Assembly (NCBI GenBank): GCA_029237695.1
Contig: CM055267.1
Coordinates: 13,871,105-13,935,104, forward strand
Direction: 5' to 3'
Length of the DNA stretch: 64,000 bases
Origin: Conchocele bisecta
Lineage: Eukaryota > Mollusca > Bivalvia > Lucinida > Thyasiridae
Shown: piece after piece, positions 1 through 64,000 of the stretch
Layout of the letters: each line of letters starts with the position of its first letter
Numbering within the stretch: position 1 is the first letter of the stretch
Program-made: the position numbers and the translations under genes
Notes under the pieces: model-generated
Databases searched by the model: none
Told to the model about the DNA's origin: nothing
Seen by the model: the letters and a program-made list of their open reading frames with translations, nothing else

Positions 1-800
1 AGGAATGATCAATGTACATTGCTCTTTCAAAGTTGTTAAAATGGTGACCCCGGGGTCAAAAATGGGTGTGGCCCGTGGGGTCAAATTTTATTTTTGACCG
101 AATATGGTCATGTTATATATCAAATCGAAGGTATCAATGAGGCGATCACTCTGGTACATTTTTTTTGTCCAAATCGGATTGTTATGTCATCCAAGATGGC
201 CGCCGAAATGTCAAAAGGTCGTTCTTCTTTTATTAGAGATTTCAAAATTCTTCTTCACATTGAACTGCTTGGCCCATGGTAGCCAAACTTAAAAGTTATG
301 GTCCATGGGTGAAGCCTTTTCAGATTTGTTAAAATGGAGGTCATCGCTAATCCAAGATGGCCGCCGTCTAAAAATAGCATAAATTCTTAAAAAATCTTCT
401 TCTCATGAACTGCTTGCCGGATTTCGACAAAACTTGGTAGGAATGATCGATGTACATTGCTCTTTCAAAGTTGTTAAAATGGTAACCCCGGGGTCAAAAA
501 TGGGCGTGGCCCGTGGGGTCAAATTTTACTTTTGACTGAATATGGTCATGTCATATATCAAATTGAAGGTATCAATGAGGCGATCACTCTGGTGCAATAT
601 TTGTCGGAATCGGATGATTATGTCATCCATGATGGCCACCAAAAGGTCCATTTATTCAAGATTTTTAACGTCTTTTTCTCAGGAACCACATGGCCGATGC
701 TGGGTGAAGCATTTTCAGATTTTGTAAAATGAGTCATCGCTTAATCCAAGATGACCGCCATCTAAAAATAGCACAATTTTTTTAAAACACATGAACTCAA
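1..800. repeat. Two copies of a 438-bp tandem repeat
   Basis: The sequence from base 1 recurs from base 439 with about 90 percent identity (AGGAATGATC, then GGTGACCCCGGGGTCAAAA, then CAATGAGGCGATCACTCTGG). The second copy loses similarity towards 780-800. Short ORFs here are by-products of the repeat. It contains CCAAGATGGCCGCC, a motif also seen near 59.3-59.6 kb. Confidence 0.85.
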
Positions 801-1363
801 TGTCACATTCTCCTCTGGTGTTCATGGAGTCAGGTGAGCGAATTAGGGCCATCATGGCCCTCTTGTTTATTAAGTCATTTAAAAATACTGCTGCATCAGT
901 TTTTATTGATCAAAATGTCTTTACTATACCTTCCAAGTCAGCACACACGACACACTTGGATCTTGAAATTGTCTGATGTAACACATCCACTAATGTCATG
1001 AAAACTCACTAGATTCACTAAGTTTGGTGAAATTCATAAAATGGTCCACAAATTATTTGAACATCTCTCGTATGCAGATATATTTCAAACAGTTTGAAGT
1101 GTGAAAAATCTTTTTGCAAGAAAAGTGTTTTTTTTACCTAACTTCAAATTATCAATAAATCGAGTCAATTATCATGTGTTACAAGAACTTATTACTAGAC
1201 GAGGGTGGCAATAGCCAGCATGTCTACCCCACAGATGCATTGTCATTGAATACAAATAAGAAAACACTATATAAATGGAAGATGCCCGCGGTGTTCCGCC
1301 ACAGTTATCACCAAGTTGAGCTCTCCGCAAGTGAGTAAAAGATGATTTTGTATATAAATGTGA

Positions 1364-1567
1364 CTGGAGAAATGGGGCTTATGGGTTCTGCGACCAGTGT
1401 AGCTCCTGTAGCCTGATAGCGATCTATATTGCTTATTGGAAGCATGGCAGGTGTTTCATTGATGGAATGATAAACAGTGCAGATCCCGATCAGACTGTGC
1501 AGATGCACAGGTTGATCTGGATCTACACTGGTCACAAAACCCATAAGCCCCATTTCTCCAGTCACGG
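1364..1567. repeat. Foldback element F1 (GGGGCTTATGGG family)
   Basis: It starts TGACTGGAGAAATGGGGCTT and ends with the inverted copy AAGCCCCATTTCTCCAGTCA, with GATCTGCACTGTT-like sequence near the middle. The family recurs at 5900-6108, 13966-14590, 29412-29650, 51023-51260, 53775-54235 and in part at 55486. It codes for nothing and is the commonest dispersed element in this window. Confidence 0.85.
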
Positions 1568-1879
1568 CGATAAATTACATAGAGCTAAAGAATGTGTTAC
1601 TATAACCTATAAAGCTACAATCTACAACAGCTGCTGTCAGCTGCGTTTGACATAGTCCTTCTGCTGTTTATGGGCACGTCTGGCCATGACCCAGAAGTAT
1701 AAACTGGGCCATAGAGCCCTTAGCAGGATGGCGAGTTTGGGCAGCACGAGCGCGTCAACTCGGTCCGGTGCTGCACGGCCCGCACAATCTCCCCAGCTAC
1801 CGCTTCCGGAGCCAGACCACCAGCAGTCGTTGCATCCAGCACTGCAATACATTGTCTTATCAGGTAACGATTTGATGTA

Positions 1880-2215
1880 TCAGTGTTTTACAGCCTATCA
1901 ACAGCAACGTCATTTAAGGATGTGCCAACGGGTTCGATCCCGCATTTAACCTGCTTCATTGCCGGGGGGGGGGGGGGGTGGGGGGGGGGGGGGTGTCCCA
2001 AAATGAGAACAGAATATTTACTAAAAAATATACAGTGTATATTCAGCCCTGAAATTAGAATAACCTGTCGTAGTGCCTGGTCCATACTACACCAAAGTAA
2101 CTTGGCCCCTTCCCTTAACAATAATACAATAATATGATTAGGAATAATTGTATACCTCAAATAGGTATAACCAGATTCAACTCTCACATACAAGAATACG
2201 AAAGACGCACATGAG
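1880..2215. mobile_element. SINE-like retroposon S1 (left arm copy)
   Basis: It begins near a GTTTTACAGCCTATCAACAGC head, contains GGGTTCGATCCCG (B-box-like), a G-rich run, the AATATTTAC...CCTGAAATTAGAATAACCTG core and the CTTGGCCCCTTCCC stretch. The same family occurs at about 5262-5590 (mirror), 9780-10465, 10460-10860, 12001-12487 and 14029-14419. I call it SINE-like from copy structure and the target duplications of other copies; no internal A box was identified. Confidence 0.6.
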
Positions 2216-2848
2216 AATCAGGTAACCAGGTTTGTATTGGTGGAGTACGTACTGACTGATAACACTGTAGTAACGGGCATTAACCTGATATGAATATTTG
2301 GGTAACGGTTTATTGAAAACTGATGTTTCATTGGTCGAACGGCGTCCCATGACGTTACTGAATGACGTCGTATAATGATGCAACATAAACAAGTCTGTGT
2401 TCTTTTCAACGAAACCTAGGTTATATTTGACCATCGTGTCTGTGGATATAAAATCAGACTCGGCTCGGCTCGTCAACGGTAGGAATTCAGAGTCCTGCCA
2501 CGTTTCCGAGCCTTGTCTGATAAACTTGATATCAAGACACTAGCCAAGTATTCTCTATATATCTCGTAGGCAACCATAGTTCTACCATGGTCCTTTAATG
2601 TATTTCTGGACATTTATAATAAATGCAAATTTAACATTTCACATCTACTCTAATTTTCTCTTGATTTTAAAAACATAAATCTCATTATGCCCTTAGCTGT
2701 TGCTCGGACGTTATACCCCAGCATTTCATTTTCTGTCTGCCTCGTGTGCCTGTTACACATTTATTAGTCATGTTAGTGGCCCCCAGCTGAGAAGAGACCT
2801 TCAGACATGTGAGATTGCTGAGTCACAGGTCAGACTGCACATCTGGCC

Positions 2849-3348
2849 NNNNNNNNNNNNNNNNNNNNNNNNNNNNNNNNNNNNNNNNNNNNNNNNNNNN
2901 NNNNNNNNNNNNNNNNNNNNNNNNNNNNNNNNNNNNNNNNNNNNNNNNNNNNNNNNNNNNNNNNNNNNNNNNNNNNNNNNNNNNNNNNNNNNNNNNNNNN
3001 NNNNNNNNNNNNNNNNNNNNNNNNNNNNNNNNNNNNNNNNNNNNNNNNNNNNNNNNNNNNNNNNNNNNNNNNNNNNNNNNNNNNNNNNNNNNNNNNNNNN
3101 NNNNNNNNNNNNNNNNNNNNNNNNNNNNNNNNNNNNNNNNNNNNNNNNNNNNNNNNNNNNNNNNNNNNNNNNNNNNNNNNNNNNNNNNNNNNNNNNNNNN
3201 NNNNNNNNNNNNNNNNNNNNNNNNNNNNNNNNNNNNNNNNNNNNNNNNNNNNNNNNNNNNNNNNNNNNNNNNNNNNNNNNNNNNNNNNNNNNNNNNNNNN
3301 NNNNNNNNNNNNNNNNNNNNNNNNNNNNNNNNNNNNNNNNNNNNNNNN
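2849..3348. other. Assembly gap of 500 N
   Basis: There are exactly 500 undetermined bases. The flanking bases are inverted copies of each other (GCACATCTGGCC before, GGCCAGATGTGC after), so the gap sits at the dyad of the inverted repeat and its length is a placeholder. Confidence 0.99.
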
Positions 3349-3942
3349 GGCCAGATGTGCAGTCTGACCTGGGACTCAGCAAGTCACACATGTCTGAAGG
3401 TCTCTTCTCAGCTGGGGGCCACTAACATGACTAATAAATGTGCAACAGGCACACGAGGCAGACAGAAAATGAAATGCTGGGGTATAACGTCCCAGCAACA
3501 GCTAAGTGCATAATGAGATTTATGTTTTTAAAATCACGAGAAAATTAGAGTAGATGTGAAATGTTAAATTTGCATTTATTATAAATGTCTAGAAATACAT
3601 TAAAGGACCATGGTAGAACTATGGTTGCCTACGAGATATATAGAGAATACTAGGCTAGTGTCTTGATATCAAGTTTATCAGACAAGGCTCGGAAACGTGG
3701 CGAGACTCGGAATTCCTACCGTTGACGAGCCGAGCCGAGCCTGATTTTATATCCACAGACACGATGGTCAAATATAACCTAGGTTTCGTTGAGAAGAACA
3801 CAGACTTGTTTATGTTGCGTCATTATACGACGTCATTCAGTAACGTCATGGGACGCCGTTCGACCAATGAAACATCAGTTTTCAATAAACCGTTACCCGA
3901 ATATTCATATGAGGTTAATGCCCGTTACTACAGTGTTATCAG

Positions 3943-5265
3943 TCTGTACATACTCCACCAATACAAACCTGGTTACCTGATTCTCATGTGTACATACTCC
4001 ACCAATACAAACCTGGTTACCTGATTCTCATGTGTACATACTCCACCAATACAAACCTGGTTACCTGATTCTCATGTGTACATACTCCACCAATACAAAC
4101 CTGGTTACCTGATTCTCATGTGTACATACTCCACCAATACAAACCTGGTTACCTGATTCTCATGTGTACATACTCCACCAATACAAACCTGGTTACCTGA
4201 TTCTCATGTGTACATACTCCACCAATACAAACTGGTTACCTGATTCTCATGTGTACATACTCCACCAATACAAACATGGTTACCTGATTCTCATGTGTAC
4301 GTACTCCACCAATACAAACCTGGTTACCTGATTCTCATGTGTACATACTCCACCAATACAAACCTGGTTACCTGATTCTCATGTGTACATACTCCACCAA
4401 TACAAACCTGGTTACCTGATTCTCATGTGTACGTACTCCACCAATACAAACCTGGTTACCTGATTCTCATGTGTACATACTCCACCAATACAAACCTGGT
4501 TACCTGATTCTCATGTGTACATACTCCACCAATACAAACCTGGTTACCTGATTCTCATGTGTACATACTCCACCAATACAAAACCTGGTTACCTGATTCT
4601 CATGTGTACATACTCCACCAATACAAACCTGGTTACCTGATTCTCATGTGTACGTACTCCACCAATACAAACCTGGTTACCTGATTCTCATGTGTACGTA
4701 CTCCACCAATACAAACCTGGTTACCTGATTCTCATGTGTACGTACTCCACCAATACAAACCTGGTTACCTGATTCTCATGTGTACATACTCCACCAATAC
4801 AAACCTGGTTACCTGATTCTCATGTGTACATACTCCCACCAATACAAACCTGGTTACCTGATTCTCATGTGTACGTACTCCACCAATACAAACCTGGTTA
4901 CCTGATTCTCATGTGTACGTACTCCACCAATACAAACCTGGTTACCTGATTCTCATGTGTACATACTCCACCAATACAAACCTGGTTACCTGATTCTCAT
5001 GTGTACGTACTCCACCAATACAAACCTGGTTACCTGATTCTCATGTGTACGTACTCCACCAATACAAACCTGGTTACCTGATTCTCATGTGTACATACTC
5101 CACCAATACAAACCTGGTTACCTGATTCTCATGTGTACATACTCCACCAATACAAACCTGGTTACCTGATTCTCATGTGTACATACTCCACCAATACAAA
5201 CCTGGTTACCTGATTCTCATGTGTACATACTCCACCAATACAAACCTGGTTACCTGATTCTCATG
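3943..5265. repeat. 44-bp satellite, about 30 copies
   Basis: The unit contains ACTCCACCAATACAAACC and GGTTACCTGATTCTCAT. Copies are nearly identical, with an A/G alternation in GTACATAC versus GTACGTAC and rare one-base indels. The left arm of the inverted repeat holds one copy at about 2209-2251, so the array expanded after, or on only one side of, the inverted duplication. Confidence 0.97.
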
Positions 5266-5899
5266 TGCGTCTTTCGTATTCTTGTATGTGAGAGTTGAAT
5301 CTGGTTATACCTATTTGAGGTATACAATTATTCCTAATCATATTATTGTTAAGGGAAGGGGCCAAGTTACTTTGGTGTAGTATGGACCAGGCACTACGAC
5401 AGGTTATTCTAATTTCAGGGTTGAATATACACTGTATATTTTTTTTTTGTAAATATTCTGTTATCATTTTGGGACCCCCACCCCCTCCTCCGCAATGAAG
5501 CAGGTTAAATGCGGGATCGAACCCGTTGGCACATCCTTAAATGACGTTGCTGTTGATAGGCTGTAAAACACTGATACATCAAATCGTTACCTGATGAGAC
5601 AATGAATGTATTGCAGTGCTGGATGCAACGACTGCTGGTGGTCTGGCTCCGGAAGCGGTAGCTGGGGAGATTGTGCGGGCCGTGCAGCACCGGACCCCCG
5701 AGTTGACGCCCGCCTCGTGCCTGCCCAAACTCGCCATCCTGCTAAGGGCTCTATGGCCCAGTTTATACTTCTGGGTCATGGCCAGACGTGCCCATAAACA
5801 GCAGAAGGACTATGTCAAACGCAGCTGATAGCAGCTGTTGTAGCTTGTAGCTTTATAGGTTATATGTAACACATTCTTTAGCTCTATGTAATTTATCGC

Positions 5900-6108
5900 C
5901 GTGACTGGAGAAATGGGGCTTATGGGTTTTGTGACCAGTGTAGATCCAGATCAGCCTGTGCATCTGCACAGTCTGATCGGGATCTGCACTGTTTATCATT
6001 CCATCAATGAAACACCTGCCATGCTTCCAACAAGCAATATAGATCGCTATCAGGCTACAGGAGCTACACTGGTCGCAGAACCCATAAGCCCCATTTCTCC
6101 AGTCACAT
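5900..6108. repeat. Foldback element F1 (right arm copy)
   Basis: This is the mirror of the 1364-1567 copy in the right arm of the large inverted repeat. It starts TGACTGGAGAAATGGGGCTT and ends with its inverted copy. Confidence 0.85.
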
Positions 6109-6604
6109 TTATATACAAAATCATCTTTTACTCACTTGCGGAGAGCTCAACTTGGTGATAACTGTGGCGGAACACCGCGGGCATCTTCCATTTATATAGT
6201 GTTTTCTTATTTGTATTCAATGACAATGCATCTGTGGGGTAGACATGCTGGCTATTGCCACCCTCGTCTAGTAATAAGTTCTTGTAACATATGATAATTG
6301 ACTCGATTTATTGATAATTTGAAGTTAGGTAAAAAAAACATTTTCTTGCAAAAGATTTTTCACACTTCAAACTGTTTGAAATATATCTGTATACGAGAGA
6401 TGTTCAAATAATTTGTGGACCATTTTATGAATTTCACCAAACTTATTAGTGAATCTAGTGAGTTTTCATGACATTAGTGGATGTGTTACATCAGACAATT
6501 TCAAGATCCAAGTGTGTCGTGTGTGCTGACTTGGAAGGTATAGTAAAGACATTTTGATCAATAAAAACTGATGCAGCAGTATTTTTAAATGACTTAATAA
6601 AAAA

Positions 6605-8213
6605 TACATAATTATAATGATCTTTTTTTGCTGTTATAAATAAATGCAGCACCAATCAACTTATCTATGCACATTTAGAATGGGTGAGGGGGGGGGGGGA
6701 CTGGCTATTTTTTAGGGGTACCACCACCGGAATTTACATAAAATTATACCCCCCACCACCAGAATTTATTTATTTCTTGCATAACCCCACACCACCAGAT
6801 TGATTTTTTTAATAACCCCCACCACCGGAATTGATTTTTTGCATAAAACACCCCCACCACCAGAATTGCTTTCTCATTTAACCCCTACCTCCAGAAAAAA
6901 AAAAATTGCATAAAACACCCCCCACCACCAGAATTTATTTCTCCTTTATCCCCCACCACCAGAAAATGTTATTCTTGGGGAGCAATATGTGAAATCGTTT
7001 GATTATTACCACTGCTGGAAGCTGAGGTCAACTAATATTGCTAAAGTCGTGTCATAAATAACGTTGATGTGTGTCAACATTAGGACACTGACAAGTACTG
7101 GTTTGTTATTGGCAGACGTTGTGAACAGCATATCTGTGAAAGAATATATCAAGCTGCTCTTTGTTCTATATTAATAAAACACATTATTATTAATATTAAT
7201 CATTATACATGTAATACCATCGACTTGGTACTTAACCTATACGTGTCTGCCATAAATATTAAAATCCACTGAAGTCCATTAGACAGAAAGGCGCCATTAT
7301 TTTAGGAATCCAAAATTGTTATGAATGAGTGACGTCAACACGTAGTAAATAAGACACGCCCATAAACATTCATACGCACATAGTTTCTTCAATAAAACAC
7401 AAATATTATTAAAAATAAGGAAATTAAGTAGTAGAAATGTAATAAATAGGATAATTAATCGTTCAGGATTGAATCGCGTGAAATAATACACTCATGTTCG
7501 TTGGTTCCGCGTAAACAACGCATTCGTTAGGCGAACTTGTTTACACGCAGACCGACGAACACTCGTGTACGAGATGTCTTGGGGTCGAGATGTCCGACAG
7601 CCAATCGAACTAGGCCGAACGCGCTGGATTGCAAGAACAACAACTCTTAATAACTTTCGCTAAACGTTGACCAGTGAACAATGTCGGTGTTTTTTTTACA
7701 GAGACTTCTAAATTGATACACCGACACCCACTTTAATACTTATGGAAAATAACCACCCACCAACATCATAGGGGAACTTAACCCCCCACCACCAGAAAGG
7801 ATAAAAAGAAAATACCCCTACCTATAGATATTTTAAATGACGTAGACCCCCACCCACCCAGTAGAAAATAAATAAATTAATACGACCACCACCATGCTGT
7901 TTTAAAAAAAATCCCGTCCCCCCCCCCCCCCTCCTGGAAAGCCCTGAGTTATAACACTTTACTTTAACACCCTTTCAGATGTACCCTAATTGAACAAAAT
8001 GTAGTGACACTGTTAACCAAAGAGAAATCCATGTATGTTCTTGCATGGACAACACATTAGATTCATTCATTGGATGTTTGGAAGCATTGTGATAGTGCCA
8101 CATAATATGGATAGGCACATGAAACAGAACAACGAATCCCGCCTGTTACGTTCTATCAGAGGAAACAGAAGTTATAAGATATTTACCCAAACGTTAAGTT
8201 TGTGAATTCGCTA
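6605..8213. repeat. CCACCACCAGAATT minisatellite region, no gene
   Basis: From 6690 to 6970 an imperfect unit of about 45-55 bases with the core CCACCACCAGAATT recurs about six times. Related CCACCACC stretches return at 7741-7900, and the pair is bounded by a G-run (near 6690) and a C-run (near 7925) in opposite sense, suggesting one element with C-rich subterminal repeats. Between 6970 and 7740 I see AT-rich unique sequence. No supported ORF. Confidence 0.6.
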
Positions 8214-8427
8214 TTAACCCTTACTACGCTGAATTAAATGTTGTCGTCTGCTGGAAATGTTTTATTTTCAATATTTCTCGACAAAAACCTGGTTTTGACA
8301 GCACATGAGAATCGTCTCCAGTGGAGACGATTCTCATGTGCTGTCAAAACCAGTTTTTTGTTAAGAATTAAAGCAAAAATGAAAAACAGCAGACGGCAAT
8401 TTCCATCAACAGCGTAGGAAGGGTTAA
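8214..8427. mobile_element. Foldback MITE P2, copy 1
   Basis: It is bounded by TTAACCCTTACTACGCTG and its inverted copy CAGCGTAGGAAGGGTTAA. Inside is TTGTCGTCTGCTG and a central near-perfect hairpin around 8290-8360 (GACAGCACATGAGAATCGTC). Related copies lie at 15884-16077 and 17256-17474, with a fragment near 13075-13175. Confidence 0.8.
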
Positions 8428-8529
8428 GTCTTTGACCTTAATCTTGTGATTACTGGTGGTTGGAAGGTCATGGATTTGTGACAGAATGATAGAGGACCAT
8501 CAGAGGAATGCATGTGTGAACTATCGATA

Positions 8530-9373
8530 AGTTCTATCAAAGGAAACGGAAGTTGAAGAACTTGTTTCATTTAGGAAACTTCATGATATTGCATGCATGC
8601 ATTTCTCTGATGGTCCTATATCATGCTGTAGTTGACATCTGGGGATATGCCATTAGCTCTTCCTGCACGTCTTGCAGGCGAGATAAAAATGTATATGCAC
8701 CTGTGACCAGTAGTCACCAATTAGCTAGCTGTCTTGTCAATGTGGAATCGGTTTGTTTACTTCCATGAGCACTCAAATGGGCCTGAATGTACACTAGTTT
8801 CAAACGAGCCATGGTCATAATGGTGACTATAGTTGCCCTTTTTCCGTTGTCGTTCGCATCCTCAAACTTAACGTTTGGGTAAATTTACAACGTCTGTTTC
8901 CTTTCATAGAATTTCTTGATATTTCATACATCCATTCCTCTGATCCTCTTCAATCATGCTGTTACAAATCCACGAACCTCCAGGCCCTAAAGTTCACAGA
9001 CTTAGTGGATTCACAAAAAATAACGATCGGGTAAATTTCTTATAAACTTCCAGTTTCCTTTTACAGAAATTCTTTATCTTTCACACACACGTTCTTCTGC
9101 CAATCCTCTATCTTGCTGTAGCAAATCCACAAACCTCCGGGCCCCAATATCACCAATGGGTCAAGGTTACTAATACTTGGTGCATTCACAAAATAACGTT
9201 TGGGTAAATTTCTATAACTTGTTTCTTTTAGGAAACTTCATGGGATTATTGCATGCATGCATTTCTCTGATGGTCGTTTATCATGCTGTAGCAAATTCCA
9301 AGAGCCCCAAGTTAAGGTCACAGACAAAATTTCTTAATATTTCACACATGTATTTGTCTGATGGTCCTATCTT
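8530..9373. repeat. Degenerate tandem repeat
   Basis: Diverged units repeat, with conserved pieces ATTTCTCTGATGGTC, CATGCTGTAGCAAATCCA and AACGTTTGGGTAAATTT. Two units share TTAGGAAACTTCATG and TTGCATGCATGCATTTCTC. No coding gene is supported. Confidence 0.6.
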
Positions 9374-9534
9374 GATCACAGGTTGAAGTAACGGACCGAG
9401 GTCTATAAATACATTAAATATGCCTAAAAGCATCAATAAATGAAGATTTTTTTTATTTTTTTCTTCATTTATTGATGCTTTTAGGCATATTTAATGTATT
9501 TATAGACCTCGGTCCGTTACTTCAACCTGTGATC
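9374..9534. repeat. Near-perfect 161-bp palindrome
   Basis: Arms of about 73 bases starting GATCACAGGTTGAAGTAACG are separated by an AT-only spacer of about 15 bases. The right arm is an almost exact reverse complement. 9535-9780 holds nothing else I recognise. Confidence 0.9.
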
Positions 9535-9779
9535 CTGATGTGATAAATCCACGATCGTCCTTCCCCAGATAATCTCAAGGTCAAGGTTACAAGTGGGTGT
9601 CGTAGATTTGTCATAACATGACAGCGAACCAGCAATGTAATGCAGGTGTGAATTATCAGTAAGTTGCACAAATTACAATTTCACTCCCTCCAAATATGGA
9701 TACCGTACACAATGAATATAGAAGGCAATAGGCATGCATACTAAATGGCATCATGTCAATAAACCAACATGCAAGTTCA

Positions 9780-10465
9780 TTTGATTTGATTTGATTTAAT
9801 AGTGTTTAACGGCATGTCAACATCTAAGGTCATTTTAGGCAGGAGCATGCAATGGGTGATTTCACGATCCAGATTCATCCTTACCGGTATCCCAACCAGA
9901 GACCTGTAGCCTATTTCACCAACATTGCAAAGTATACTTTTATTAATTTATAATTTATTAATTTTTATTAAACTGAATTTATTACATTATCACAGCCAAT
10001 TTGGCTGTGATAATGTAATAAATTCAGTATAATAATTCTGTATAGTTTTAATCATCAAATATATTCAGTCGTTAGTTCTATATGAAATAATGCATTTCAG
10101 GAAAAATAAATTATTGCTCCCTCAAAGTATACTTTGCTGGATACTTTGCAATTTTGATGAAATCGGCAACTGGTTTGGCCCTCGGATACGTCTTTAGCAT
10201 TCTTGTATGTATGTGAGAGTTGAATTTTGATATACCCCTTATACGAGTAATATGATTATTTGTAATCCTATTACTTTTAGGGGAAGGGGCCAAATGACTG
10301 GTGCGATATGGACCTGGCACCAGATCAGGTTATTCAATTTCAGGGCTGAATATGTATTTATTTCGATGTAAATATTCCGTTCTGATTTTGTGATTTTCCC
10401 TCAATGCAGCAGGTTGAATGCGGTGGTTGATAGGCCATTAGACACCACTAAACAAACAAACATTT
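9780..10465 (-). mobile_element. SINE-like S1 copy split by a MITE
   Basis: In minus orientation the S1 head (GTTTGTTTAGTGGTGTCTAA-like) lies near 10460 and the tail near 9850. The GAGACC-CTGG stretch of S1 is interrupted at 9907-10169 by the palindromic element P1, flanked on both sides by CTG. Confidence 0.7.
9907..10169. mobile_element. Palindromic MITE P1, copy a (CTG duplication)
   Basis: It starts TAGCCTATTTCACCAACATT and ends with a diverged inverted copy (GGCAA instead of GGCTA). The central dyad is TTATCACAGCCAATTTGGCT. CTG at 9904-9906 is repeated at 10170-10172. Three-base CWG duplications are known for the PIF/Harbinger superfamily; assignment is by that feature only, since no transposase is present. 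Confidence 0.75.
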
Positions 10466-10860
10466 TAGGCCGGGTTACAGGGTCAAATCCCATATTTCAC
10501 TTGCTGTGATGGGGGATAAATCACAACATCAGTAGCCTATTTCACCAACATTGCAAAGTATACTTATCTAGCAAAGTATACTTTGAGGGAGAAATTTTCA
10601 ATTTAAAGAGAAATTTATTAATATAAATTATACTGCATTTATTGCATTATCACAGCCATTTTGGCTGTGATAATGTAATAAATTCAGTATAATAATTCTG
10701 CATACTTTTAATCATCAAATATATGCAGTCGTTAGTTCTATATGAAATAATGCATTTCAGGAAAAATAAATGATTGCTCTCTAAGTATACTTTGCAATGT
10801 TGGAGAAATCGGCTACAGAACTGAATATTTACAGAACAGAACAGAACAGATCTTTATTTT
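10466..10860 (+). mobile_element. SINE-like S1 copy, second, split by a MITE
   Basis: It carries GGCCGGGTTACAGGGTCAAA (equivalent to the GGCCGGGCAAACGGGTTCGA part of S1) up to ACATCAG, then MITE P1, then AACTGAATATTTAC, which continues S1. The copy is truncated soon after and runs into an (ACAGA)n stretch at about 10830. Confidence 0.6.
10533..10815. mobile_element. Palindromic MITE P1, copy b (CAG duplication)
   Basis: The ends are TAGCCTATTTCACCAACATT and its inverted copy GGCTA. The flanking CAG at 10530-10532 is repeated at 10816-10818. The central dyad is ATCACAGCCATTTTGGCTGT. Confidence 0.85.
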
Positions 10861-11559
10861 GCAAATCTCAGACCGCAACATGCGGTATATGAGTACATAT
10901 TGATTTTCATGGCAAAATGGTGACAGGGTGTCTGCTACAATAGTCAGGTGACATGTATTACAAACACAGTGATGGCAACCAACAAGATAAAGCCTTAAAA
11001 ATGCAAATAAAATGATTAAGTCCCAATGAGCGGGAGAAACTTACATATGAGGCCATGTCCTATATGGATGCAATAAGTTGTGTTTATCATACGTATTGAA
11101 TTAATCAAGTAGCACAGAACATTTTGTTGAATAAAAAACAAAAACTTTGGAAATCTGTGTCGCGTATCAGCGTAACATAATTTTGACAGACATTTTTATG
11201 AACAATAAATATAATTTCTAACTATGGATGTCAATATTCGAAATAAATGTACACTATATTGCAGCAGACTGAAAAGATGACTGTGTTACACCAGGTTACA
11301 GAATAGGCAAGTTAAAACTGAGAGTGGATATGCAACTGACCATATTGTGACCACTATCTAACTCAACAAACATAACAAGTCATTGAACTGAATGCACATG
11401 GATGTGCTCGCCATGGGTACATATACAGTATTCAATACTGATTAGAGATAAACCTGATGAGCAATTGTGTTCTCCATTCAACAGCACTTGCTGATTATCC
11501 CCATAAAAACAGGTAATTTGCCTTGTCCGTCCGTCACCAATCTTGTAACTCATGACACT
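10861..11559. other. No gene recognised
   Basis: AT-rich sequence with no supported ORF. The start (GATCTTTATTTTGCAAATCT) resembles the tail region of a dispersed element but I cannot name it. Confidence 0.5.
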
Positions 11560-12000
11560 TTTAAACCATACTAGCTACAGACTTGTTATGTGGTTTCCTT
11601 ATGATGAGTCGATGTGCAAAGTTTATTTTGATTTCTGATTCAACCCCCTGGTCATGGACTTTCTCCCCCTTTTCAACTTAGAATTTTCCAATTTTGGCCT
11701 GTAACTCGTAAGACTTTTAAACCCTAACAGCTACACACCTGAAACTTGGTATGTAGCTTCCATATGATGAGTAGATGCGCAAAGTTTAATTTGATTTTTG
11801 ATTCGACCCCGGGGTCATGGATTATCTCCCCCTTTTCGACTAAGAATTTCCTAATTTTGCCTCGTAAAACTTTTAAACCGTACTAGCTACAGACCAGAGA
11901 CTTGATATGTAGCTTCCTTTTGAGGAGTAGATGCGCAAAGTTTATTTTTATTTTTGATCTGTCTTCGACCTCCTGGTCATGGATTATCTCCCTCTTTTTG

Positions 12001-12487
12001 TTTGTTTTTGTTTATTGGTGTTTAACGGCCTATCAACAGCTATGGTCATGTAAGGCCGGGCAAACAGGTTTGATCCTGTTTTAACCTGCTGCATTGGGGG
12101 GAAAATCCCAAAATCAGAACGGAATATTTACATCGAGATACAACATATTTAGCCCTGAAATTAGAATAACCTGACCTGTAGCCTATTTCATCAAAATTGC
12201 AAAGTATACTTTACTAGCAAAGTATACTTTGAGGGAGTAATCATTTATTTTTCCTGAAATGCATTATTTCATATAGAACTAACAAATGCATATATTTCAT
12301 GATTAAAAGTATGCAGAATTATTATACTGAATTTATTACATTATCACAGCCATAATGGCTGTGATAATGTAATAAATTCAGTATAATAAAAATTTATAAA
12401 TTTATCATAAAATTGAAAATTTCTCCCTCAAAGTATACTTTGCTACTAAAGTATACTTTGCAATGTTGATGAAATCGGCTACAGGTG
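12001..12487 (+). mobile_element. SINE-like S1 plus nested MITE, 12-bp TSD
   Basis: An S1 head (TTTGTTTTTGTTTATTGGTG) is followed by the S1 core, then MITE P1. The tandem-repeat sequence TCCCTCTTTTTG at 11989-12000 is repeated at 12488-12499, so the whole block entered as a unit, or the MITE entered after S1. The perfect 12-bp duplication supports retroposition of S1. Confidence 0.8.
12179..12481. mobile_element. Palindromic MITE P1, copy c
   Basis: It has TAGCCTATTTCATCAAAATT and inverted GGCTA ends, inside an S1 copy after ACCTG. The flanks are CTG on the left and CAG on the right, so the duplication is imperfect here. The dyad is ATCACAGCCATAATGGCTGT. Confidence 0.8.
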
Positions 12488-13226
12488 TCCCTCTTTTTGA
12501 CTTATTATTTCCCAATTTTGTCTTGTAACTCCTAAAAACTTTTAAACCATACTAGCTACAGACCTGAAACTTGGTATGTAGCTTCTGTATGATAAATAGA
12601 TGCGCAAAGTTTAATTTGATTTTTGATTTGACCCCGGTAATGGATTATCTCCCCCTTTCGACTTAGAATATGGCAATTTTTCCTTGTAACTCGTAAAACT
12701 TTTAATCTGTAGCTACAGACCTGAAACTTGGTATGTAGCTTCCTTATCATGAGTAGATGCGCAAAGTTTATTTGACTTTTGATTCGACCCCCGGGTCATG
12801 GATTATCTCCCCCTTTCGACTTAGAATTTTACCATTTTGCCTTGTAACTTGTAAAACTTCTAAACCATTATAGCTGGAGCGTGGATGTTTGATATGTAAC
12901 TTCTTTATGGTGTGTAGATGCACGTGAAAGTGAATTTCTATTTTTGCTTTGACACTGAGCCATGGATAACTCCCCCATTTGGACTTGGAATTTTTGCCTT
13001 CTTTATTATCAAAGCGATATGTGGGGCATCCATGGTCTCTGAACACATTTTCTAGTTAACTTATTTCTACCTAAAACTTGCAGACAAGTATCATTTGCTG
13101 TCAAAATGTTCATCAAGAACAACGTGGAATAAAAATAAACAGCAGGCAACAACATTTAATTCAGCATTGCAATGTGTAAAATTACGGTACCGGTAATTCT
13201 TTTCCCCAATATAAAAGTAGACATGT

Positions 13227-13760
13227 GAAATATTAATTAAAGCCCCTATACGGCTCAAGTTGCCGAATTTGGCCTCCTATTGGGGTTTCCCACACATAAA
13301 TCCAACAGGTTTCTATTTACACACACTTTGAAACTGTTTGCATTCATTTTTGTACAAAAATGAGTTTGTAGTCGATGAAAATATCAATATTTGTTGATAA
13401 ACAAACAGCAAGTGCGTGTTTCAAAGCCCGATCGATTTTCCGATAGACGCTCGGGTCAACTCCTCAACTACCCGATTCGCGGCCGATGAATTCCGATAGC
13501 CGGAGTTTATCGACTCGCTTCCGAGCCGAAGCCGTTGAGTTACGGAAATGAAATTGTCAATATTGACATTTTGCACGGAGTGGTACACAAAACAATTTTT
13601 TTTGTCTTCACATTGCGATTAAGATGTAAATCTCAAGACTTGAGATGTATCTATTAGGCAGTATATGTTAGTTTTGTGTACTAAATCAGTTGCCAAACAT
13701 GTTTTTATGTTTGAAAAAATCGTAAAATTGTAACACTGAGCCGTTCAGGGCCTTTAATGT
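13227..13760. repeat. Foldback element with about 22-bp inverted ends
   Basis: ATTAAAGCCCCTATACGGCT near 13227 is matched by inverted AGCCGTTCAGGGCCTTTAAT near 13740-13758. The interior is AT-rich and non-coding. Confidence 0.6.
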
Positions 13761-13965
13761 ATTAAAGCAGTGTCGACAAGCAGATTATAGAGATAATAAG
13801 GAATTATGATGCAATTTAACTGCTCTTATTGGTGACTTGCGATCAGTCTTCATACATAATTCCAAATAAGAAACTGATTGTCTCCCTTGGACCTGGGTAG
13901 TGAGTGACATTTCCTGATATAGCATCAGTTATACCACTGCAGTCAATGTGCCTGTATATGTGGCT

Positions 13966-14590
13966 ATGACTGGAGAAATGGGGCTTATGGGATTTGTGGC
14001 CAGTGTAGCGATAAATTGCACACTCCTGTTTGTTTATTAGTGTTTAACGGTCTATCGACAGCTAAGGTCATGTAAGGCCGGGCAAACGAGTTCGATCCCA
14101 TTTTAACCTGCTGCATTGGGGGGAAAATCCCAAAATCAGAACGGAATATTTACATCGCGAACAAATATATTCAGCCCTGAAATTAAAATAACCTGACCTG
14201 ATGCCAGATCCATACCACACCAAAGTCACTTGGCCCCTTCCCCTAAAATAGGATTACGAGTATCGTAATACTCACATAAGGGGTATAACCAGATTCAACT
14301 GTCACATACAAAATGCCAAAGACGTATGTGAGGGCCAAACCAGGTCTCCAGTCGGGATTCCAGTAAGGATGAACCCCGATCGTTAAATTACCCATCGTGT
14401 GCTCCCACCTGCCACCCACTGCACACTCCTGATAATGATTACATTAACTGTTAGAAGCATAACAGGCGCTTCATTGATTGAATGGCGAACAGTGCAGACC
14501 CAGATCAGACTGTGCGAATGCACAGGCTGATCTGGATCTGCACTGGTCGCAAAACCCATAAGCCCCATTTCTCCAGCCACAGCCACAAAT
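13966..14590. repeat. Foldback element F1 split by a SINE-like copy
   Basis: The left half (GACTGGAGAAATGGGGCTTA) ends at TGCACACTCCTG (14017-14028). The right half resumes at 14420 with the same 12 bases and ends AGCCCCATTTCTCCAGCCAC. The S1 copy between them is described separately. Confidence 0.85.
14029..14419 (+). mobile_element. SINE-like S1, full-length copy with 12-bp TSD
   Basis: This is the clearest copy in the window: 391 bp, head TTTGTTTATTAGTGTTTAAC, B-box-like GAGTTCGATCCC, tail GTGCTCCCACCTGCCACCCA. It is flanked by perfect direct repeats TGCACACTCCTG at 14017-14028 and 14420-14431. The duplication length fits LINE-mediated retroposition. Because a T-rich end lies at the left, its transcribed strand may be the minus strand. 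Confidence 0.85.
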
Positions 14591-15264
14591 GTGCAAGGAT
14601 CTGACCAGTGTGGATCATGATTACCATTACACTACCGCAGCCTCGTACTCTAGTAACAGAGAGTCCATCCATATTGGTGGCTGGACATGCAGTGGGTTAC
14701 ACTATTCAAACAGGGGAATAGTTTACATCCTCAGATCTCCAGATAAGTCTTGTATCTAAAGAGTATTATACCCCCATATTTCAAATTCAATGCATATTAA
14801 TTTTTACTTTTACAAATATAGTATTGATTTTCTTCCTTTTTAAATAGGGAACAAATGATCAAAAATAAAACAAATTTAAAAATTCACTTACCGGTATTTG
14901 AGCTGCAAAAAGCAAACATTGCATCTCAACTAAGTAAATTTTCAACTTTATGACCGTATTTTCACTACTCAATTTGAATGCATATTTTCACATTGCTGTG
15001 AGTATTTTGTACTCTCAATTTTGATAACGAATGTGTATTCTGCTAAAATAAGTGCGTAAAATACATCAATACACACCTTATCTGGAGCCCTGCATCCTGA
15101 ACAGAATGCACAGATGTAGTCGAGATCTCATCCACACTGGTTGCAAAAGCAATAAACCTGATTTTGTTAAGATACTGGCCATAATTGCTTGCATGTTGTC
15201 CCATACACAATGTGTATATAGAAAGTTATTTGGTGCACACTGTGAGATTTCACATGAGCATGGT

Positions 15265-15640
15265 CAAGGTGCATGATCACGTGGTTACAACAACAACGTC
15301 GCCAACTCCAAAGTAAGTATTATTTTATAGTTTCCTTAATATGCAATGGATTTTGATGAAATATGGCGCAGCAAACGCGTCTTCGTGAGCTGCATTTGTT
15401 GGTCTATGGAGATTGGCACAGACTTATGTCATTTTTCAGTGTCCGAGACACGGAAATCGATTCTTCGCAAAAACGACATAAGTTTGGGCGAAAATACAGA
15501 GACCACCAAATGCAGCTTAACAAGACGCGTTTGATGAGCAATATTTCATCAAAATCCGTTACGTAATAAGGACACTATAAAAGAATACGTACATGGAATC
15601 GGTACTTGTTGTTGTTAGTACCACGTGATCATACACCTTG
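15265..15640. mobile_element. Foldback element F4, copy 1
   Basis: The ends CAAGGTGCATGATCACGTGG and inverted CCACGTGATCATACACCTTG enclose inner inverted pieces (GATTTTGATGAAATATGGCG and its inverse) and GAAATCGATTCTTCGCAAAA. A second copy is at 50425-50833. 14591-15264 shows nothing recognisable. Confidence 0.85.
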
Positions 15641-15883
15641 ATGGTGAGTGATCACAACAAACACTGTCATGGAGGAATAAGACTAGGCAGTTCAATGGCA
15701 GCTTGCACGTCAAACACAAAACATAATACTATTATCAAAACTCCTCTGACCTTGGGTGAGCGTGGATTGCTGAACACAATGGAAATATGGATGGAGGGTG
15801 CACATACATGTGATTAGTTGCATAAAAAGTTCCAACTTTTGTGGAAAGGCAGTACACAATATTCCAAGGCAGTGCTTATAATA

Positions 15884-16077
15884 TTAACCCTTAGACCGTT
15901 ATCTTCTTTTTTGTTGTCGTCTGCTGTTTATTTTCCATTTTTATCATCAAAAACATGCTTCGACAGCACTTTAGAATAATTTGAAGTGCTGTCAAACCAT
16001 GTTTTTATTGAGAAATAAGGCAAGATATAAAAGCAACAGCAGACGACAATTGTTGTGAGTAGCGGTTTAAGGGTTAA
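15884..16077. mobile_element. Foldback MITE P2, copy 2
   Basis: The ends are TTAACCCTTAGACCG and inverted CGGTTTAAGGGTTAA. It has the TTGTCGTCTGCTGTTTATTT arm and a GACAGCACTTTAGAAT hairpin. Confidence 0.8.
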
Positions 16078-16195
16078 AACTATCTGAGCATACACTCCCG
16101 GTTCATACTCCAAATTATTCAGTTTGCTTGGCCGAAACTCAGCGGAGTCTCGACCAATTAAACTTCCTGATTTCAAGCATGAGAATGGAATACCA

Positions 16196-16440
16196 GACGA
16201 GTCGTGTGATTTTGTACCTAAGTAGAATGTGATAACTCATGAAAACTATTTACGATATATTCTGTAAATGACATCGAAAGTCAAGTGTACAAAATTAAAT
16301 GAGCAAAATGCGAAACAGACTAGAGCTTTTAACGTCATTTACATAAAATATCACAGTTACTGTAAATATTTTTCATGAGAAATCGCACATATGCTTAATA
16401 GTTGCTTATATACAAAATAACAGATCGTCTCACATGTGCG
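16196..16440. repeat. Imperfect foldback F5, copy 1
   Basis: GACGAGTCGTGTGATTTTGT and the inverted ACAAAATAACAGATCGTCTC bound a region with GTAAATATTTTTCATGAGAA. A related copy lies at 55312-55481. Confidence 0.5.
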
Positions 16441-16483
16441 CAGTTTTATCAGCACGAACCCAAACATCATAGTGATCACAATC

Positions 16484-16652
16484 TGGGGCCTGTTTCACTA
16501 AACATCTTACGACTAAAATGCAGCCTATGCTCAATAAATGTAAATCCAATAATTGTTTACAAGAAAACAGTGTTGATGTGCAATCTACAGACTATCATAA
16601 TGTTGTACTTACGAACATTTTAGTCGTACAAAGTTTAGAGAAACGGCCCCCT
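16484..16652. repeat. Small foldback element F6
   Basis: GGGGCCTGTTTCACTAAAC with CTTACGACTAAAATG at the left is matched by inverted CATTTTAGTCGTACAAAGTT and GAGAAACGGCCCCC at the right. It ends about 30 bp from the TMEM11 stop codon, in its 3' untranslated side. Confidence 0.7.
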
Positions 16653-16683
16653 GATGTGATCCACATGGGCAACAGTAGCGGTG

Positions 16684-17197
16684 TCAGTTAACTGTACTTG
16701 TAAACCACTCATAGCCCTTCCACAGGCAATAGAGCATCGCACAGAGTGACACGGAGTTGTGTAGGATCTTCCGTCGGCTGTCGTCCTTCCGAACCAGCAC
16801 CACAGGGTTCGCTGTGGATATTGTGTGCACGAGTCTCTCTATATTTGGCAAGTTATCCTCAACCTGATACTTACAGCAGGGATCAAACTGCCAGGACACT
16901 GTGTACACCCCTGCACATAGCACACCGGCCACGCCCAGCGATATGTATATGTAGCCACGGCTGTTGTCCAGAAATCCCCCAAGGAGGCAAGCGCCCCCTG
17001 ACAAGACAGAAAGTTTGTGGATGGTGTTGCCGACTCGAATCCACCGGCCGGTTTCATCACCGAGCATCACAGGTTCAATGACGATGGTTTTGGCACAGGC
17101 TTCCAGCGCTCTCTCCAGCTCCTGCTCATAATACTCGTCTGTGTAGTCTGCGTCTCCCGTCTCCTTGATGATCACACAGTCAGGGGGTCGGTCCACC
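16684..17197 (-). CDS. TMEM11: TMEM11 homologue, terminal coding exon
   Basis: TMEM11 is a conserved inner-mitochondrial-membrane protein linked to cristae organisation and the MICOS complex. The exon encodes the conserved body: an acidic start, YYEQELERALEAC, KTIVIEPVMLGDETGRWIRV, a glycine-rich hydrophobic span, a second hydrophobic span, then VSWQFDPCCKYQVE, NPVVLVRKDDSRRK and a final hydrophobic stretch ending in a stop at 16684. These match the vertebrate protein's core. The open frame continues to 17268, but on the minus strand the sequence GTCCATTGCAG just before 17197 is a good 3' splice site, and the reading before it does not look like TMEM11, so I start the exon at 17197. The amino-terminal exon is not found in the window. 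The frame is intact, unlike the transposon genes nearby. Confidence 0.93.
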
Positions 17198-17255
17198 CTG
17201 CAATGGACATACACGGGCAATAGGTTATGTCCATGGTTCTGGGGAAACCACTTTG

Positions 17256-17474
17256 TTAACCCATACAATACTGACTTAATTTTTGTTGTCTGCTGTTTAA
17301 TATTTATTTTCCATTTTTCTCATCAAAAACATGCTTTGACAACATTTTAGAATCATTTCCAATGGAAATGATTCTAAAGTGCTGTCAAGCCATGTTTTTA
17401 TTGATAAAGAAGGCAAATACATGTATAAAGTAACAGCAGACAACATTTTTCGTATGCAGCAATGTAAGGGTTAA
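17256..17474. mobile_element. Foldback MITE P2, copy 3, in TMEM11 intron
   Basis: The ends are TTAACCCATACA and inverted TGTAAGGGTTAA, with the TTGTTGTCTGCTG arm and a GATTCTAAAGTGCTGTCA hairpin. It lies about 60 bp upstream of the TMEM11 3' splice site. Confidence 0.8.
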
Positions 17475-17990
17475 ACAGCAGTGTCACGTGTTATAATCTA
17501 TGCTTGTCCTTGTTGCGGAAGCATAACTGCAACACATTACTGTAGTGTCCGTAGCGGACGGTATGGTAGTGTTTTGCAGAGTTCCGCTCCCTCAACTAAT
17601 GCTCATTCAGGAATGGTTAGTGAAGCAGAATAGTTCACATGATAGTTACATGGTGCATGTACATGACTGTGCCTGACATTAGGCACAAACTGTGTATCTG
17701 CAGCACAGCAGTAGTCCGTGGTAACATGAATCGCTGAACGGAATTACGTCACTACTCGCATGGTTTTCCGATAGATCTATGGCGCAACAGACCTACAGCC
17801 AAGGCCAATTCAGCATGAAATTTCCTGGAGTTGATGTTTACGATATCAGAAGCTGATATTCAAATGTGATTTAGCCAACAAATGCATGTTTATTATCAGT
17901 GACAAGTTGTAACTTTATTCAAACTACATTCCTTGACATTTCTTGACTGTTTCATTTTCGGACATATCCTCTGAGACACCACCGCTGTAA
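17475..17990. other. No gene recognised
   Basis: Unique-looking sequence, presumably TMEM11 intron. I found no amino-terminal TMEM11 exon here. Confidence 0.4.
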
Positions 17991-17991
17991 G

Positions 17992-18448
17992 ACACTCAAA
18001 ACTACCAAGACACTACCCTCAAAACTACCAAGACACTACCCTCAAAACTACCAAGACACTACCCTCAAAACTACCAAGACACTACCCTCAAAACTACCAA
18101 GACACTACCCTCAAAACTACCAAGACACTACCCTCAAAACTACCAAGACACTACCCTCAAAACTACCAAGACACTACCCTCAAAACTACCAAAACAACTA
18201 CCCTCAAAACTACCAAGACACTACCCTCAAAACTACCAAGACACTACCCTCAAAACTACCAAGACACTACCCTCAAAACTACCAAGACACTACCCTCAAA
18301 ACTACCAAGACACTACCCTCAAAACTACCAAGACACTACCCTCAAAACTACCAAGACACTACCCTCAAAAACTACCAAGACACTTACCCTCAAAACTACC
18401 AAGACACTACCCTCAAAACTACCAAGACACTACCCTCAAAACTACCAA
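17992..18448. repeat. 23-bp satellite, about 19-20 copies
   Basis: The unit CCCTCAAAACTACCAAGACA followed by CTA repeats almost exactly, with a few one-base insertions near 18190 and 18370. Confidence 0.97.
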
Positions 18449-19139
18449 GCCCCATATTTTGTAGTAATATATCTCCCAAGAAAACCCTCTTCCTGGGAAT
18501 AATAAGTTTGTTTCAGGAATTGTCGCACTATATAATTATACTGATGCCGTATCCCAGGGAGCACTGTTTTCAGGTATTAGAAAACTATGCTTCGTCATCT
18601 TTTGTTGAATAAGTGTCTGAGCGACACAGATCAACTTGAATGTCGTAAAATTTACTGTAAAGTGGAGGTCGCTGTTTTTGTCTAAAAGAGTAACCTCATA
18701 TGGGGCTAAAATGTGATACATGCAAGAAACGTATGTAATTCATTTATTTTGAATTAAGTTTTTCAAACTAGATGGCCGCTGCCCGCATGTCGGCCCGCCG
18801 AGGCATTTCATAGTACTAAACGAGTTTTGATAGTTACGCAAGCGGGCGCGACAAAAAAGAAATAATTTTTTTTTAGTAATTTGACCTTGAGATTGGGTAG
18901 AGGGGCCGCACAAGTTGCGCATAGACTGTGAATATGGATGATGATAAACACACATGTGAAGGTTCATGTGAATTGGCGAAGCGGTTTCAGAGATAAAGTG
19001 TTCTTAAAAACTTTAAAGGTACACGCCCACTCAGTAGGCACAAAATGTTCTTTATAGTAATTAAACAAGTGTATAATTGTGTCACTATTCCACCAGTTCT
19101 AAACATTACGAGTGCTCAGTGCTCACTATACAGATAAAA
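18449..19139. other. No gene; repeat-derived sequence
   Basis: 18740-18970 resembles the GATGGATGATGATAAACAC / TTTGACCTTGA... repeats found at 20-24 kb, in inverted sense. No supported ORF. Confidence 0.5.
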
Positions 19140-19700
19140 TCAGTTATAGTCTGTTTCACGAAAGCTGCCCAAATTTTACGGCTATATAGACAATTCAAAA
19201 ACAATATTATTTTCGATAATATTAAATTAAAGGAAAATTTAAGAATGAGCCTTCTTTTTATTTCGTGAAATTCGGTCAAATATTGATTTTATTACGAAAA
19301 ATTGATTTGTCTATGGGAATTTAACATGGGGGAAAAAGTGGTAAGGAAGTGTGGGAGGAGTCAAAAAACGGAAACAATTTGGAAATTGACTCTGAAACCT
19401 GACTAGATAGCTTGGATATGATCTAAGAAAACAAAAGTTAAATTTTAAAAATCGGTTCAGTATTTCTAAAATTCAAAAAAATGTCCCCATGTTAAATCCC
19501 CATGAAGATTTCTATGGGGATTTAACATGGGCAAATTGTTTTTTCGCAATAAAATCAATATTTGACAAAATTTCACGAAATAAAAAGAAGGCTCTTTCTT
19601 AATTTTTCCTTTAATTGAATATTATCAAAAGAAATCTTGTTTTTGAATTGTTTATATAGCCGTACAATTTGGGCAGCTTTCGTGAAACAGACAGTACTAA
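19140..19700. repeat. Foldback element, about 560 bp
   Basis: GTCTGTTTCACGAAAGCTGC near 19150 is matched by inverted GCAGCTTTCGTGAAACAGAC near 19675-19694. Arms of about 170 bases also pair through TAATTTTTCCTTTAATT and AAAATCAATATTTGAC. The spacer contains GGGAATTTAACATGGGG in two orientations. Confidence 0.8.
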
Positions 19701-20059
19701 TATTTATTTTACTGATAGTGACTCGCGGTGGTATCAGGCTATTTTCGTATGCAAATAAGGCATGATAAGTGTTTTATTATTTATACTAATTAAATGCGTC
19801 ACCTGAAAAAATAATAAAGTATGATCAGTGCACATCCAAAAATAAATACAGAGAATAAATAGTAATGTCTGTTAACATTTTAAGGAAACACGGTTATCGC
19901 AAACACGGTTATTGCCCCTGATATCAGTGTGGAAATTTACTGATATCAAAAGTATAATAATGCCAATGAATATGTGGGGTAATGGCGAATTAATGTTTAT
20001 TTTGCCAGAAAATGTCTCAGATGATGTCTCCGATATAAAGTTTCAAGCAAATCTGACTT

Positions 20060-21130
20060 ACGGTTACAGAGATAGTAGGTATGTGAAAACTTTAACGCAA
20101 ATTTTGACAGAAACTTTAACGCAAATTTTGACAGAAACTTTAACGCAAACTTCCAAGTCATTTGACCTTGACAAAGGGGCACAGGGGCCACATGAGTGGG
20201 ACACAGAATGAATATATGGATGATGACTAATAAGCATATGAAGTTTCAAGTCAATGTGACTTAGGACTGCAGAGATATAAGGTATTTAAAAACTTTAACG
20301 CAGATTTCGGAACGCAAACTTCTAAGTCATTTGACCTTGACCTTGGGCACAGGTTCGCATGAGTGGGAACAGATGATAATGGATCTGAGTGGGATACACA
20401 TGAATATATGATCATGACTAAAAAGCTAATGAAGATTCAAGTCAATGTGACTTAGGACTGCAGAGATATAAGGTATTTAAAAACTTTAGCGCAGATTTCA
20501 GAACACAAACTTCTAAGTCATTTGACCTTGGGCACAGGGGCCGCATGAGTGGGATACAGCATGAATATATGGATCATGACTAATAAGCATATGAAGTTTC
20601 AAGTCAATGTGACTTAGGACTGCAGAGATATAAGCTATTTAAAAACTTTAACACAGATTTCGGAACGCAAACTTCTAAGTCATTTGACCTTAGACACAGG
20701 GGCTGCATGAGTGGGATACAGCATGAATATATGGATCATAACTAATAAGTATATGAAGTTTCAAGTCAATGTGACTTAGGACTACAGAGATATTAGGTAT
20801 TTAAAAACTTTAACGCAGATTTCGGAACGCAAACTTCTAAGTCATTTGACCTTGACCTTGGGCACAGGGGCCGCATGAGTGGGATACAGCATGAATATAT
20901 GGATCATGACTAATAAGCATATGAAGTTTCAAGTCAATGTGACTTGGGACTGCAGAGATATAAGGTATTTAAAAACTTTAACGCAGATTTCGGAACGCAA
21001 ACTTATGCATATGAAGTTTCAAGTCAATGTGAATTAGGACTGCAGAGATATAAGGTATTTAAAAACTTTAACGCAGATTTCGGACGGATGGACGGACACC
21101 CGGACATCATTGTGATCACTATGTCTCGCT
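20060..21130. repeat. Degenerate array, about 180-bp unit, about 6 copies
   Basis: Units share AAAACTTTAACGCAGATTTC, CTTCTAAGTCATTTGACCTT, GGGGCCGCATGAGTGGGATA and CATATGAAGTTTCAAGTCAA. The array ends in a GACGGACACCCGGACATCAT / TTTCTGCAAGCGGGCTCGAC tail that recurs in diverged form at 21700-21780 and 23460-23530. ORFs here are repeat by-products. Confidence 0.85.
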
Positions 21131-21499
21131 TTCTGCAAGCGGGCTCGACAAAAATGATTTATTTTAGAGCAAAATGTATCGAGTAACCCCCAATCATATC
21201 TGGTCAAATTAAGTGATACGTCACACAGACATCCAGAATGGGCCTTGTCTGAGAACATTAATGACAGATATTATGCAAGTACAGTCCAAACATAGTTATT
21301 ATGATGTATACAGCTTTACTTATTATGAAATATAGTAATTACATGAAGATTTGGGTAAATCATACCACTTTCTTCTTCCTTTCTTTATTTTTATCGTACG
21401 TCCCACCAGACATAGTTGGTGCAGCTGGTAATTCGGTAGGTTTTTTATTAGATGTTCGGTTGAATCACTATTCTACAATAATTTGGGTATGGGTAGCTG

Positions 21500-22725
21500 C
21501 ACGTTTTCGGCTTTATAGAATATACAAGAAAAGAGGCAAAGCCACGAAAGCCAGGTTTTTCCCAAGCATGGACACTTGGATAACATAATTATACCCACTT
21601 TTTGTAGACTAGATGGCCGTGGCCTGCATGTCGCGCCTTGGGGCGAGGCATGGACACTAAAAAATATATATAGTAGATGGAAAAACTTTAACGAAAAAAC
21701 TTTAACCAGACACACGGACGTACGGACAGACGGATGCCAAAATGCCGACGATATCGCGCTTTCCGCAAGCGGGTGCGACAATGATGATAAACACCCATGT
21801 GAAGTATCAAGGTAATGGGTGAAGCAGTTGCAGAGATATAGTACAGGAAAAAACTTTAACAAATAAATTCAAAGTAATTTGACCTTGACATTGCGCACAG
21901 GGGCCGCACGGTTGGGGGTTAGAATGAAAATATGGACGATGATAAACACCCATGTGAAGTTTCAAGGTAATGGGTGAAGCAGTTGCAGAGTATTATATAA
22001 GAATAAAAAGTTTTTAACCAAAATATTTAACCAGACGTACGTTAAAAGTTAACATTGAAAATGGCTAAGTCAATTACGTAGAAATAATAGGTGAAAGTAA
22101 AAAAATGGTCACATGTTGGATAGTTGTATGTGGTAGGCACCCCTTGGTTATGAAGCTGTGAAAGTTTGGTGGTCCTAGGTGGTACAGTACCAAAGAAATG
22201 GACTTAAACACGAAAACTTAACATTGTAAACGCAAAAACTTAACATTGAAAATGGCTAAGTCGACTGCGCGGAAAAAATGGGTGAAGTTAAAAAAAAAGT
22301 AACATGTTGGATAGTGATATGTGGTGGGCACCCCTTGATTATGAAGCTGTGAAAGTTTGGTGGTCCTAGGTGGGACAGTACCAAAGAAATGGACTTAAAC
22401 ACGAAAACTTAACATTGAAAACGCGAAAACTTAACATTGAAAATGGCTAAGTCGACTGCGCGGAAAAAATGGGTGAAGTTAAAAAATAAAGTAACCTGTT
22501 GTATAGTGATATGTGGTGGGCACCCCTTGATTATGAAGCTGTGAAAATTTGGTGGTCCTAGGTGGTACAGTAACAAAGAAATTGACACAAACACGAAAAC
22601 TTAACATTGATTGTGGATGCCGCCCGCCCGGCTTTCGCCAATCCAATAGCCTGGATTTTTTTCCAAAAAACCTGGCTAATAAACGGTTTGCACTATATCG
22701 CTTAGTTGCGAACGGTAACTCTTGC
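21500..22725. repeat. Complex repeat block, copy 1
   Basis: In order: GAGGCAAAGCCACGAAAGCC, GATGGCCGTGGCCTGCATGT, about two units of a GATGATAAACACCCATGTGA / TTGCAGAGATATAGTAC array, then three units of a CTTAACATTGAAAATGGCTA / GGCACCCCTTGATTATGAAG array, ending GCCCGGCTTTCGCCAATCCA. The whole order returns at 23277-25380. Confidence 0.8.
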
Positions 22726-22729
22726 ACAG

Positions 22730-23195
22730 TGAGTGAGTGAATAGGGTTTAACGTCCGCTTTTCTGACATAGAGGTACAAGCCTCAGGGAGTCTACACGCA
22801 GGCGGGTCAACGGGGTCGTGTCCCTTATCCACCTGTCCGAGGGGGGTAAATCCCAACTTCAGAACTCAATATTTACAATCAAAATATATATTCAGTCCTG
22901 AAATTAGAACAACCTGATCTGGTGCCAGGCCCTCGCCACACCAGCATCATTTATCCCATCCCCTAAAAGTAATAGGATTAGCGCTAATCTTACTTTTATA
23001 TATGGGGCATAGCCTGACTCAACTCTCACATACAAGAAAGCCAAAAATGTACATGAGGGCCAAATCCGGTATAGTGTGTTCCGGAAAGTATGAACCCAAT
23101 CGTTAAGCCAGTTTAGTCGCCTTTTACGACAAGCAATGGCTACTGCAGCACTATTCTCAGGATCAGTTGATCCCGCCCCGGTGCCTGCACGGGGC
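22730..23195 (+). mobile_element. SINE-like S2 insertion with 13-bp TSD
   Basis: It is flanked by perfect AACTCTTGCACAG at 22717-22729 and 23196-23208. It starts TGAGTGAGTGAATAGGGTTT, shares the AATATTTACA / CCTGAAATTAGAACAACCTG core with S1, and ends with a tail containing GTCGCCTTTTACGACAAGCA and a GATCAGTTGATC palindrome. The exact long duplication makes retroposition likely. Confidence 0.85.
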
Positions 23196-23276
23196 AACTC
23201 TTGCACAGACGGTATGGGAGTAGATTGCAAGAGTTACCTTCGCAACTATATATCGCTACACCACGCTACACAGTAA

Positions 23277-25380
23277 CAAGAAACGAGGCAAAGCCACGAA
23301 GGCCAGGTTTTTTCCAAGCATAGACACTTGGATAACATAATTATACCCACTTTTTGTAGACTAGATGGCCGTGGCCTGCATGTCGCGCCTTGGGGCGAGG
23401 CATGGACACTAAAAAAATAGATATAGTAGATGGAAAAACTTTAACCAAAAAACTTTAACCGGACACACGGACGAACGGACGGACGTATGCCAAAATGCCG
23501 ACGATATCGCGCTTTGCGCAAGCAGGTGTGACAATGATGATAAACACCCATGTGAAGTATCAAGGTATTGGGTGAAGCAGTTGCAGAGTATAGTACACAA
23601 AAAAACTTTAACAAAAAAATTCAAAGTAATTTGAACTTGACATAGGGCACAGGATCGCGCTTTCCGCAAGCAGGTGCGACAATGATGATAAACTACATTC
23701 CCATGTGAAGATTCAAGGTATTGGGTGAAGCAGTTGCAGAGATATAGTACACGAAAAAACTTTAACAAAAAAATTCAAAGTAATTTGACCTTGACATTGA
23801 CATTGGGCACAGGATCGCGCTTTCCGCCAAAGCAGGTGCAACAATGATGATAAACACCCATGTGAAAGTATCAAGGTATTGGGTGAAGCAGTTGCAGAGA
23901 TATAGTACACGAAAAAACATTTAACAAAAAAATTCAAAGTAATTTGACCTTGACATTGGGCACAGGATCGCGCTTTCCGCAAGCAGGTTGCGACAATGAT
24001 GATAAACACCCATGTGAAGTATCAAGGTATTGGGTGAAGCAGTTGCAGAGATATAGTAACACGAAAAAACTTTAACAAAAAAATTCAAAGTAATTTGACC
24101 TTGACATTGGGCACAGGATCACGCTTTCCGCAAACCCCCGCAGTCAGGTGCAACAATGATGATCAAACACCCATGTGAAGTTAATCACGGTATTGGGTGA
24201 AGCAGTTGCAGAGATATAGTACACGAAAAAACTTAACAAAAATAATTCAAAGTAATTTGAACCTTGACATTGGGCACAGGGGCCCGCACGGTTGGGGGTT
24301 AGAATGAAAATATGGATGATGATAAACACCCATGTGAAAGTATCAAGGTATTGGGTGAAGCAGTTGCAGAGATATAGTACACGAAAAAATTTAACTTTAA
24401 CAAAATCAATTCAAAGTAATTTGACCTTGACATTGGGCACAGGGGCCGCACGGTTGGGGTTAGAAATGAAAAAAAAATATGGATGATGATAAAAACACCC
24501 CATGTGAAGTTTCAAGGTAATGGGCGAAGCAGTTGCAGAGATATAGTATAACGAAAAAGTTTTAAAACCAAAAAACTTTAACCAGACGTTACGTTAAAAA
24601 GTTAATCGTTGAAAATGGCTAAGTCAATTACGTAGAAATAATAGGTGAAGGTAAAAAAATGGTCACATGTTGGATAGTTGTATGTGGTAGGCACCCCTTG
24701 GTTATGAAGCTGTGAAAGTTTGGTGGTCCTAGGTGGTACAGTACCAAAGAAAGACTTAAACACGAAAACTTAACATTATAAACGCGAAAACTTAACTTGA
24801 AAATGGTTAAATCATGCGCAAAAAATGGGTGAAGTTAAAAGTAACATGTTGGATAGTTGTTATTGTAGGCACCCCTTGGTTATGAAGCTGTGAAAGTTTG
24901 GTGGTCCTAGGGACAGTACCAAAGAAATGGACTTAAACACAAAACTTAACATAAACGCGAAAACTTAACTTGAAAATGTTAAGTCGACGCGCAAAAAATG
25001 GGTGAGTTAGTAACATGTTGGATAGTGGTATGTGGTGGTACCCCTTGATTATGAAGCTGTGAAAGTTTGGTGGTCCATAGGTGGTACAGTACCAAAGAAA
25101 TGGACTTAACACGAAAACTTAACATTGTAAACGCGAAAACTTAACATTGAAAATGGCTAAGTCGACTACGCGAAAAAATGGGTCAAGTTAAAAAAAAAGT
25201 AACATGTTGGATAGTGATATGTGGTGGGCACCCCTTGATTATGAAGCTGTGAAAGTTTGGTGGTCCTAGGTGGTACAGTAACAAAGAAATGGACTCAAAC
25301 ACGAAAACTTAACATTGATTGTGGACGCCGCCCGCCCACCGCCCGGCTTTCGCCAATCCAATAGCCTGGATTTTTTTAAA
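23277..25380. repeat. Complex repeat block, copy 2 (expanded)
   Basis: It has the same components and order as 21500-22725. The first internal array has grown to about seven units (23520-24560, unit about 160 bp), and the second has about four units (24590-25315). It ends in the same GCCCGGCTTTCGCCAATCCA stretch. Confidence 0.8.
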
Positions 25381-25900
25381 AAAAACCTGGCTAAAAATGT
25401 GTGTAATAGCATTTACACTTCGCACACTAAAATACAGAAAAAACCTGCAGGGCGTCGACGTTCATACTTCACTATATTGTTATTGAGAGACAATTCTACA
25501 ATACGACACAAAAATATTACCATAAACTGACCTAATAAAGTGCATTTTAGCAAAATTCTTAGGTCTCACTCACCATGAAGTAGAAAGTAAACAAAGAACG
25601 CTTCAAACGCACTCAGAACTAGGGTATAGGATGGTTAGGGACAGCCATCTCTTATAGGTTTAATTATTGTTATTTGGTAATATTTTGGAGATTCTGCAGG
25701 CATCTGACATGCAGTTGGAAAATCAGATTTTTTTCTGGATAGAGTAGATCGGGGTTGTACGGAAGCATATCCTTTACGACCAAAGATGTAGTCAATGATG
25801 AGGGACGTCAGGCACTGCCTTGATGGGCTGTATGACGGCCGGCCTGTATTATAATGATGTGGCGGGTATCATTAAATGACTTAGCTCTTTGTAGTGGGCA
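25381..25900. other. No gene recognised
   Basis: Unique-looking AT-rich sequence with no supported ORF, up to the target duplication at 25901. Confidence 0.4.
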
Positions 25901-26124
25901 CCCGTCGAGGGTAATATCTCGATTCGCCACAATCACGATTCGCCACATCTCGATTCGCCACAGAGTAAACACGATTCGCCACAGTTAAAACACGATTCGC
26001 CACAGTATAATTTTCAAATATAATATCTTGATTGCAATTAATTTTTCGGGAATACCGGTAGTTATGTTTTATTAGGTTATTCCTTACAAAAATCAACAAA
26101 TTTTACACCTTACTTTTAAAATTA

Positions 26125-26260
26125 TGGCTACTGCGGAAATCAGTCTTTGATAACAATTAATTGGTGATCATTGGTCATCACCATTAATTCACTGGCTACT
26201 GTGGAAATCAGTCTTTGATAACAATTAATTGGTGATCATTGGTCATCACCATTAATTCAC
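26125..26260. repeat. 68-bp tandem duplication
   Basis: Two adjacent copies, 26125-26192 and 26193-26260, contain AAATCAGTCTTTGATAACAA and the dyad TGGTGATCATTGGTCATCAC. Confidence 0.9.
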
Positions 26261-27492
26261 GTTCATTATTTGTTTGTGCTTGTGCTAATCGCCGAGAAAT
26301 GTCTTTAATCAGATACAAATTGGTTTGGTGCCGTTAATCAAATGATCAATTTAATGAGACTGGTTAACACATTTAATCGTTTGATTGTAATTAATGAAAC
26401 GATTGAGCAATATATGACACGTAGCTGTTTAATATAAATACGTTATATAAATTATATATCATGATAGATACCTTATATACAGAATTAAACAGTACGAGTA
26501 CAAACACAAAACCAGGCCTATCACAATTTGCCGACGACGGGCTAAGTGATTGAGTGAGTCAGTGGGGTGAGGTAGTCAGCTGGTTGAGTGGAGTTGTGCA
26601 AAATCGCCTCCTTTTGAGGCATTTTTTTTTTAGCTTTACTACAGGGACTCCGGAGCTACCGGGTGAACTGGAGGTTTGCTCCACCAGGAGTAATTGCTTT
26701 TTATGTCGAAATTGACAATCTGCATTACTCCAATATAGACAAAAATCAAACAATTTAATGTTTATTAGTCTATTTCGGCAAAAATCTGACGGTGTGGTAG
26801 GTGACTCAAAACTAAACTAAAATGAAATGCTAGTAAATAACAAAAACAAATATATATATAAAACCCAATTAACAACACAAAATCAGCAATCACGGTTATC
26901 ATGATAGGTTAATATAGCATTCTGATACAGCACACTAACATAGGGTGAGGGTGGCACGTCAAATACCATACAGTCAGAAATCACTTTCTTCTTCTCTTCT
27001 CTTCTCGATGGCGATTAGGTACGATTAGGACTGGATATAACTATACGTTAATTACGTAGAGCACACTTGCTAGACATTAGTGACTCAGATAGTACACTCG
27101 CCACTTAATTTCATTTGACCAGTCTGTATGCCACTCAAAACGCACAATACACGTAAACTAGTATGGGTTCCCCTCAATCATCTCTAATCGATACCCAGCC
27201 ATACTATATCACATATAAGCTGATGGGTGCTATAGGAGGCCTCAAATTATAGGTTACCATACCTGCATAGATTCTCCTATATTTGACGCACATTTTTGGA
27301 GCCTGAATTATAAATGCAACATTTATCAAAATTCGGAAATATAAACCAGACCGACGACCTTCGGCCTGCTTCTTTACTGGGCTATATATCCCGGGTATGG
27401 AAGGTGTTTGAGCCAATTCCCACCCTTAAATATGAGCCGAGAAAAAAAAAATATATCATATTCAAAACGCATCTAAAAGTGACTACGTCAAG

Positions 27493-27618
27493 ATGTCGGC
27501 TCCTCCGTGTATCTTCTGTTTGAGAAGAATCTATAAGAATTCTCGAGCTGTGACATGCGACAACTGCCAGAGATGGCATTACTTAAAATGCGGAAACACA
27601 GGCAAATTAATGCACTAA
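27493..27618 (+). CDS. Small PHD-like zinc-finger ORF inside MULE
   Basis: A 41-residue ORF starts MSAPPCIFCLRRIYKNS and contains a C-x2-C pair, then VTCDNCQRWHYLKCG, giving the C-x2-C...C-x2-C-x3-H-x3-C spacing of a PHD-type cross-brace finger, cut short. Similar fingers precede the transposase in many animal Mutator-like elements, which fits its position inside an element with MULE-like ends. The rest of a transposase is missing, so this is probably the remnant of an internally deleted autonomous copy. It is below the usual length for ORF calling and may not be translated. The alternative is a captured host exon. Confidence 0.5.
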   Translation: MSAPPCIFCLRRIYKNSRAVTCDNCQRWHYLKCGNTGKLMH

Positions 27619-28018
27619 AATAGCATGAATGTCAAGTCATATTCTTCATAGTACTAGTCTGCAAACAATTTTGATAGCGTGTTTTCTAAACATATTTAGC
27701 AAAATATATTCTGGAAATATTGGAAAGTCATATTCTTCATAATACTATTAGTTTACACTTTTTTAATTTTACAAAAATCGGGTTAATACTTGTGGGCAAG
27801 GCTCACATTACGTAAATAAACATTATAAAAGCTGATTATTATTTTATGTCATCATGTTTTGTTAATATTTTTATTATTTTTATAGTATACTTTTCATTTT
27901 AATTATACTGTGGCGAATCGTGTTTTAACTGTGACGAATCGTGTTTTAACTGTGGCGAATCATGTTTACTCTGTGGCGAATCGTGATTGTGGCGAATCGA
28001 GAGTAATTCCCGTCGAGG

Positions 28019-29094
28019 ACTGGTCATATCGGTAATTAGCAAAACGAGCTTGTTCCTGTTAGGAAAACAAATATTTTCCCTCCGAAACTTGTATTGATAC
28101 GCAATATAAGATGGGTACTATAACAACCATATTGTTTAGCATCTGTGTGTAGCATAGTAGTAGCTTTATTATCGTGCAGATTTGCCAAAATCTTACATTT
28201 GTAATCTTTCTGCTCTGTCTGTCATATTTAGCAAGGGACGGTACTCTGGAACTTCAAAGTGCGGTTGTTGTAGTAATCTTTAAATATTCAGCCGCTGACA
28301 TTTCGGCTCACGACTACAAAGAAAAACTACAATGTATAATCTGGTGACAATGATCAGGGATTTAGGGTACATTCTCATCAATTATATTACACCAATGTGT
28401 ACTACAAGTCGGATAATGGTGTACTTTTTCAGCTATGGCCAGTATGTACACATTTCCTAGATATTGCACTGTGCTAGATGTAAATACGCATGGGTCATAT
28501 TTATTCACCCCATACAAGGCTTCATTGCAATCTCAGGTATATTGCAATAGTGCATACTAATATAGTGGTATATATGGTATGTGTTGTGCGATCAGCCAAG
28601 TAAATGTGACATACTGTGCCATTCTATGACAGTACTGAGACGATGTTCACATATATGTTAGACATATTCCATCACATTTAGGCATTTAGGAAGTAAGTGT
28701 GTTTAAATCATATGATGATCATGTTTCCAACGGGCCATTAAGCATGAAATACGTATACATTGTCTGTGTTCTATAAGTGTGCTGGGTACCAAATCAGAAA
28801 GGTGCATATTGTAGCCTATTCTGAATTACAACCGTCAGTACAATATCGTTGTTGTAATAGACTCGGACTTCGTATTCCAAGCTTAAAACAGTCAAGCGTA
28901 CAGTAGTATAATCACATAGTCTTCTAACGGTACCGGCGTGCATACGACTAGCGGTGTATGAACGGCCCCGTTACAACAACATCAACACATAATTATAAGA
29001 AATATGGGTAACATACGAATGCGGCACAGAACACAACCGATAGCAAAGCCCGAACACATGACGGTCCCATGAGATTAATTTAACATTTTCACCA
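28019..29094. other. No gene recognised
   Basis: AT-rich sequence with no supported ORF or repeat structure that I can name. Confidence 0.4.
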
Positions 29095-29302
29095 TGTTCA
29101 CCCCTAAGTAACTGGAATGGATTTTGATATGATAATTTTGCAAACAATCCAATCGTCAAAAAATGATTTTCAGACTAGTCCATTTATGAAAAGAGGGTGT
29201 TTTTTGTTCTAAAAAATATGAAAATTACTTGCAAATAGTGCATCTGGATCTACACTGTTTGATAATACTACTTTACAGGCATGTGGTGTTGAAAGGGTTA
29301 AA
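29095..29302 (-). repeat. Dispersed repeat R3, copy 1
   Basis: It contains CACCCCTAAGTAACTGGAAT and TGATTTTCAGACTAGTCCAT and ends in GAAAGGGTTAA. The same family in the other orientation is at 53161-53440, 57340-57527 and 58268-58463, with the core GATCCAGATGAGCCGGCTCG. Confidence 0.7.
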
Positions 29303-29411
29303 CAAAGGAATACACTGAACAACGTTTCAATCAAACCTGAAAGAAAAGATGCTGACTTGAAACGGTCTGTAGTAAAAAAAAAATAACATTACGGGAATTA
29401 TGAAAACAACA

Positions 29412-29650
29412 CACATGTGGCTGTGACGGGAGAAATTGTGCTTATGGGATGTGTGACCCGTGTAGCTCCTGATCAAATAGCACACTCATGTAGTCTAATA
29501 ACCATCTGTGTTACTTTTCATGACGGATGTTTAATAGATGGAATGGCGAACGGTGCATATCCTAATAAGACTGTGCGGATGCACAGGCTGATCTGGATCA
29601 ACAGTGGTCGCAAAACCTATAAGTTCAATTTCTCCAGTCACAGCCACATA
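29412..29650. repeat. Foldback element F1
   Basis: It has GTGGCTGTGACGGGAGAAAT at the left and inverted TTCTCCAGTCACAGCCACAT at the right, with AGTGGTCGCAAAACC and GATCTGGATCAACA in between. 29651-30350 holds no recognisable gene. Confidence 0.8.
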
Positions 29651-30352
29651 TAGGCTACACACGCAGCAGCTCAAAGAGTGATCCGGCATCTCATGTCGTA
29701 ATATAGGGAGACCTATTATTTTCGTCCATTTTTTAGATATCATTCATTTACCATTACCGGAAGTGTTAATTGGCGTCATTATTATACTTTTGATATCAAA
29801 AGTTAATTGTTACTCTTGATATAGGCGATAACCGGGTTTCCTTAAAATGTTAACATAAATAAATACTTATTCTCTCCACAAATTCTAAAATATACATGTA
29901 TGCTTTGTTTTTTTTAATTATTTTAAGCCGCATGTACAGTTCTCATTGTATTCTTTTTGTTTTTTTCTTATTTTGTTTTCTTTAAGGGAATACTTTATTT
30001 ATTATTATCTTTGGAACGCCTTATCGCTCCGCAAAAGCATTACATGCGTTGCTGGGATGCTGTTTCAGTTTGTGTGAACACTTGTCACCGTGACCATATC
30101 TTTATTTAACGTGTAATAATAGTACTTGTCGTTACTCTGCAACAGTAAAGTGTCGGACGTGAACCCGTTTGATGGCATCGATTTCCAATACACGTGTGTC
30201 CCATATCGACCTCAGTAAGTGTCGCAGTGGTACCAGGTGCGGGTCCAGGCGGTGGGCGTGTCCGGCACACACCCCCTCTAAAATTGGTCGAGTTTAGATT
30301 TTAACCCATTTTGTACGTGGAAAGATCGGATTGTTTCCTTATTTCTCCCCCA

Positions 30353-30427
30353 AAGTGTATGTTGTTACCACTCAGTTGAACCGTCTCGTCGAGACGGTTC
30401 AACTGAGTGACAACAACATATACTTTT
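30353..30427. repeat. Palindrome P3, copy 1
   Basis: AAGTGTATGTTGTTACCACT and its inverted copy meet at CGTCTCGTCGAGACG. It is followed by TTGATGAGAAATAAG. The second copy is at 33043-33115. 30428-31345 shows nothing supported. Confidence 0.9.
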
Positions 30428-31345
30428 GATGAGAAATAAGAAATAATGCAGAAAATAATCTGAATTTTATAAAAGTTGACGATCATATGTGTCTCATTTG
30501 AAATCCACGCCCCCTCTAGACATACATCCTGGATCCGCCCCTGTGTACCACTGTCTTCCTGCGACGGCCACATAAAACGCAGGGAAGTCGCGACCCATGA
30601 AACTTTAATTATCCCAGTTTCTTTAAAGCTCAATCTGCCAGGATATCAGACAAACTGTGTTGCACCAGGTACACCGTGTTACGATCAAACATACATGCTT
30701 TCTAGCAATCCTTTTAACTCACGTACAGCTTGAAAATGCACGTGTCTTTTTTTGTAGGTATTTAATTCGTTTACGTGTGTACTATTATTGATTTGGAAAA
30801 TGCACGGTGAACTATGCAGTCCTTGATTAGATTGTAAGTACTCGTTAGTTTACATGGAATAATTAATAGGTAGAAAATGACACGAATTGGATACGTAATT
30901 CAGTAAAGCTTATACAGTGTTTAAGTATGTTTGCCACCACTCTCGATCCAGCTCCACTCAACTGAATGCATGCACTCACTATACACAATGTGAACATTCA
31001 TGCTATTAATGTTGTCACAAATATCCCCGCTTGTTGAACGTTACATCAGCGTATGCCAATCTATGCGTCTACGCTGGTCGTAAACGTCGCAATGTACCTG
31101 GCTCAGTCTGTGGGACACCTACATCATTACTCAGTACTGAAAACGACTCCATTTACCGGGCACCAGTCGATGCTTCTTTAATATTTTATGGTGACGATGT
31201 AGAGTGGAGAAAATCAGACAATCTTGGTGTGACACGAACCAATTGCTGCCAGACCTAAAGGGATAAAGGGACCACCGAATGGACTTTAGTTTGCTTAAAA
31301 ATCAGTGCGCATTGGAGTTATATATATAACTCTTATATATACAAA

Positions 31346-32430
31346 ATGAAGCGTGGGCGGCAGTCGTACAGCTGGAAGCTAGCAGCTAAGAAACTAGATA
31401 AGATGAACATGAAGGAATTTTCAGATTCTAAAGTTTTGAAATTCAACGGACGAATAGAGTCTGATGCAGAACAATGCAAGTTCAGCTCGATACGATTCTG
31501 TGATAATGGAGAGATTCTTGTGGCGGACTCACGAAACAATAACCTGAAACTGTTTGAAACTAAGGGACGTTTGCTAAATTTCTTAGATCTTGGATCCTGT
31601 CCGCATTCAATGGAGGTTTTGGACGGGAAAGTCGCAATGATCAGCCTCCCCGAGATAAAGACAGTTCGCGTCGTGTCTACGAAGGTGAATATAGCATCTT
31701 CTGATATCAAATTTAACAGGCATTAAGCTAGGAAAACGACTAGGAAAACTAGCGTTTCCGATCAGAGCTTGATAAACTTAAGTCTATCATACCCCGGCTC
31801 GGCTCGGAAACGGTAGGAATTTCTCAGCTCGCCGAGGAATCCCTATAGTTTCCGAGCAGATCTTGATAAGCTTGATATCAAAAGATCAAAGTGAACTAGC
31901 ATACTATTTTATTTTCCAAGGCGAACACCCTTATACCACAGCAGGATATCTCTAGGAAGGAGAGCTCCTATTGGCTTGCTCGGAACGGATCCTTCGGCAT
32001 TGTACAGTACGGAGAAGGCGACAACTCCTCGTTGTTGCACGTGCACCCAGAGGGCATCATCAAACGGTTCACTCAGCATTTCCCGTTCCACTCGATTCAG
32101 GGCATCTGTTTTGATACAGTAGAAGAAGTCGCTTATGTAATGGACGAACACGGGTCAGCCGTCCAATGTGTTAACAAGACAGGAGAGATCGTCCGCTCCA
32201 CTCCGTTACAGGGCTTTGCTAGACTTGGCAGTTTTTGTCGAAGTGAAGATGGTGGACATTTCTACATATGTTCCTCATTCCAGATTCTGAAGGTTAACAT
32301 GGCCGGTACAGTAGAGCAGACACTGTCAACAGATACTGTAGATCCACTCGGCGTGTCAGTTAACCTGAAGGGGACGATGCTGGCCGTGGCCGGAGACAGT
32401 GATATGATAACCGTCTACACTCGTTGTTAA
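31346..32430 (+). pseudogene. NHL/TRIM-like beta-propeller gene, interrupted
   Basis: Two open segments in the same sense, 31346-31726 and about 31917-32430, read like consecutive blades of the NHL-type propeller common at the carboxy end of molluscan TRIM-like proteins: SSIRFCDNGEILVADSRNNN, LKLFETKGRLLNFLDLG, then SIQGICFDTVEEVAYVMDEH, GSFCRSEDGGHFYICSS and GVSVNLKGTMLAVAGDSDMI, ending at a stop. No RING, B-box or coiled coil precedes them. Between the segments lies repeat-like DNA (CTCGGCTCGGAAACGGTAGG), also seen near 2460 and 3680, so an insertion has split the gene. TTTTATTTTCCAAG before 31917 looks like a 3' splice site, so an intron with a repeat inside it is an alternative. Family call fairly sure; working gene unlikely. 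Confidence 0.6.
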
Positions 32431-33042
32431 CAACACACATGCAAATAGACGGGTCTTATAAACACGGCGTGTTTCGGCTTTCGTCGGTACTGCTATAATT
32501 GAACGGCGCTGGGAATACTGATTACAGTACAATGATTACTTCCCTTGATATTAAATAACGCCATTTGCTTTGGTATGTATTATATATATATAGTTATTCC
32601 GATGAAAGCCGAAACACGCCGAATGCCTATGCTTATAAATAGCTCGGTTACCGAACTCGGAAATAGTGCACTACTTCAAAAGCATCAGCATTTGGGGAAT
32701 ATGTTGGTTACACTAAAAGACGTCCGGTCAAACCGACAAATCCCGCCAATTCTAACGTCAAGAATATCGGCAATTGTTCTAAGAGAAGTTACTAGTGTTC
32801 ATGATTGTCCATGTTCCGTACGTATCTTATTGATAAGACTGGTCTATATCTGTTTCGCACTCCTGTATGCTAAACTTTGTACTATTTAATTGTTTGGAAG
32901 AAACTTGTATTTTTGTAAAATAGTACTGTCAATCACTGTATATCCTGGTGAGACTGCTCGTTCATAATAGGCTCAACAGGAGCGCCGGAAACATCATAAG
33001 ATTGGTCCGGCGAATCTAGTGGGTGCACCCGCTACCCACCCA
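32431..33042. other. No gene; short inverted repeat
   Basis: CGTGTTTCGGCTTTCGTCGG at about 32470 is matched by inverted GATGAAAGCCGAAACACGCC near 32600. The ORF over this region has no recognisable content. Confidence 0.5.
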
Positions 33043-33115
33043 AAGTGTATGTTGTTACCACTCAGTTGAACCGTCTCGCCGAGACGGTTCAACTGAGTGG
33101 TAACAACATACACTT
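33043..33115. repeat. Palindrome P3, copy 2 (perfect)
   Basis: A 73-bp palindrome, AAGTGTATGTTGTTACCACT to its exact inverse, with a single central base. It is followed by CTGATGAGAAATGAG as in copy 1. It lies 66 bp left of the Polinton. Confidence 0.92.
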
Positions 33116-33176
33116 CTGATGAGAAATGAGAAAAAAATTCTGGAAAAATATGTACATTCCGTTTGTTTATATAGGA

Positions 33177-33181
33177 ATTCC
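33177..33181. repeat. Polinton target-site duplication, left
   Basis: ATTCC here is repeated at 50055-50059 directly outside the right end. Polintons usually make 6-bp duplications; only 5 bases match here. Confidence 0.75.
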
Positions 33182-33513
33182 AGTAGTATATAAGAGTCAA
33201 AATGATACCACCACCCTCTGGAAGCCACCGGCTACACGTGGTGCCTCCCACCAGGTGGTGCTATAATTAATGACTCTTATATACTACTCAGATTTTCCTC
33301 CATTTTTATGAGAATATTTATGAGAATGGGAGTAATTTTAATTTTTCAAAACACGAAGGGGGAGTAAGCATAATTTTTTTTAAAAACACACCTACTGTTC
33401 GGCGGGTATGTATGAGAACATATTTTTCATCAACCGCGAGACCATATATTTATGACATGAGAAGATACACCCCTATTAGAGATAAGAAAATCCCTATGTT
33501 TATACTCAGTATA
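33182..33513 (+). repeat. Polinton left terminal inverted repeat
   Basis: It matches the reverse complement of 49729-50054 at about 95 percent, with a few small indels (one being ATTAAT versus ATT after CTATA). Its first 107 bases (33182-33288) form their own inverted repeat, because the tip AGTAGTATATAAGAGTC returns inverted at 33272-33288. Confidence 0.95.
33467..33513 (+). promoter_or_regulatory. TIR-linked upstream element, copy 1
   Basis: ACACCCCTATTAGAGATAAG followed by a TATGTTTATACTCAGTATA end. Part of the left TIR. The same element recurs at 33552-33594, 49729-49771 and 49360-49400, the last three directly before ATG codons. Confidence 0.6.
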
Positions 33514-33551
33514 TTACAGCAATCTGTCATACATTTATTACAAATAAACTT

Positions 33552-33594
33552 ACACCCTATTGAAGATAAAAATCTATTGGTTATACTCAGTATA
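33552..33594 (+). promoter_or_regulatory. TIR-linked upstream element before polB
   Basis: ACACCCTATTGAAGATAAAA, then GGTTATACTCAGTATA, ending immediately before the ATG at 33595. It is a diverged duplicate of the TIR copy at 33467. It may carry the core promoter or 5' leader of the polymerase gene. Confidence 0.6.
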
Positions 33595-36500
33595 ATGTCT
33601 ACCATAAAGCAAATGAGAGAGCAAGCTAAGAGTTGGGGAATTTTCCCTAAGAGGTTTGAGACTCAAGAAAGATATAGCAGATAGGATAAGTGACGCGCGA
33701 GCCATCGTCTACGAGGAGAGGCTGCGACGTGCGGTTTCGACCGGACGACTGCCCGCTGACCCTGAAAAACGCTCCGAGAAATTGGAGAACGAGACGACGG
33801 CCAGTCTGCGCGCCACTGCTTACGCGCAGCGTGTAAAAGAAGATCCCAGCGCGCGTAGAAAACCACTATTCAAGGCGTACTACAATAAGATTTATCAAGG
33901 GTTGGTTGGGAGACCTCCTAAGAGTAGGAGAGATATCGCCAGAGCTTTGGTGGAGGAGGGTCCCAGGATTCTCGCCGAAGAAGCCGAAGTTAGGGAAACT
34001 GTTGATAGGGGTAGGAGGAAGATAGTATGGACTTTCGAGAGGGGGGTAGATGGGGAGATCGCTAATCGCATAATGAATAAAATTCGTCCAGAGATGACCA
34101 CCGGCGTGTTATCTGAGGTATTCGTGCTCGTATCGTATTAGGAACATAGAGACCGACGCTACTATGATCTATCACAAACAATCAAAGGGCAGTCCGTGGA
34201 TAAAACGAGATCGCCAAAGCCGAGAGTTGGATATCCGATAGAGAGAAAGGTCGAATGGACATCGACAAAGTTGATAGACAAACACAAATGGACCTTCGTT
34301 CGTTGGATATCGGTCGAGGTGAAGATGATCATCGACGCTCAACAACTTCTCATGGGAGCGGGAAAACTCCCAGACTGGTTAAGACAGAAAAAGGGAATGT
34401 ATTCCGTCGACACGTACGACGACTACTTGTGTCTGTTTAGGTGCATAGCCATCCACCGTGGAGGGAGACCAGACCGCTGTTGTGAGGAATGCACGAACTC
34501 TAGCTAACGAATATCTCGGTCACGATAACGGACCGGATAGTAAGGGAATTCCCTTGAAAGATATTAAGAAGGTCGAAGAGCACTTCAAGATGGGCATTCG
34601 CGTGTACGAGCCCACCGACGAGGAGTGTGGTATCTCATGAAGGTTCCGGCAAATTACGATGTGGTTGGGGAGAAGACAATGACGATAGGAATGTTTGGAG
34701 GTCACTCTTTCCTCATAACGAACCTCCGCAAGATGACGAACGAGTACGGGTGCTCCGGATGCCAACAACGGTTCACAAAGTCGTGTAACATGCACAGGCA
34801 CGCGACCACCTGCATGGGTGGGAAGACCGTGGTGACATGTCCAGGTAAGATCGTAGAGAGACCACAGTCTGCATACGAGAAGGCGTTCTATCCCAAGGGG
34901 TCAGCGAGCGAGAGATCGATTCAATGGTTGAGCAGAGAAGAAGAGAGATTGGGAAAGCACATACATCACGCGAGATGCGGTCACGGTGGAGAGAGGTGGG
35001 TGGCCGGCGATCCTGTCGATGGATATTGTCACGAGACCAAGACCGTGTTTCAGTTTCACGGATGCTACTGGCACGGGTGTCCGATTCATCACGGTAATAC
35101 AGCGCTGTATATGAGGTACAGGAAGACGAAAAATTCGAGACGCCAAGATAAGGAGGCGGGTTACGAGCTGGTGGTGATGTGGGAGTGCGAGTGGTTGAAT
35201 GAGGAATAATCCTACTATCCACAATCACCGCGCGAGGAGGAGACGACTCTGTACCCTCACCAGATAGTCTATGACTTCGAGGCGTATCATCGACAAGTCA
35301 AAAACCACTCAACCCACCAAAGACCTGACCTTCGAGGTCGAGCACGTTCCTATATCTGTGTCTTTGGGGGATACGATGCATGAAGGGATAACCACATCTG
35401 CGAACGAGATCCTGACACGCTAGTCGAGAAGTTCGTGACGAGCTACAGATGAGAGGCAAGGCAATCAGGGAGGGGGTTAGGAAGAAGTATCTGCCGGCCG
35501 ATATAGATATGCTATCGAAGTCCTCAGCAAGCAAAGATTGTCTCTTGGATTGACCAAGTCCCCGGTGGTGGGGTTCAACTGTAGCAGGTACGACCTGAAC
35601 CTCATCAAGCAGTACTTTGTCGAGAAGTTGGCGGCCACCGTGACTAAGGTGATGGTCGGAAAGAGAGCCAGCACGACGATGTTTCTGTTTACCCCGGAGT
35701 TTAGATTTCTCGACATCATCCAGTATCTGGGACCCGGTACCACGTACGACCGGTGGGTTAAGGCGTACGACTGTAAAAACGATAAAGTCTCACTTCCCGT
35801 ACGAGTGGTTCGATAGCGCGGACAAGATCGACCCATCCGGGGGCTGCCAGACATTCCCGAGTGGTTACTCGAAGTTGAAGGGTGAGTTCCTACTGTCGTT
35901 GTCCGAGTGGAAAGAGTGTAAGAAGGTATTCCAAGAAAATGGATGAAGACGTTCAAGGAATGGTTGCACACTACAACGACTTGGATGTCGGACCGTTCCT
36001 AGAGGCTCTAACTAAGATGACGGAGTTCTACAGAGGAAGAGGTGTGGATATACTCAAGGATGCTGTGTCTCTGCCCGGTGTTTCCCTTCAGTACCTACTT
36101 CGTGGGACGATCGATGGGAAGGCGGACACACCCGAGCTGTGGTCACCGAAGTCTGAAACTTATGAGATGATGAAGCAGGGATTGGTCGGTGGTCCGTCCA
36201 TAGTGTTCTCCAGATACGCAGAGGCTGGCAGGTCGACGATCAGGGGTCAGGTAGGTAGTCGGGAGGAGAAGATGTGCAAGGCGGTGATGGGGTACGACGC
36301 CAATGCACTGTATCTGTCTACCCTGTCGAAAGACATGCCGTGCGGGGAGGAGACGATATGGACGTGTGACGACCCGGAAAGACAGTCGTATATAGACTGT
36401 TTCGTGAGGAAGGTCAGGAGTGAAAAGTGGTTCGGATTTGCGGAGTTGGATATAGAGGTCCCGGAAACGTTGAGAGACAAGTTCTCGGAAATGTCACCGC

Positions 36501-37543
36501 TGTTCGTTAATCAAGAAATCGATGAGAACGATGTTCCGCAGCACATGAAGGATTACCTGGCCAGTACCGGGAGGAAAAGGGTCGAAGGACAGAGAAAGCT
36601 CGTGGGGGCAATGTCCGCGAAGAAGATGATCATATACTCCCCACTGCTAAAGTGGTATCTGGAGCACGGTCTGATCATCAAGGCGGTGCATAGGGTGATA
36701 GACTACACGCCCGGCAAACCGTTTCAGTGGTTCGTGGAAGAGGTCACCGCTGCCAGACGGACGGGGGACGTAGACAAGAGCAAGACGGTGTTGGCGGAGA
36801 TATTCAAACTGGTTGTCAACGCGTGTTGTGGCAAGCTAATAGAGGCACAAGAGAGACACCTGAACACCACATATACGAAGGATGAGAAGACTGTCGACCG
36901 GGCACTGAGGTCGGCGTGGTTCGAAGACCTGGAGGAGATTGGGGAGGCTTACGAGATATCGAGCAGGAAGACTCGAGTGGTGATCAACAGACCGTTTCAG
37001 TGTGGCATAGCGGTCTACCAGTTGGCCAAGCTCCGGATGCTGGAGTTCTACTACGATTTCTTGGACAAGTACGTGGATCGCGGAGATTTCGAACTGATAC
37101 AGATGGACACTGACAGCATGTACTTCGCGCTGTCGGAGAAGACGCTGGCGGCGGTGGTGAGAAAGAATATGAAGAGAAAGTTTAATAAGGAGAAGACCGA
37201 GTGGTTGGCGTGGGACGCGTGGAGCAACAGAACTCCGGGATTGTTCAAGCTGGAATTCGAGGGAGATAGAGCCATCGCTCTGTGTAGCAAGTGTTACTAC
37301 GTGAGTGGTGATGGAAAATCTAAGCACTCGGCCAAGGGGATGTCGAAGAGATCTAACGATCTGACTTGGGGAAGAAGGTATAAGAGTGCTCTCGAAGGGG
37401 GTAGGGATATGGCGGAGAACAGGGGATTCCGAATGATTAACGGGGTGATGAAGACGTACTGTCAACAAAAATTAGGACTCTCGGCGTACTACGACAAGAG
37501 GAGAGTGATGGAAGACGGGTTGCACACAGAGCCTATAGGATAG
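33595..37543 (+). pseudogene. polB: Protein-primed family B DNA polymerase (pPolB)
   Basis: Replicates the element by protein priming. The coding region is spread over overlapping open pieces (33595-33684, 33656-34141, 34196-34507, 34458-34640, 34625-35209, 35538-35816, 35882-37543), about 1,300 codons in all, normal for Polintons. Visible in order: a D-x-C-x-F-R...H stretch (YDDYLCLFRCIAIHRGG, about 34408) typical of the Polinton amino-terminal region; a C2H2 finger (CSGCQQRFTKSCNMHRH, about 34755); an endonuclease-like VFQFHGCYWHGCP (35045); exonuclease motif I YDFEAY (35270); motif II VGFNCSRYDLN (35571); motif III YNDLDV (about 35974); polymerase motif A YDANALYLSTL (36294); motif B NACCGK (about 36818); motif C MDTDSMYFAL (37102); and KCYYVS (37289). 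Catalytic aspartates are present. The start at ATG 33595 is chosen because the TIR-linked element ends just before it. At least six frameshifts break it; stops within pieces are rare. Confidence 0.93.
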
Positions 37544-37586
37544 GTAAAAAAAAGAACTCTGAAAAAAGGATAGAATACTAAAGACT

Positions 37587-38570
37587 CTAACGATCCGGGG
37601 GTAACTGGGTGTCAGAAGGCACCATAAGAAGTTCTTCGCGAACAAAACCGCGAGATGGACCATCAGTCAAATAATAGAGCACGGGCTCATCAGGTTTGGT
37701 AATAGAGCGATCCAGATGATATACATTCATTGACCACACGGGATCAGTCGCGCGGCGGCTGCCACCTTCGAGCTCTCCCGGTTGATAGAGGTACCGGACG
37801 TCAATATCTGATGGAAGCCGCTGCTCCTCTAAACCAACGGGTCGCCCGCGCGAGACGGCAGAGGGCTTGCTCGTCACCCTTTTAAACTTGATAGCATCTA
37901 CAGGCTTCTTACCTATCAATCTGGTCACCTCTCCGTTCAGTGCGGAGACCACGGCGGGCAGTCTGGCCACCCACTCGGTCGACCGTGAATGGGGGTCTAC
38001 AAGTTCTTTGGCGTAATTGGTGTCCGAACAGTCTCTCAGCCAGGGTTCGATTGAAGCGTTCCACGATCCCCTGGTCCCGGTGGATGTTGACGCGGCCGCG
38101 TCTGATAGAAACTTTATGCTTAGACAATAGATGAGAGACCGCGCCATGAACTCGCGGCCGGGATCGACCTGGAGAAGATTCGGCCATTTGAGAGGACTCC
38201 TCTTATATATTCGGGAAAGAGCCTCGGACACTTCCTTAGACTCTTTAGTGGCCAACGGCTCAGCCCCCTTATAACGACTCGCTACGTCAACGATTGTCAG
38301 TGCGTACTTGTACGTTTTTAGCGACCGACGCGATCGTGAGGGAGAAACAGGAGATCCGCTTGGTGAACTTGGTTCGGCACCGGCACGTCGAATTCGGGCG
38401 CGGAATATTGTGAGGCGCGGGTAAATAGATCTGCCAGATGGCCTGCTTCTTGAGCCATTCCTTGACAGCGTTTTCTGAAACCTTGGGCGCCGCGAGGTTC
38501 TTGATGGCCGCGAGTCCCTTCCAGTACCGCGTGGACTATAGTATGTATTCGACAGCTGCGCGTTAGTTTG
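37587..38570 (-). pseudogene. int: Retroviral-type DDE integrase of Polinton
   Basis: Integrates the element. Pieces in different minus-strand frames show a YYSPRG start (about 38540), a basic helical segment with KQAIWQIYLPAP (about 38430), a first catalytic aspartate in a DLLFLPHD-type stretch (about 38350), the second in LLQVDPGREF (about 38165), the glutamate in GIVERFNRTL (about 38050), then the carboxy part YLYQPGELEGGSRRATDP (about 37790) and PVLYYLTDGPSRGFVREEL (about 37660), a conserved chromodomain-like end of Polinton integrases. Length about 330 codons, normal. At least three frameshifts. It is convergent with polB, 44 bp apart. All three catalytic residues can be seen, in different frames. 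Confidence 0.92.
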
Positions 38571-38919
38571 GTATCAAGTTTTGCGCGTGTTCATCGTATG
38601 CGAATATTCTAATATATCGGACAATCTCCAACATGCCCTCGCCAGTTCGTCCGGTAACTGCGTCGTTTAATAATAAACCTTTGTTGGAAGTTTCGCTGCA
38701 GCCCCAATCGCGTTGGGTTGGAACAGGAGAGGGGAAATCTAATTCATCCAATCTCGATTGGGAGGAATCTAACATCCGCTTTGCGAAAAGGGTGGCCGCT
38801 TTTTCGTCCTCGAGACAATCTCGGGCCAGATAACATACTCTTTGCAACCAGGTAAAACGATGTTTTTGGGCAGTGTAGCCTACATCGATCATAGCGTTAT
38901 AAAGTTCGTCAACTAACAT
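38563..38919 (-). CDS. Unrecognised 118-residue Polinton protein
   Basis: An intact ORF starts MLVDELYNAMIDVGYTAQKH and ends EHAQNLIPN. It is mostly helical and charged in appearance (FTWLQRVCYLARDCLEDEKA) with no transmembrane span or motif I can name. An AT-rich leader precedes the ATG. Its stop overlaps the beginning of the integrase region. Its first residues resemble those of the small membrane protein starting at 39621 (MLVNALYHAVVIS). It contains two of the CCAAT...ATTGG palindromes in its reading frame (38703-38717 and 38748-38761). Confidence 0.65.
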   Translation of the reverse strand: MLVDELYNAMIDVGYTAQKHRFTWLQRVCYLARDCLEDEKAATLFAKRMLDSSQSRLDELDFPSPVPTQRDWGCSETSNKGLLLNDAVTGRTGEGMLEIVRYIRIFAYDEHAQNLIPN

Positions 38920-38967
38920 CGTTCTATATATATATTTATAAAAAATAAAAAAAATGTTTTTAATTAA

Positions 38968-39325
38968 TTAATTTAAAATCTCGATTGAATAATAGCCGAC
39001 GAGACCCACCACACCCATTCCCACGACGATGAACGCGATCTCGCGGTCTTTTTGGGGCTCTGATGGTACATAGAAATCTGAAAGTTGGGGCTCGGGATCC
39101 ATTGGATCGAGACTTTTGTGCGGATATTGCCAGCGCGTACTCGCTGGTTGGCTTCTTCAACGTTCTGAAAAGTTTGCGCGGCGTGATTTTCGCGGCGAAG
39201 CTCTTCATTGACCCAGTCCAGATGGGCGGTTCGTTTTTTCGACCACGCTTCCTTTGCGCTATTGAGTTGTTCTAACAGCTAAATCGTGACGCTTAACGCT
39301 CCTCATCCACGTTCGAGCTTTTCAT
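38968..39325 (-). pseudogene. Small Polinton protein, coiled region plus C-terminal TM
   Basis: Starts at ATG 39325 (MKSSNVDEE). Pieces in successive frames give a charged helical middle (EAWSKKRTAHLDWVNEELRR) and, in the last frame (38968-39102), MDPEPQLSDFYVPSEPQKD followed by a hydrophobic span REIAFIVVGMGVVGLVGYYS and a short tail. The same layout (helical body, LSDFY...S-E-x-Q-K-D, single carboxy-terminal span) is one I associate with small conserved Polinton proteins of unknown function. Three or so frameshifts. The final 44-codon piece alone is an open frame too short for standard ORF lists. It may be a minor virion or membrane protein. Confidence 0.6.
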
Positions 39326-39420
39326 TTTAGAGAATATAAAGTTGCTACCGCTGAACGCCAATGCGTTTACAAGCGCCACCACCTACTATTACTGCGATTG
39401 AAGCCATTTATTTCCATATA

Positions 39421-39621
39421 TTAACTGGTAGAAATTTCAGCTTTAACTAGATAAATCTCGGGTCCAAACTGCGGCGCTACATCTAAAGTCGCGAGCCCTG
39501 CGTCTCTCACAGTAAAGTCCAATTTGGGAGTGGACCCTCCTAGGGTCATCTTTGATAGTCGAGCATACCCGATACTGAAAACAGATATCACCACGGCGTG
39601 ATAAAGCGCATTCACTAACAT
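39421..39621 (-). CDS. Small membrane protein, 66 residues
   Basis: Intact ORF beginning MLVNALYHAVVISVFSIGYA, an amino-terminal hydrophobic helix, followed by RLSKMTLGGSTPKLDFTVRD and a short tail ending in STS. Similar short proteins with an LYHA-type hydrophobic start occur in animal Polintons. The last 15 residues may be out of frame through an indel, because the preceding GLATLDVA looks like the start of a second hydrophobic stretch. Function unknown. Confidence 0.65.
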   Translation of the reverse strand: MLVNALYHAVVISVFSIGYARLSKMTLGGSTPKLDFTVRDAGLATLDVAPQFGPEIYLVKAEISTS

Positions 39622-39674
39622 TTACCATCTTGTTCAGCCATTGTTATAAATTATTGCTATAAAAGGGATCGCGA

Positions 39675-40210
39675 TCAATGTTTAAATGGGGCGCATCCAA
39701 ATTCAACATTGTTGATGATTGTGTTTAGTAACTTTCTTCTGAACACTGCTGGTTGTTTTTTCTGGTATTTCCACACGCACAGGGCACCAACAACTGCCAG
39801 ACTACCACCAACAAACCAACTCCAATTCGTGAATAGGGGTTCAGTCAAACTCCAACGGGAGTTTGGTATTGGGTGACAAATTCAAAGAATTTGGGTGTGC
39901 TTCCAATTCGTGAATTTGGGGTGTTGTTGTACTCAACTCTGTCTTCAGATGTTTTGCTGTCTCCGTCCCCATCAATTCAGGAATTTGCTGCAACCCCAAT
40001 CTCGATTGGAGTTTAGCCTCTCGAAGCTCGGCGAGTATTTTAATCTTGTTTAACTTTTCGGGTGGCAGCCGCCGCCCTCCCAGCTGCCTGTCTTTTGGGA
40101 TTTTTTATATGTGGTATGTCATCCAGTGGCGGAGTAACACTCTGGTTCGATTGTGTTGGAGCAATCGGGTTCAACTCCGTCACTCTCGTGGGTGTGTCTT
40201 GTGTCATCAT
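39675..40210 (-). pseudogene. NPKRxAAG-motif protein with C-terminal TM
   Basis: ATG at 40210 opens MMTQDTPTRVTELNPIAP; the same frame runs through PPLDDIPHI and KNPKRQAAGRAAATRK, a basic motif I associate with a conserved small Polinton protein. A second frame carries KLNKIKILAELREAKLQSRL and the third carries a transmembrane segment (WSWFVGGSLAVVGALCVWKY) and a basic tail ending at 39675. At least two frameshifts. The middle contains five or six small palindromes (39822-40009), so much of its linker is palindrome-derived. Likely a virion-associated membrane protein, by analogy with minor proteins of related viruses; inference only. Confidence 0.6.
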
Positions 40211-40230
40211 TTATAATATTAATATAGAGC

Positions 40231-40760
40231 TTATAGGTTCGTGGGCATATATGTCCAAATTGACAGTGTTTCTTTACCCGTGGTCAACGCGGTTGTCAGC
40301 GGAGCTAAATACATTCCAAACTTGTGATAAATTGAGCAGCAGGTTTGTTTTCTAAGAGTGTGTTCTATAAAAGGGTCAGTCTCTAGATCGTGAATCAACC
40401 CTTCGTGTTTGGAATAGGGAGAAGTCTACTAACGGCGGTAGCGTACAAATGAATAGCCGCCGATCCAAGAGTTTTTGTCATCTCTGCTCCCAATTGGATT
40501 CGTATCGCGCATACATTTTATCAATCTCCGCATCTGACATCTTATCCACCTGAAAAAACTGTGAGACGCCTACCTAGATAATGCTCCGATTGTCCCCCAG
40601 CAACCAGCGCAGCTAGCCGCTCTCGTCGCGCCGCATTTTCATTTTCATTCGGAGTCGTTGCACTCAACCCAGATCCCGATTGCTCTGTCGGATCATTATT
40701 GTTGCAGTCGGGAGTTGAGGTTTCTTCTATTAGCTGATCGAGAAGTTCGTCGCAGTTCAT
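40231..40760 (-). pseudogene. Conserved Polinton protein of unknown function
   Basis: ATG 40760 (MNCDELLDQLIEETSTPD) follows directly after the AT-rich upstream element at 40763-40782. The frame runs through ARRERLAALVAGG; then, in other frames, KMSDAEIDKMYARYES, MTKTLGSAAIHLYATAVSRL and FGMYLAPLTTALTT, ending at 40231. The MSD-x-EID-x-MYARYE and KTLGSAA blocks are ones I recognise as recurring in animal Polintons without assigned function. Three frameshifts. The frame is also open upstream to 40904, adding a hydrophobic segment (SFVASIMVIISIGWCAWQYV). That may be a separate small membrane protein or a longer amino-terminal form. Confidence 0.6.
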
Positions 40761-40762
40761 TT

Positions 40763-40782
40763 TTCTTAATTTTTTCAAAATT
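40763..40782 (-). promoter_or_regulatory. AT-rich palindromic upstream element
   Basis: CTTAATTTTTTCAAAATTAG immediately upstream of ATG 40760. The same motif occurs at 41093-41110, 41744-41760 (before the ATPase), 43098-43115 (before the capsid gene) and, as TAATTTTAAGAAAATTA, at 43156-43175 and 46548-46568 before plus-strand virion genes. Confidence 0.55.
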
Positions 40783-40904
40783 AGTAATTTAACTATTCTA
40801 ACAACTCTCATCACTTTAACATATTGCCAAGCGCACCACCCGATACTTATGATCACCATTATGCTCGCAACAAAGCTCGCAGCGGAGCACCAAATTGTTA
40901 ACAT

Positions 40905-41065
40905 TGTTAACCATTGTTAAGCATTTGTTCAGCATTATTCAGCATTTGTTCAGCATTTGCTAAGCATTGTTCAGCAATTGCTAAGCATTGTTCAGTATTT
41001 GTTCAGCATTGTTCAGCAATTGCTAAGCATTGTTCAGCAATTGCTAAGCATTGCAATAGCTTATT
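40905..41065. repeat. 21-bp tandem repeat between Polinton genes
   Basis: AGCATTGTTCAGCAATTGCT and AAGCATTTGTTCAGC-like units repeat about seven times. TTGCTAAGCA and TGTTCAGCAA alternate. The plus-strand ORF over it (CSAIAKHCS repeats) is a by-product. Confidence 0.85.
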
Positions 41066-41120
41066 ACTTTGCAATTTTCCTAATTTTATAATTTTCCTAA
41101 TTTTTTCAAAATCGTTAGAT

Positions 41121-41709
41121 TTAGTTGATAACTTTATAAGCAGTTGGTTGATCAGTCTTTAGAAGAAGCTTGGCGTGCTTAGTTTCGGAAAGCATCTGTC
41201 GAACCTCCAGGCGCTCCTCGCGCGTTGGGATAACGTCATTCTCCCGAAGACAGTCATCGAATGAGTCTCGGTCCTTGCAGTGAAATAGGGCGACCCATTT
41301 CGTTTGCTCGCGCAGATCCTTGAGGACGGCATTGTATTTTTGAGTGGATATCCATACGCTTTGCCTCGCATGGCGGCCAGAAAATGCGAGCTCGGAGAGC
41401 ATGTCCTTCTTTTTGGTCATCGCCGCCTTGGCTGAGCGTTAAATCGTCAATCACGTATAGGGTGGGCTCGCCCTGAAATATTTGGTATAAACCACGCAAC
41501 CAATCGTGAAGCCTATCACCGGGGTCAATAACGTATACCTCAGGGTCGGTCCATATCCACGGGCACCGCTGATAAGTATCGTTGTGCCGCACAGTGGGAC
41601 ATAGGATCACAATGTGACGAAAGGCATCGCGGTAGGATCCCTCGAGTAAGTTGAGGATGAAAACCGTTTTTCCACATCCTGTCTGCCCACTATATGGCGG
41701 AGTGAGCAT
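41121..41709 (-). pseudogene. atp: FtsK/HerA-type DNA-packaging ATPase
   Basis: Polinton packaging ATPase of the A32-like FtsK/HerA group, expected to load DNA into capsids. Walker A is SGQTGCGKTVF near the start (about 41680), Walker B-type TLYVIDDL (about 41455) with adjacent acidic residues, then MLSELAFSGRHARQSVWIS (sensor region, about 41380) and LREQTKWVALFHCKDRDSF (about 41300), ending LLLKTDQPTAYKVIN. I choose ATG 41709; the AT-rich element and a CCAATCGTGAATTGG palindrome lie directly upstream. One frameshift near 41430 separates the Walker-B part from the rest, and the segment just before Walker A looks a few residues short. Length about 200 codons, normal. Confidence 0.93.
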
Positions 41710-41799
41710 CTCCAATCGTGAATTGGTATTGATTGCTAGATTTCTTAATTTTTTCAAAATTATGTATTAATAAATCGTTAGAATGATTTTTTTATTAAA

Positions 41800-43095
41800 T
41801 CAGTAGATCGCTGATACGTATCGACCATCTTCGATGTTGAGTTGTGCGTCTGTAATTATATATAAGTACACGTTCAATGGCCCGGCTCCGTCCGCCTCTT
41901 TGGTTATCTGGATCGTCACACCCTCACTAGCGTTCTCACATTGGCGTCCGCTACCGTGTATTTGGTCATCGTCGCTGGCTCGCATGTCTAGCCATAACGC
42001 GTATTTGGTATTCAGGAACTCCGCGAGGGAGACGGCCGAGAGATGCAGGTCTTTAGCAACTGCTGCAACCTCCGGAGAGCGCTTAGATCCGGCAGCAAAC
42101 TGCTTTCTTACTTCATCCCACTGCTGGTGCGCGCGAAGACCCGCGCTGTAGAGTTGATTGGGGACTCCCTCGATCGTCACCTCTACCTTCGTGATTTTGG
42201 GGTTAAAGAATCTGTCGGTTTTTCTAGCACCGAACGCGAACCGAGCATCCTCGAACAACATCAGTATACCTTTCATCGAGCGGGCGGGTACGTTGACGTT
42301 AATATTCCACAATGTGTCGCTTTTGTTTTTTCGGCATCTTGCGATGGCGAAGAACTCGGTCGTAAAGTATGGCAAAGCGCCCGCGTACTGGGTTTCTGAT
42401 CAATCGCGCTAGTTCGTCGGGCATCGTGACCATGTCGTACTCCAGCGAAACATATCGATCGTATACGTCGATAAACTGGTCGGTGGCTATGAGAACTCGG
42501 CCGTAGTCGTTGAACGTTAGTTCGTATTCGAGGCGGTCAGCCAAAGCACTCTGATAGTAGGGCATGTGACTCTCTAGCAACTCAAAGTCGAGCGGAATGT
42601 AGAAGCGGTTGCCGTAAGCGCCCGCGACCGCGTTGTCACACGCGTTGTTATCTGCCTTGTTAGCAGCCCCGATTCTAGTTTGGTTACGTTTTTTTTTATT
42701 TTGCTGGTGTCAATACCTTGATAGACGCGTTTTCAAGCTCGTGTGACGTCTTCCACAGGTCCTGATAGCAATGTAGACGTCGCTGTCGTCGATCGACATC
42801 ACCTCATTACCAGAAATCTTTATCATGGTCTTCTTGACGATGGCGCGACCCAGGTTCTGAACTACGGTTCGGTCCGCGTCCGTCGATGTAGCGAAATAGT
42901 GAAAGCGAGCGAACAGTACCAGGAACAATGACGTCGTTAGCTCCGAGGTTGGGGAAGCGACTAAGAGCTGCTGGTTCTGGTCGATCGTAGATGGGTTGTT
43001 CGTAATAACGACACTCTGTCTCACCTTTTGCCCCGAGGGGCTCACGCAGTCTGCGGTAAGGATTGAGTTTGCGACCGTAATTGACTCGAAGACAT
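41800..43095 (-). pseudogene. mcp: Major capsid protein (double jelly-roll type)
   Basis: Polinton major capsid homologue. ATG 43095 (MSS) lies directly after an AT-rich upstream element. Minus-strand pieces: 42710-43045 (SPSGQKVRQSVVITNNP, LVLFARFHYFATSTDADR, EVMSIDDSDVYIA), 42299-42580 (SHMPYYQSALADRLEYELTF, VSLEYDMVTMPDELARLI, AILYDRVLRHR) and 41800-42375 (DTLWNINVNVPARSMKGIL, MLFEDARFAFGA, NPKITKVEVTIEGVPNQLYS, SEGVTIQITKEADGAGPLNV, ending NIEDGRYVSAIY). Together about 430 codons, as in other Polinton capsid proteins. At least three frameshifts. A jelly-roll fold is a family property; I cannot fold it here. Confidence 0.9.
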
Positions 43096-43180
43096 AATTA
43101 ATTTTTTCAAAATTATTGAAACTATTAAACCCGTATGGTTTTGTCTTTAATACATAATTAATTTTAAGAAAATTATAAAT
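43096..43180. promoter_or_regulatory. Divergent intergenic region between capsid and plus-strand gene
   Basis: These 85 bases separate two divergent ATGs. It has one AT-rich element facing each way: AATTTTTTCAAAATTATT towards the capsid gene and AATTAATTTTAAGAAAATTA towards the gene at 43181. Confidence 0.6.
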
Positions 43181-44463
43181 ATGGCTGATTACGAATGTTG
43201 AAATGGATGCAATCGGTAGAGACGATTACCTCGATGGTGATGATGATGATAACGAAAGCGCCCTTCATAGAGACTCCAGTTCCAATCCAATCGCAATTGG
43301 GAAATAGGTGGCGCTACCAGCAGCGTTGGTCAAAGTCAGGAATTACTTGAGGAGCTGTAAACGACTACTACAACAATTTGTCAGAATCGGTCTGGTCCCG
43401 TCTGTCGGTCGCGACTACTCCAAGTTCGAATTGGATATGCATGGTAGGTTGCGACTAAAATCATCAAATCTCCCAATAATCAACACGAATACCGGTAAAC
43501 CCCTATCGCTAAACACCATTGCCGGAAACCGGGGCGGTGGCGAAATCATAAAGAACGAACTAGGATTTCCAGATTGGACGCGTGGTAAAACAATTGTGCC
43601 GGCCCGCGCTGTAGAGGCCCTACAGTCTACCGACGAAACTATAGCGAAGACGGCCCACCGCGATAGAAACGGTTGATCTCAGCGAGGTCCCTAAAATAGC
43701 CACCGACGTTATTAACACGATGGAGACCACGTTCAGCGTGCAATCACAATTGGGGAAAATACTCAACGATGACCCACCGTTACCTCTTCGAGAACTCCGT
43801 GGACTCGATAAGCTCTACAAACGGTCCGGGGCGAATGGTCCTTAACCTCCCTCCAAACTCACGGCGCTGGATGAACATATCGCGCTAGAAGAAAGAAAAC
43901 TGGAGGAAGCCGGTGACGATAGAGAACTACCGAGCGGATCAACAAACTCCTGCGGTCTTTGCGGGATGAAAGAGAAGCTCGCTTGGAGGCCGCCTCGCTA
44001 ACCGTGAGGCTCTCCGCACACAAATAAGTCGGATCCGCGAATCAATCTCGAGGGTCCTGCACGAGGAGACGACACTCGTGAGCGTCTTCGCACTCGTTCA
44101 GAGAGCAGGGCGTCACGATAGCAAGCTCCTCGTTGCTATCGGCATGACTATATCGACCATAGTTTCTAGCTTTCACGTGGTGCGGCGCCACCACCCGCTC
44201 CAGCACCAGCACCAGCACCCACTCCATCCGGTGGAGCCAAGGAGTGGGTAAAAAAACAACTAAAAGCCCTCGCCAATCTTCTAGCTAAATTAGCTGGATA
44301 AAGGTGGCTGCCGCACTACCTGACTGATCGAAGTATCGTTTCTTACTTGCTATCTATATTATCAAAAACGGCCGGATGGCTAGCCAAAAATACCTGGGCT
44401 TTAATCGTGGCAATCGCCGGTCTCCTACTATTCTTCGCCAGAGTTCCTACAACCAAAGCGTAA
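43181..44463 (+). pseudogene. Large coiled-coil protein with hydrophobic C-terminus
   Basis: ATG 43181 (MADYE) follows an AT-rich element. Pieces give an acidic start (DDYLDGDDDD), a middle with YSKFELDMHGRLRLKSSN and VPARAVEALQSTDETIAKT, then LPLRELRGLDKLYKR, coiled-coil HIALEERKLEEAGDDREL and LRDEREARLEAASLNREAL, RIRESISRVLHEETTL, a proline/alanine linker (APPPAPAPAPAPTPSG), GAKEWVKKQLKALANLLAKL, and a hydrophobic end SKTAGWLAKNTWALIVAIAG. This ordered layout recurs in proteins of invertebrate Polintons whose function is not known to me. At least five frameshifts. Its 3' end overlaps the convergent minus-strand gene by 17 bp. A membrane-active or minor virion role is only a guess. Confidence 0.65.
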
Positions 44464-45851
44464 ATAATCCGATCGCCACGAGGGCGATGACGAGCCCCAA
44501 TTTAATCTCCTCCTCGTGTGTTGTGCTTCCAATTTCAACATTGTTGATGATTGGTGTTTCTCCAATCGCGATTGGTCTGTTGATGGAACTCGATGGTGCA
44601 TCCAATTTACGAATTGGGGGTACTGGGTTCGATTTACGAATTGGGGGAGGTGTATCCATTTTGTGTTTTATGAAATCGGTTCCACTGTTGGGGGTGCGCT
44701 TGATGATATCCGTGTTCACGTTACCGTTGTGGCCGATTTTTTGATTGACGGTGGCGATTACGATGATTATTGTAACCGTCAACCGGGTCGTCTGTAGTAT
44801 CATATTGCTCGGCGCCATATAAAGACCTATTCCAAATACATAGTCTACTGGGGTGCTGGCATTCTGTAAAACGTCTTGATAATTCTGGATTGCCTTCTCC
44901 AGGTCCACCCTAGCTGAGATGGCGTCCTCAACAAGTACCAAGAACTGTTTTTGCGCGTCAAACGCTGTTCCCATGCCCAGTATAGAACTGCGAGTTTGTT
45001 TTTGTGCGCCGAGGATGGCCCAGACGTACGTGCGAATAGATTCGTTGACGTGAGTAACCCCGGCCTGCGTGAACCCTATACCCTTATCTAACATAAATGT
45101 ACCCACGCGTCCTGAACCCTCGCAGCCTGCTGTATGTAATCGACGTGAGCCCGTTTCGGAGGTAACATTTTACAAGAAAACACGCCACAGAGCGACCCCA
45201 AAACCACACTTCTGGCCCGAAAGTCATCGTCGCGGGGTCAAAATTCCCGGCGTTCCGACTGACGATGTGGTCACCGGAGTGATCGTGTCTAAAATCAGTC
45301 TGTGTCCAATTCCCGGACTGGCCGTGAATGAGAACGTCCCGAGGCCGGTGTGGTAGGAAATGCTTTCTGTCTCCAGTCCGCGTCTTTTGAAACGTTAAAT
45401 TCGTTACACAGTCTTCAAAGGCCAATACGGTCGTGCGTTGGAAATGGGATCCCAGGCGTCGTCTTGAGTAGTGAAATACCTATTCTTTGAGAATCCTCCT
45501 AATAGTATAATACGTGTGAAAGTGTAGGACACTTCGGAGCATGACATTCTTGGATGTCAGATGGTCTTTATGTGAAACTCCACACCCGCTGTTGCGCACC
45601 ATACAGCGAAATTTATTTTGGTTCTGCCAAAACTGCATCGGTGTTGCTTTCCACCCGTTTACCACCTCCATCGTAGTAATCTTGGGCAGCCTATATTGTT
45701 CAAAGATGTTAGGGAAGTTGGTGGCAAAGCCACTGTCCGGTCTAACCGTTTACGGTTGGGTGTACAAGGGGTTAACAACGTCTTTTTGTGTGTATTTACC
45801 TCCGACCGCGTACTTTACATTAGAGTTAAAGCTAAATGCTTTGGTATCCAT
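44447..45851 (-). pseudogene. Conserved structural-type Polinton protein, C-terminal TM
   Basis: ATG 45851 opens MDTKAFSFNSNVKYAVGG. Later pieces show LPKITTMEVVNGWKATPMQF and GVSHKDHLTSKNVMLRS (about 45700-45560), a DDAWDP-type block, then 44447-45106: DKGIGFTQAGVTHVNESIRT, YVWAILGAQKQTRSSILGMG, TAFDAQKQFLVLVEDAISAR, a region with proline-rich PPIRK repeats made from palindromes, and a single carboxy-terminal span EIKLGLVIALVAIGLFTLWL. About 460 codons. These blocks recur in a protein that accompanies capsid genes in many animal Polintons, so I consider it structural; I cannot assign a virion position. At least four frameshifts. It is divergent from the gene at 45882, only 30 bp apart. Confidence 0.7.
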
Positions 45852-45881
45852 TGAAAGATATTATGTTTGCTACTATAACTA

Positions 45882-46548
45882 ATGGTTATTCAAAAAGGAG
45901 TTGTGAACTTCAAAAATTAATTGACAACTGCTGTGGAAAACGCCGGTAGGCCTAGATCAATCACCTTCACGGTTTGGATGGCAGAATGTGGGGAAGAGCG
46001 AATGGTTTTACTATGTGAAGGATGGACTACAATTAGAAGTAAAGCTGCCTCACGGACTGTGGGGAATAAGACAGCTCAGTTTTTGTCAACTCAGAGCTTG
46101 ACGGTATAATCAACCTCACAGTATCGAATGCTACCGGGCTCGCAACAATGACCATCAGCAGTGATAATAAGGTAGTGGTCTCCCCGGGGTTGGGTATTCA
46201 ACTCGGTTTTAGAGAGACATACTCCTCAACAAAGGAGTGTTTACCCCGGGTGAGTACGTCGGTGATAAACCGGTGGACTTCACCTTCACGAAAACTCTCA
46301 GGGTGCACCTGGATCGGTGAACACATCGTACAACACGATAGACGGATCCCCCAGCACATTACTGAAAACTGTGCCCGCCAGCGATTGTTTCTATGGCGAG
46401 ACTGTAACGTTAGACTTCCCTTCACCCAGAGATGAAAGTTTTGGAATCGGGACACATCCACGAGTTGAAGATTTATATTCTTGATGATAAAGGGCGAGAG
46501 TTGAAGAACGATTACCCGATTTCGGTCGTCCTAGAAATTTCAAATTAA
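45882..46548 (+). pseudogene. Beta-rich structural protein, penton (minor capsid) candidate
   Basis: ATG 45882 (MVIQKGVVNFKN). Pieces in three frames: YYVKDGLQLEVKLPHGLW (about 46010), DGIINLTVSNATGLATMTIS (about 46100), GEYVGDKPVDFTFTKTLRVH (about 46250), NTSYNTIDGSPSTLLKTVPA (about 46320), GETVTLDFPSPRDE (about 46390) and the end KIYILDDKGRELKNDYPISV (about 46465). Length about 220 codons, beta-strand-rich, matching the size of the single-jelly-roll minor capsid (PX-type) proteins of Polintons. At least four frameshifts. The NTSYN...G-x-PSTLL block is conserved among Polinton proteins as I recall them. The penton assignment is moderate. Confidence 0.65.
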
Positions 46549-46604
46549 TTAATTTTAAGAAAATTAGAATTAAACGCATGTTCGTAATATATATTATCAA
46601 CATT

Positions 46605-48270
46605 ATGAGTATATACGGACCAGGTAGTTCTTCCGATTGGGTGACAAATTCAAATAATTTGGAACCTGCAGAAGGGGGATTCATCCCGACAGAGGGCGAC
46701 TTTTTAACTACCCAAAAAACAAAGGCCTTGATTAATAGAACTATATCGAGGGCCACGGACGAGATTCACAAGAGTCTACTATCACAACTTAGAGAATATG
46801 CCCTGGCTGTGAATACACAAAGTCGTGAAGAAACGCATACGGAACTAAACGAACTAGGTAAAAAAATAACCAAATTTAGAAAAGAGGCCCGGTTGGGGAT
46901 TGATAAAGCCCGAGAAGACCGTAAGGCTGACATTACGGAGGTTTATGATGCGTTGCGCTTAGAAGACTCTCTCAGCAAAGAAGCTACACTTGCTGAATTA
47001 GACGGGAAAATAATCGATTTTCGAAATGAGGCCACGTCGGGTATTGAGAAAGCACGAGAAGACCACCAGGCGGACCTTATGAAGGCTTATGAGGTGTTGC
47101 GCTCAGAGGACTCTCTCATAGAGAAGCGGCACTTACTGAACTAGATAAAAAAAATAACCAAATTTCGAAAAGAGACCCGGTCGGGTATTGATAAAGTCCG
47201 AGAAGACCACCAGTCTAACCTTGCAGAGGCCATTGCGGAGGCTTATGATGCGTTGCGCTTAGAGAACTCTCACAGTAAAGAATCGACACTTACCGAACTA
47301 GATGAAAAAATAGCCGAATTTATAAAAGAGACCAGGTCTGGGTTGAGGGGGTCCGAGAAGACCACAAAGAGGCCATTGCGGAGGCTTATGGGGCGTTACG
47401 CTCAGAGAACTCTCAACAGAGAAGCGGCACTTACTGACCTATATGAAAAAATAACCGAATTTAAAAAAGAGACCCGGTTTGATCTTGATGGAGTCCGAAC
47501 GGGTATTGATAAAGCCCTAGAAGACCACCAGGCGGATATTACGGAGGCTTATAGGGTGTTGCTCTTAGAGGACTCTATCAACAGAGAAGCGACACTTACT
47601 AAACTAGATGAAAAAATAACCGAATTTCAAAAAGAGACCCGGTCGGGTATTGATAAAGCCTTAGAAGACCACCAGGCAACCATTACGGAGGCTTATGATG
47701 CGTTGCGCTCAGAGGACTCTATCAACAGAGAAGCGACACTTACTGAACTAGATGAAAAAATAACCGATAAACTGTAAACGATCGTATAGCCGCGACCAAA
47801 GCTCTTGAGGAGGCCTCTTATGAGATTCGTACTGAGGCATATAACGCAAACAATGCGCTTGCCGGAATAGTGAAAACAATGAAAACACCAAAACCGTGTC
47901 ATAACAGTTTGGCTGAGAAGCGGGGCCCATTGGTTGTGGGGCACTATGAATATTCGTTCGGTGCCAAAGCGAGTAATAAATATGGGGATACACTATGACA
48001 GCTGCAGGTGAAGTTATCCAAATGGCGGTCTGCTCGGTTAATGCTAATGGTAAACCTGTGGGCGCGGTCGCGATAAATATTGTAGTAGATGGGGAAGAAC
48101 GGGGGGTTGGAGTCACTAAAATCTCTGGAGATAGTTCGACGGTGGTTTCGTTCTCCGGTGATGATCGAATTAGACTTTCCCAAGGTAGTGTTATTAACTT
48201 TGTTACGAAAATCGGTGACTCAGAGAGTTCTTCCACTATTGTCTCATTGTTAATTGAACTTATTGTGTAA
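46605..48270 (+). pseudogene. Fibre-like protein: coiled-coil repeats plus beta-rich tip
   Basis: ATG 46605 (MSIYGPGSSSDWVTNS) follows an AT-rich element at 46548-46568. After a short amino part, six repeats of 48-52 residues, each with the pattern EAYDALRSEDS...REATLTELDEKI and FRKETRSGIDKA-type heptads, run from about 46930 to 47777; repeat starts are at 46941, 47085, 47241, 47394, 47547 and 47691. Then EASYEIRTEAYNANNALAG leads into a beta-rich end (HYEYSFGAKASNKYG; TAAGEVIQMAVCSVNANGKP; SSTIVSLLIELIV) at about 47940-48270. A rod of repeats ending in a compact beta tip is the design of viral attachment fibres. About five frameshifts. Attachment is inferred from architecture only. Confidence 0.75.
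46941..47777 (+). repeat. Six coding repeats, 144-156 bp, in fibre gene
   Basis: Each starts near GCTTATGATGCGTTGCGCTC and continues GAGGACTCTATCAACAGAGA. Starts: 46941, 47085, 47241, 47394, 47547, 47691; spacing 144, 156, 153, 153 and 144 bases, all multiples of three. Confidence 0.9.
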
Positions 48271-48298
48271 ATACTAATATATTGAAATAAATTTAACT

Positions 48299-48992
48299 AT
48301 GAACGAATCACCGCTTCCAATTGTCAATACCGATCCACCAACACTGTATACAACTCTCAATACCACTCCACCAACACTGTATTCAACTCTCAATACCACT
48401 CCACCAACACTGTATTCAATTAACGAAAAAAGTTCAGATTTTAGGTTGAATAATATCGTCGCTATGCAGGATATTTTAGTTAGAGAATGTGCAAATAGAA
48501 AAAGACACTCTAATAAATATAGGCGCGCGGCAAACATAGCTGAAGCATCTAGTACGGTTCTGGCAAGTGTTTCTGTGTTGTGTGGGGCGGGGACTACTGC
48601 AATGCTATCTACAATTGTAATGGTTCCACTTGCAGGGGTTTTGAGTGGAATTACCGTTTTATCTGGAACACTTTGTATGGTAATTAGGGCGGTGGGTGGA
48701 AAACTCGAGAAAAAAAGTAGAAAACATGATAGAATATCCGTTCTCGCTAGGTCTAAGAAAAATAGCATCGACGTTATGGTGTCCAAAGCGTTGGCCGATA
48801 AGAAAATATCAAATTTTAAGAGTTTGAATCCGTGGTGAAGAAATGGGGAGATATGAAGAATTAAAAAATGATATAAGGATCAAGGCGCGCGCCACCATGC
48901 CCAAAATTGAGTGTACTGATTGGGATAAATTTAGGGTAAAACTTGGAAATAAAGTCGGAGGAAATGTTACAGCACCAACTACAGACATTTGA
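48299..48992 (+). pseudogene. Two-span membrane protein with LYTTLNTT repeats
   Basis: ATG 48299. An 11-residue repeat (PPTLYTTLNTT) occurs nearly three times (48337-48420, 33-bp units). Then RRAANIAEASSTVLAS, two hydrophobic stretches (TAMLSTIVMVPLAGVLSGIT and VLSGTLCMVIRAVGG), a basic RKHDRISVLARSKKNSID and VMVSKALADKKIS. A frameshift near 48825 puts the end (MGRYEELKNDIRIKARATMP) in another frame, stopping at 48992. The basic-helix and VSKAL-D-KIS block is one I associate with a Polinton membrane protein of unknown function. The intact first piece (48299-48838) could also be translated alone. Confidence 0.65.
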
Positions 48993-49021
48993 TTAGTAGT
49001 GGGTAAACGAATCGTTGAAGT

Positions 49022-49353
49022 TTATACATAATACGGTAACTCGGCGCAGACAGAATCGTAAAACTCTATATCCGTAAACGAATCGTTGTTTTTAAACAGT
49101 CTTATAAAATTAGTTTCACCCTCTTCACCTAGTTGTTCTCCGATCCTATTTAGTCGCTTCATTTCACGAATATGTCTCTTGCTTAGCTTACATAATTTCC
49201 GGTATAATATTGTAAATGCAACGTTTTTATCGGAACGTAATAAATTACGCTGATATTTCATGTATTCAATTATATATAGTGCTTTCAATTTATAGAATAT
49301 TCATCAATAAGGTCATTATAAAATTCCAATTCCCATTCTATTTTATTATCCAT
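49022..49353 (-). pseudogene. Unrecognised right-end Polinton protein
   Basis: ATG 49353 (MDNKIEWELEFYNDLIDE), then a frameshift near 49290 into ALYIIEYMKYQRNLLRSDKN, LYRKLCKLSKRHIREMKRLN, RIGEQLGEEGETNFIRLFKN and the end FYDSVCAELPYYV. About 110 codons, basic and helical, with no motif I recognise. The TIR-linked element (49360-49400) lies directly upstream of the ATG, as for polB, suggesting it belongs to the same expression group. Confidence 0.55.
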
Positions 49354-49359
49354 TTTTGT

Positions 49360-49400
49360 GAGTATAACTTATAGTTTTCTTATCTTTAATAGGGTGTAAG
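49360..49400 (-). promoter_or_regulatory. TIR-linked upstream element, copy 4
   Basis: On the minus strand CTTACACCCTATTAAAGATA then AGTTATACTC, ending 6 bases before ATG 49353. A diverged duplicate of the TIR element. Confidence 0.6.
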
Positions 49401-49431
49401 TTGTGGTTAATTTTTAAAAAAATTGAACATA

Positions 49432-49716
49432 TCATATCTTTCTAACTGACTTTTCGATTTGAATTATTACTAAACGATAATACATGCGAGCACGTAATCC
49501 CTTGTTAATCATTCGATGAGTAGCCTGAGTGCCACCGCATGGTGGACATAGTAATGACTCGGCTTTGGTCCCTAACCCCACAATGCCGACAGGGGCGAGG
49601 CGAAACGGAACCTCTTCGCATCCATGCACGGTGATGTTTGCAATATTCGAAATACCGGTACGAAAACATCTCTCGTGACTACCTGTCTTCAACCACGCAC
49701 ACTTAACTAGAACCAT
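49432..49716 (-). CDS. Unrecognised Cys/His-rich right-end Polinton protein
   Basis: Intact 94-residue ORF beginning MVLVKCAWLKTGSHERCF. Cysteines and histidines occur in pairs that could bind zinc (CAW, SHERCF, HGCEE, LCPPCGGTQATHR). The end RARMYYRLVIIQIEKSVRKI is basic. I cannot name a family. The TIR-linked element at 49729-49771 lies 12 bases upstream, so its promoter lies inside the right TIR. Position at the extreme end, mirror to polB, fits an early or regulatory gene; that is inference. Confidence 0.6.
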   Translation of the reverse strand: MVLVKCAWLKTGSHERCFRTGISNIANITVHGCEEVPFRLAPVGIVGLGTKAESLLCPPCGGTQATHRMINKGLRARMYYRLVIIQIEKSVRKI

Positions 49717-49728
49717 TATGTTATTATA

Positions 49729-50054
49729 TATACGGAGTATAACATAGGGATTCTTATCTCTAATAGGGTGTATCTTCTCATGTCATAAATATATGGTCTC
49801 GCGGTTGATGAAAAATATGTTCTCATACATACCCGCCGAACAGTAGGTGTGTTTTTAAAAAAATTATGCTTACTCCCCCCTTCGTGTTTTGAAAAATTAA
49901 AATTACTCCCATTCTCATAAATATTCTCATAAAAATGGAGGAAAATCTGAGTAGTATATAAGAGTCAATTATAGCACCACCTGGTGGGAGGCACCACGTG
50001 TAGCCGGTGGCTTCCAGAGGGTGGGTGGTATCATTTTGACTCTTATATACTACT
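49729..50054 (-). repeat. Polinton right terminal inverted repeat
   Basis: Reverse complement of 33182-33513. Its terminal 105 bases (49950-50054) again form a self-inverted unit with AGTAGTATATAAGAGTC at both ends. It includes the upstream element copy 3 (49729-49771). Confidence 0.95.
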
Positions 50055-50059
50055 ATTCC
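50055..50059. repeat. Polinton target-site duplication, right
   Basis: ATTCC, matching 33177-33181. Confidence 0.75.
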
Positions 50060-50424
50060 AAATATGTCAAAAGTATTGATCCGGCAGTCGCCGGACCTGC
50101 CGGACCTGTTCCGACGACCCTGCTCTACTGAGTACTGTATATCGCATTTGCTAATAATAAAGTTGCATCTGCATGTGTATATCATGAGGTGGCAACAACG
50201 AATGTCGAACGTATATACATGTCCGTGCTTATAACAACACAACTAGACCATTGGTGGATAAACGTGATTTGACATTTGCAATGCATGCCAACCATGTTCA
50301 TCCTATTTTCATACTATCATATGAACACTACAACTTCTTAGAATTTCACTTTTGGTAGATGATCCGTTTTAGTGGCCCAAGTGGAAACTCGATGAACATC
50401 TAAAATGTCTAACTAACCCAACAA

Positions 50425-50833
50425 CAAGGTGTATGAACACGTGGTACAAACAACAACAACAAGTACTGAAACTTGCAGAATCCATCCGATTCAAAGTACG
50501 TATTCTTTTTTATATTGTCATTATTACGTAACGGATTTTGATGAAATATGGCGCATCAAACGCGCCTTGTTAAGCTGCAGTTGGTGGTCTCTGTATTTTC
50601 GCCCACGGCAAACTTCTGTCGTTTTTGCGAAGTACCGACACGGAAATCGATTCTTCGCAAAAACGACATAAGTCTGTGCCGAACTCCATGGACCAACAAA
50701 TGCAGCTCTTGAAGACGCGTTTGCTGCGCCATATTTCATCCAAATCCGTTGCATATTAAGGAACATATCACATAATACTCACTTTGGAGTGGGCGACGTT
50801 GTTGTTGTTGTTACCACGTGATCATGCACCTTG
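50425..50833. mobile_element. Foldback element F4, copy 2
   Basis: The ends CAAGGTGTATGAACACGTGG and inverted CCACGTGATCATGCACCTTG bound the same inner pieces as 15265-15640, including GAAATCGATTCTTCGCAAAA. 50060-50424 holds no recognised gene. Confidence 0.85.
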
Positions 50834-51022
50834 AACAATGGCTACGTGTGATAAATATTCGTCACAAGTTTATACAGATACTCACACCAATACAAATACA
50901 CATACTACTGTACTGTAATCTGCAAATAAAATATCAATTTTGACTTGGCACATGTATCTTTTCCTCTATGAACATATGCATAGAAGAAACGTGTGAAGCA
51001 TCAAACGTAGTTATAGTTATGT

Positions 51023-51260
51023 GTCTGTGACTGAAGAAATGAGACTATTGGCCTTTCCGGCCCGTCTACCTCCTGAACTATCGTGGCCCTCCAATTGTCT
51101 GAATATGACCTACGCTGATTGTTAGACGCATACTGTATACGTGTATATGGTTGACTGAATGTCGAACAGTGCAGTCCCTGGTCAGACTGTGCGTATTCGA
51201 TCTGGATGTACACTGGTCGTAAAAGCCATAAGCCCCATTTCTCCAGCCACAGCCACATTT
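51023..51260. repeat. Foldback element F1
   Basis: A degenerate left end (GTGTCTGTGACTGAAGAAAT region) and a clear right end AGCCCCATTTCTCCAGCCAC, with ACACTGGTCGTAAAAGCCAT. Confidence 0.75.
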
Positions 51261-51295
51261 TACCTCCATACAAGCCTGATAAACAAGACGTCCAG

Positions 51296-51598
51296 TAGCC
51301 TATTTCACCAACATTGCAAAGTATACTTTTCTAGCAAAGTATACTTTGAGGGAGTAATCATTTATTTTTCCTGAAATGCATTATTTCATATAGAACTAAC
51401 CACTGCATATATTTGATGATTAAAAGTATGCAGAATTATTATACTGAATTTATTACATTATCACAGCCAAAATGGCTGTGATAATGTAATAAATTCAGTA
51501 TAATAATAATTAATTAATTTATCCTTAAATTGAAAATTTGTCCCTCAAAGTATACTTTGCTAGATAAGTATACTTTGCAATGTTGATGAAATAGGCTA
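51296..51598. mobile_element. Palindromic MITE P1, copy d (CAG duplication)
   Basis: TAGCCTATTTCACCAACATT to its inverted copy GGCTA. CAG at 51293-51295 is repeated at 51599-51601. The dyad is ATCACAGCCAAAATGGCTGT. Unlike the others this copy is not inside an S1 element. Confidence 0.87.
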
Positions 51599-51601
51599 CA
51601 G

Positions 51602-53160
51602 AGGTTGAGGCATTGTCAATGAAGTGGACAAACTAGGTCACGGTCATAAGAAGGTCAATGGTATACGTAAATGTCCTACGTATACCACTATAATAATGCA
51701 ACGATACGTGGACGAGAAATTACTTCACATAGTGGTCGCTGTGAACAGGCTCAGTGATGACAAAAACAAATTCAAGGTCACATGCAGGTCATTATATGGA
51801 TCGCATTGCCATATTTCGCCGATACTGATTTTGAAAATCGTCCATATTTACCGTAAATGATATCGATATGAGTGAGATTGTCATTGCGATAAGGGAGGTA
51901 ATAACACGGTTGGTAGCATTTCTTTTCATGCAAAGGTTAACTGTCGAGATGTCACTCTTAGAGCTATCGTAGAAACACATTATTCTTCTACAAATTCCGT
52001 GCACGGGTTGCTATACGAACATCTATTTATGCAGTACATTGTATCTTCTACATGTAGCTGAATGGGAATTTGTCAGGAATCCGGTGCATATTTCGGCGTG
52101 AAACATATTACGCTGGCGCGGAGTGCAGCATCAGTGGCTATTAATATAGTATGATGGCGCGGAACACGGGTAGCAAATAGCGTGATATCCTATTTGTCAT
52201 CCAAGTATCCAGACCACTATTTGACGTGCATGTATTATGTTCACATATTTTTAAGGAATTAAATGCGAGGGAGCGCTAGCGACCGCAGCATTTAGTTCGT
52301 GAAAAATCCAATATGTGAACAATAACATACTTATAGTTCAGCCAAGTGTATAATTCAATGTTCCATCCGAGTATTGATTTTCCATTTCTTGTCGAACTGT
52401 TAATCATTAAATCTGGTAACATGTAACATATTGGGGTTAAACGTTGAAATAAATGAAATAAGTTGAGCACAATGCTGCTCAACGATTGGCTTAGAAAGTA
52501 GGGCGAACTATATAAAGATACGTAGATCCAGAGATTAGAAATAAACTCTGAGATATTCATAAAACACATAAACTACACGTGAAATTATATGCTTAACACA
52601 TAAAGAAGAGGTTTATCCACGGATTAAATCAGAACAAATCGCAACTTTTTAATCTGTCGGTGCACAATAAAACCAACTCCCTCCATTGTGAACTACGTTC
52701 CAAAACTGGTTTTGCGTTAGCTTAGATAATCTCCGCAAAATACGAATTACTTTTACTATTTCATCTTTCCTGGCATTTAGCGACGAGCGAGCGGTTTAAT
52801 ACTTCATAGTTCATGTAAATATACCTACTTTGACATGGATTATCATTTAATTCCCGTTTTATTCGCAAAACGCGAGGACAGAATGTGCTGTTATTGTGAC
52901 CATATTTTACAATGGCCGGGTCTCATCTATAAAGATACAGATACTATAAAAGACAGATGGAATAGTAAAAGTCATTCGTATAGCTGAGATTATCTAAGCT
53001 AATTTTGCCTAAATATGCACGACGTCCGTATTATTTGGCACCGACACAGAAAATGGATCTTACGACGATTGCAACCAGCGTGTATCTTTACCAGCTTGAT
53101 CAGGTACAGTAAAATGTGCATTGTTATGTGTCCTCTCTGTTTATGCATACTCATATGATA
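51602..53160. other. No gene; degenerate repeats
   Basis: 52230-52600 carries ATATGTGAACAATAACATAC and related inverted pieces (TATGTTCACATATTTTTAAG) that also occur at 58690-58800, so it is probably a relative of that foldback. The rest is AT-rich with no supported ORF. Confidence 0.45.
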
Positions 53161-53440
53161 ATGCTTAACGCTTTGAACCCGAAAGCCCGCTGTATCGGTT
53201 TATGCAAACAGTGTAGATCCAGATGAGCCGGCTCGTAACGGGTCTGCACTTTTTGAAAATAATTTTCATATTTTTGATTGAGAACAAAATTTACCCTCTT
53301 TTCATAAATGGACCAGTCTGAAAACCATTTTCTGACGTTTGGATTGGTTGCAATGTTGACATATCAAAAAACACCATAATTAGAAATGGTAAAGACATAT
53401 CAAAATCCATCCAGATAATTAGGGGTGAAATGGTTAAACA
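53161..53440 (+). repeat. Dispersed repeat R3, copy 2
   Basis: TTAACGCTTTGAACCCGAAA, GATCCAGATGAGCCGGCTCG, GTCTGAAAACCATTTTCTGA, then AGGGGTGAAATGGTTAA. Confidence 0.75.
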
Positions 53441-53574
53441 GGATCTTATGATGTTTGCACTAACTTAACCCCAGACCTGGACATCCGCGAGATATGACAA
53501 GGGCCGGCACCATACATAGATGGAATACACAGGTGGAAGACTCTGACCTGTGACACAAAATAAATGCACATTAT

Positions 53575-53715
53575 AATTACAAAAAAATAACATTACCCCA
53601 CCCACTTGGTCTCGTACAGTACTATTTTCTATCTATAATATAATATAGTACTGTATGAGACCAAGTGGTGGAGTAATGGATTTTTTTGTAATCGACATTA
53701 TTTTGGTGTCACAGG
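53575..53715. repeat. Palindrome, about 140 bp
   Basis: CCACTTGGTCTCGTACAGTA and the inverse TACTGTATGAGACCAAGTGG flank a TATAATATAATA core. Outer arms ACAAAAAAATAACATTAC and inverted sequence extend it; GTGACACAAAATAAATG and CATTATTTTGGTGTCAC extend further. Confidence 0.8.
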
Positions 53716-53774
53716 TCCGAGTTTTCCGCCTGTGGTGGAATATATCCACAGTTGGTTGCAAACATAAATGTGAA

Positions 53775-54235
53775 TGTCACTGGATAAATGTGGCTTATGG
53801 GTTATGCTACCTGCAGGCCCTAGCAGACCCGTAGTTTCAAGGCACCGGGGTGAATGATGTGAAGGTCGTTTCGAAGGCTCAAGGGGTCTGAAGTATCTAC
53901 CTGTTTGAAGGGGGGGGGGGGTCGTTTCGAAGGCTCAAGGGGTCGAAGTATCATGGGGGTCTAAAAAAGTGGACCTCAAGGCTAAAAAAGTGAACCTCGA
54001 GGCTGGGCGGTGGGGGGGGGGGGGGGTCGTCCGGCCGCTCCGACCCCCCTGGCTACGGGCCTGACCTGTCTGATCAGGGTCTGCACTGCTCGTCATTATG
54101 CCAGTAAATCACATGTCATGCGTTGAGCAGACATACTAGCTCATTACCAGGCAGCTAGAATGCAAGTTAAGATCAGGAATTGAACTGACCGCAGATGTCA
54201 TAAGCCCCATTTCCCCAGTCACAGGTACACATAGC
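53775..54235. repeat. Foldback element F1 with G-rich insertion
   Basis: Left end AATGTGAATGTCACTGGATA, GTGGCTTATGGGTTATGCTA; right end AGCCCCATTTCCCCAGTCAC. Between them is a duplicated GTCGTTTCGAAGGCTCAAGG segment with long G runs (53860-54060). Confidence 0.7.
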
Positions 54236-54855
54236 GTATCCATATTCCACTATGTGTGTGTCCATGGACGCTACACATACCTACCAATGACTTTTCCGCC
54301 CTGGATTGTGGCGACCAAACCCCTGGTAACTAGATACATTCGAAAATATAACGTCTAATTCCCGACTCTAACGTTATTAAGCTTCCCGCAGTATTTCGAT
54401 ATGTGAAACAAGTCTGCAAAAACACTGGCCTTGTGCCTTGTTCCTTGTTTTTGCAGAATTGTTCAATCTAACTTTATTGAATGTGCGTCTAATTATCGAG
54501 GGTGTGTACAGCGTTTATATTAATAGAAATGACAGACAACATATAATACCCACATACTGGAATCTTTTGAACATATAATTCGCGTCCCTGTGAATTTTGG
54601 CAGTCTAATTCTCCTGTATGCACATCGGACCCGGGCGAGGAAACAACGACTTGTGCATTCAGACTGCATTTAAAATGTGCTAATGTCGCTTTTGTCAAGA
54701 TCTTGTCGGCACAACGGCTTAATGACCCTCCAGCATTGGTCAATGGTCAGTAATATTGCAGGTCCGGATTAAGTCCAACATAATGCTTCCACACTGAACA
54801 CATGTGAAAGTACGCAACACATCGTATATTTCCAAATATGAATTCAGAGGAATTG
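54236..54855. other. No gene recognised
   Basis: No supported ORF; the minus-strand ORF at 54489-54743 shows no recognisable content. Confidence 0.4.
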
Positions 54856-54857
54856 GA

Positions 54858-55035
54858 CTATACATGTAAGTGAAGGGGTCAGTGGAAGGAGGTGGCTAAG
54901 CCCCCTTCTTCCACTTACCCCTTCAAAAATGTGAGAGATAACCCAAATATTCTATCTGTAACGCAGGGCGACTTACAAGTCAGTAGATGTGAGTTAAGAA
55001 GTAAAATCGCCCTGCGTTACTGACAGAATATCCGG
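54858..55035. repeat. Two adjacent palindromes
   Basis: The first pairs GTAAGTGAAGGGGTCAGTGG with CCACTTACCCCTTC (54866-54925). The second pairs CTGTAACGCAGGGCGACTTA (54955) with CGCCCTGCGTTACTGACAG (55006-55025), enclosing ATTCTATCTG/CAGAATAT. Confidence 0.75.
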
Positions 55036-55055
55036 TTAGAGAATAAAGAATCTAG

Positions 55056-55255
55056 TAGTGTTGGAGACGTGTCCTGTGACGAGATCAGCCCCGACCCACG
55101 ACTGTCGCCCGCTATGGAGGTGTCGGACGCCAAATGGCTGCATCTACAGCGCTTCCTGTCCGAGGTCTCCTTCGATCAGGAAAGTCGGATGTCGCTATCT
55201 AACTACGACTCGGACTCCAGCGGCTCGTCCGACTGTCTGCCCGGACGGAACCGAG
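55056..55255 (+). CDS. Exon A of an unrecognised acidic host protein
   Basis: Open frame with SCDEISPDPRLSPAMEVSD, KWLHLQRFLSEVSFDQESRM and SLSNYDSDSSGSSDCLPGRN, ending at CCGAG followed by GTACGTACG, a strong 5' splice site, in phase 1. The 3' splice site is probably TCTAG at 55055; a few bases either way are possible, and the frame is open back to about 55024. The next exon (56512) begins in the matching phase, so the two are very likely consecutive. Serine/aspartate-rich and apparently disordered. I do not recognise the family. Confidence 0.6.
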
Positions 55256-55311
55256 GTACGTACGAGTGTAATGTACACATGTCTGTCCTGACCGTACTGT
55301 AGTGACCATCT

Positions 55312-55481
55312 TTTATGAGACAAGCCATGTGATTTTGTACCTAGGAAGTTGTGTGATTTTTTATGACAAATCTTTACCGAAACTGTGATTTACGGAAAAT
55401 TTCGTAAATTGTGTAACTATTTTTTTCATAAGATATCGCACATCTTCTTAGGTACAAAACCACATGGCTCGTCTCATATGT
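55312..55481. repeat. Foldback F5, copy 2, in the intron
   Basis: GAGACAAGCCATGTGATTTT and the inverted AAAACCACATGGCTCGTCTC bound about 170 bases. Confidence 0.75.
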
Positions 55482-55485
55482 GGCT

Positions 55486-55760
55486 GCTGTCTGGAGAAAT
55501 TCAGCTTACGGGATACAGTGGGGTCAGCGTGTAAGTGCACACACGAACGAACACGACAGGTTGGAACCAACCTGTCGTGTTCGTTCGTGTGTGCACTTAC
55601 ACGCTGACCCCACTGTATGTGGTCAGTTTCATTCCTGATCTTCGAGTGCATTACAGAATGATAACGATCTACACGGCTTGTTAAACGTAGGACGATCGTT
55701 TCGCTGACTGAATGGCGATCAGTGCAGATCCTGATCAGGTTGCGCGGTCCAAGTTCAAAT
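55486..55760. repeat. F1 remnant split by a 106-bp palindrome
   Basis: The F1 left end (GTGGCTGCTGTCTGGAGAAA) is interrupted at 55513-55618 by a palindrome with ATACAGTGGGGTCAGCGTGT arms and a two-base centre. F1-like GTGCAGATCCTGATCAGGTT follows at about 55720. Confidence 0.8.
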
Positions 55761-56395
55761 AGCTACTGGTAACACGGTGGATATAGTACGTGACGGGCAC
55801 CTGCTATTTGGATGGGGTGCACTGAATCAGGTAGAAAATCCCCCACTTCAGAAAATATTTTATTTAAGACCTCAGCAACTACTGAAATGATTTTGGCGCG
55901 ATAAAGCGCATATACACCGGAAAATATAATAGTATCACCTGCCAATGTCCCCGGCCTCCGAGATTTAGCCGTTTAGGAGTTATTTCGAGAAATTGCAGTT
56001 TATTGCCACCAAAAGGGACACACGAACGCGCACTGGTCCTGATACAGTTACGTTGACATGCAATCATACTGCACATTCACCGATCAGTCAGGAAGACCCG
56101 AATATTAAACCCTAGTGCACAAAATATTTCCTTATTTCCAGCAGAATGTAGGTTTTCTCGAAATAACTCATAAATGGCTAAGGCTGCGAACACGGGGACA
56201 TCGGCAGGTGTTGCTAATATTATTTTCCGGGATATCTGCACTTTATCGCGTAAAAATCGCTTCAGTAGTTGCTGAGGTATTAAATAAAGTATGGTCTGAA
56301 GTGGAGGATGTTCTTACCTCAGGCGATTCAGTGCACCCCATCCAAATTGCCGTTGCCCGTGACGTATTGTACCCACCGTGTTATCAGATTAATTT
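55760..56395. repeat. Foldback element of about 640 bp in the intron
   Basis: ACACGGTGGATATAGTACGT and inverted ACGTATTGTACCCACCGTGT are the outer arms. Inner arms pair TGATTTTGGCGCGATAAAGC with GCACTTTATCGCGTAAAAAT. Arms of about 230 bases diverged by roughly 15 percent. Confidence 0.8.
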
Positions 56396-56511
56396 GTTAC
56401 ACTCCCGCAATAAGACTTGCTTGATTGTGAGTTGGTTTTGCCAATAGATGTTCAAAACAATTGATACTCATGACAGGCGGTTGTGTAACATTACATTCTG
56501 CGTTGTTTCAG

Positions 56512-57285
56512 ATGACGACTCTCGACACATATGGACACAGGACCCCTCACCCGACCTGGGCCAGAACCCCCGCTCCACCAGGACGCCCCCCGCCCTACAT
56601 GCCGGGTCTCCTAGAGGACACGGACCACCGCGGCACGCCGGACGGACACACGGACCCGCCTGTATTGGGCCGACACCCCACAGTGCTACTTCCCAGTCGG
56701 GCATACACACGGGCATACACCGTGCGGACACAAAACCTAAATGGTATCAGCAAACGTCGCATCAAGTCCTTCAACGAAAGGTACAGATTAACGAAAATAT
56801 CAATATTGACGCACATGCGAGTGCGTATCAAACCAATACACACAACCACGAATACCAACAACATCGGCAGAACACTGAAGGTGACCAACAGTTGTGCGAC
56901 CCCTTGGTTCGGTCCAGTAACAAATTTACTTTCCCAAACCACGAACACAATTCACAAACTCTTCAGCAACATGGCGTTACTGCCACCGACAGCACGCCTC
57001 ATTCGGAAACACCCTTTCAGAACACCACCAAAGATCGACTAGACATACAGCCTGTAAATGGCGACCACCGCGAGTACGGCGATAATTTACAAGAGGAACT
57101 AGCAATTGAAACAGATCTGTTCACTAAAGCAACTAACCGTCAAACCCACGGACATTCCTCGTACGTGAATCACGTGACGTGGGTGCGGACGTCGCCGACG
57201 CTGGAGCTACACACGGAGGAGGAGGATGAGGGTAGAGACGCGGCTGTTGTGGATACTGATGACACGGATGATAGCTACAGCGATG
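56512..57285 (+). CDS. Exon B of the unrecognised acidic host protein
   Basis: GCGTTGTTTCAG precedes 56512 (good 3' splice site) and GTAGGTGTA follows 57285 (good 5' splice site), phase 1 at both ends, compatible with exon A. The encoded 258 residues are low-complexity: DSRHIWTQDPSPDLGQNPRS, arginine/proline/glycine-rich and histidine-rich stretches (RGHGPPRHAGRTHGP), a Gln/Asn/His-rich middle (NTHNHEYQQHRQNTEGDQQL), then SYVNHVTWVRTSPTLELHTE and an acidic end VVDTDDTDDSYSDG. The frame is intact over 774 bases. An overlapping +1 frame is also open for 190 codons but is not in phase with exon A. Large, probably intracellular and disordered; I cannot name it. Confidence 0.65.
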
Positions 57286-57339
57286 GTAGGTGTATGATAA
57301 AACGGAAAGGTGGGTGGGGTAATGTTATTTGTTTTTAAC

Positions 57340-57527
57340 CCTTTGAATCCGAAAACCCGCGAAAGCCGTTTATGCAAACAGTGCAGATCCAGATGAGCCG
57401 GCTCATAACTTTTTGAAAATAATTTTTCATAAATGGACTAGTCCGAAAATCATTTTATGATGATTGGGTTGGCTGCAAAATTAACACATCAAAATCCATT
57501 CCAGTTACTTAGGGGTGAAAGGGTTAA
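57340..57527 (+). repeat. Dispersed repeat R3, copy 3
   Basis: TTAACCCTTTGAATCCGAAA at the start and GGGGTGAAAGGGTTAACC at the end, with GATCCAGATGAGCCGGCTCA inside. Confidence 0.8.
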
Positions 57528-57887
57528 CCAATTCGTCCCTAAATATCTGACATTCATAGTTCCATGTTCATGTCTAGATTATTCCATTAATCAGATTAGG
57601 AGTGTTTTTAAAAAGTTTGAAACAAATTTTAAAATGCTGCATATCCTGACGAGACATCTTTTATAAATGTTTATAAATGTTGCATTATGGTCTGTAGGGT
57701 CTAACGTGTTAACGCCCAATGTTTTAAGTCCGAGTTTTCGTGCAGGAGCCATCTAATCAGCAGCAAACATCAAACACCTATTTTTACTTGCATAATACGA
57801 TCACCTAAAATGTCCAGTGCTTATATTTATGTAACACAGAATAATCTGTCGCCACGTTTAGACACGTATTTTAAACCGCACTTGGTA
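57528..57887. other. No gene recognised
   Basis: AT-rich, presumably intron or intergenic. Confidence 0.4.
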
Positions 57888-57959
57888 ACATATCGATGGT
57901 CTAGTAACATAAGGTCGTAACTGCAGTTACGACCTTATGTTACTAGACCATCGATATGT
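57888..57959. repeat. Perfect 72-bp palindrome, no spacer
   Basis: Arms ACATATCGATGGTCTAGTAA meet at CTGCAG. Every base pairs. No second copy was noticed in the window. Confidence 0.97.
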
Positions 57960-58267
57960 CATGACAAGCAGCATCGACAGAGAATGATCACTGCCCGTGC
58001 ATCTGTCATGATCATAATGAACCTGCCATATTGGGCAAGCAAGGACGGCTGCCGACTGCGACATGTGAATACCACGTAGCAGGGGCGGTAACATGCTTGC
58101 AAATTCTGTAATTATGTTTAGGAACCAGAAGAAAGTCAGAGAAATACCACGAATACCAATACCCGCCAGTAAAGGCCTGCCGTATTATTCGATAGGCATT
58201 TAGTTGCGGATTTTTGGTTTTCGTGGAAGTTTGTATTTCACTGACTTCTGCTGGTTTCTAAACTTAA

Positions 58268-58463
58268 CTCTTTCAACCATAGAGGCCAGAAAGTCAACAT
58301 ATGCAAACACTGTAGACCCAGATGTACCGGCTCGTAACGAGCCGTCTCACCAGGATCTGCAGCATTTTTCAGTATCGTCGAATTCACATTTTCTAGTCAA
58401 TGGAATAGTCCAATCATTAACATGGAAAAGCCAATGTTGGACATTTACGGGCGAAAAGGTTAA
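58268..58463 (+). repeat. Dispersed repeat R3, copy 4 (diverged)
   Basis: TTAACTCTTTCAACC at the start, CCGGCTCGTAACGAGCCG in the middle and GCGAAAAGGTTAA at the end. Confidence 0.65.
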
Positions 58464-58689
58464 TATAGCTACTACATATGATGAATAGTCCCCGAGTCCA
58501 ACATACTCTGTGCTGTTTGTAAATATATTAACAGGACGATATTATGTTTAGCCATTTCGAATTGTTTAAGTAAACCGAATATGAATCAACCTGGGGCCAC
58601 TGCCGGTTTTGTTCCTATCACACCAATCAGAGAGGCAATACAATGTGCACGTCTTCACTGGCGTTTTATGTATAGTATAAGTACTAGTT

Positions 58690-58800
58690 ATTGTTCATAT
58701 GTTGAATTTTTAATAAATTAATTTCGTAGCGAGCGTAACGCTCGCTACGAAATTAATTTATTAAAAATTAAATATGTGAACTATAACGTACTTATTGTTT
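58690..58800. repeat. Palindrome with AATTAATTTATTAAAAATT arms
   Basis: TTTTTAATAAATTAATTTCG, then TAGCGAGCGTAACGCTCGCT at the dyad, then the inverse. Flanks GTTCATATGTTGAATT and AAATATGTGAACTATAAC also pair. 58801-59149 has no recognised gene. Confidence 0.9.
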
Positions 58801-59701
58801 AACCAGCCCAGTCGCGAAGCTCCACGCCTAAACGTGTTTCGAATCGCTATACTAGTATGTGATTGGCGGTGTGACACGAAGTGAGCGCGCATGTGGGCGG
58901 TAATATGCGTTGCGTCTCGTGAACTGATGACAACAACGCATATGATCAGTTCTAAATATAGCGCAGAACATTTAATGATTAATTTAATACATATTGGCGA
59001 AAGTGTCGCAATATGCAATTAATTGAGACGAAATGCTGTTCTTTCAATGGTCAAGAAACTACGGTTAACAACAAGTTAGCTTTTAGCCAGTTCAGCCCCA
59101 CAGGCCGTACATTGTATTTCTATTATGTATTATGACAGTAGATCCAGATAGACCTTGAGCCACCAATAACCCCCCCTCCCCCCCTGTGGGATTTTTGGTC
59201 AGTATGATTTTCGGATTCAGTAACCTATTGTCTATCAAACCTGATTGTCTGCGCCTACAAAGCCGATGGATGAACAAATGGCAGCCATTTTCCAAAATGG
59301 CCGCCATACAAAACTGGGTGGTTTTAGAACAGGCCGATATGTGTCATTTAAATCACGTTCTTCCAAGTTAAAGCGATATCATTATTTTTCACCAATTGAG
59401 TATAAAATGACTTACAATAAGTTTTTATATTGGATACCATCCTCAAATAGCCACAATTATCAAAATGGCCGCCAAAATACTTAATTGTTTATGCTTGCAA
59501 CATTTTTGTTCACCACACGATGAGCTACCTACAATTTAATCACGTCAGTAGCAACATATTCACATGGCAGATTCTTTTTCACATCGATTTGCATTATTTC
59601 TGGTGTGCTAACAACGGTAATTATTTTCAAAATGGCCGCCAAACAGATATTATATAATGGCCCTTTCGGGTATTTTTGGAGATTATTGGAGTTCATGACA
59701 A

Positions 59702-62028
59702 ATGACAAAATGCATGAAAGCATTGTCATCATACTCGGAGTTTCGAGACAGGGTTAGTGAAGGGAAACTTGGGAAAACGGCACAGTATTGGCTGGGATAC
59801 ATGGATTCGGTGCATACGGTGTTGCAGTTTCTGCGAGCCACCAAAGAAAACAACTTAGACCTTCACATAGCATGTCTTCAGAAGATGTGTCCATTGTTCT
59901 TCAGCTTTGACAATCCCAACTACGCACGGTATACTACAGTATATCTGCTGAGTTTGTTAAACTTAGAGCAGTTATATCCTGGGATGGAAGATCTGTTAAG
60001 GAACAATGGATTCAGCGTGAACCGATCCAGTGTTCCGTCATCCAGAAATGGCGTGGATATCACAATAGAGCAAACCATCAATCGCCATGCTAAGTCACAT
60101 GGAGGTATCATAGGTTTCAGCCGCAATTATGCAGCATACTACAGATGGTATATGACGAGACACTTCCGAGCTAGCTACATGGATGCTACGCTTGAACTGG
60201 CTGATATGAACGCGCATGAACAGTCTTCACACAAGGACACACGAACTTCGGAAATATCCAGAAGTGAAACAGACGTCAAGAAAATTATCAATGCAATAGG
60301 AAATTTTATAGATCCGTTTGAAGCACCAGATGAATCGCTCTATTGCATATATTCAGGGGCGTCAGCTCCTAAAGATGTCGTTGACGATCTGCTGTCTGCA
60401 GAAATGACAGGACACAAAGGTTTGCGCGGTTTGTCCAGGAGCGGTTTGTTGAAAAGTCAGTCAACTTTCATGCACCAATAAAACAGTTGCGCTGAGAACA
60501 TTTGCATCACTCGCTAAAGCTGTGAAGCTCACTGGTACGCAGAGAAAGATAAAGGAGTTAGTAGCTGAACGAAATATATTTGGGCAGCTAATTTCACTTG
60601 CTCTCAAACACAACATTGACATGGAAAAGGTGCTTAGCTACCCATTGGGACCTGTGCCATGGTCGCTCGCCACTGCGGATGGCTCGCCAGCAAAAATATG
60701 ATAAAGCTAAACTCATGCACCAGCTTGAAGGACAATCACATAGTGTTGATGTACCTCCGACGGGTCAAGTGAGCTATATTATTGACGCAATGCACTGTTA
60801 TACATGCAGACCGCTTTGCCAACACATTCGCGATCTGCAGATAACATATATAACAGCTCCCGAAAGTTGAGCGTGTAGATTTTGTGACAGATACATACCA
60901 AGACTTGACAATAAAAGCATCTGAGCGAATACGCAGGGTACATCAAAGACTTACATTATAAAAGGACCTCTCACAAAAGTTCCACGAGATTGGAAACTGT
61001 TCTTGTCAAACAATTCAAACAAAACACAACTAATTAGACTTCTCATGTCTGAATGGATGCAAGAGAAGTACGCTCCAAAGCTGATCGGCAAGACTATTCA
61101 GTTTGTAAGCGGGGAGGGGGGCAATGTATGCAGCTAACTAGCACTGATGGTAAGACTACACAAACTGTTGAGATAGAGGAGTTGCACTCATCGCAAGAGG
61201 AGGCGGATACACGGCTAATCCTGCATTGTGCGTACCATGCACTGCATACACCAGAGAACAGCACCATTATTGTGAGATCCCCAGACACGGATGTGTTTGT
61301 TTTGATGTTGAAATTCGGACAGAAGCTGAAACAACAAACTGCTGTTAGATACCGGAGTTGGGTAACAAGAGGCGGCTGGTTGACATACATGGTGTCATTG
61401 GAGACATAGGAACTGAACTGTGTTTCGCATTGCCTGCACTCCATGCTTTTACAGGCTGTGATAGCACAAGTGCTTTCGTTCGGCGTGGTAAAGTTACTCC
61501 TTTGAAAACACTCCAGCGGCATCCAGAGTTTATTGAAGCCTTCCAGAAGTTGGGAATATCTCAGTCAGTTGATGAAAAGCTATTTCAAACGCTTGAACAC
61601 TTTGTATGCTTGCTGTACAACAAATCAGACATTACAGATATCAACAAGCTACGAATGGAGCTATTTCTACAAAAGTGTAGCCCCAGGTCTGGCGATCTTC
61701 TTTCGACGTAGAATGGGGCTGACCTGAGCCTTTTACCACCATACAGATCGTCAATGAAAATGCATGTAGCAAGAGCCAACTATCAAACGCTCATTTGGAA
61801 CAATGCTGACCGGCGTGATGCAGACATACCGCCACCAGATGAACATGGATGGAAGTTAACAATGGCTTGTTAGAATGTAAGTGGACAGAAGGAGATCACC
61901 TGCCAAGTGATATGGTTGATCTGTTAATAGAGGAATGGGATGACGTACCTGATACTGATGAAACAGAAGATCCTGAAGCAGAGAGCCTACTTGATGCCAT
62001 GTTTGACACTGATGACGCGTATGACTAG
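59702..62028 (+). pseudogene. Transposon protein with XPG/PIN-like acidic motifs
   Basis: ATG 59702 (MTKCMKALSSYSEFRDRVSE), open to 60481 and then continuing in other frames: NIFGQLISLALKHNIDMEKV (about 60580), KLMHQLEGQSHSVDVPP (about 60705), VGP-type regions, then ELHSSQEEADTRLILHCAYH (about 61180), STIIVRSPDTDVFVLMLKFG (about 61262), LHAFTGCDSTSAFVRRGKV (about 61440), EFIEAFQKLGISQSVDEKLF, MKMHVARANYQTLIWNN (about 61765), and an acidic end stopping at 62028. The E-E-A-D, S-P-D-T-D and G-C-D motifs come in the order and spacing of XPG/FEN-type nucleases (E-A-x-A, S-x-D-x-D, G-x-D). About 770 codons with at least seven frameshifts. Proteins of this type are frequent in mollusc and cnidarian genomes as uncharacterised repeats. 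The nuclease assignment is from motifs only. Confidence 0.6.
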
Positions 62029-62069
62029 TCTGGATTTATCTTAACCTACTCTCACAATTAGAACTTCAC

Positions 62070-62850
62070 ATAACTTGCCTGATGTTGTGACGATCGAAAT
62101 TTGAATATTGTAAACCATGATGTATTTTGCCTCTTGAATTGTATTATATGTGGCTGGAACGTTTGTACATTGTGTTTCATCATGCCTGATGCTGTGATGA
62201 TTGCCTCGCCATAGATGCGATGTTTTGACATTAACAACATGTATACTTTTTTTTTTTGCAAGTTGAATGCTGTAAACCATGATATATGTTGCCTCTTGAA
62301 TTGTATATGTGGATCAAGCTGTTGCCTATTGTGTTTCATCTTGCCTGCTGCTGTGAGGATTACCTCGCCACATGTGCGATGTTTTGACTTTAACAATATG
62401 TAGAATATTTTGTATTGCAAGTTGAATACGGTAAACTATGATGTATGTTGTCTCTTGAATTGTATTATATGTGGATTAACTTTTTGCCTATTGTGTTTCA
62501 TCTTGCCTGATGCTGTGAGGATTGCCTCGCCACAGGTGCGATGTTTTGACTTGAACAACATGTAGACTATTTTGTATTGCAAGTTGATTACTGTAAACCA
62601 TGACATGTGTTTCCTCTTGAATTGTATTATATGTGGATTACGTTTTTGCCTATTGTGTTTCATCTTGCCTGATGCTGTGAGGATTGCCTCGCCACATGTG
62701 CGATGTTTTGACTTTAACAACATGTATTTTTGTATTGCAAGTTGAATACTGTAAACCATGATGTATGTTGCCTCTTGAATTGTATTATATGTGGATTCAG
62801 TTTTTGCCTATTGTGTTTCATCTTGCCTGATGCTGTGAGGATTGTCTCGC
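62070..62850. repeat. Tandem array, about 175-bp unit, about 5 copies
   Basis: Each unit has GATGCTGTGAGGATTGCCTC, GCGATGTTTTGACTTTAACA, TATTTTGTATTGCAAGTTGA and ATGTTGCCTCTTGAATTGTA. It lies inside the transposon, just after the broken gene. Minus-strand ORFs here are repeat by-products. Confidence 0.92.
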
Positions 62851-63626
62851 CACTATAACGAGATTATTAATGTTGTAGATCAACTACTGTTGCCGATAAT
62901 GATCTAGTGCCCCGAAATGTTTGAATATTCGGATATATTTTCAAAATCGGTACCGTCAATTTTTATTTGAGAAATGTCCGTACAGACGGACGAAAACACG
63001 GACTCATAGTATATTTAGTAAGTATGGACATAATGTTACTATTTGAGTTGTTTTCAATCCATAGTAAGCGGTTATAATGTTGTTAAATTGCATAATATTA
63101 CATACCTGTTAAATTGCCATTGTAAAATGAGTGGGTGGGGAATGGTCGAAAATACGTTATTTTTCACTTTGTATATTTTGTGGTAGACACTAAAATAGTC
63201 GACGTATATACATTGGATATGTTCAATTGGCCCTACTAGACTACATTGACATTGATAAAATGAAAAAACGTCAACGTTTTAACTTTTATAAAGTTATTAA
63301 CATGTATATTTTACCATTGAAATTGGGTGGGTGGGGTAATAAAACCTGTAAAATATGACTTCTAGATTGTCAAATTTATTTCAATTGTATATATTCTATT
63401 CATGGTGTTCAACATCTCGGAAAACGTACGAAAAATACAATCTTATTCGAACAAAAGGATATAAGTTAGGCAATTTTTATTAAAAAATGCGATTTTTCAA
63501 GATACTAAAAATACCGAGGGTGACATACTTGAAAATGGCGCCATATGTTCATCCATCGGGTTACAGAGCGTAGACAACGGATTAACACTCATAATTGAAT
63601 GTAGTTTCAGGAAATATATGTCTGCA
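62851..63626. other. No gene; right subterminal part of the transposon
   Basis: AT-rich with two GTGGGTGGGG motifs (63125, 63325) but no ORF. Confidence 0.5.
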
Positions 63627-63673
63627 AAAATCCCACAGGGGGGGGGAGGGTTTCGGTTATTGGCTCACGGGCT

Positions 63674-64000
63674 AAGATGAGCCGGCTCGAAACGACGATG
63701 AGCCGGCTCGTAACGACGAGCCGACTCATCACTATCTACAGTGATTGCTAATATTTTAAGATTTTTTATTCACACCCCTTTTCGGATAACCTGAATAGTT
63801 AAGCATTTAAAATAGAACAGTCTATTCCATTCAGATATATAGGAATTAAAGTCATAACCGATAACCATCATCGGAAATCATAACATAATTGACTTAAAAT
63901 CATTGAACTCTTTCACGGCATTAACTTTTACCTTTTAACTTTATCGGGTTAGTGTTTCACCTGAGTAAGGCCGATACACTTGGTCAATATTTGACGGCCT
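63674..64000. other. R3 remnant and unique sequence
   Basis: GAGCCGGCTCGAAACGACGA is followed by a second GAGCCGGCTCGTAACGACGA and GAGCCGACTCATC: the continuation of the R3 copy split by the transposon, tandemly reiterated. The rest, from 63780, has no recognised feature. Confidence 0.5.

What the first reader, a model, noticed from the sequence alone, without database searches (positions are those of the whole stretch)
33182..50054. Complete Polinton/Maverick with virion gene set in a presumably molluscan genome
Both inverted ends, the 5-bp duplication, a protein-primed polymerase, DDE integrase, packaging ATPase and major capsid protein are all present, with at least eight further genes arranged in strand blocks. 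The integrity of the ends points to a recent insertion of a virus-like element. The 5-bp rather than 6-bp duplication is slightly unusual.
Basis: partly seen in the sequence, partly recalled or inferred. Interest (0 to 1): 0.85.

Follow-up and report, generated by a model that had tools for sequence, protein, structure and literature searches.

The report
Integrated Polinton virus-like element
This is a virus-like mobile element of the known Polinton/Maverick kind, one of a large, recently spreading family in what is probably a clam genome; its family duplicates five rather than the textbook six bases of its target and ends in a hairpin-like sequence.

Summary

Two corrections. The 5-bp duplication is a family trait: 39 of 42 elements have exactly 5 bp, none 6. 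And no core gene reads open end to end in this copy. That is probably assembly indel noise, since indels do not track substitutions: 5 substitutions with 35 indels in one copy, 74 with 0 in another.

Also seen: a 107-nt terminal palindrome (51 of 53 ends keep both 18-nt arms), a possible fibre gene, and a motif shared by both ends just before ATGs. No Ulp1/adenain-type protease was detected. Verdict: a variant within a known kind, moderate interest.

The parts
33177..33181 (.). left copy of target duplication ATTCC
33182..33472 (+). left terminal inverted repeat
33182..33288 (.). left terminal palindrome, 107 nt, 18-nt perfect arms
   Evidence: fold z -8.8 against 300 shuffles
33552..33572 (+). 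motif ACACCCTATTAGAGATAAGAA-like, before the PolB ATG at 33595 (further copy at 33468-33488)
33595..37543 (+). protein-primed DNA polymerase PolB, frame interrupted in this copy
37587..38640 (-). RVE (DDE) integrase, frame interrupted; upper end approximate
38605..38935 (-). small gene of about 117-131 aa in other copies, unknown
38976..39407 (-). gene of 143 aa in other copies, hydrophobic at both ends
39711..40236 (-). gene of about 164-170 aa in other copies, hydrophobic stretch; place approximate
40180..41010 (-). gene of about 271 aa in other copies, unknown; place approximate
41124..41855 (-). A32-type packaging ATPase (238 aa open in another copy)
41803..43146 (-). major capsid protein (446 aa open in another copy)
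43301..44464 (+). gene of about 389 aa, Ala/Pro-rich with hydrophobic C-terminus; core-protein candidate
44450..45860 (-). gene of about 460 aa with hydrophobic C-terminus, unknown
45836..46545 (+). gene of about 236-238 aa; minor capsid (penton) candidate, unproved
46578..48270 (+). fibre candidate: helical shaft of 144-bp repeats and C-terminal head
48278..48977 (+). gene of about 228-232 aa with hydrophobic stretches
49022..49353 (-). small right-end gene; ATG at 49353 follows the shared motif; weaker support
49435..49716 (-). small Cys-rich right-end gene; ATG at 49716 follows the shared motif
49377..49397 (-). shared motif, right end (further copy at 49751-49771)
49766..50054 (-). right terminal inverted repeat, with its own terminal palindrome (105 nt)
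50055..50059 (.). right copy of target duplication ATTCC

Best explanation
An integrated Polinton/Maverick, that is, an endogenous virus-like element of a large, young family in a probably bivalve genome. Shown here: exact ends; insertion with a 5-bp stagger; polymerase, integrase and packaging-ATPase genes by homology; a capsid gene whose relatives model as double jelly rolls; many copies. Inferred from what is known of Polintons: the linear DNA is copied from its inverted ends by its own protein-primed polymerase; the OTU-like region of the polymerase frees the priming domain; the ATPase packs DNA into a capsid; the integrase joins both ends to chromosomal DNA five bases apart, leaving the 5-bp duplication. 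Guesses: the terminal palindrome helps the ends be recognised or replication start, and the shaft-and-head protein is a virion fibre. The interrupted frames in this copy are mostly assembly indel error.
For: Ends and duplication; empty sites; 39 of 42 elements with exactly 5 bp; PolB 1,246 relatives; rve above cut-off in another copy; Pox_A32 above cut-off in other copies; capsid relatives 2,012 and fold; 1,689 exact ends; indels uncoupled from substitutions.
Against: In this copy the domain matches lie below Pfam cut-offs. No Ulp1/adenain protease was detected; the penton is unproved (no Pfam match). The capsid model is of a relative and only middling (pLDDT 66.9). No relatives among viral contigs; no expression or particle evidence. 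The founding description gives 6 bp (recalled), and vertebrate Mavericks 6 bp.
Confidence: 0.93

Rival explanations
1. A decayed provirus: the frame breaks are true mutations and this copy is dead.
For: Frames of PolB, ATPase and capsid are interrupted; 96% of vertebrate Maverick loci are eroded (PMC8097293, passages).
Against: Indels outnumber substitutions 107 to 28 in 22 pairs of ends and do not follow divergence; the window's indels in one polymerase segment are not seen in 19 other copies.
Confidence: 0.25
2. A defective passenger copied in trans by intact relatives.
For: Seven of 78 scored polymerase copies end their frame at about the same residue.
Against: In the 20-copy comparison these copies carry different, private indels.
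Confidence: 0.07
3. A cut-and-paste transposon with a Gypsy-like integrase (Ginger2/TDD type) that picked up viral genes.
For: TDD-4 and TDD-5 also make 5-bp duplications (PMC2836005, passages).
Against: Ends are AGT...ACT, not the TGTNR given for Ginger2; full Polinton core in one fixed order in other copies.
Confidence: 0.02
4. An assembly chimera or virus contamination joined to host sequence.
For: The assembly is noisy and the window has a 500-N gap at 2849-3348.
Against: Exact duplications at 39 of 42 sites and uninterrupted paralogous targets.
Confidence: 0.01

Closest known systems
Vertebrate Mavericks (PMC8097293; passages seen)
   Same: Size range, inverted ends beginning (AGT)2 and ending (ACT)2, PolB, integrase, ATPase, capsid protein
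   Different: 6-bp duplications there, 5 bp here; two strand modules facing the centre there, interleaved strands here; protease listed there, not detected here
Polintons in general, class Polintoviricetes (PMC11071308; passages seen)
   Same: pPolB with N-terminal region carrying an OTU-like Cys...His pattern, RVE integrase, ATPase, DJR capsid protein
   Different: vUlp1 protease described there, not detected here; terminal palindrome and fibre candidate not mentioned in the passages seen
Mavirus-type virophages (PMC8547959; passages seen)
   Different: Host is an animal genome here; capsid model closer in Z to PBCV-1 (21.6), which shows fold, not kinship
Maverick fraction of the hard clam genome (PMC8905726; passages seen)
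   Same: Bivalve genome of similar size (1.86 Gb) with Mavericks at 1.69% (7,091 annotated copies)
   Different: No ends, duplication length or genes in the passages seen; whether the host here is that species is not known
Adintoviruses and related animal viruses (PMC11071296; passages seen)
   Same: Similar core plan; coiled-coil capsid-surface proteins and membrane-active core proteins described
   Different: No direct comparison made; the main adintovirus paper is not held

Membership tests
[quoted passage not shown]
   PF03175 E 2.7e-4 in this copy, below cut-off; 1,246 relatives, many with PF03175
Polinton/Maverick | RVE (DDE) integrase | tested here: met
   rve 33.2 bits against cut-off 32.6 in another copy; 20.7 in this copy
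Polinton/Maverick | A32-type packaging ATPase | tested here: met
   Pox_A32 41.6 bits against cut-off 22.8 in another copy; 22.1 in this copy
Polinton/Maverick | double-jelly-roll major capsid protein | tested here: met
   Capsid_N below cut-off; fold of relative P0128 matches DJR capsids
Polinton/Maverick | minor capsid (penton) protein | tested here: inconclusive
   45836-46545 is a candidate; no Pfam match, no fold made
Polinton/Maverick | Ulp1/adenain-type cysteine protease | tested here: inconclusive
   no Pfam match in the frames tested; a divergent one could be missed
Polinton/Maverick | long terminal inverted repeats | tested here: met
   291/289 bp
Polinton/Maverick | 5-6 bp target duplication (range of PMC8547959) | tested here: met
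   5 bp in 39 of 42
Vertebrate-type Maverick | 6-bp target duplication | tested here: not met
   0 of 42; definition
Vertebrate-type Maverick | two gene modules on opposite strands facing the centre | tested here: not met
   strands interleave right of the capsid gene; definition
Vertebrate-type Maverick | (AG)3 or (AGT)2 end motif | tested here: met
   AGTAGT...ACTACT; definition
Ginger2/TDD transposon | TGTNR termini | tested here: not met
   termini AGTAGTATATAA; definition
Adintovirus | grouping of polymerase and capsid with named adintoviruses | not tested
   no named set compared in a tree; one adintovirus protein is among structural matches

The most novel reading that the evidence does not exclude
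A Polinton lineage with re-tooled ends and virion: an integrase fixed at a 5-bp stagger, ends that can fold into a branched palindrome used for both recognition and replication start, an adenovirus-like fibre with a fast-changing receptor-binding head, and no separate maturation protease; an endogenous virus family that recently spread to hundreds of loci in one bivalve genome and may still form particles.
Probability: 0.2. Interest if true: 0.65.

Novelty: new variant of a known kind. Interest (0 to 1): 0.42.

Why it matters
Whether Polintons live mainly as transposons or as viruses is still open (established background). A family with 1,689 exact ends, little substitution between paired ends and a possible fibre gene is a good natural place to look for transcripts and particles. 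The fixed 5-bp stagger and the terminal palindrome are two testable features that set this lineage apart from vertebrate Mavericks. The case also warns that broken frames in repeats of a noisy assembly should not be read as decay.

Tried and rejected
Shared disabling change: seven of 78 scored polymerase copies end their frame at about the same residue, which suggested spread of a defective copy. The 20-copy comparison showed different, private indels, so I dropped it.

Dating by the ends: indels swamp substitutions, so I give no age in years.

Fibre head: a search of 5.8 billion proteins gave nothing at E <= 0.001 among 112 candidates. Only proteins of fitting length that share short words are candidates, so this does not show that it is unique. 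The query frame may itself hold a shift. Weak Pfam matches of the shaft and of the 48278 gene lie below cut-off.

Viral contigs: no relative confirmed for polymerase, penton candidate or capsid. Sequence search of solved structures gave nothing useful for polymerase, capsid profile, ATPase or polymerase N-terminus.

Target preference: 39 sites show at most a weak symmetric pattern, too few to claim.

Never answered: a count of inner palindrome arms, and own-genome counts for the capsid piece and the integrase piece.

In print: searches on Polintons in bivalves, 5-bp duplications, hairpin or palindromic ends, and fibre or knob gave listings. I saw passages of PMC8097293, PMC8547959, PMC2836005, PMC12220804, PMC8905726, PMC10294476, PMC11071308, PMC11071296 and PMC10120064; none of those passages describes such ends or a fibre in bivalve Polintons. 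One listed cryptophyte paper gives one element with a 5-base duplication (PMC12220804). The founding Polinton paper and the adintovirus paper are not held.

Full report
Check of the observation. The element starts AGTAGTATATAA at 33182 and ends TTATATACTACT at 50054 (16,873 bp). Inverted repeats pair 33182-33472 with 49766-50054. The flanks read ATTCC|element|ATTCC, and six bases do not match. GC is 0.44-0.52 in the seven 2-kb windows from 34001 to 48000 and 0.38 in 48001-50000, against 0.30-0.43 in 1-32000 and 0.36-0.46 in 50001-64000.

Insertion shown. I joined 200 bases of each host flank with a single ATTCC and searched the window's own genome (G000, 1.89 Gb, 1,196 contigs). One place matches all 400 bases at 93% in one piece. 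Of the 40 scored main places (of 2,949 candidates), 39 run across the junction; the fortieth is the window's own right flank. The matched lengths agree with one target copy to within a few bases; I did not see the alignments letter by letter. The target is thus a copy of an interspersed repeat.

The 5-bp duplication is a family trait. For 22 elements, the window included, I found both ends: 21 have an exact 5-bp duplication and one has none. For 20 more on contig C1, taken from the pattern search, 18 have exactly 5 bp and two match at 4 of 5. In all 39 of 42 show exactly 5 bp and 0 of 42 show 6. The first 22 were picked by similarity to the window's ends, and the 20 needed an exact 33-base end on both sides, so the sample leans to well-kept elements. 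Vertebrate Mavericks are described with 6 bp (PMC8097293, passages); a virophage paper gives 5-6 bp for mavirus and Maverick-Polintons (PMC8547959, passages). This is a sharp variant inside the known range.

Family size and age. An exact 33-base end pattern occurs 849 + 840 times, with 0 and 0 for the reversed pattern. With two ends each, that is on the order of 840 elements; solitary ends would lower it and ends with a base change would raise it. The polymerase search had 19,900 unscored first-look candidates and scored 78. In the first 280 bases of the paired ends, the window and 8 of the other 21 elements show no substitution; the lowest pair identity is 0.921. The family is young; I give no years.

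Gene content. No core gene is open end to end in this copy, so I searched open pieces only, and used frames open as they stand in other copies for annotation. The order is polymerase (+); integrase, four small genes, ATPase and capsid (-); a core-protein candidate (+); an unknown (-); a penton candidate, the shaft-and-head gene and a hydrophobic protein (+); and two small right-end genes (-). The polymerase has 1,246 relatives at E <= 0.001 among 7,996 scored, with 55-62% identity among the 120 listed. Its N-terminal region, read in another copy, contains DDYLCLFRC...GGHSFLIT, which I read as the OTU-like domain that PMC11071308 describes in Polinton polymerases (passages). Pfam gave no match, so this is inference. 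Integrase and ATPase pass their Pfam cut-offs in other copies, not in this one.

Broken frames are suspect. The ends of the 22 elements show 28 substitutions but 107 indels, 71 of one base and 33 of those in homopolymers. Over up to 2 kb of ATPase and capsid, against one copy with open frames, 11 sequences were compared: the window has 35 substitutions and 20 indels, one copy 5 and 35, another 74 and 0; two were covered over half or less. Indels that do not follow substitutions point to uncorrected read error in some copies. In one polymerase segment the window's own gaps are not seen in 19 other copies. Open polymerase frames exist elsewhere. I call this copy neither dead nor intact.

Terminal palindrome. 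The first 107 nt of the left end form an inverted repeat with 18-nt perfect arms. Of 53 ends, 52 hold the inner arm at 105-108 nt and 51 keep both arms perfectly. The left palindrome folds at -28.4 kcal/mol against -8.5 +/- 2.3 for 300 shuffles (z -8.8). The ends are close relatives (13 distinct sequences in 52), so conservation alone is weak evidence. A role in end recognition or replication start is a guess.

Possible fibre. The gene near 46578-48270 has 144-bp repeats coding a helical shaft (hydrophobic period 3.7, 4% Pro/Gly) and a C-terminal head of about 150 aa, directly after the penton candidate. Coiled-coil capsid-surface proteins are described in related viruses (PMC11071296, passages). 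No database relative of the head was found, and no fold was made.

Shared motif. ACACCCTATTAGAGATAAGAA occurs four times in the window with up to 3 mismatches, all in this element: two copies near each end, pointing inward (0 in 100 shuffles). The nearest copies stand 22-34 bases before the ATGs at 33595, 49353 and 49716. GTTATACTCnGTATA lies between at two of the three. I read it as a promoter of the outermost genes; that is untested.

What is missing. No Ulp1/adenain-type protease matched in the frames tested; a divergent one may hide among the unknown genes. No transcript, particle or viral contig is shown.

Host. The genome size, TMEM11-type gene at 16687-17319 (PF14972, E 1e-56) and the capsid relatives fit a mollusc, probably a bivalve; the species is not known.

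Verdict. A known kind of element with real, testable lineage features: new variant of a known kind, interest 0.42.

Noticed in passing
window 16687-17319 (-): Open frame of a host gene, Mito_morph_reg/TMEM11 type (PF14972, E 1e-56).
   Followed up: partly
window 32982-33181 and 50060-50120: The insertion site lies in an interspersed repeat of at least about 264 bp that contains a perfect 36-bp hairpin (33043-33115); many copies at 90-95%.
   Followed up: partly
G000 C2:29008648-29032589: One element of the family is 23.9 kb long, with a normal 5-bp duplication; it may carry an extra insert.
   Followed up: no
L110 (C13:34134460-34138160): A copy lacking the stretch that matches window 39.3-41.0 kb, so the small genes there may be dispensable.
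   Followed up: no
window 40893-41053: AT-rich tandem array of about 21-bp units inside the element.
   Followed up: no
window 2849-3348: A gap of exactly 500 N in the assembly.
   Followed up: no
window 3945-5267, 17995-18449, 62101-62853: Host tandem arrays of 44-, 23- and 162-bp units; the first shows 98% matches and 0% indels, so indel noise is not uniform in the window.
   Followed up: no
window 59699-60478 (+): Open frame with a weak DUF6589 match (E 0.0027, below cut-off), possibly part of another mobile element.
   Followed up: no
window 33468-33572 and 49377-49771: Inward-pointing motif near both ends just before ATGs, a possible early promoter.
   Followed up: partly
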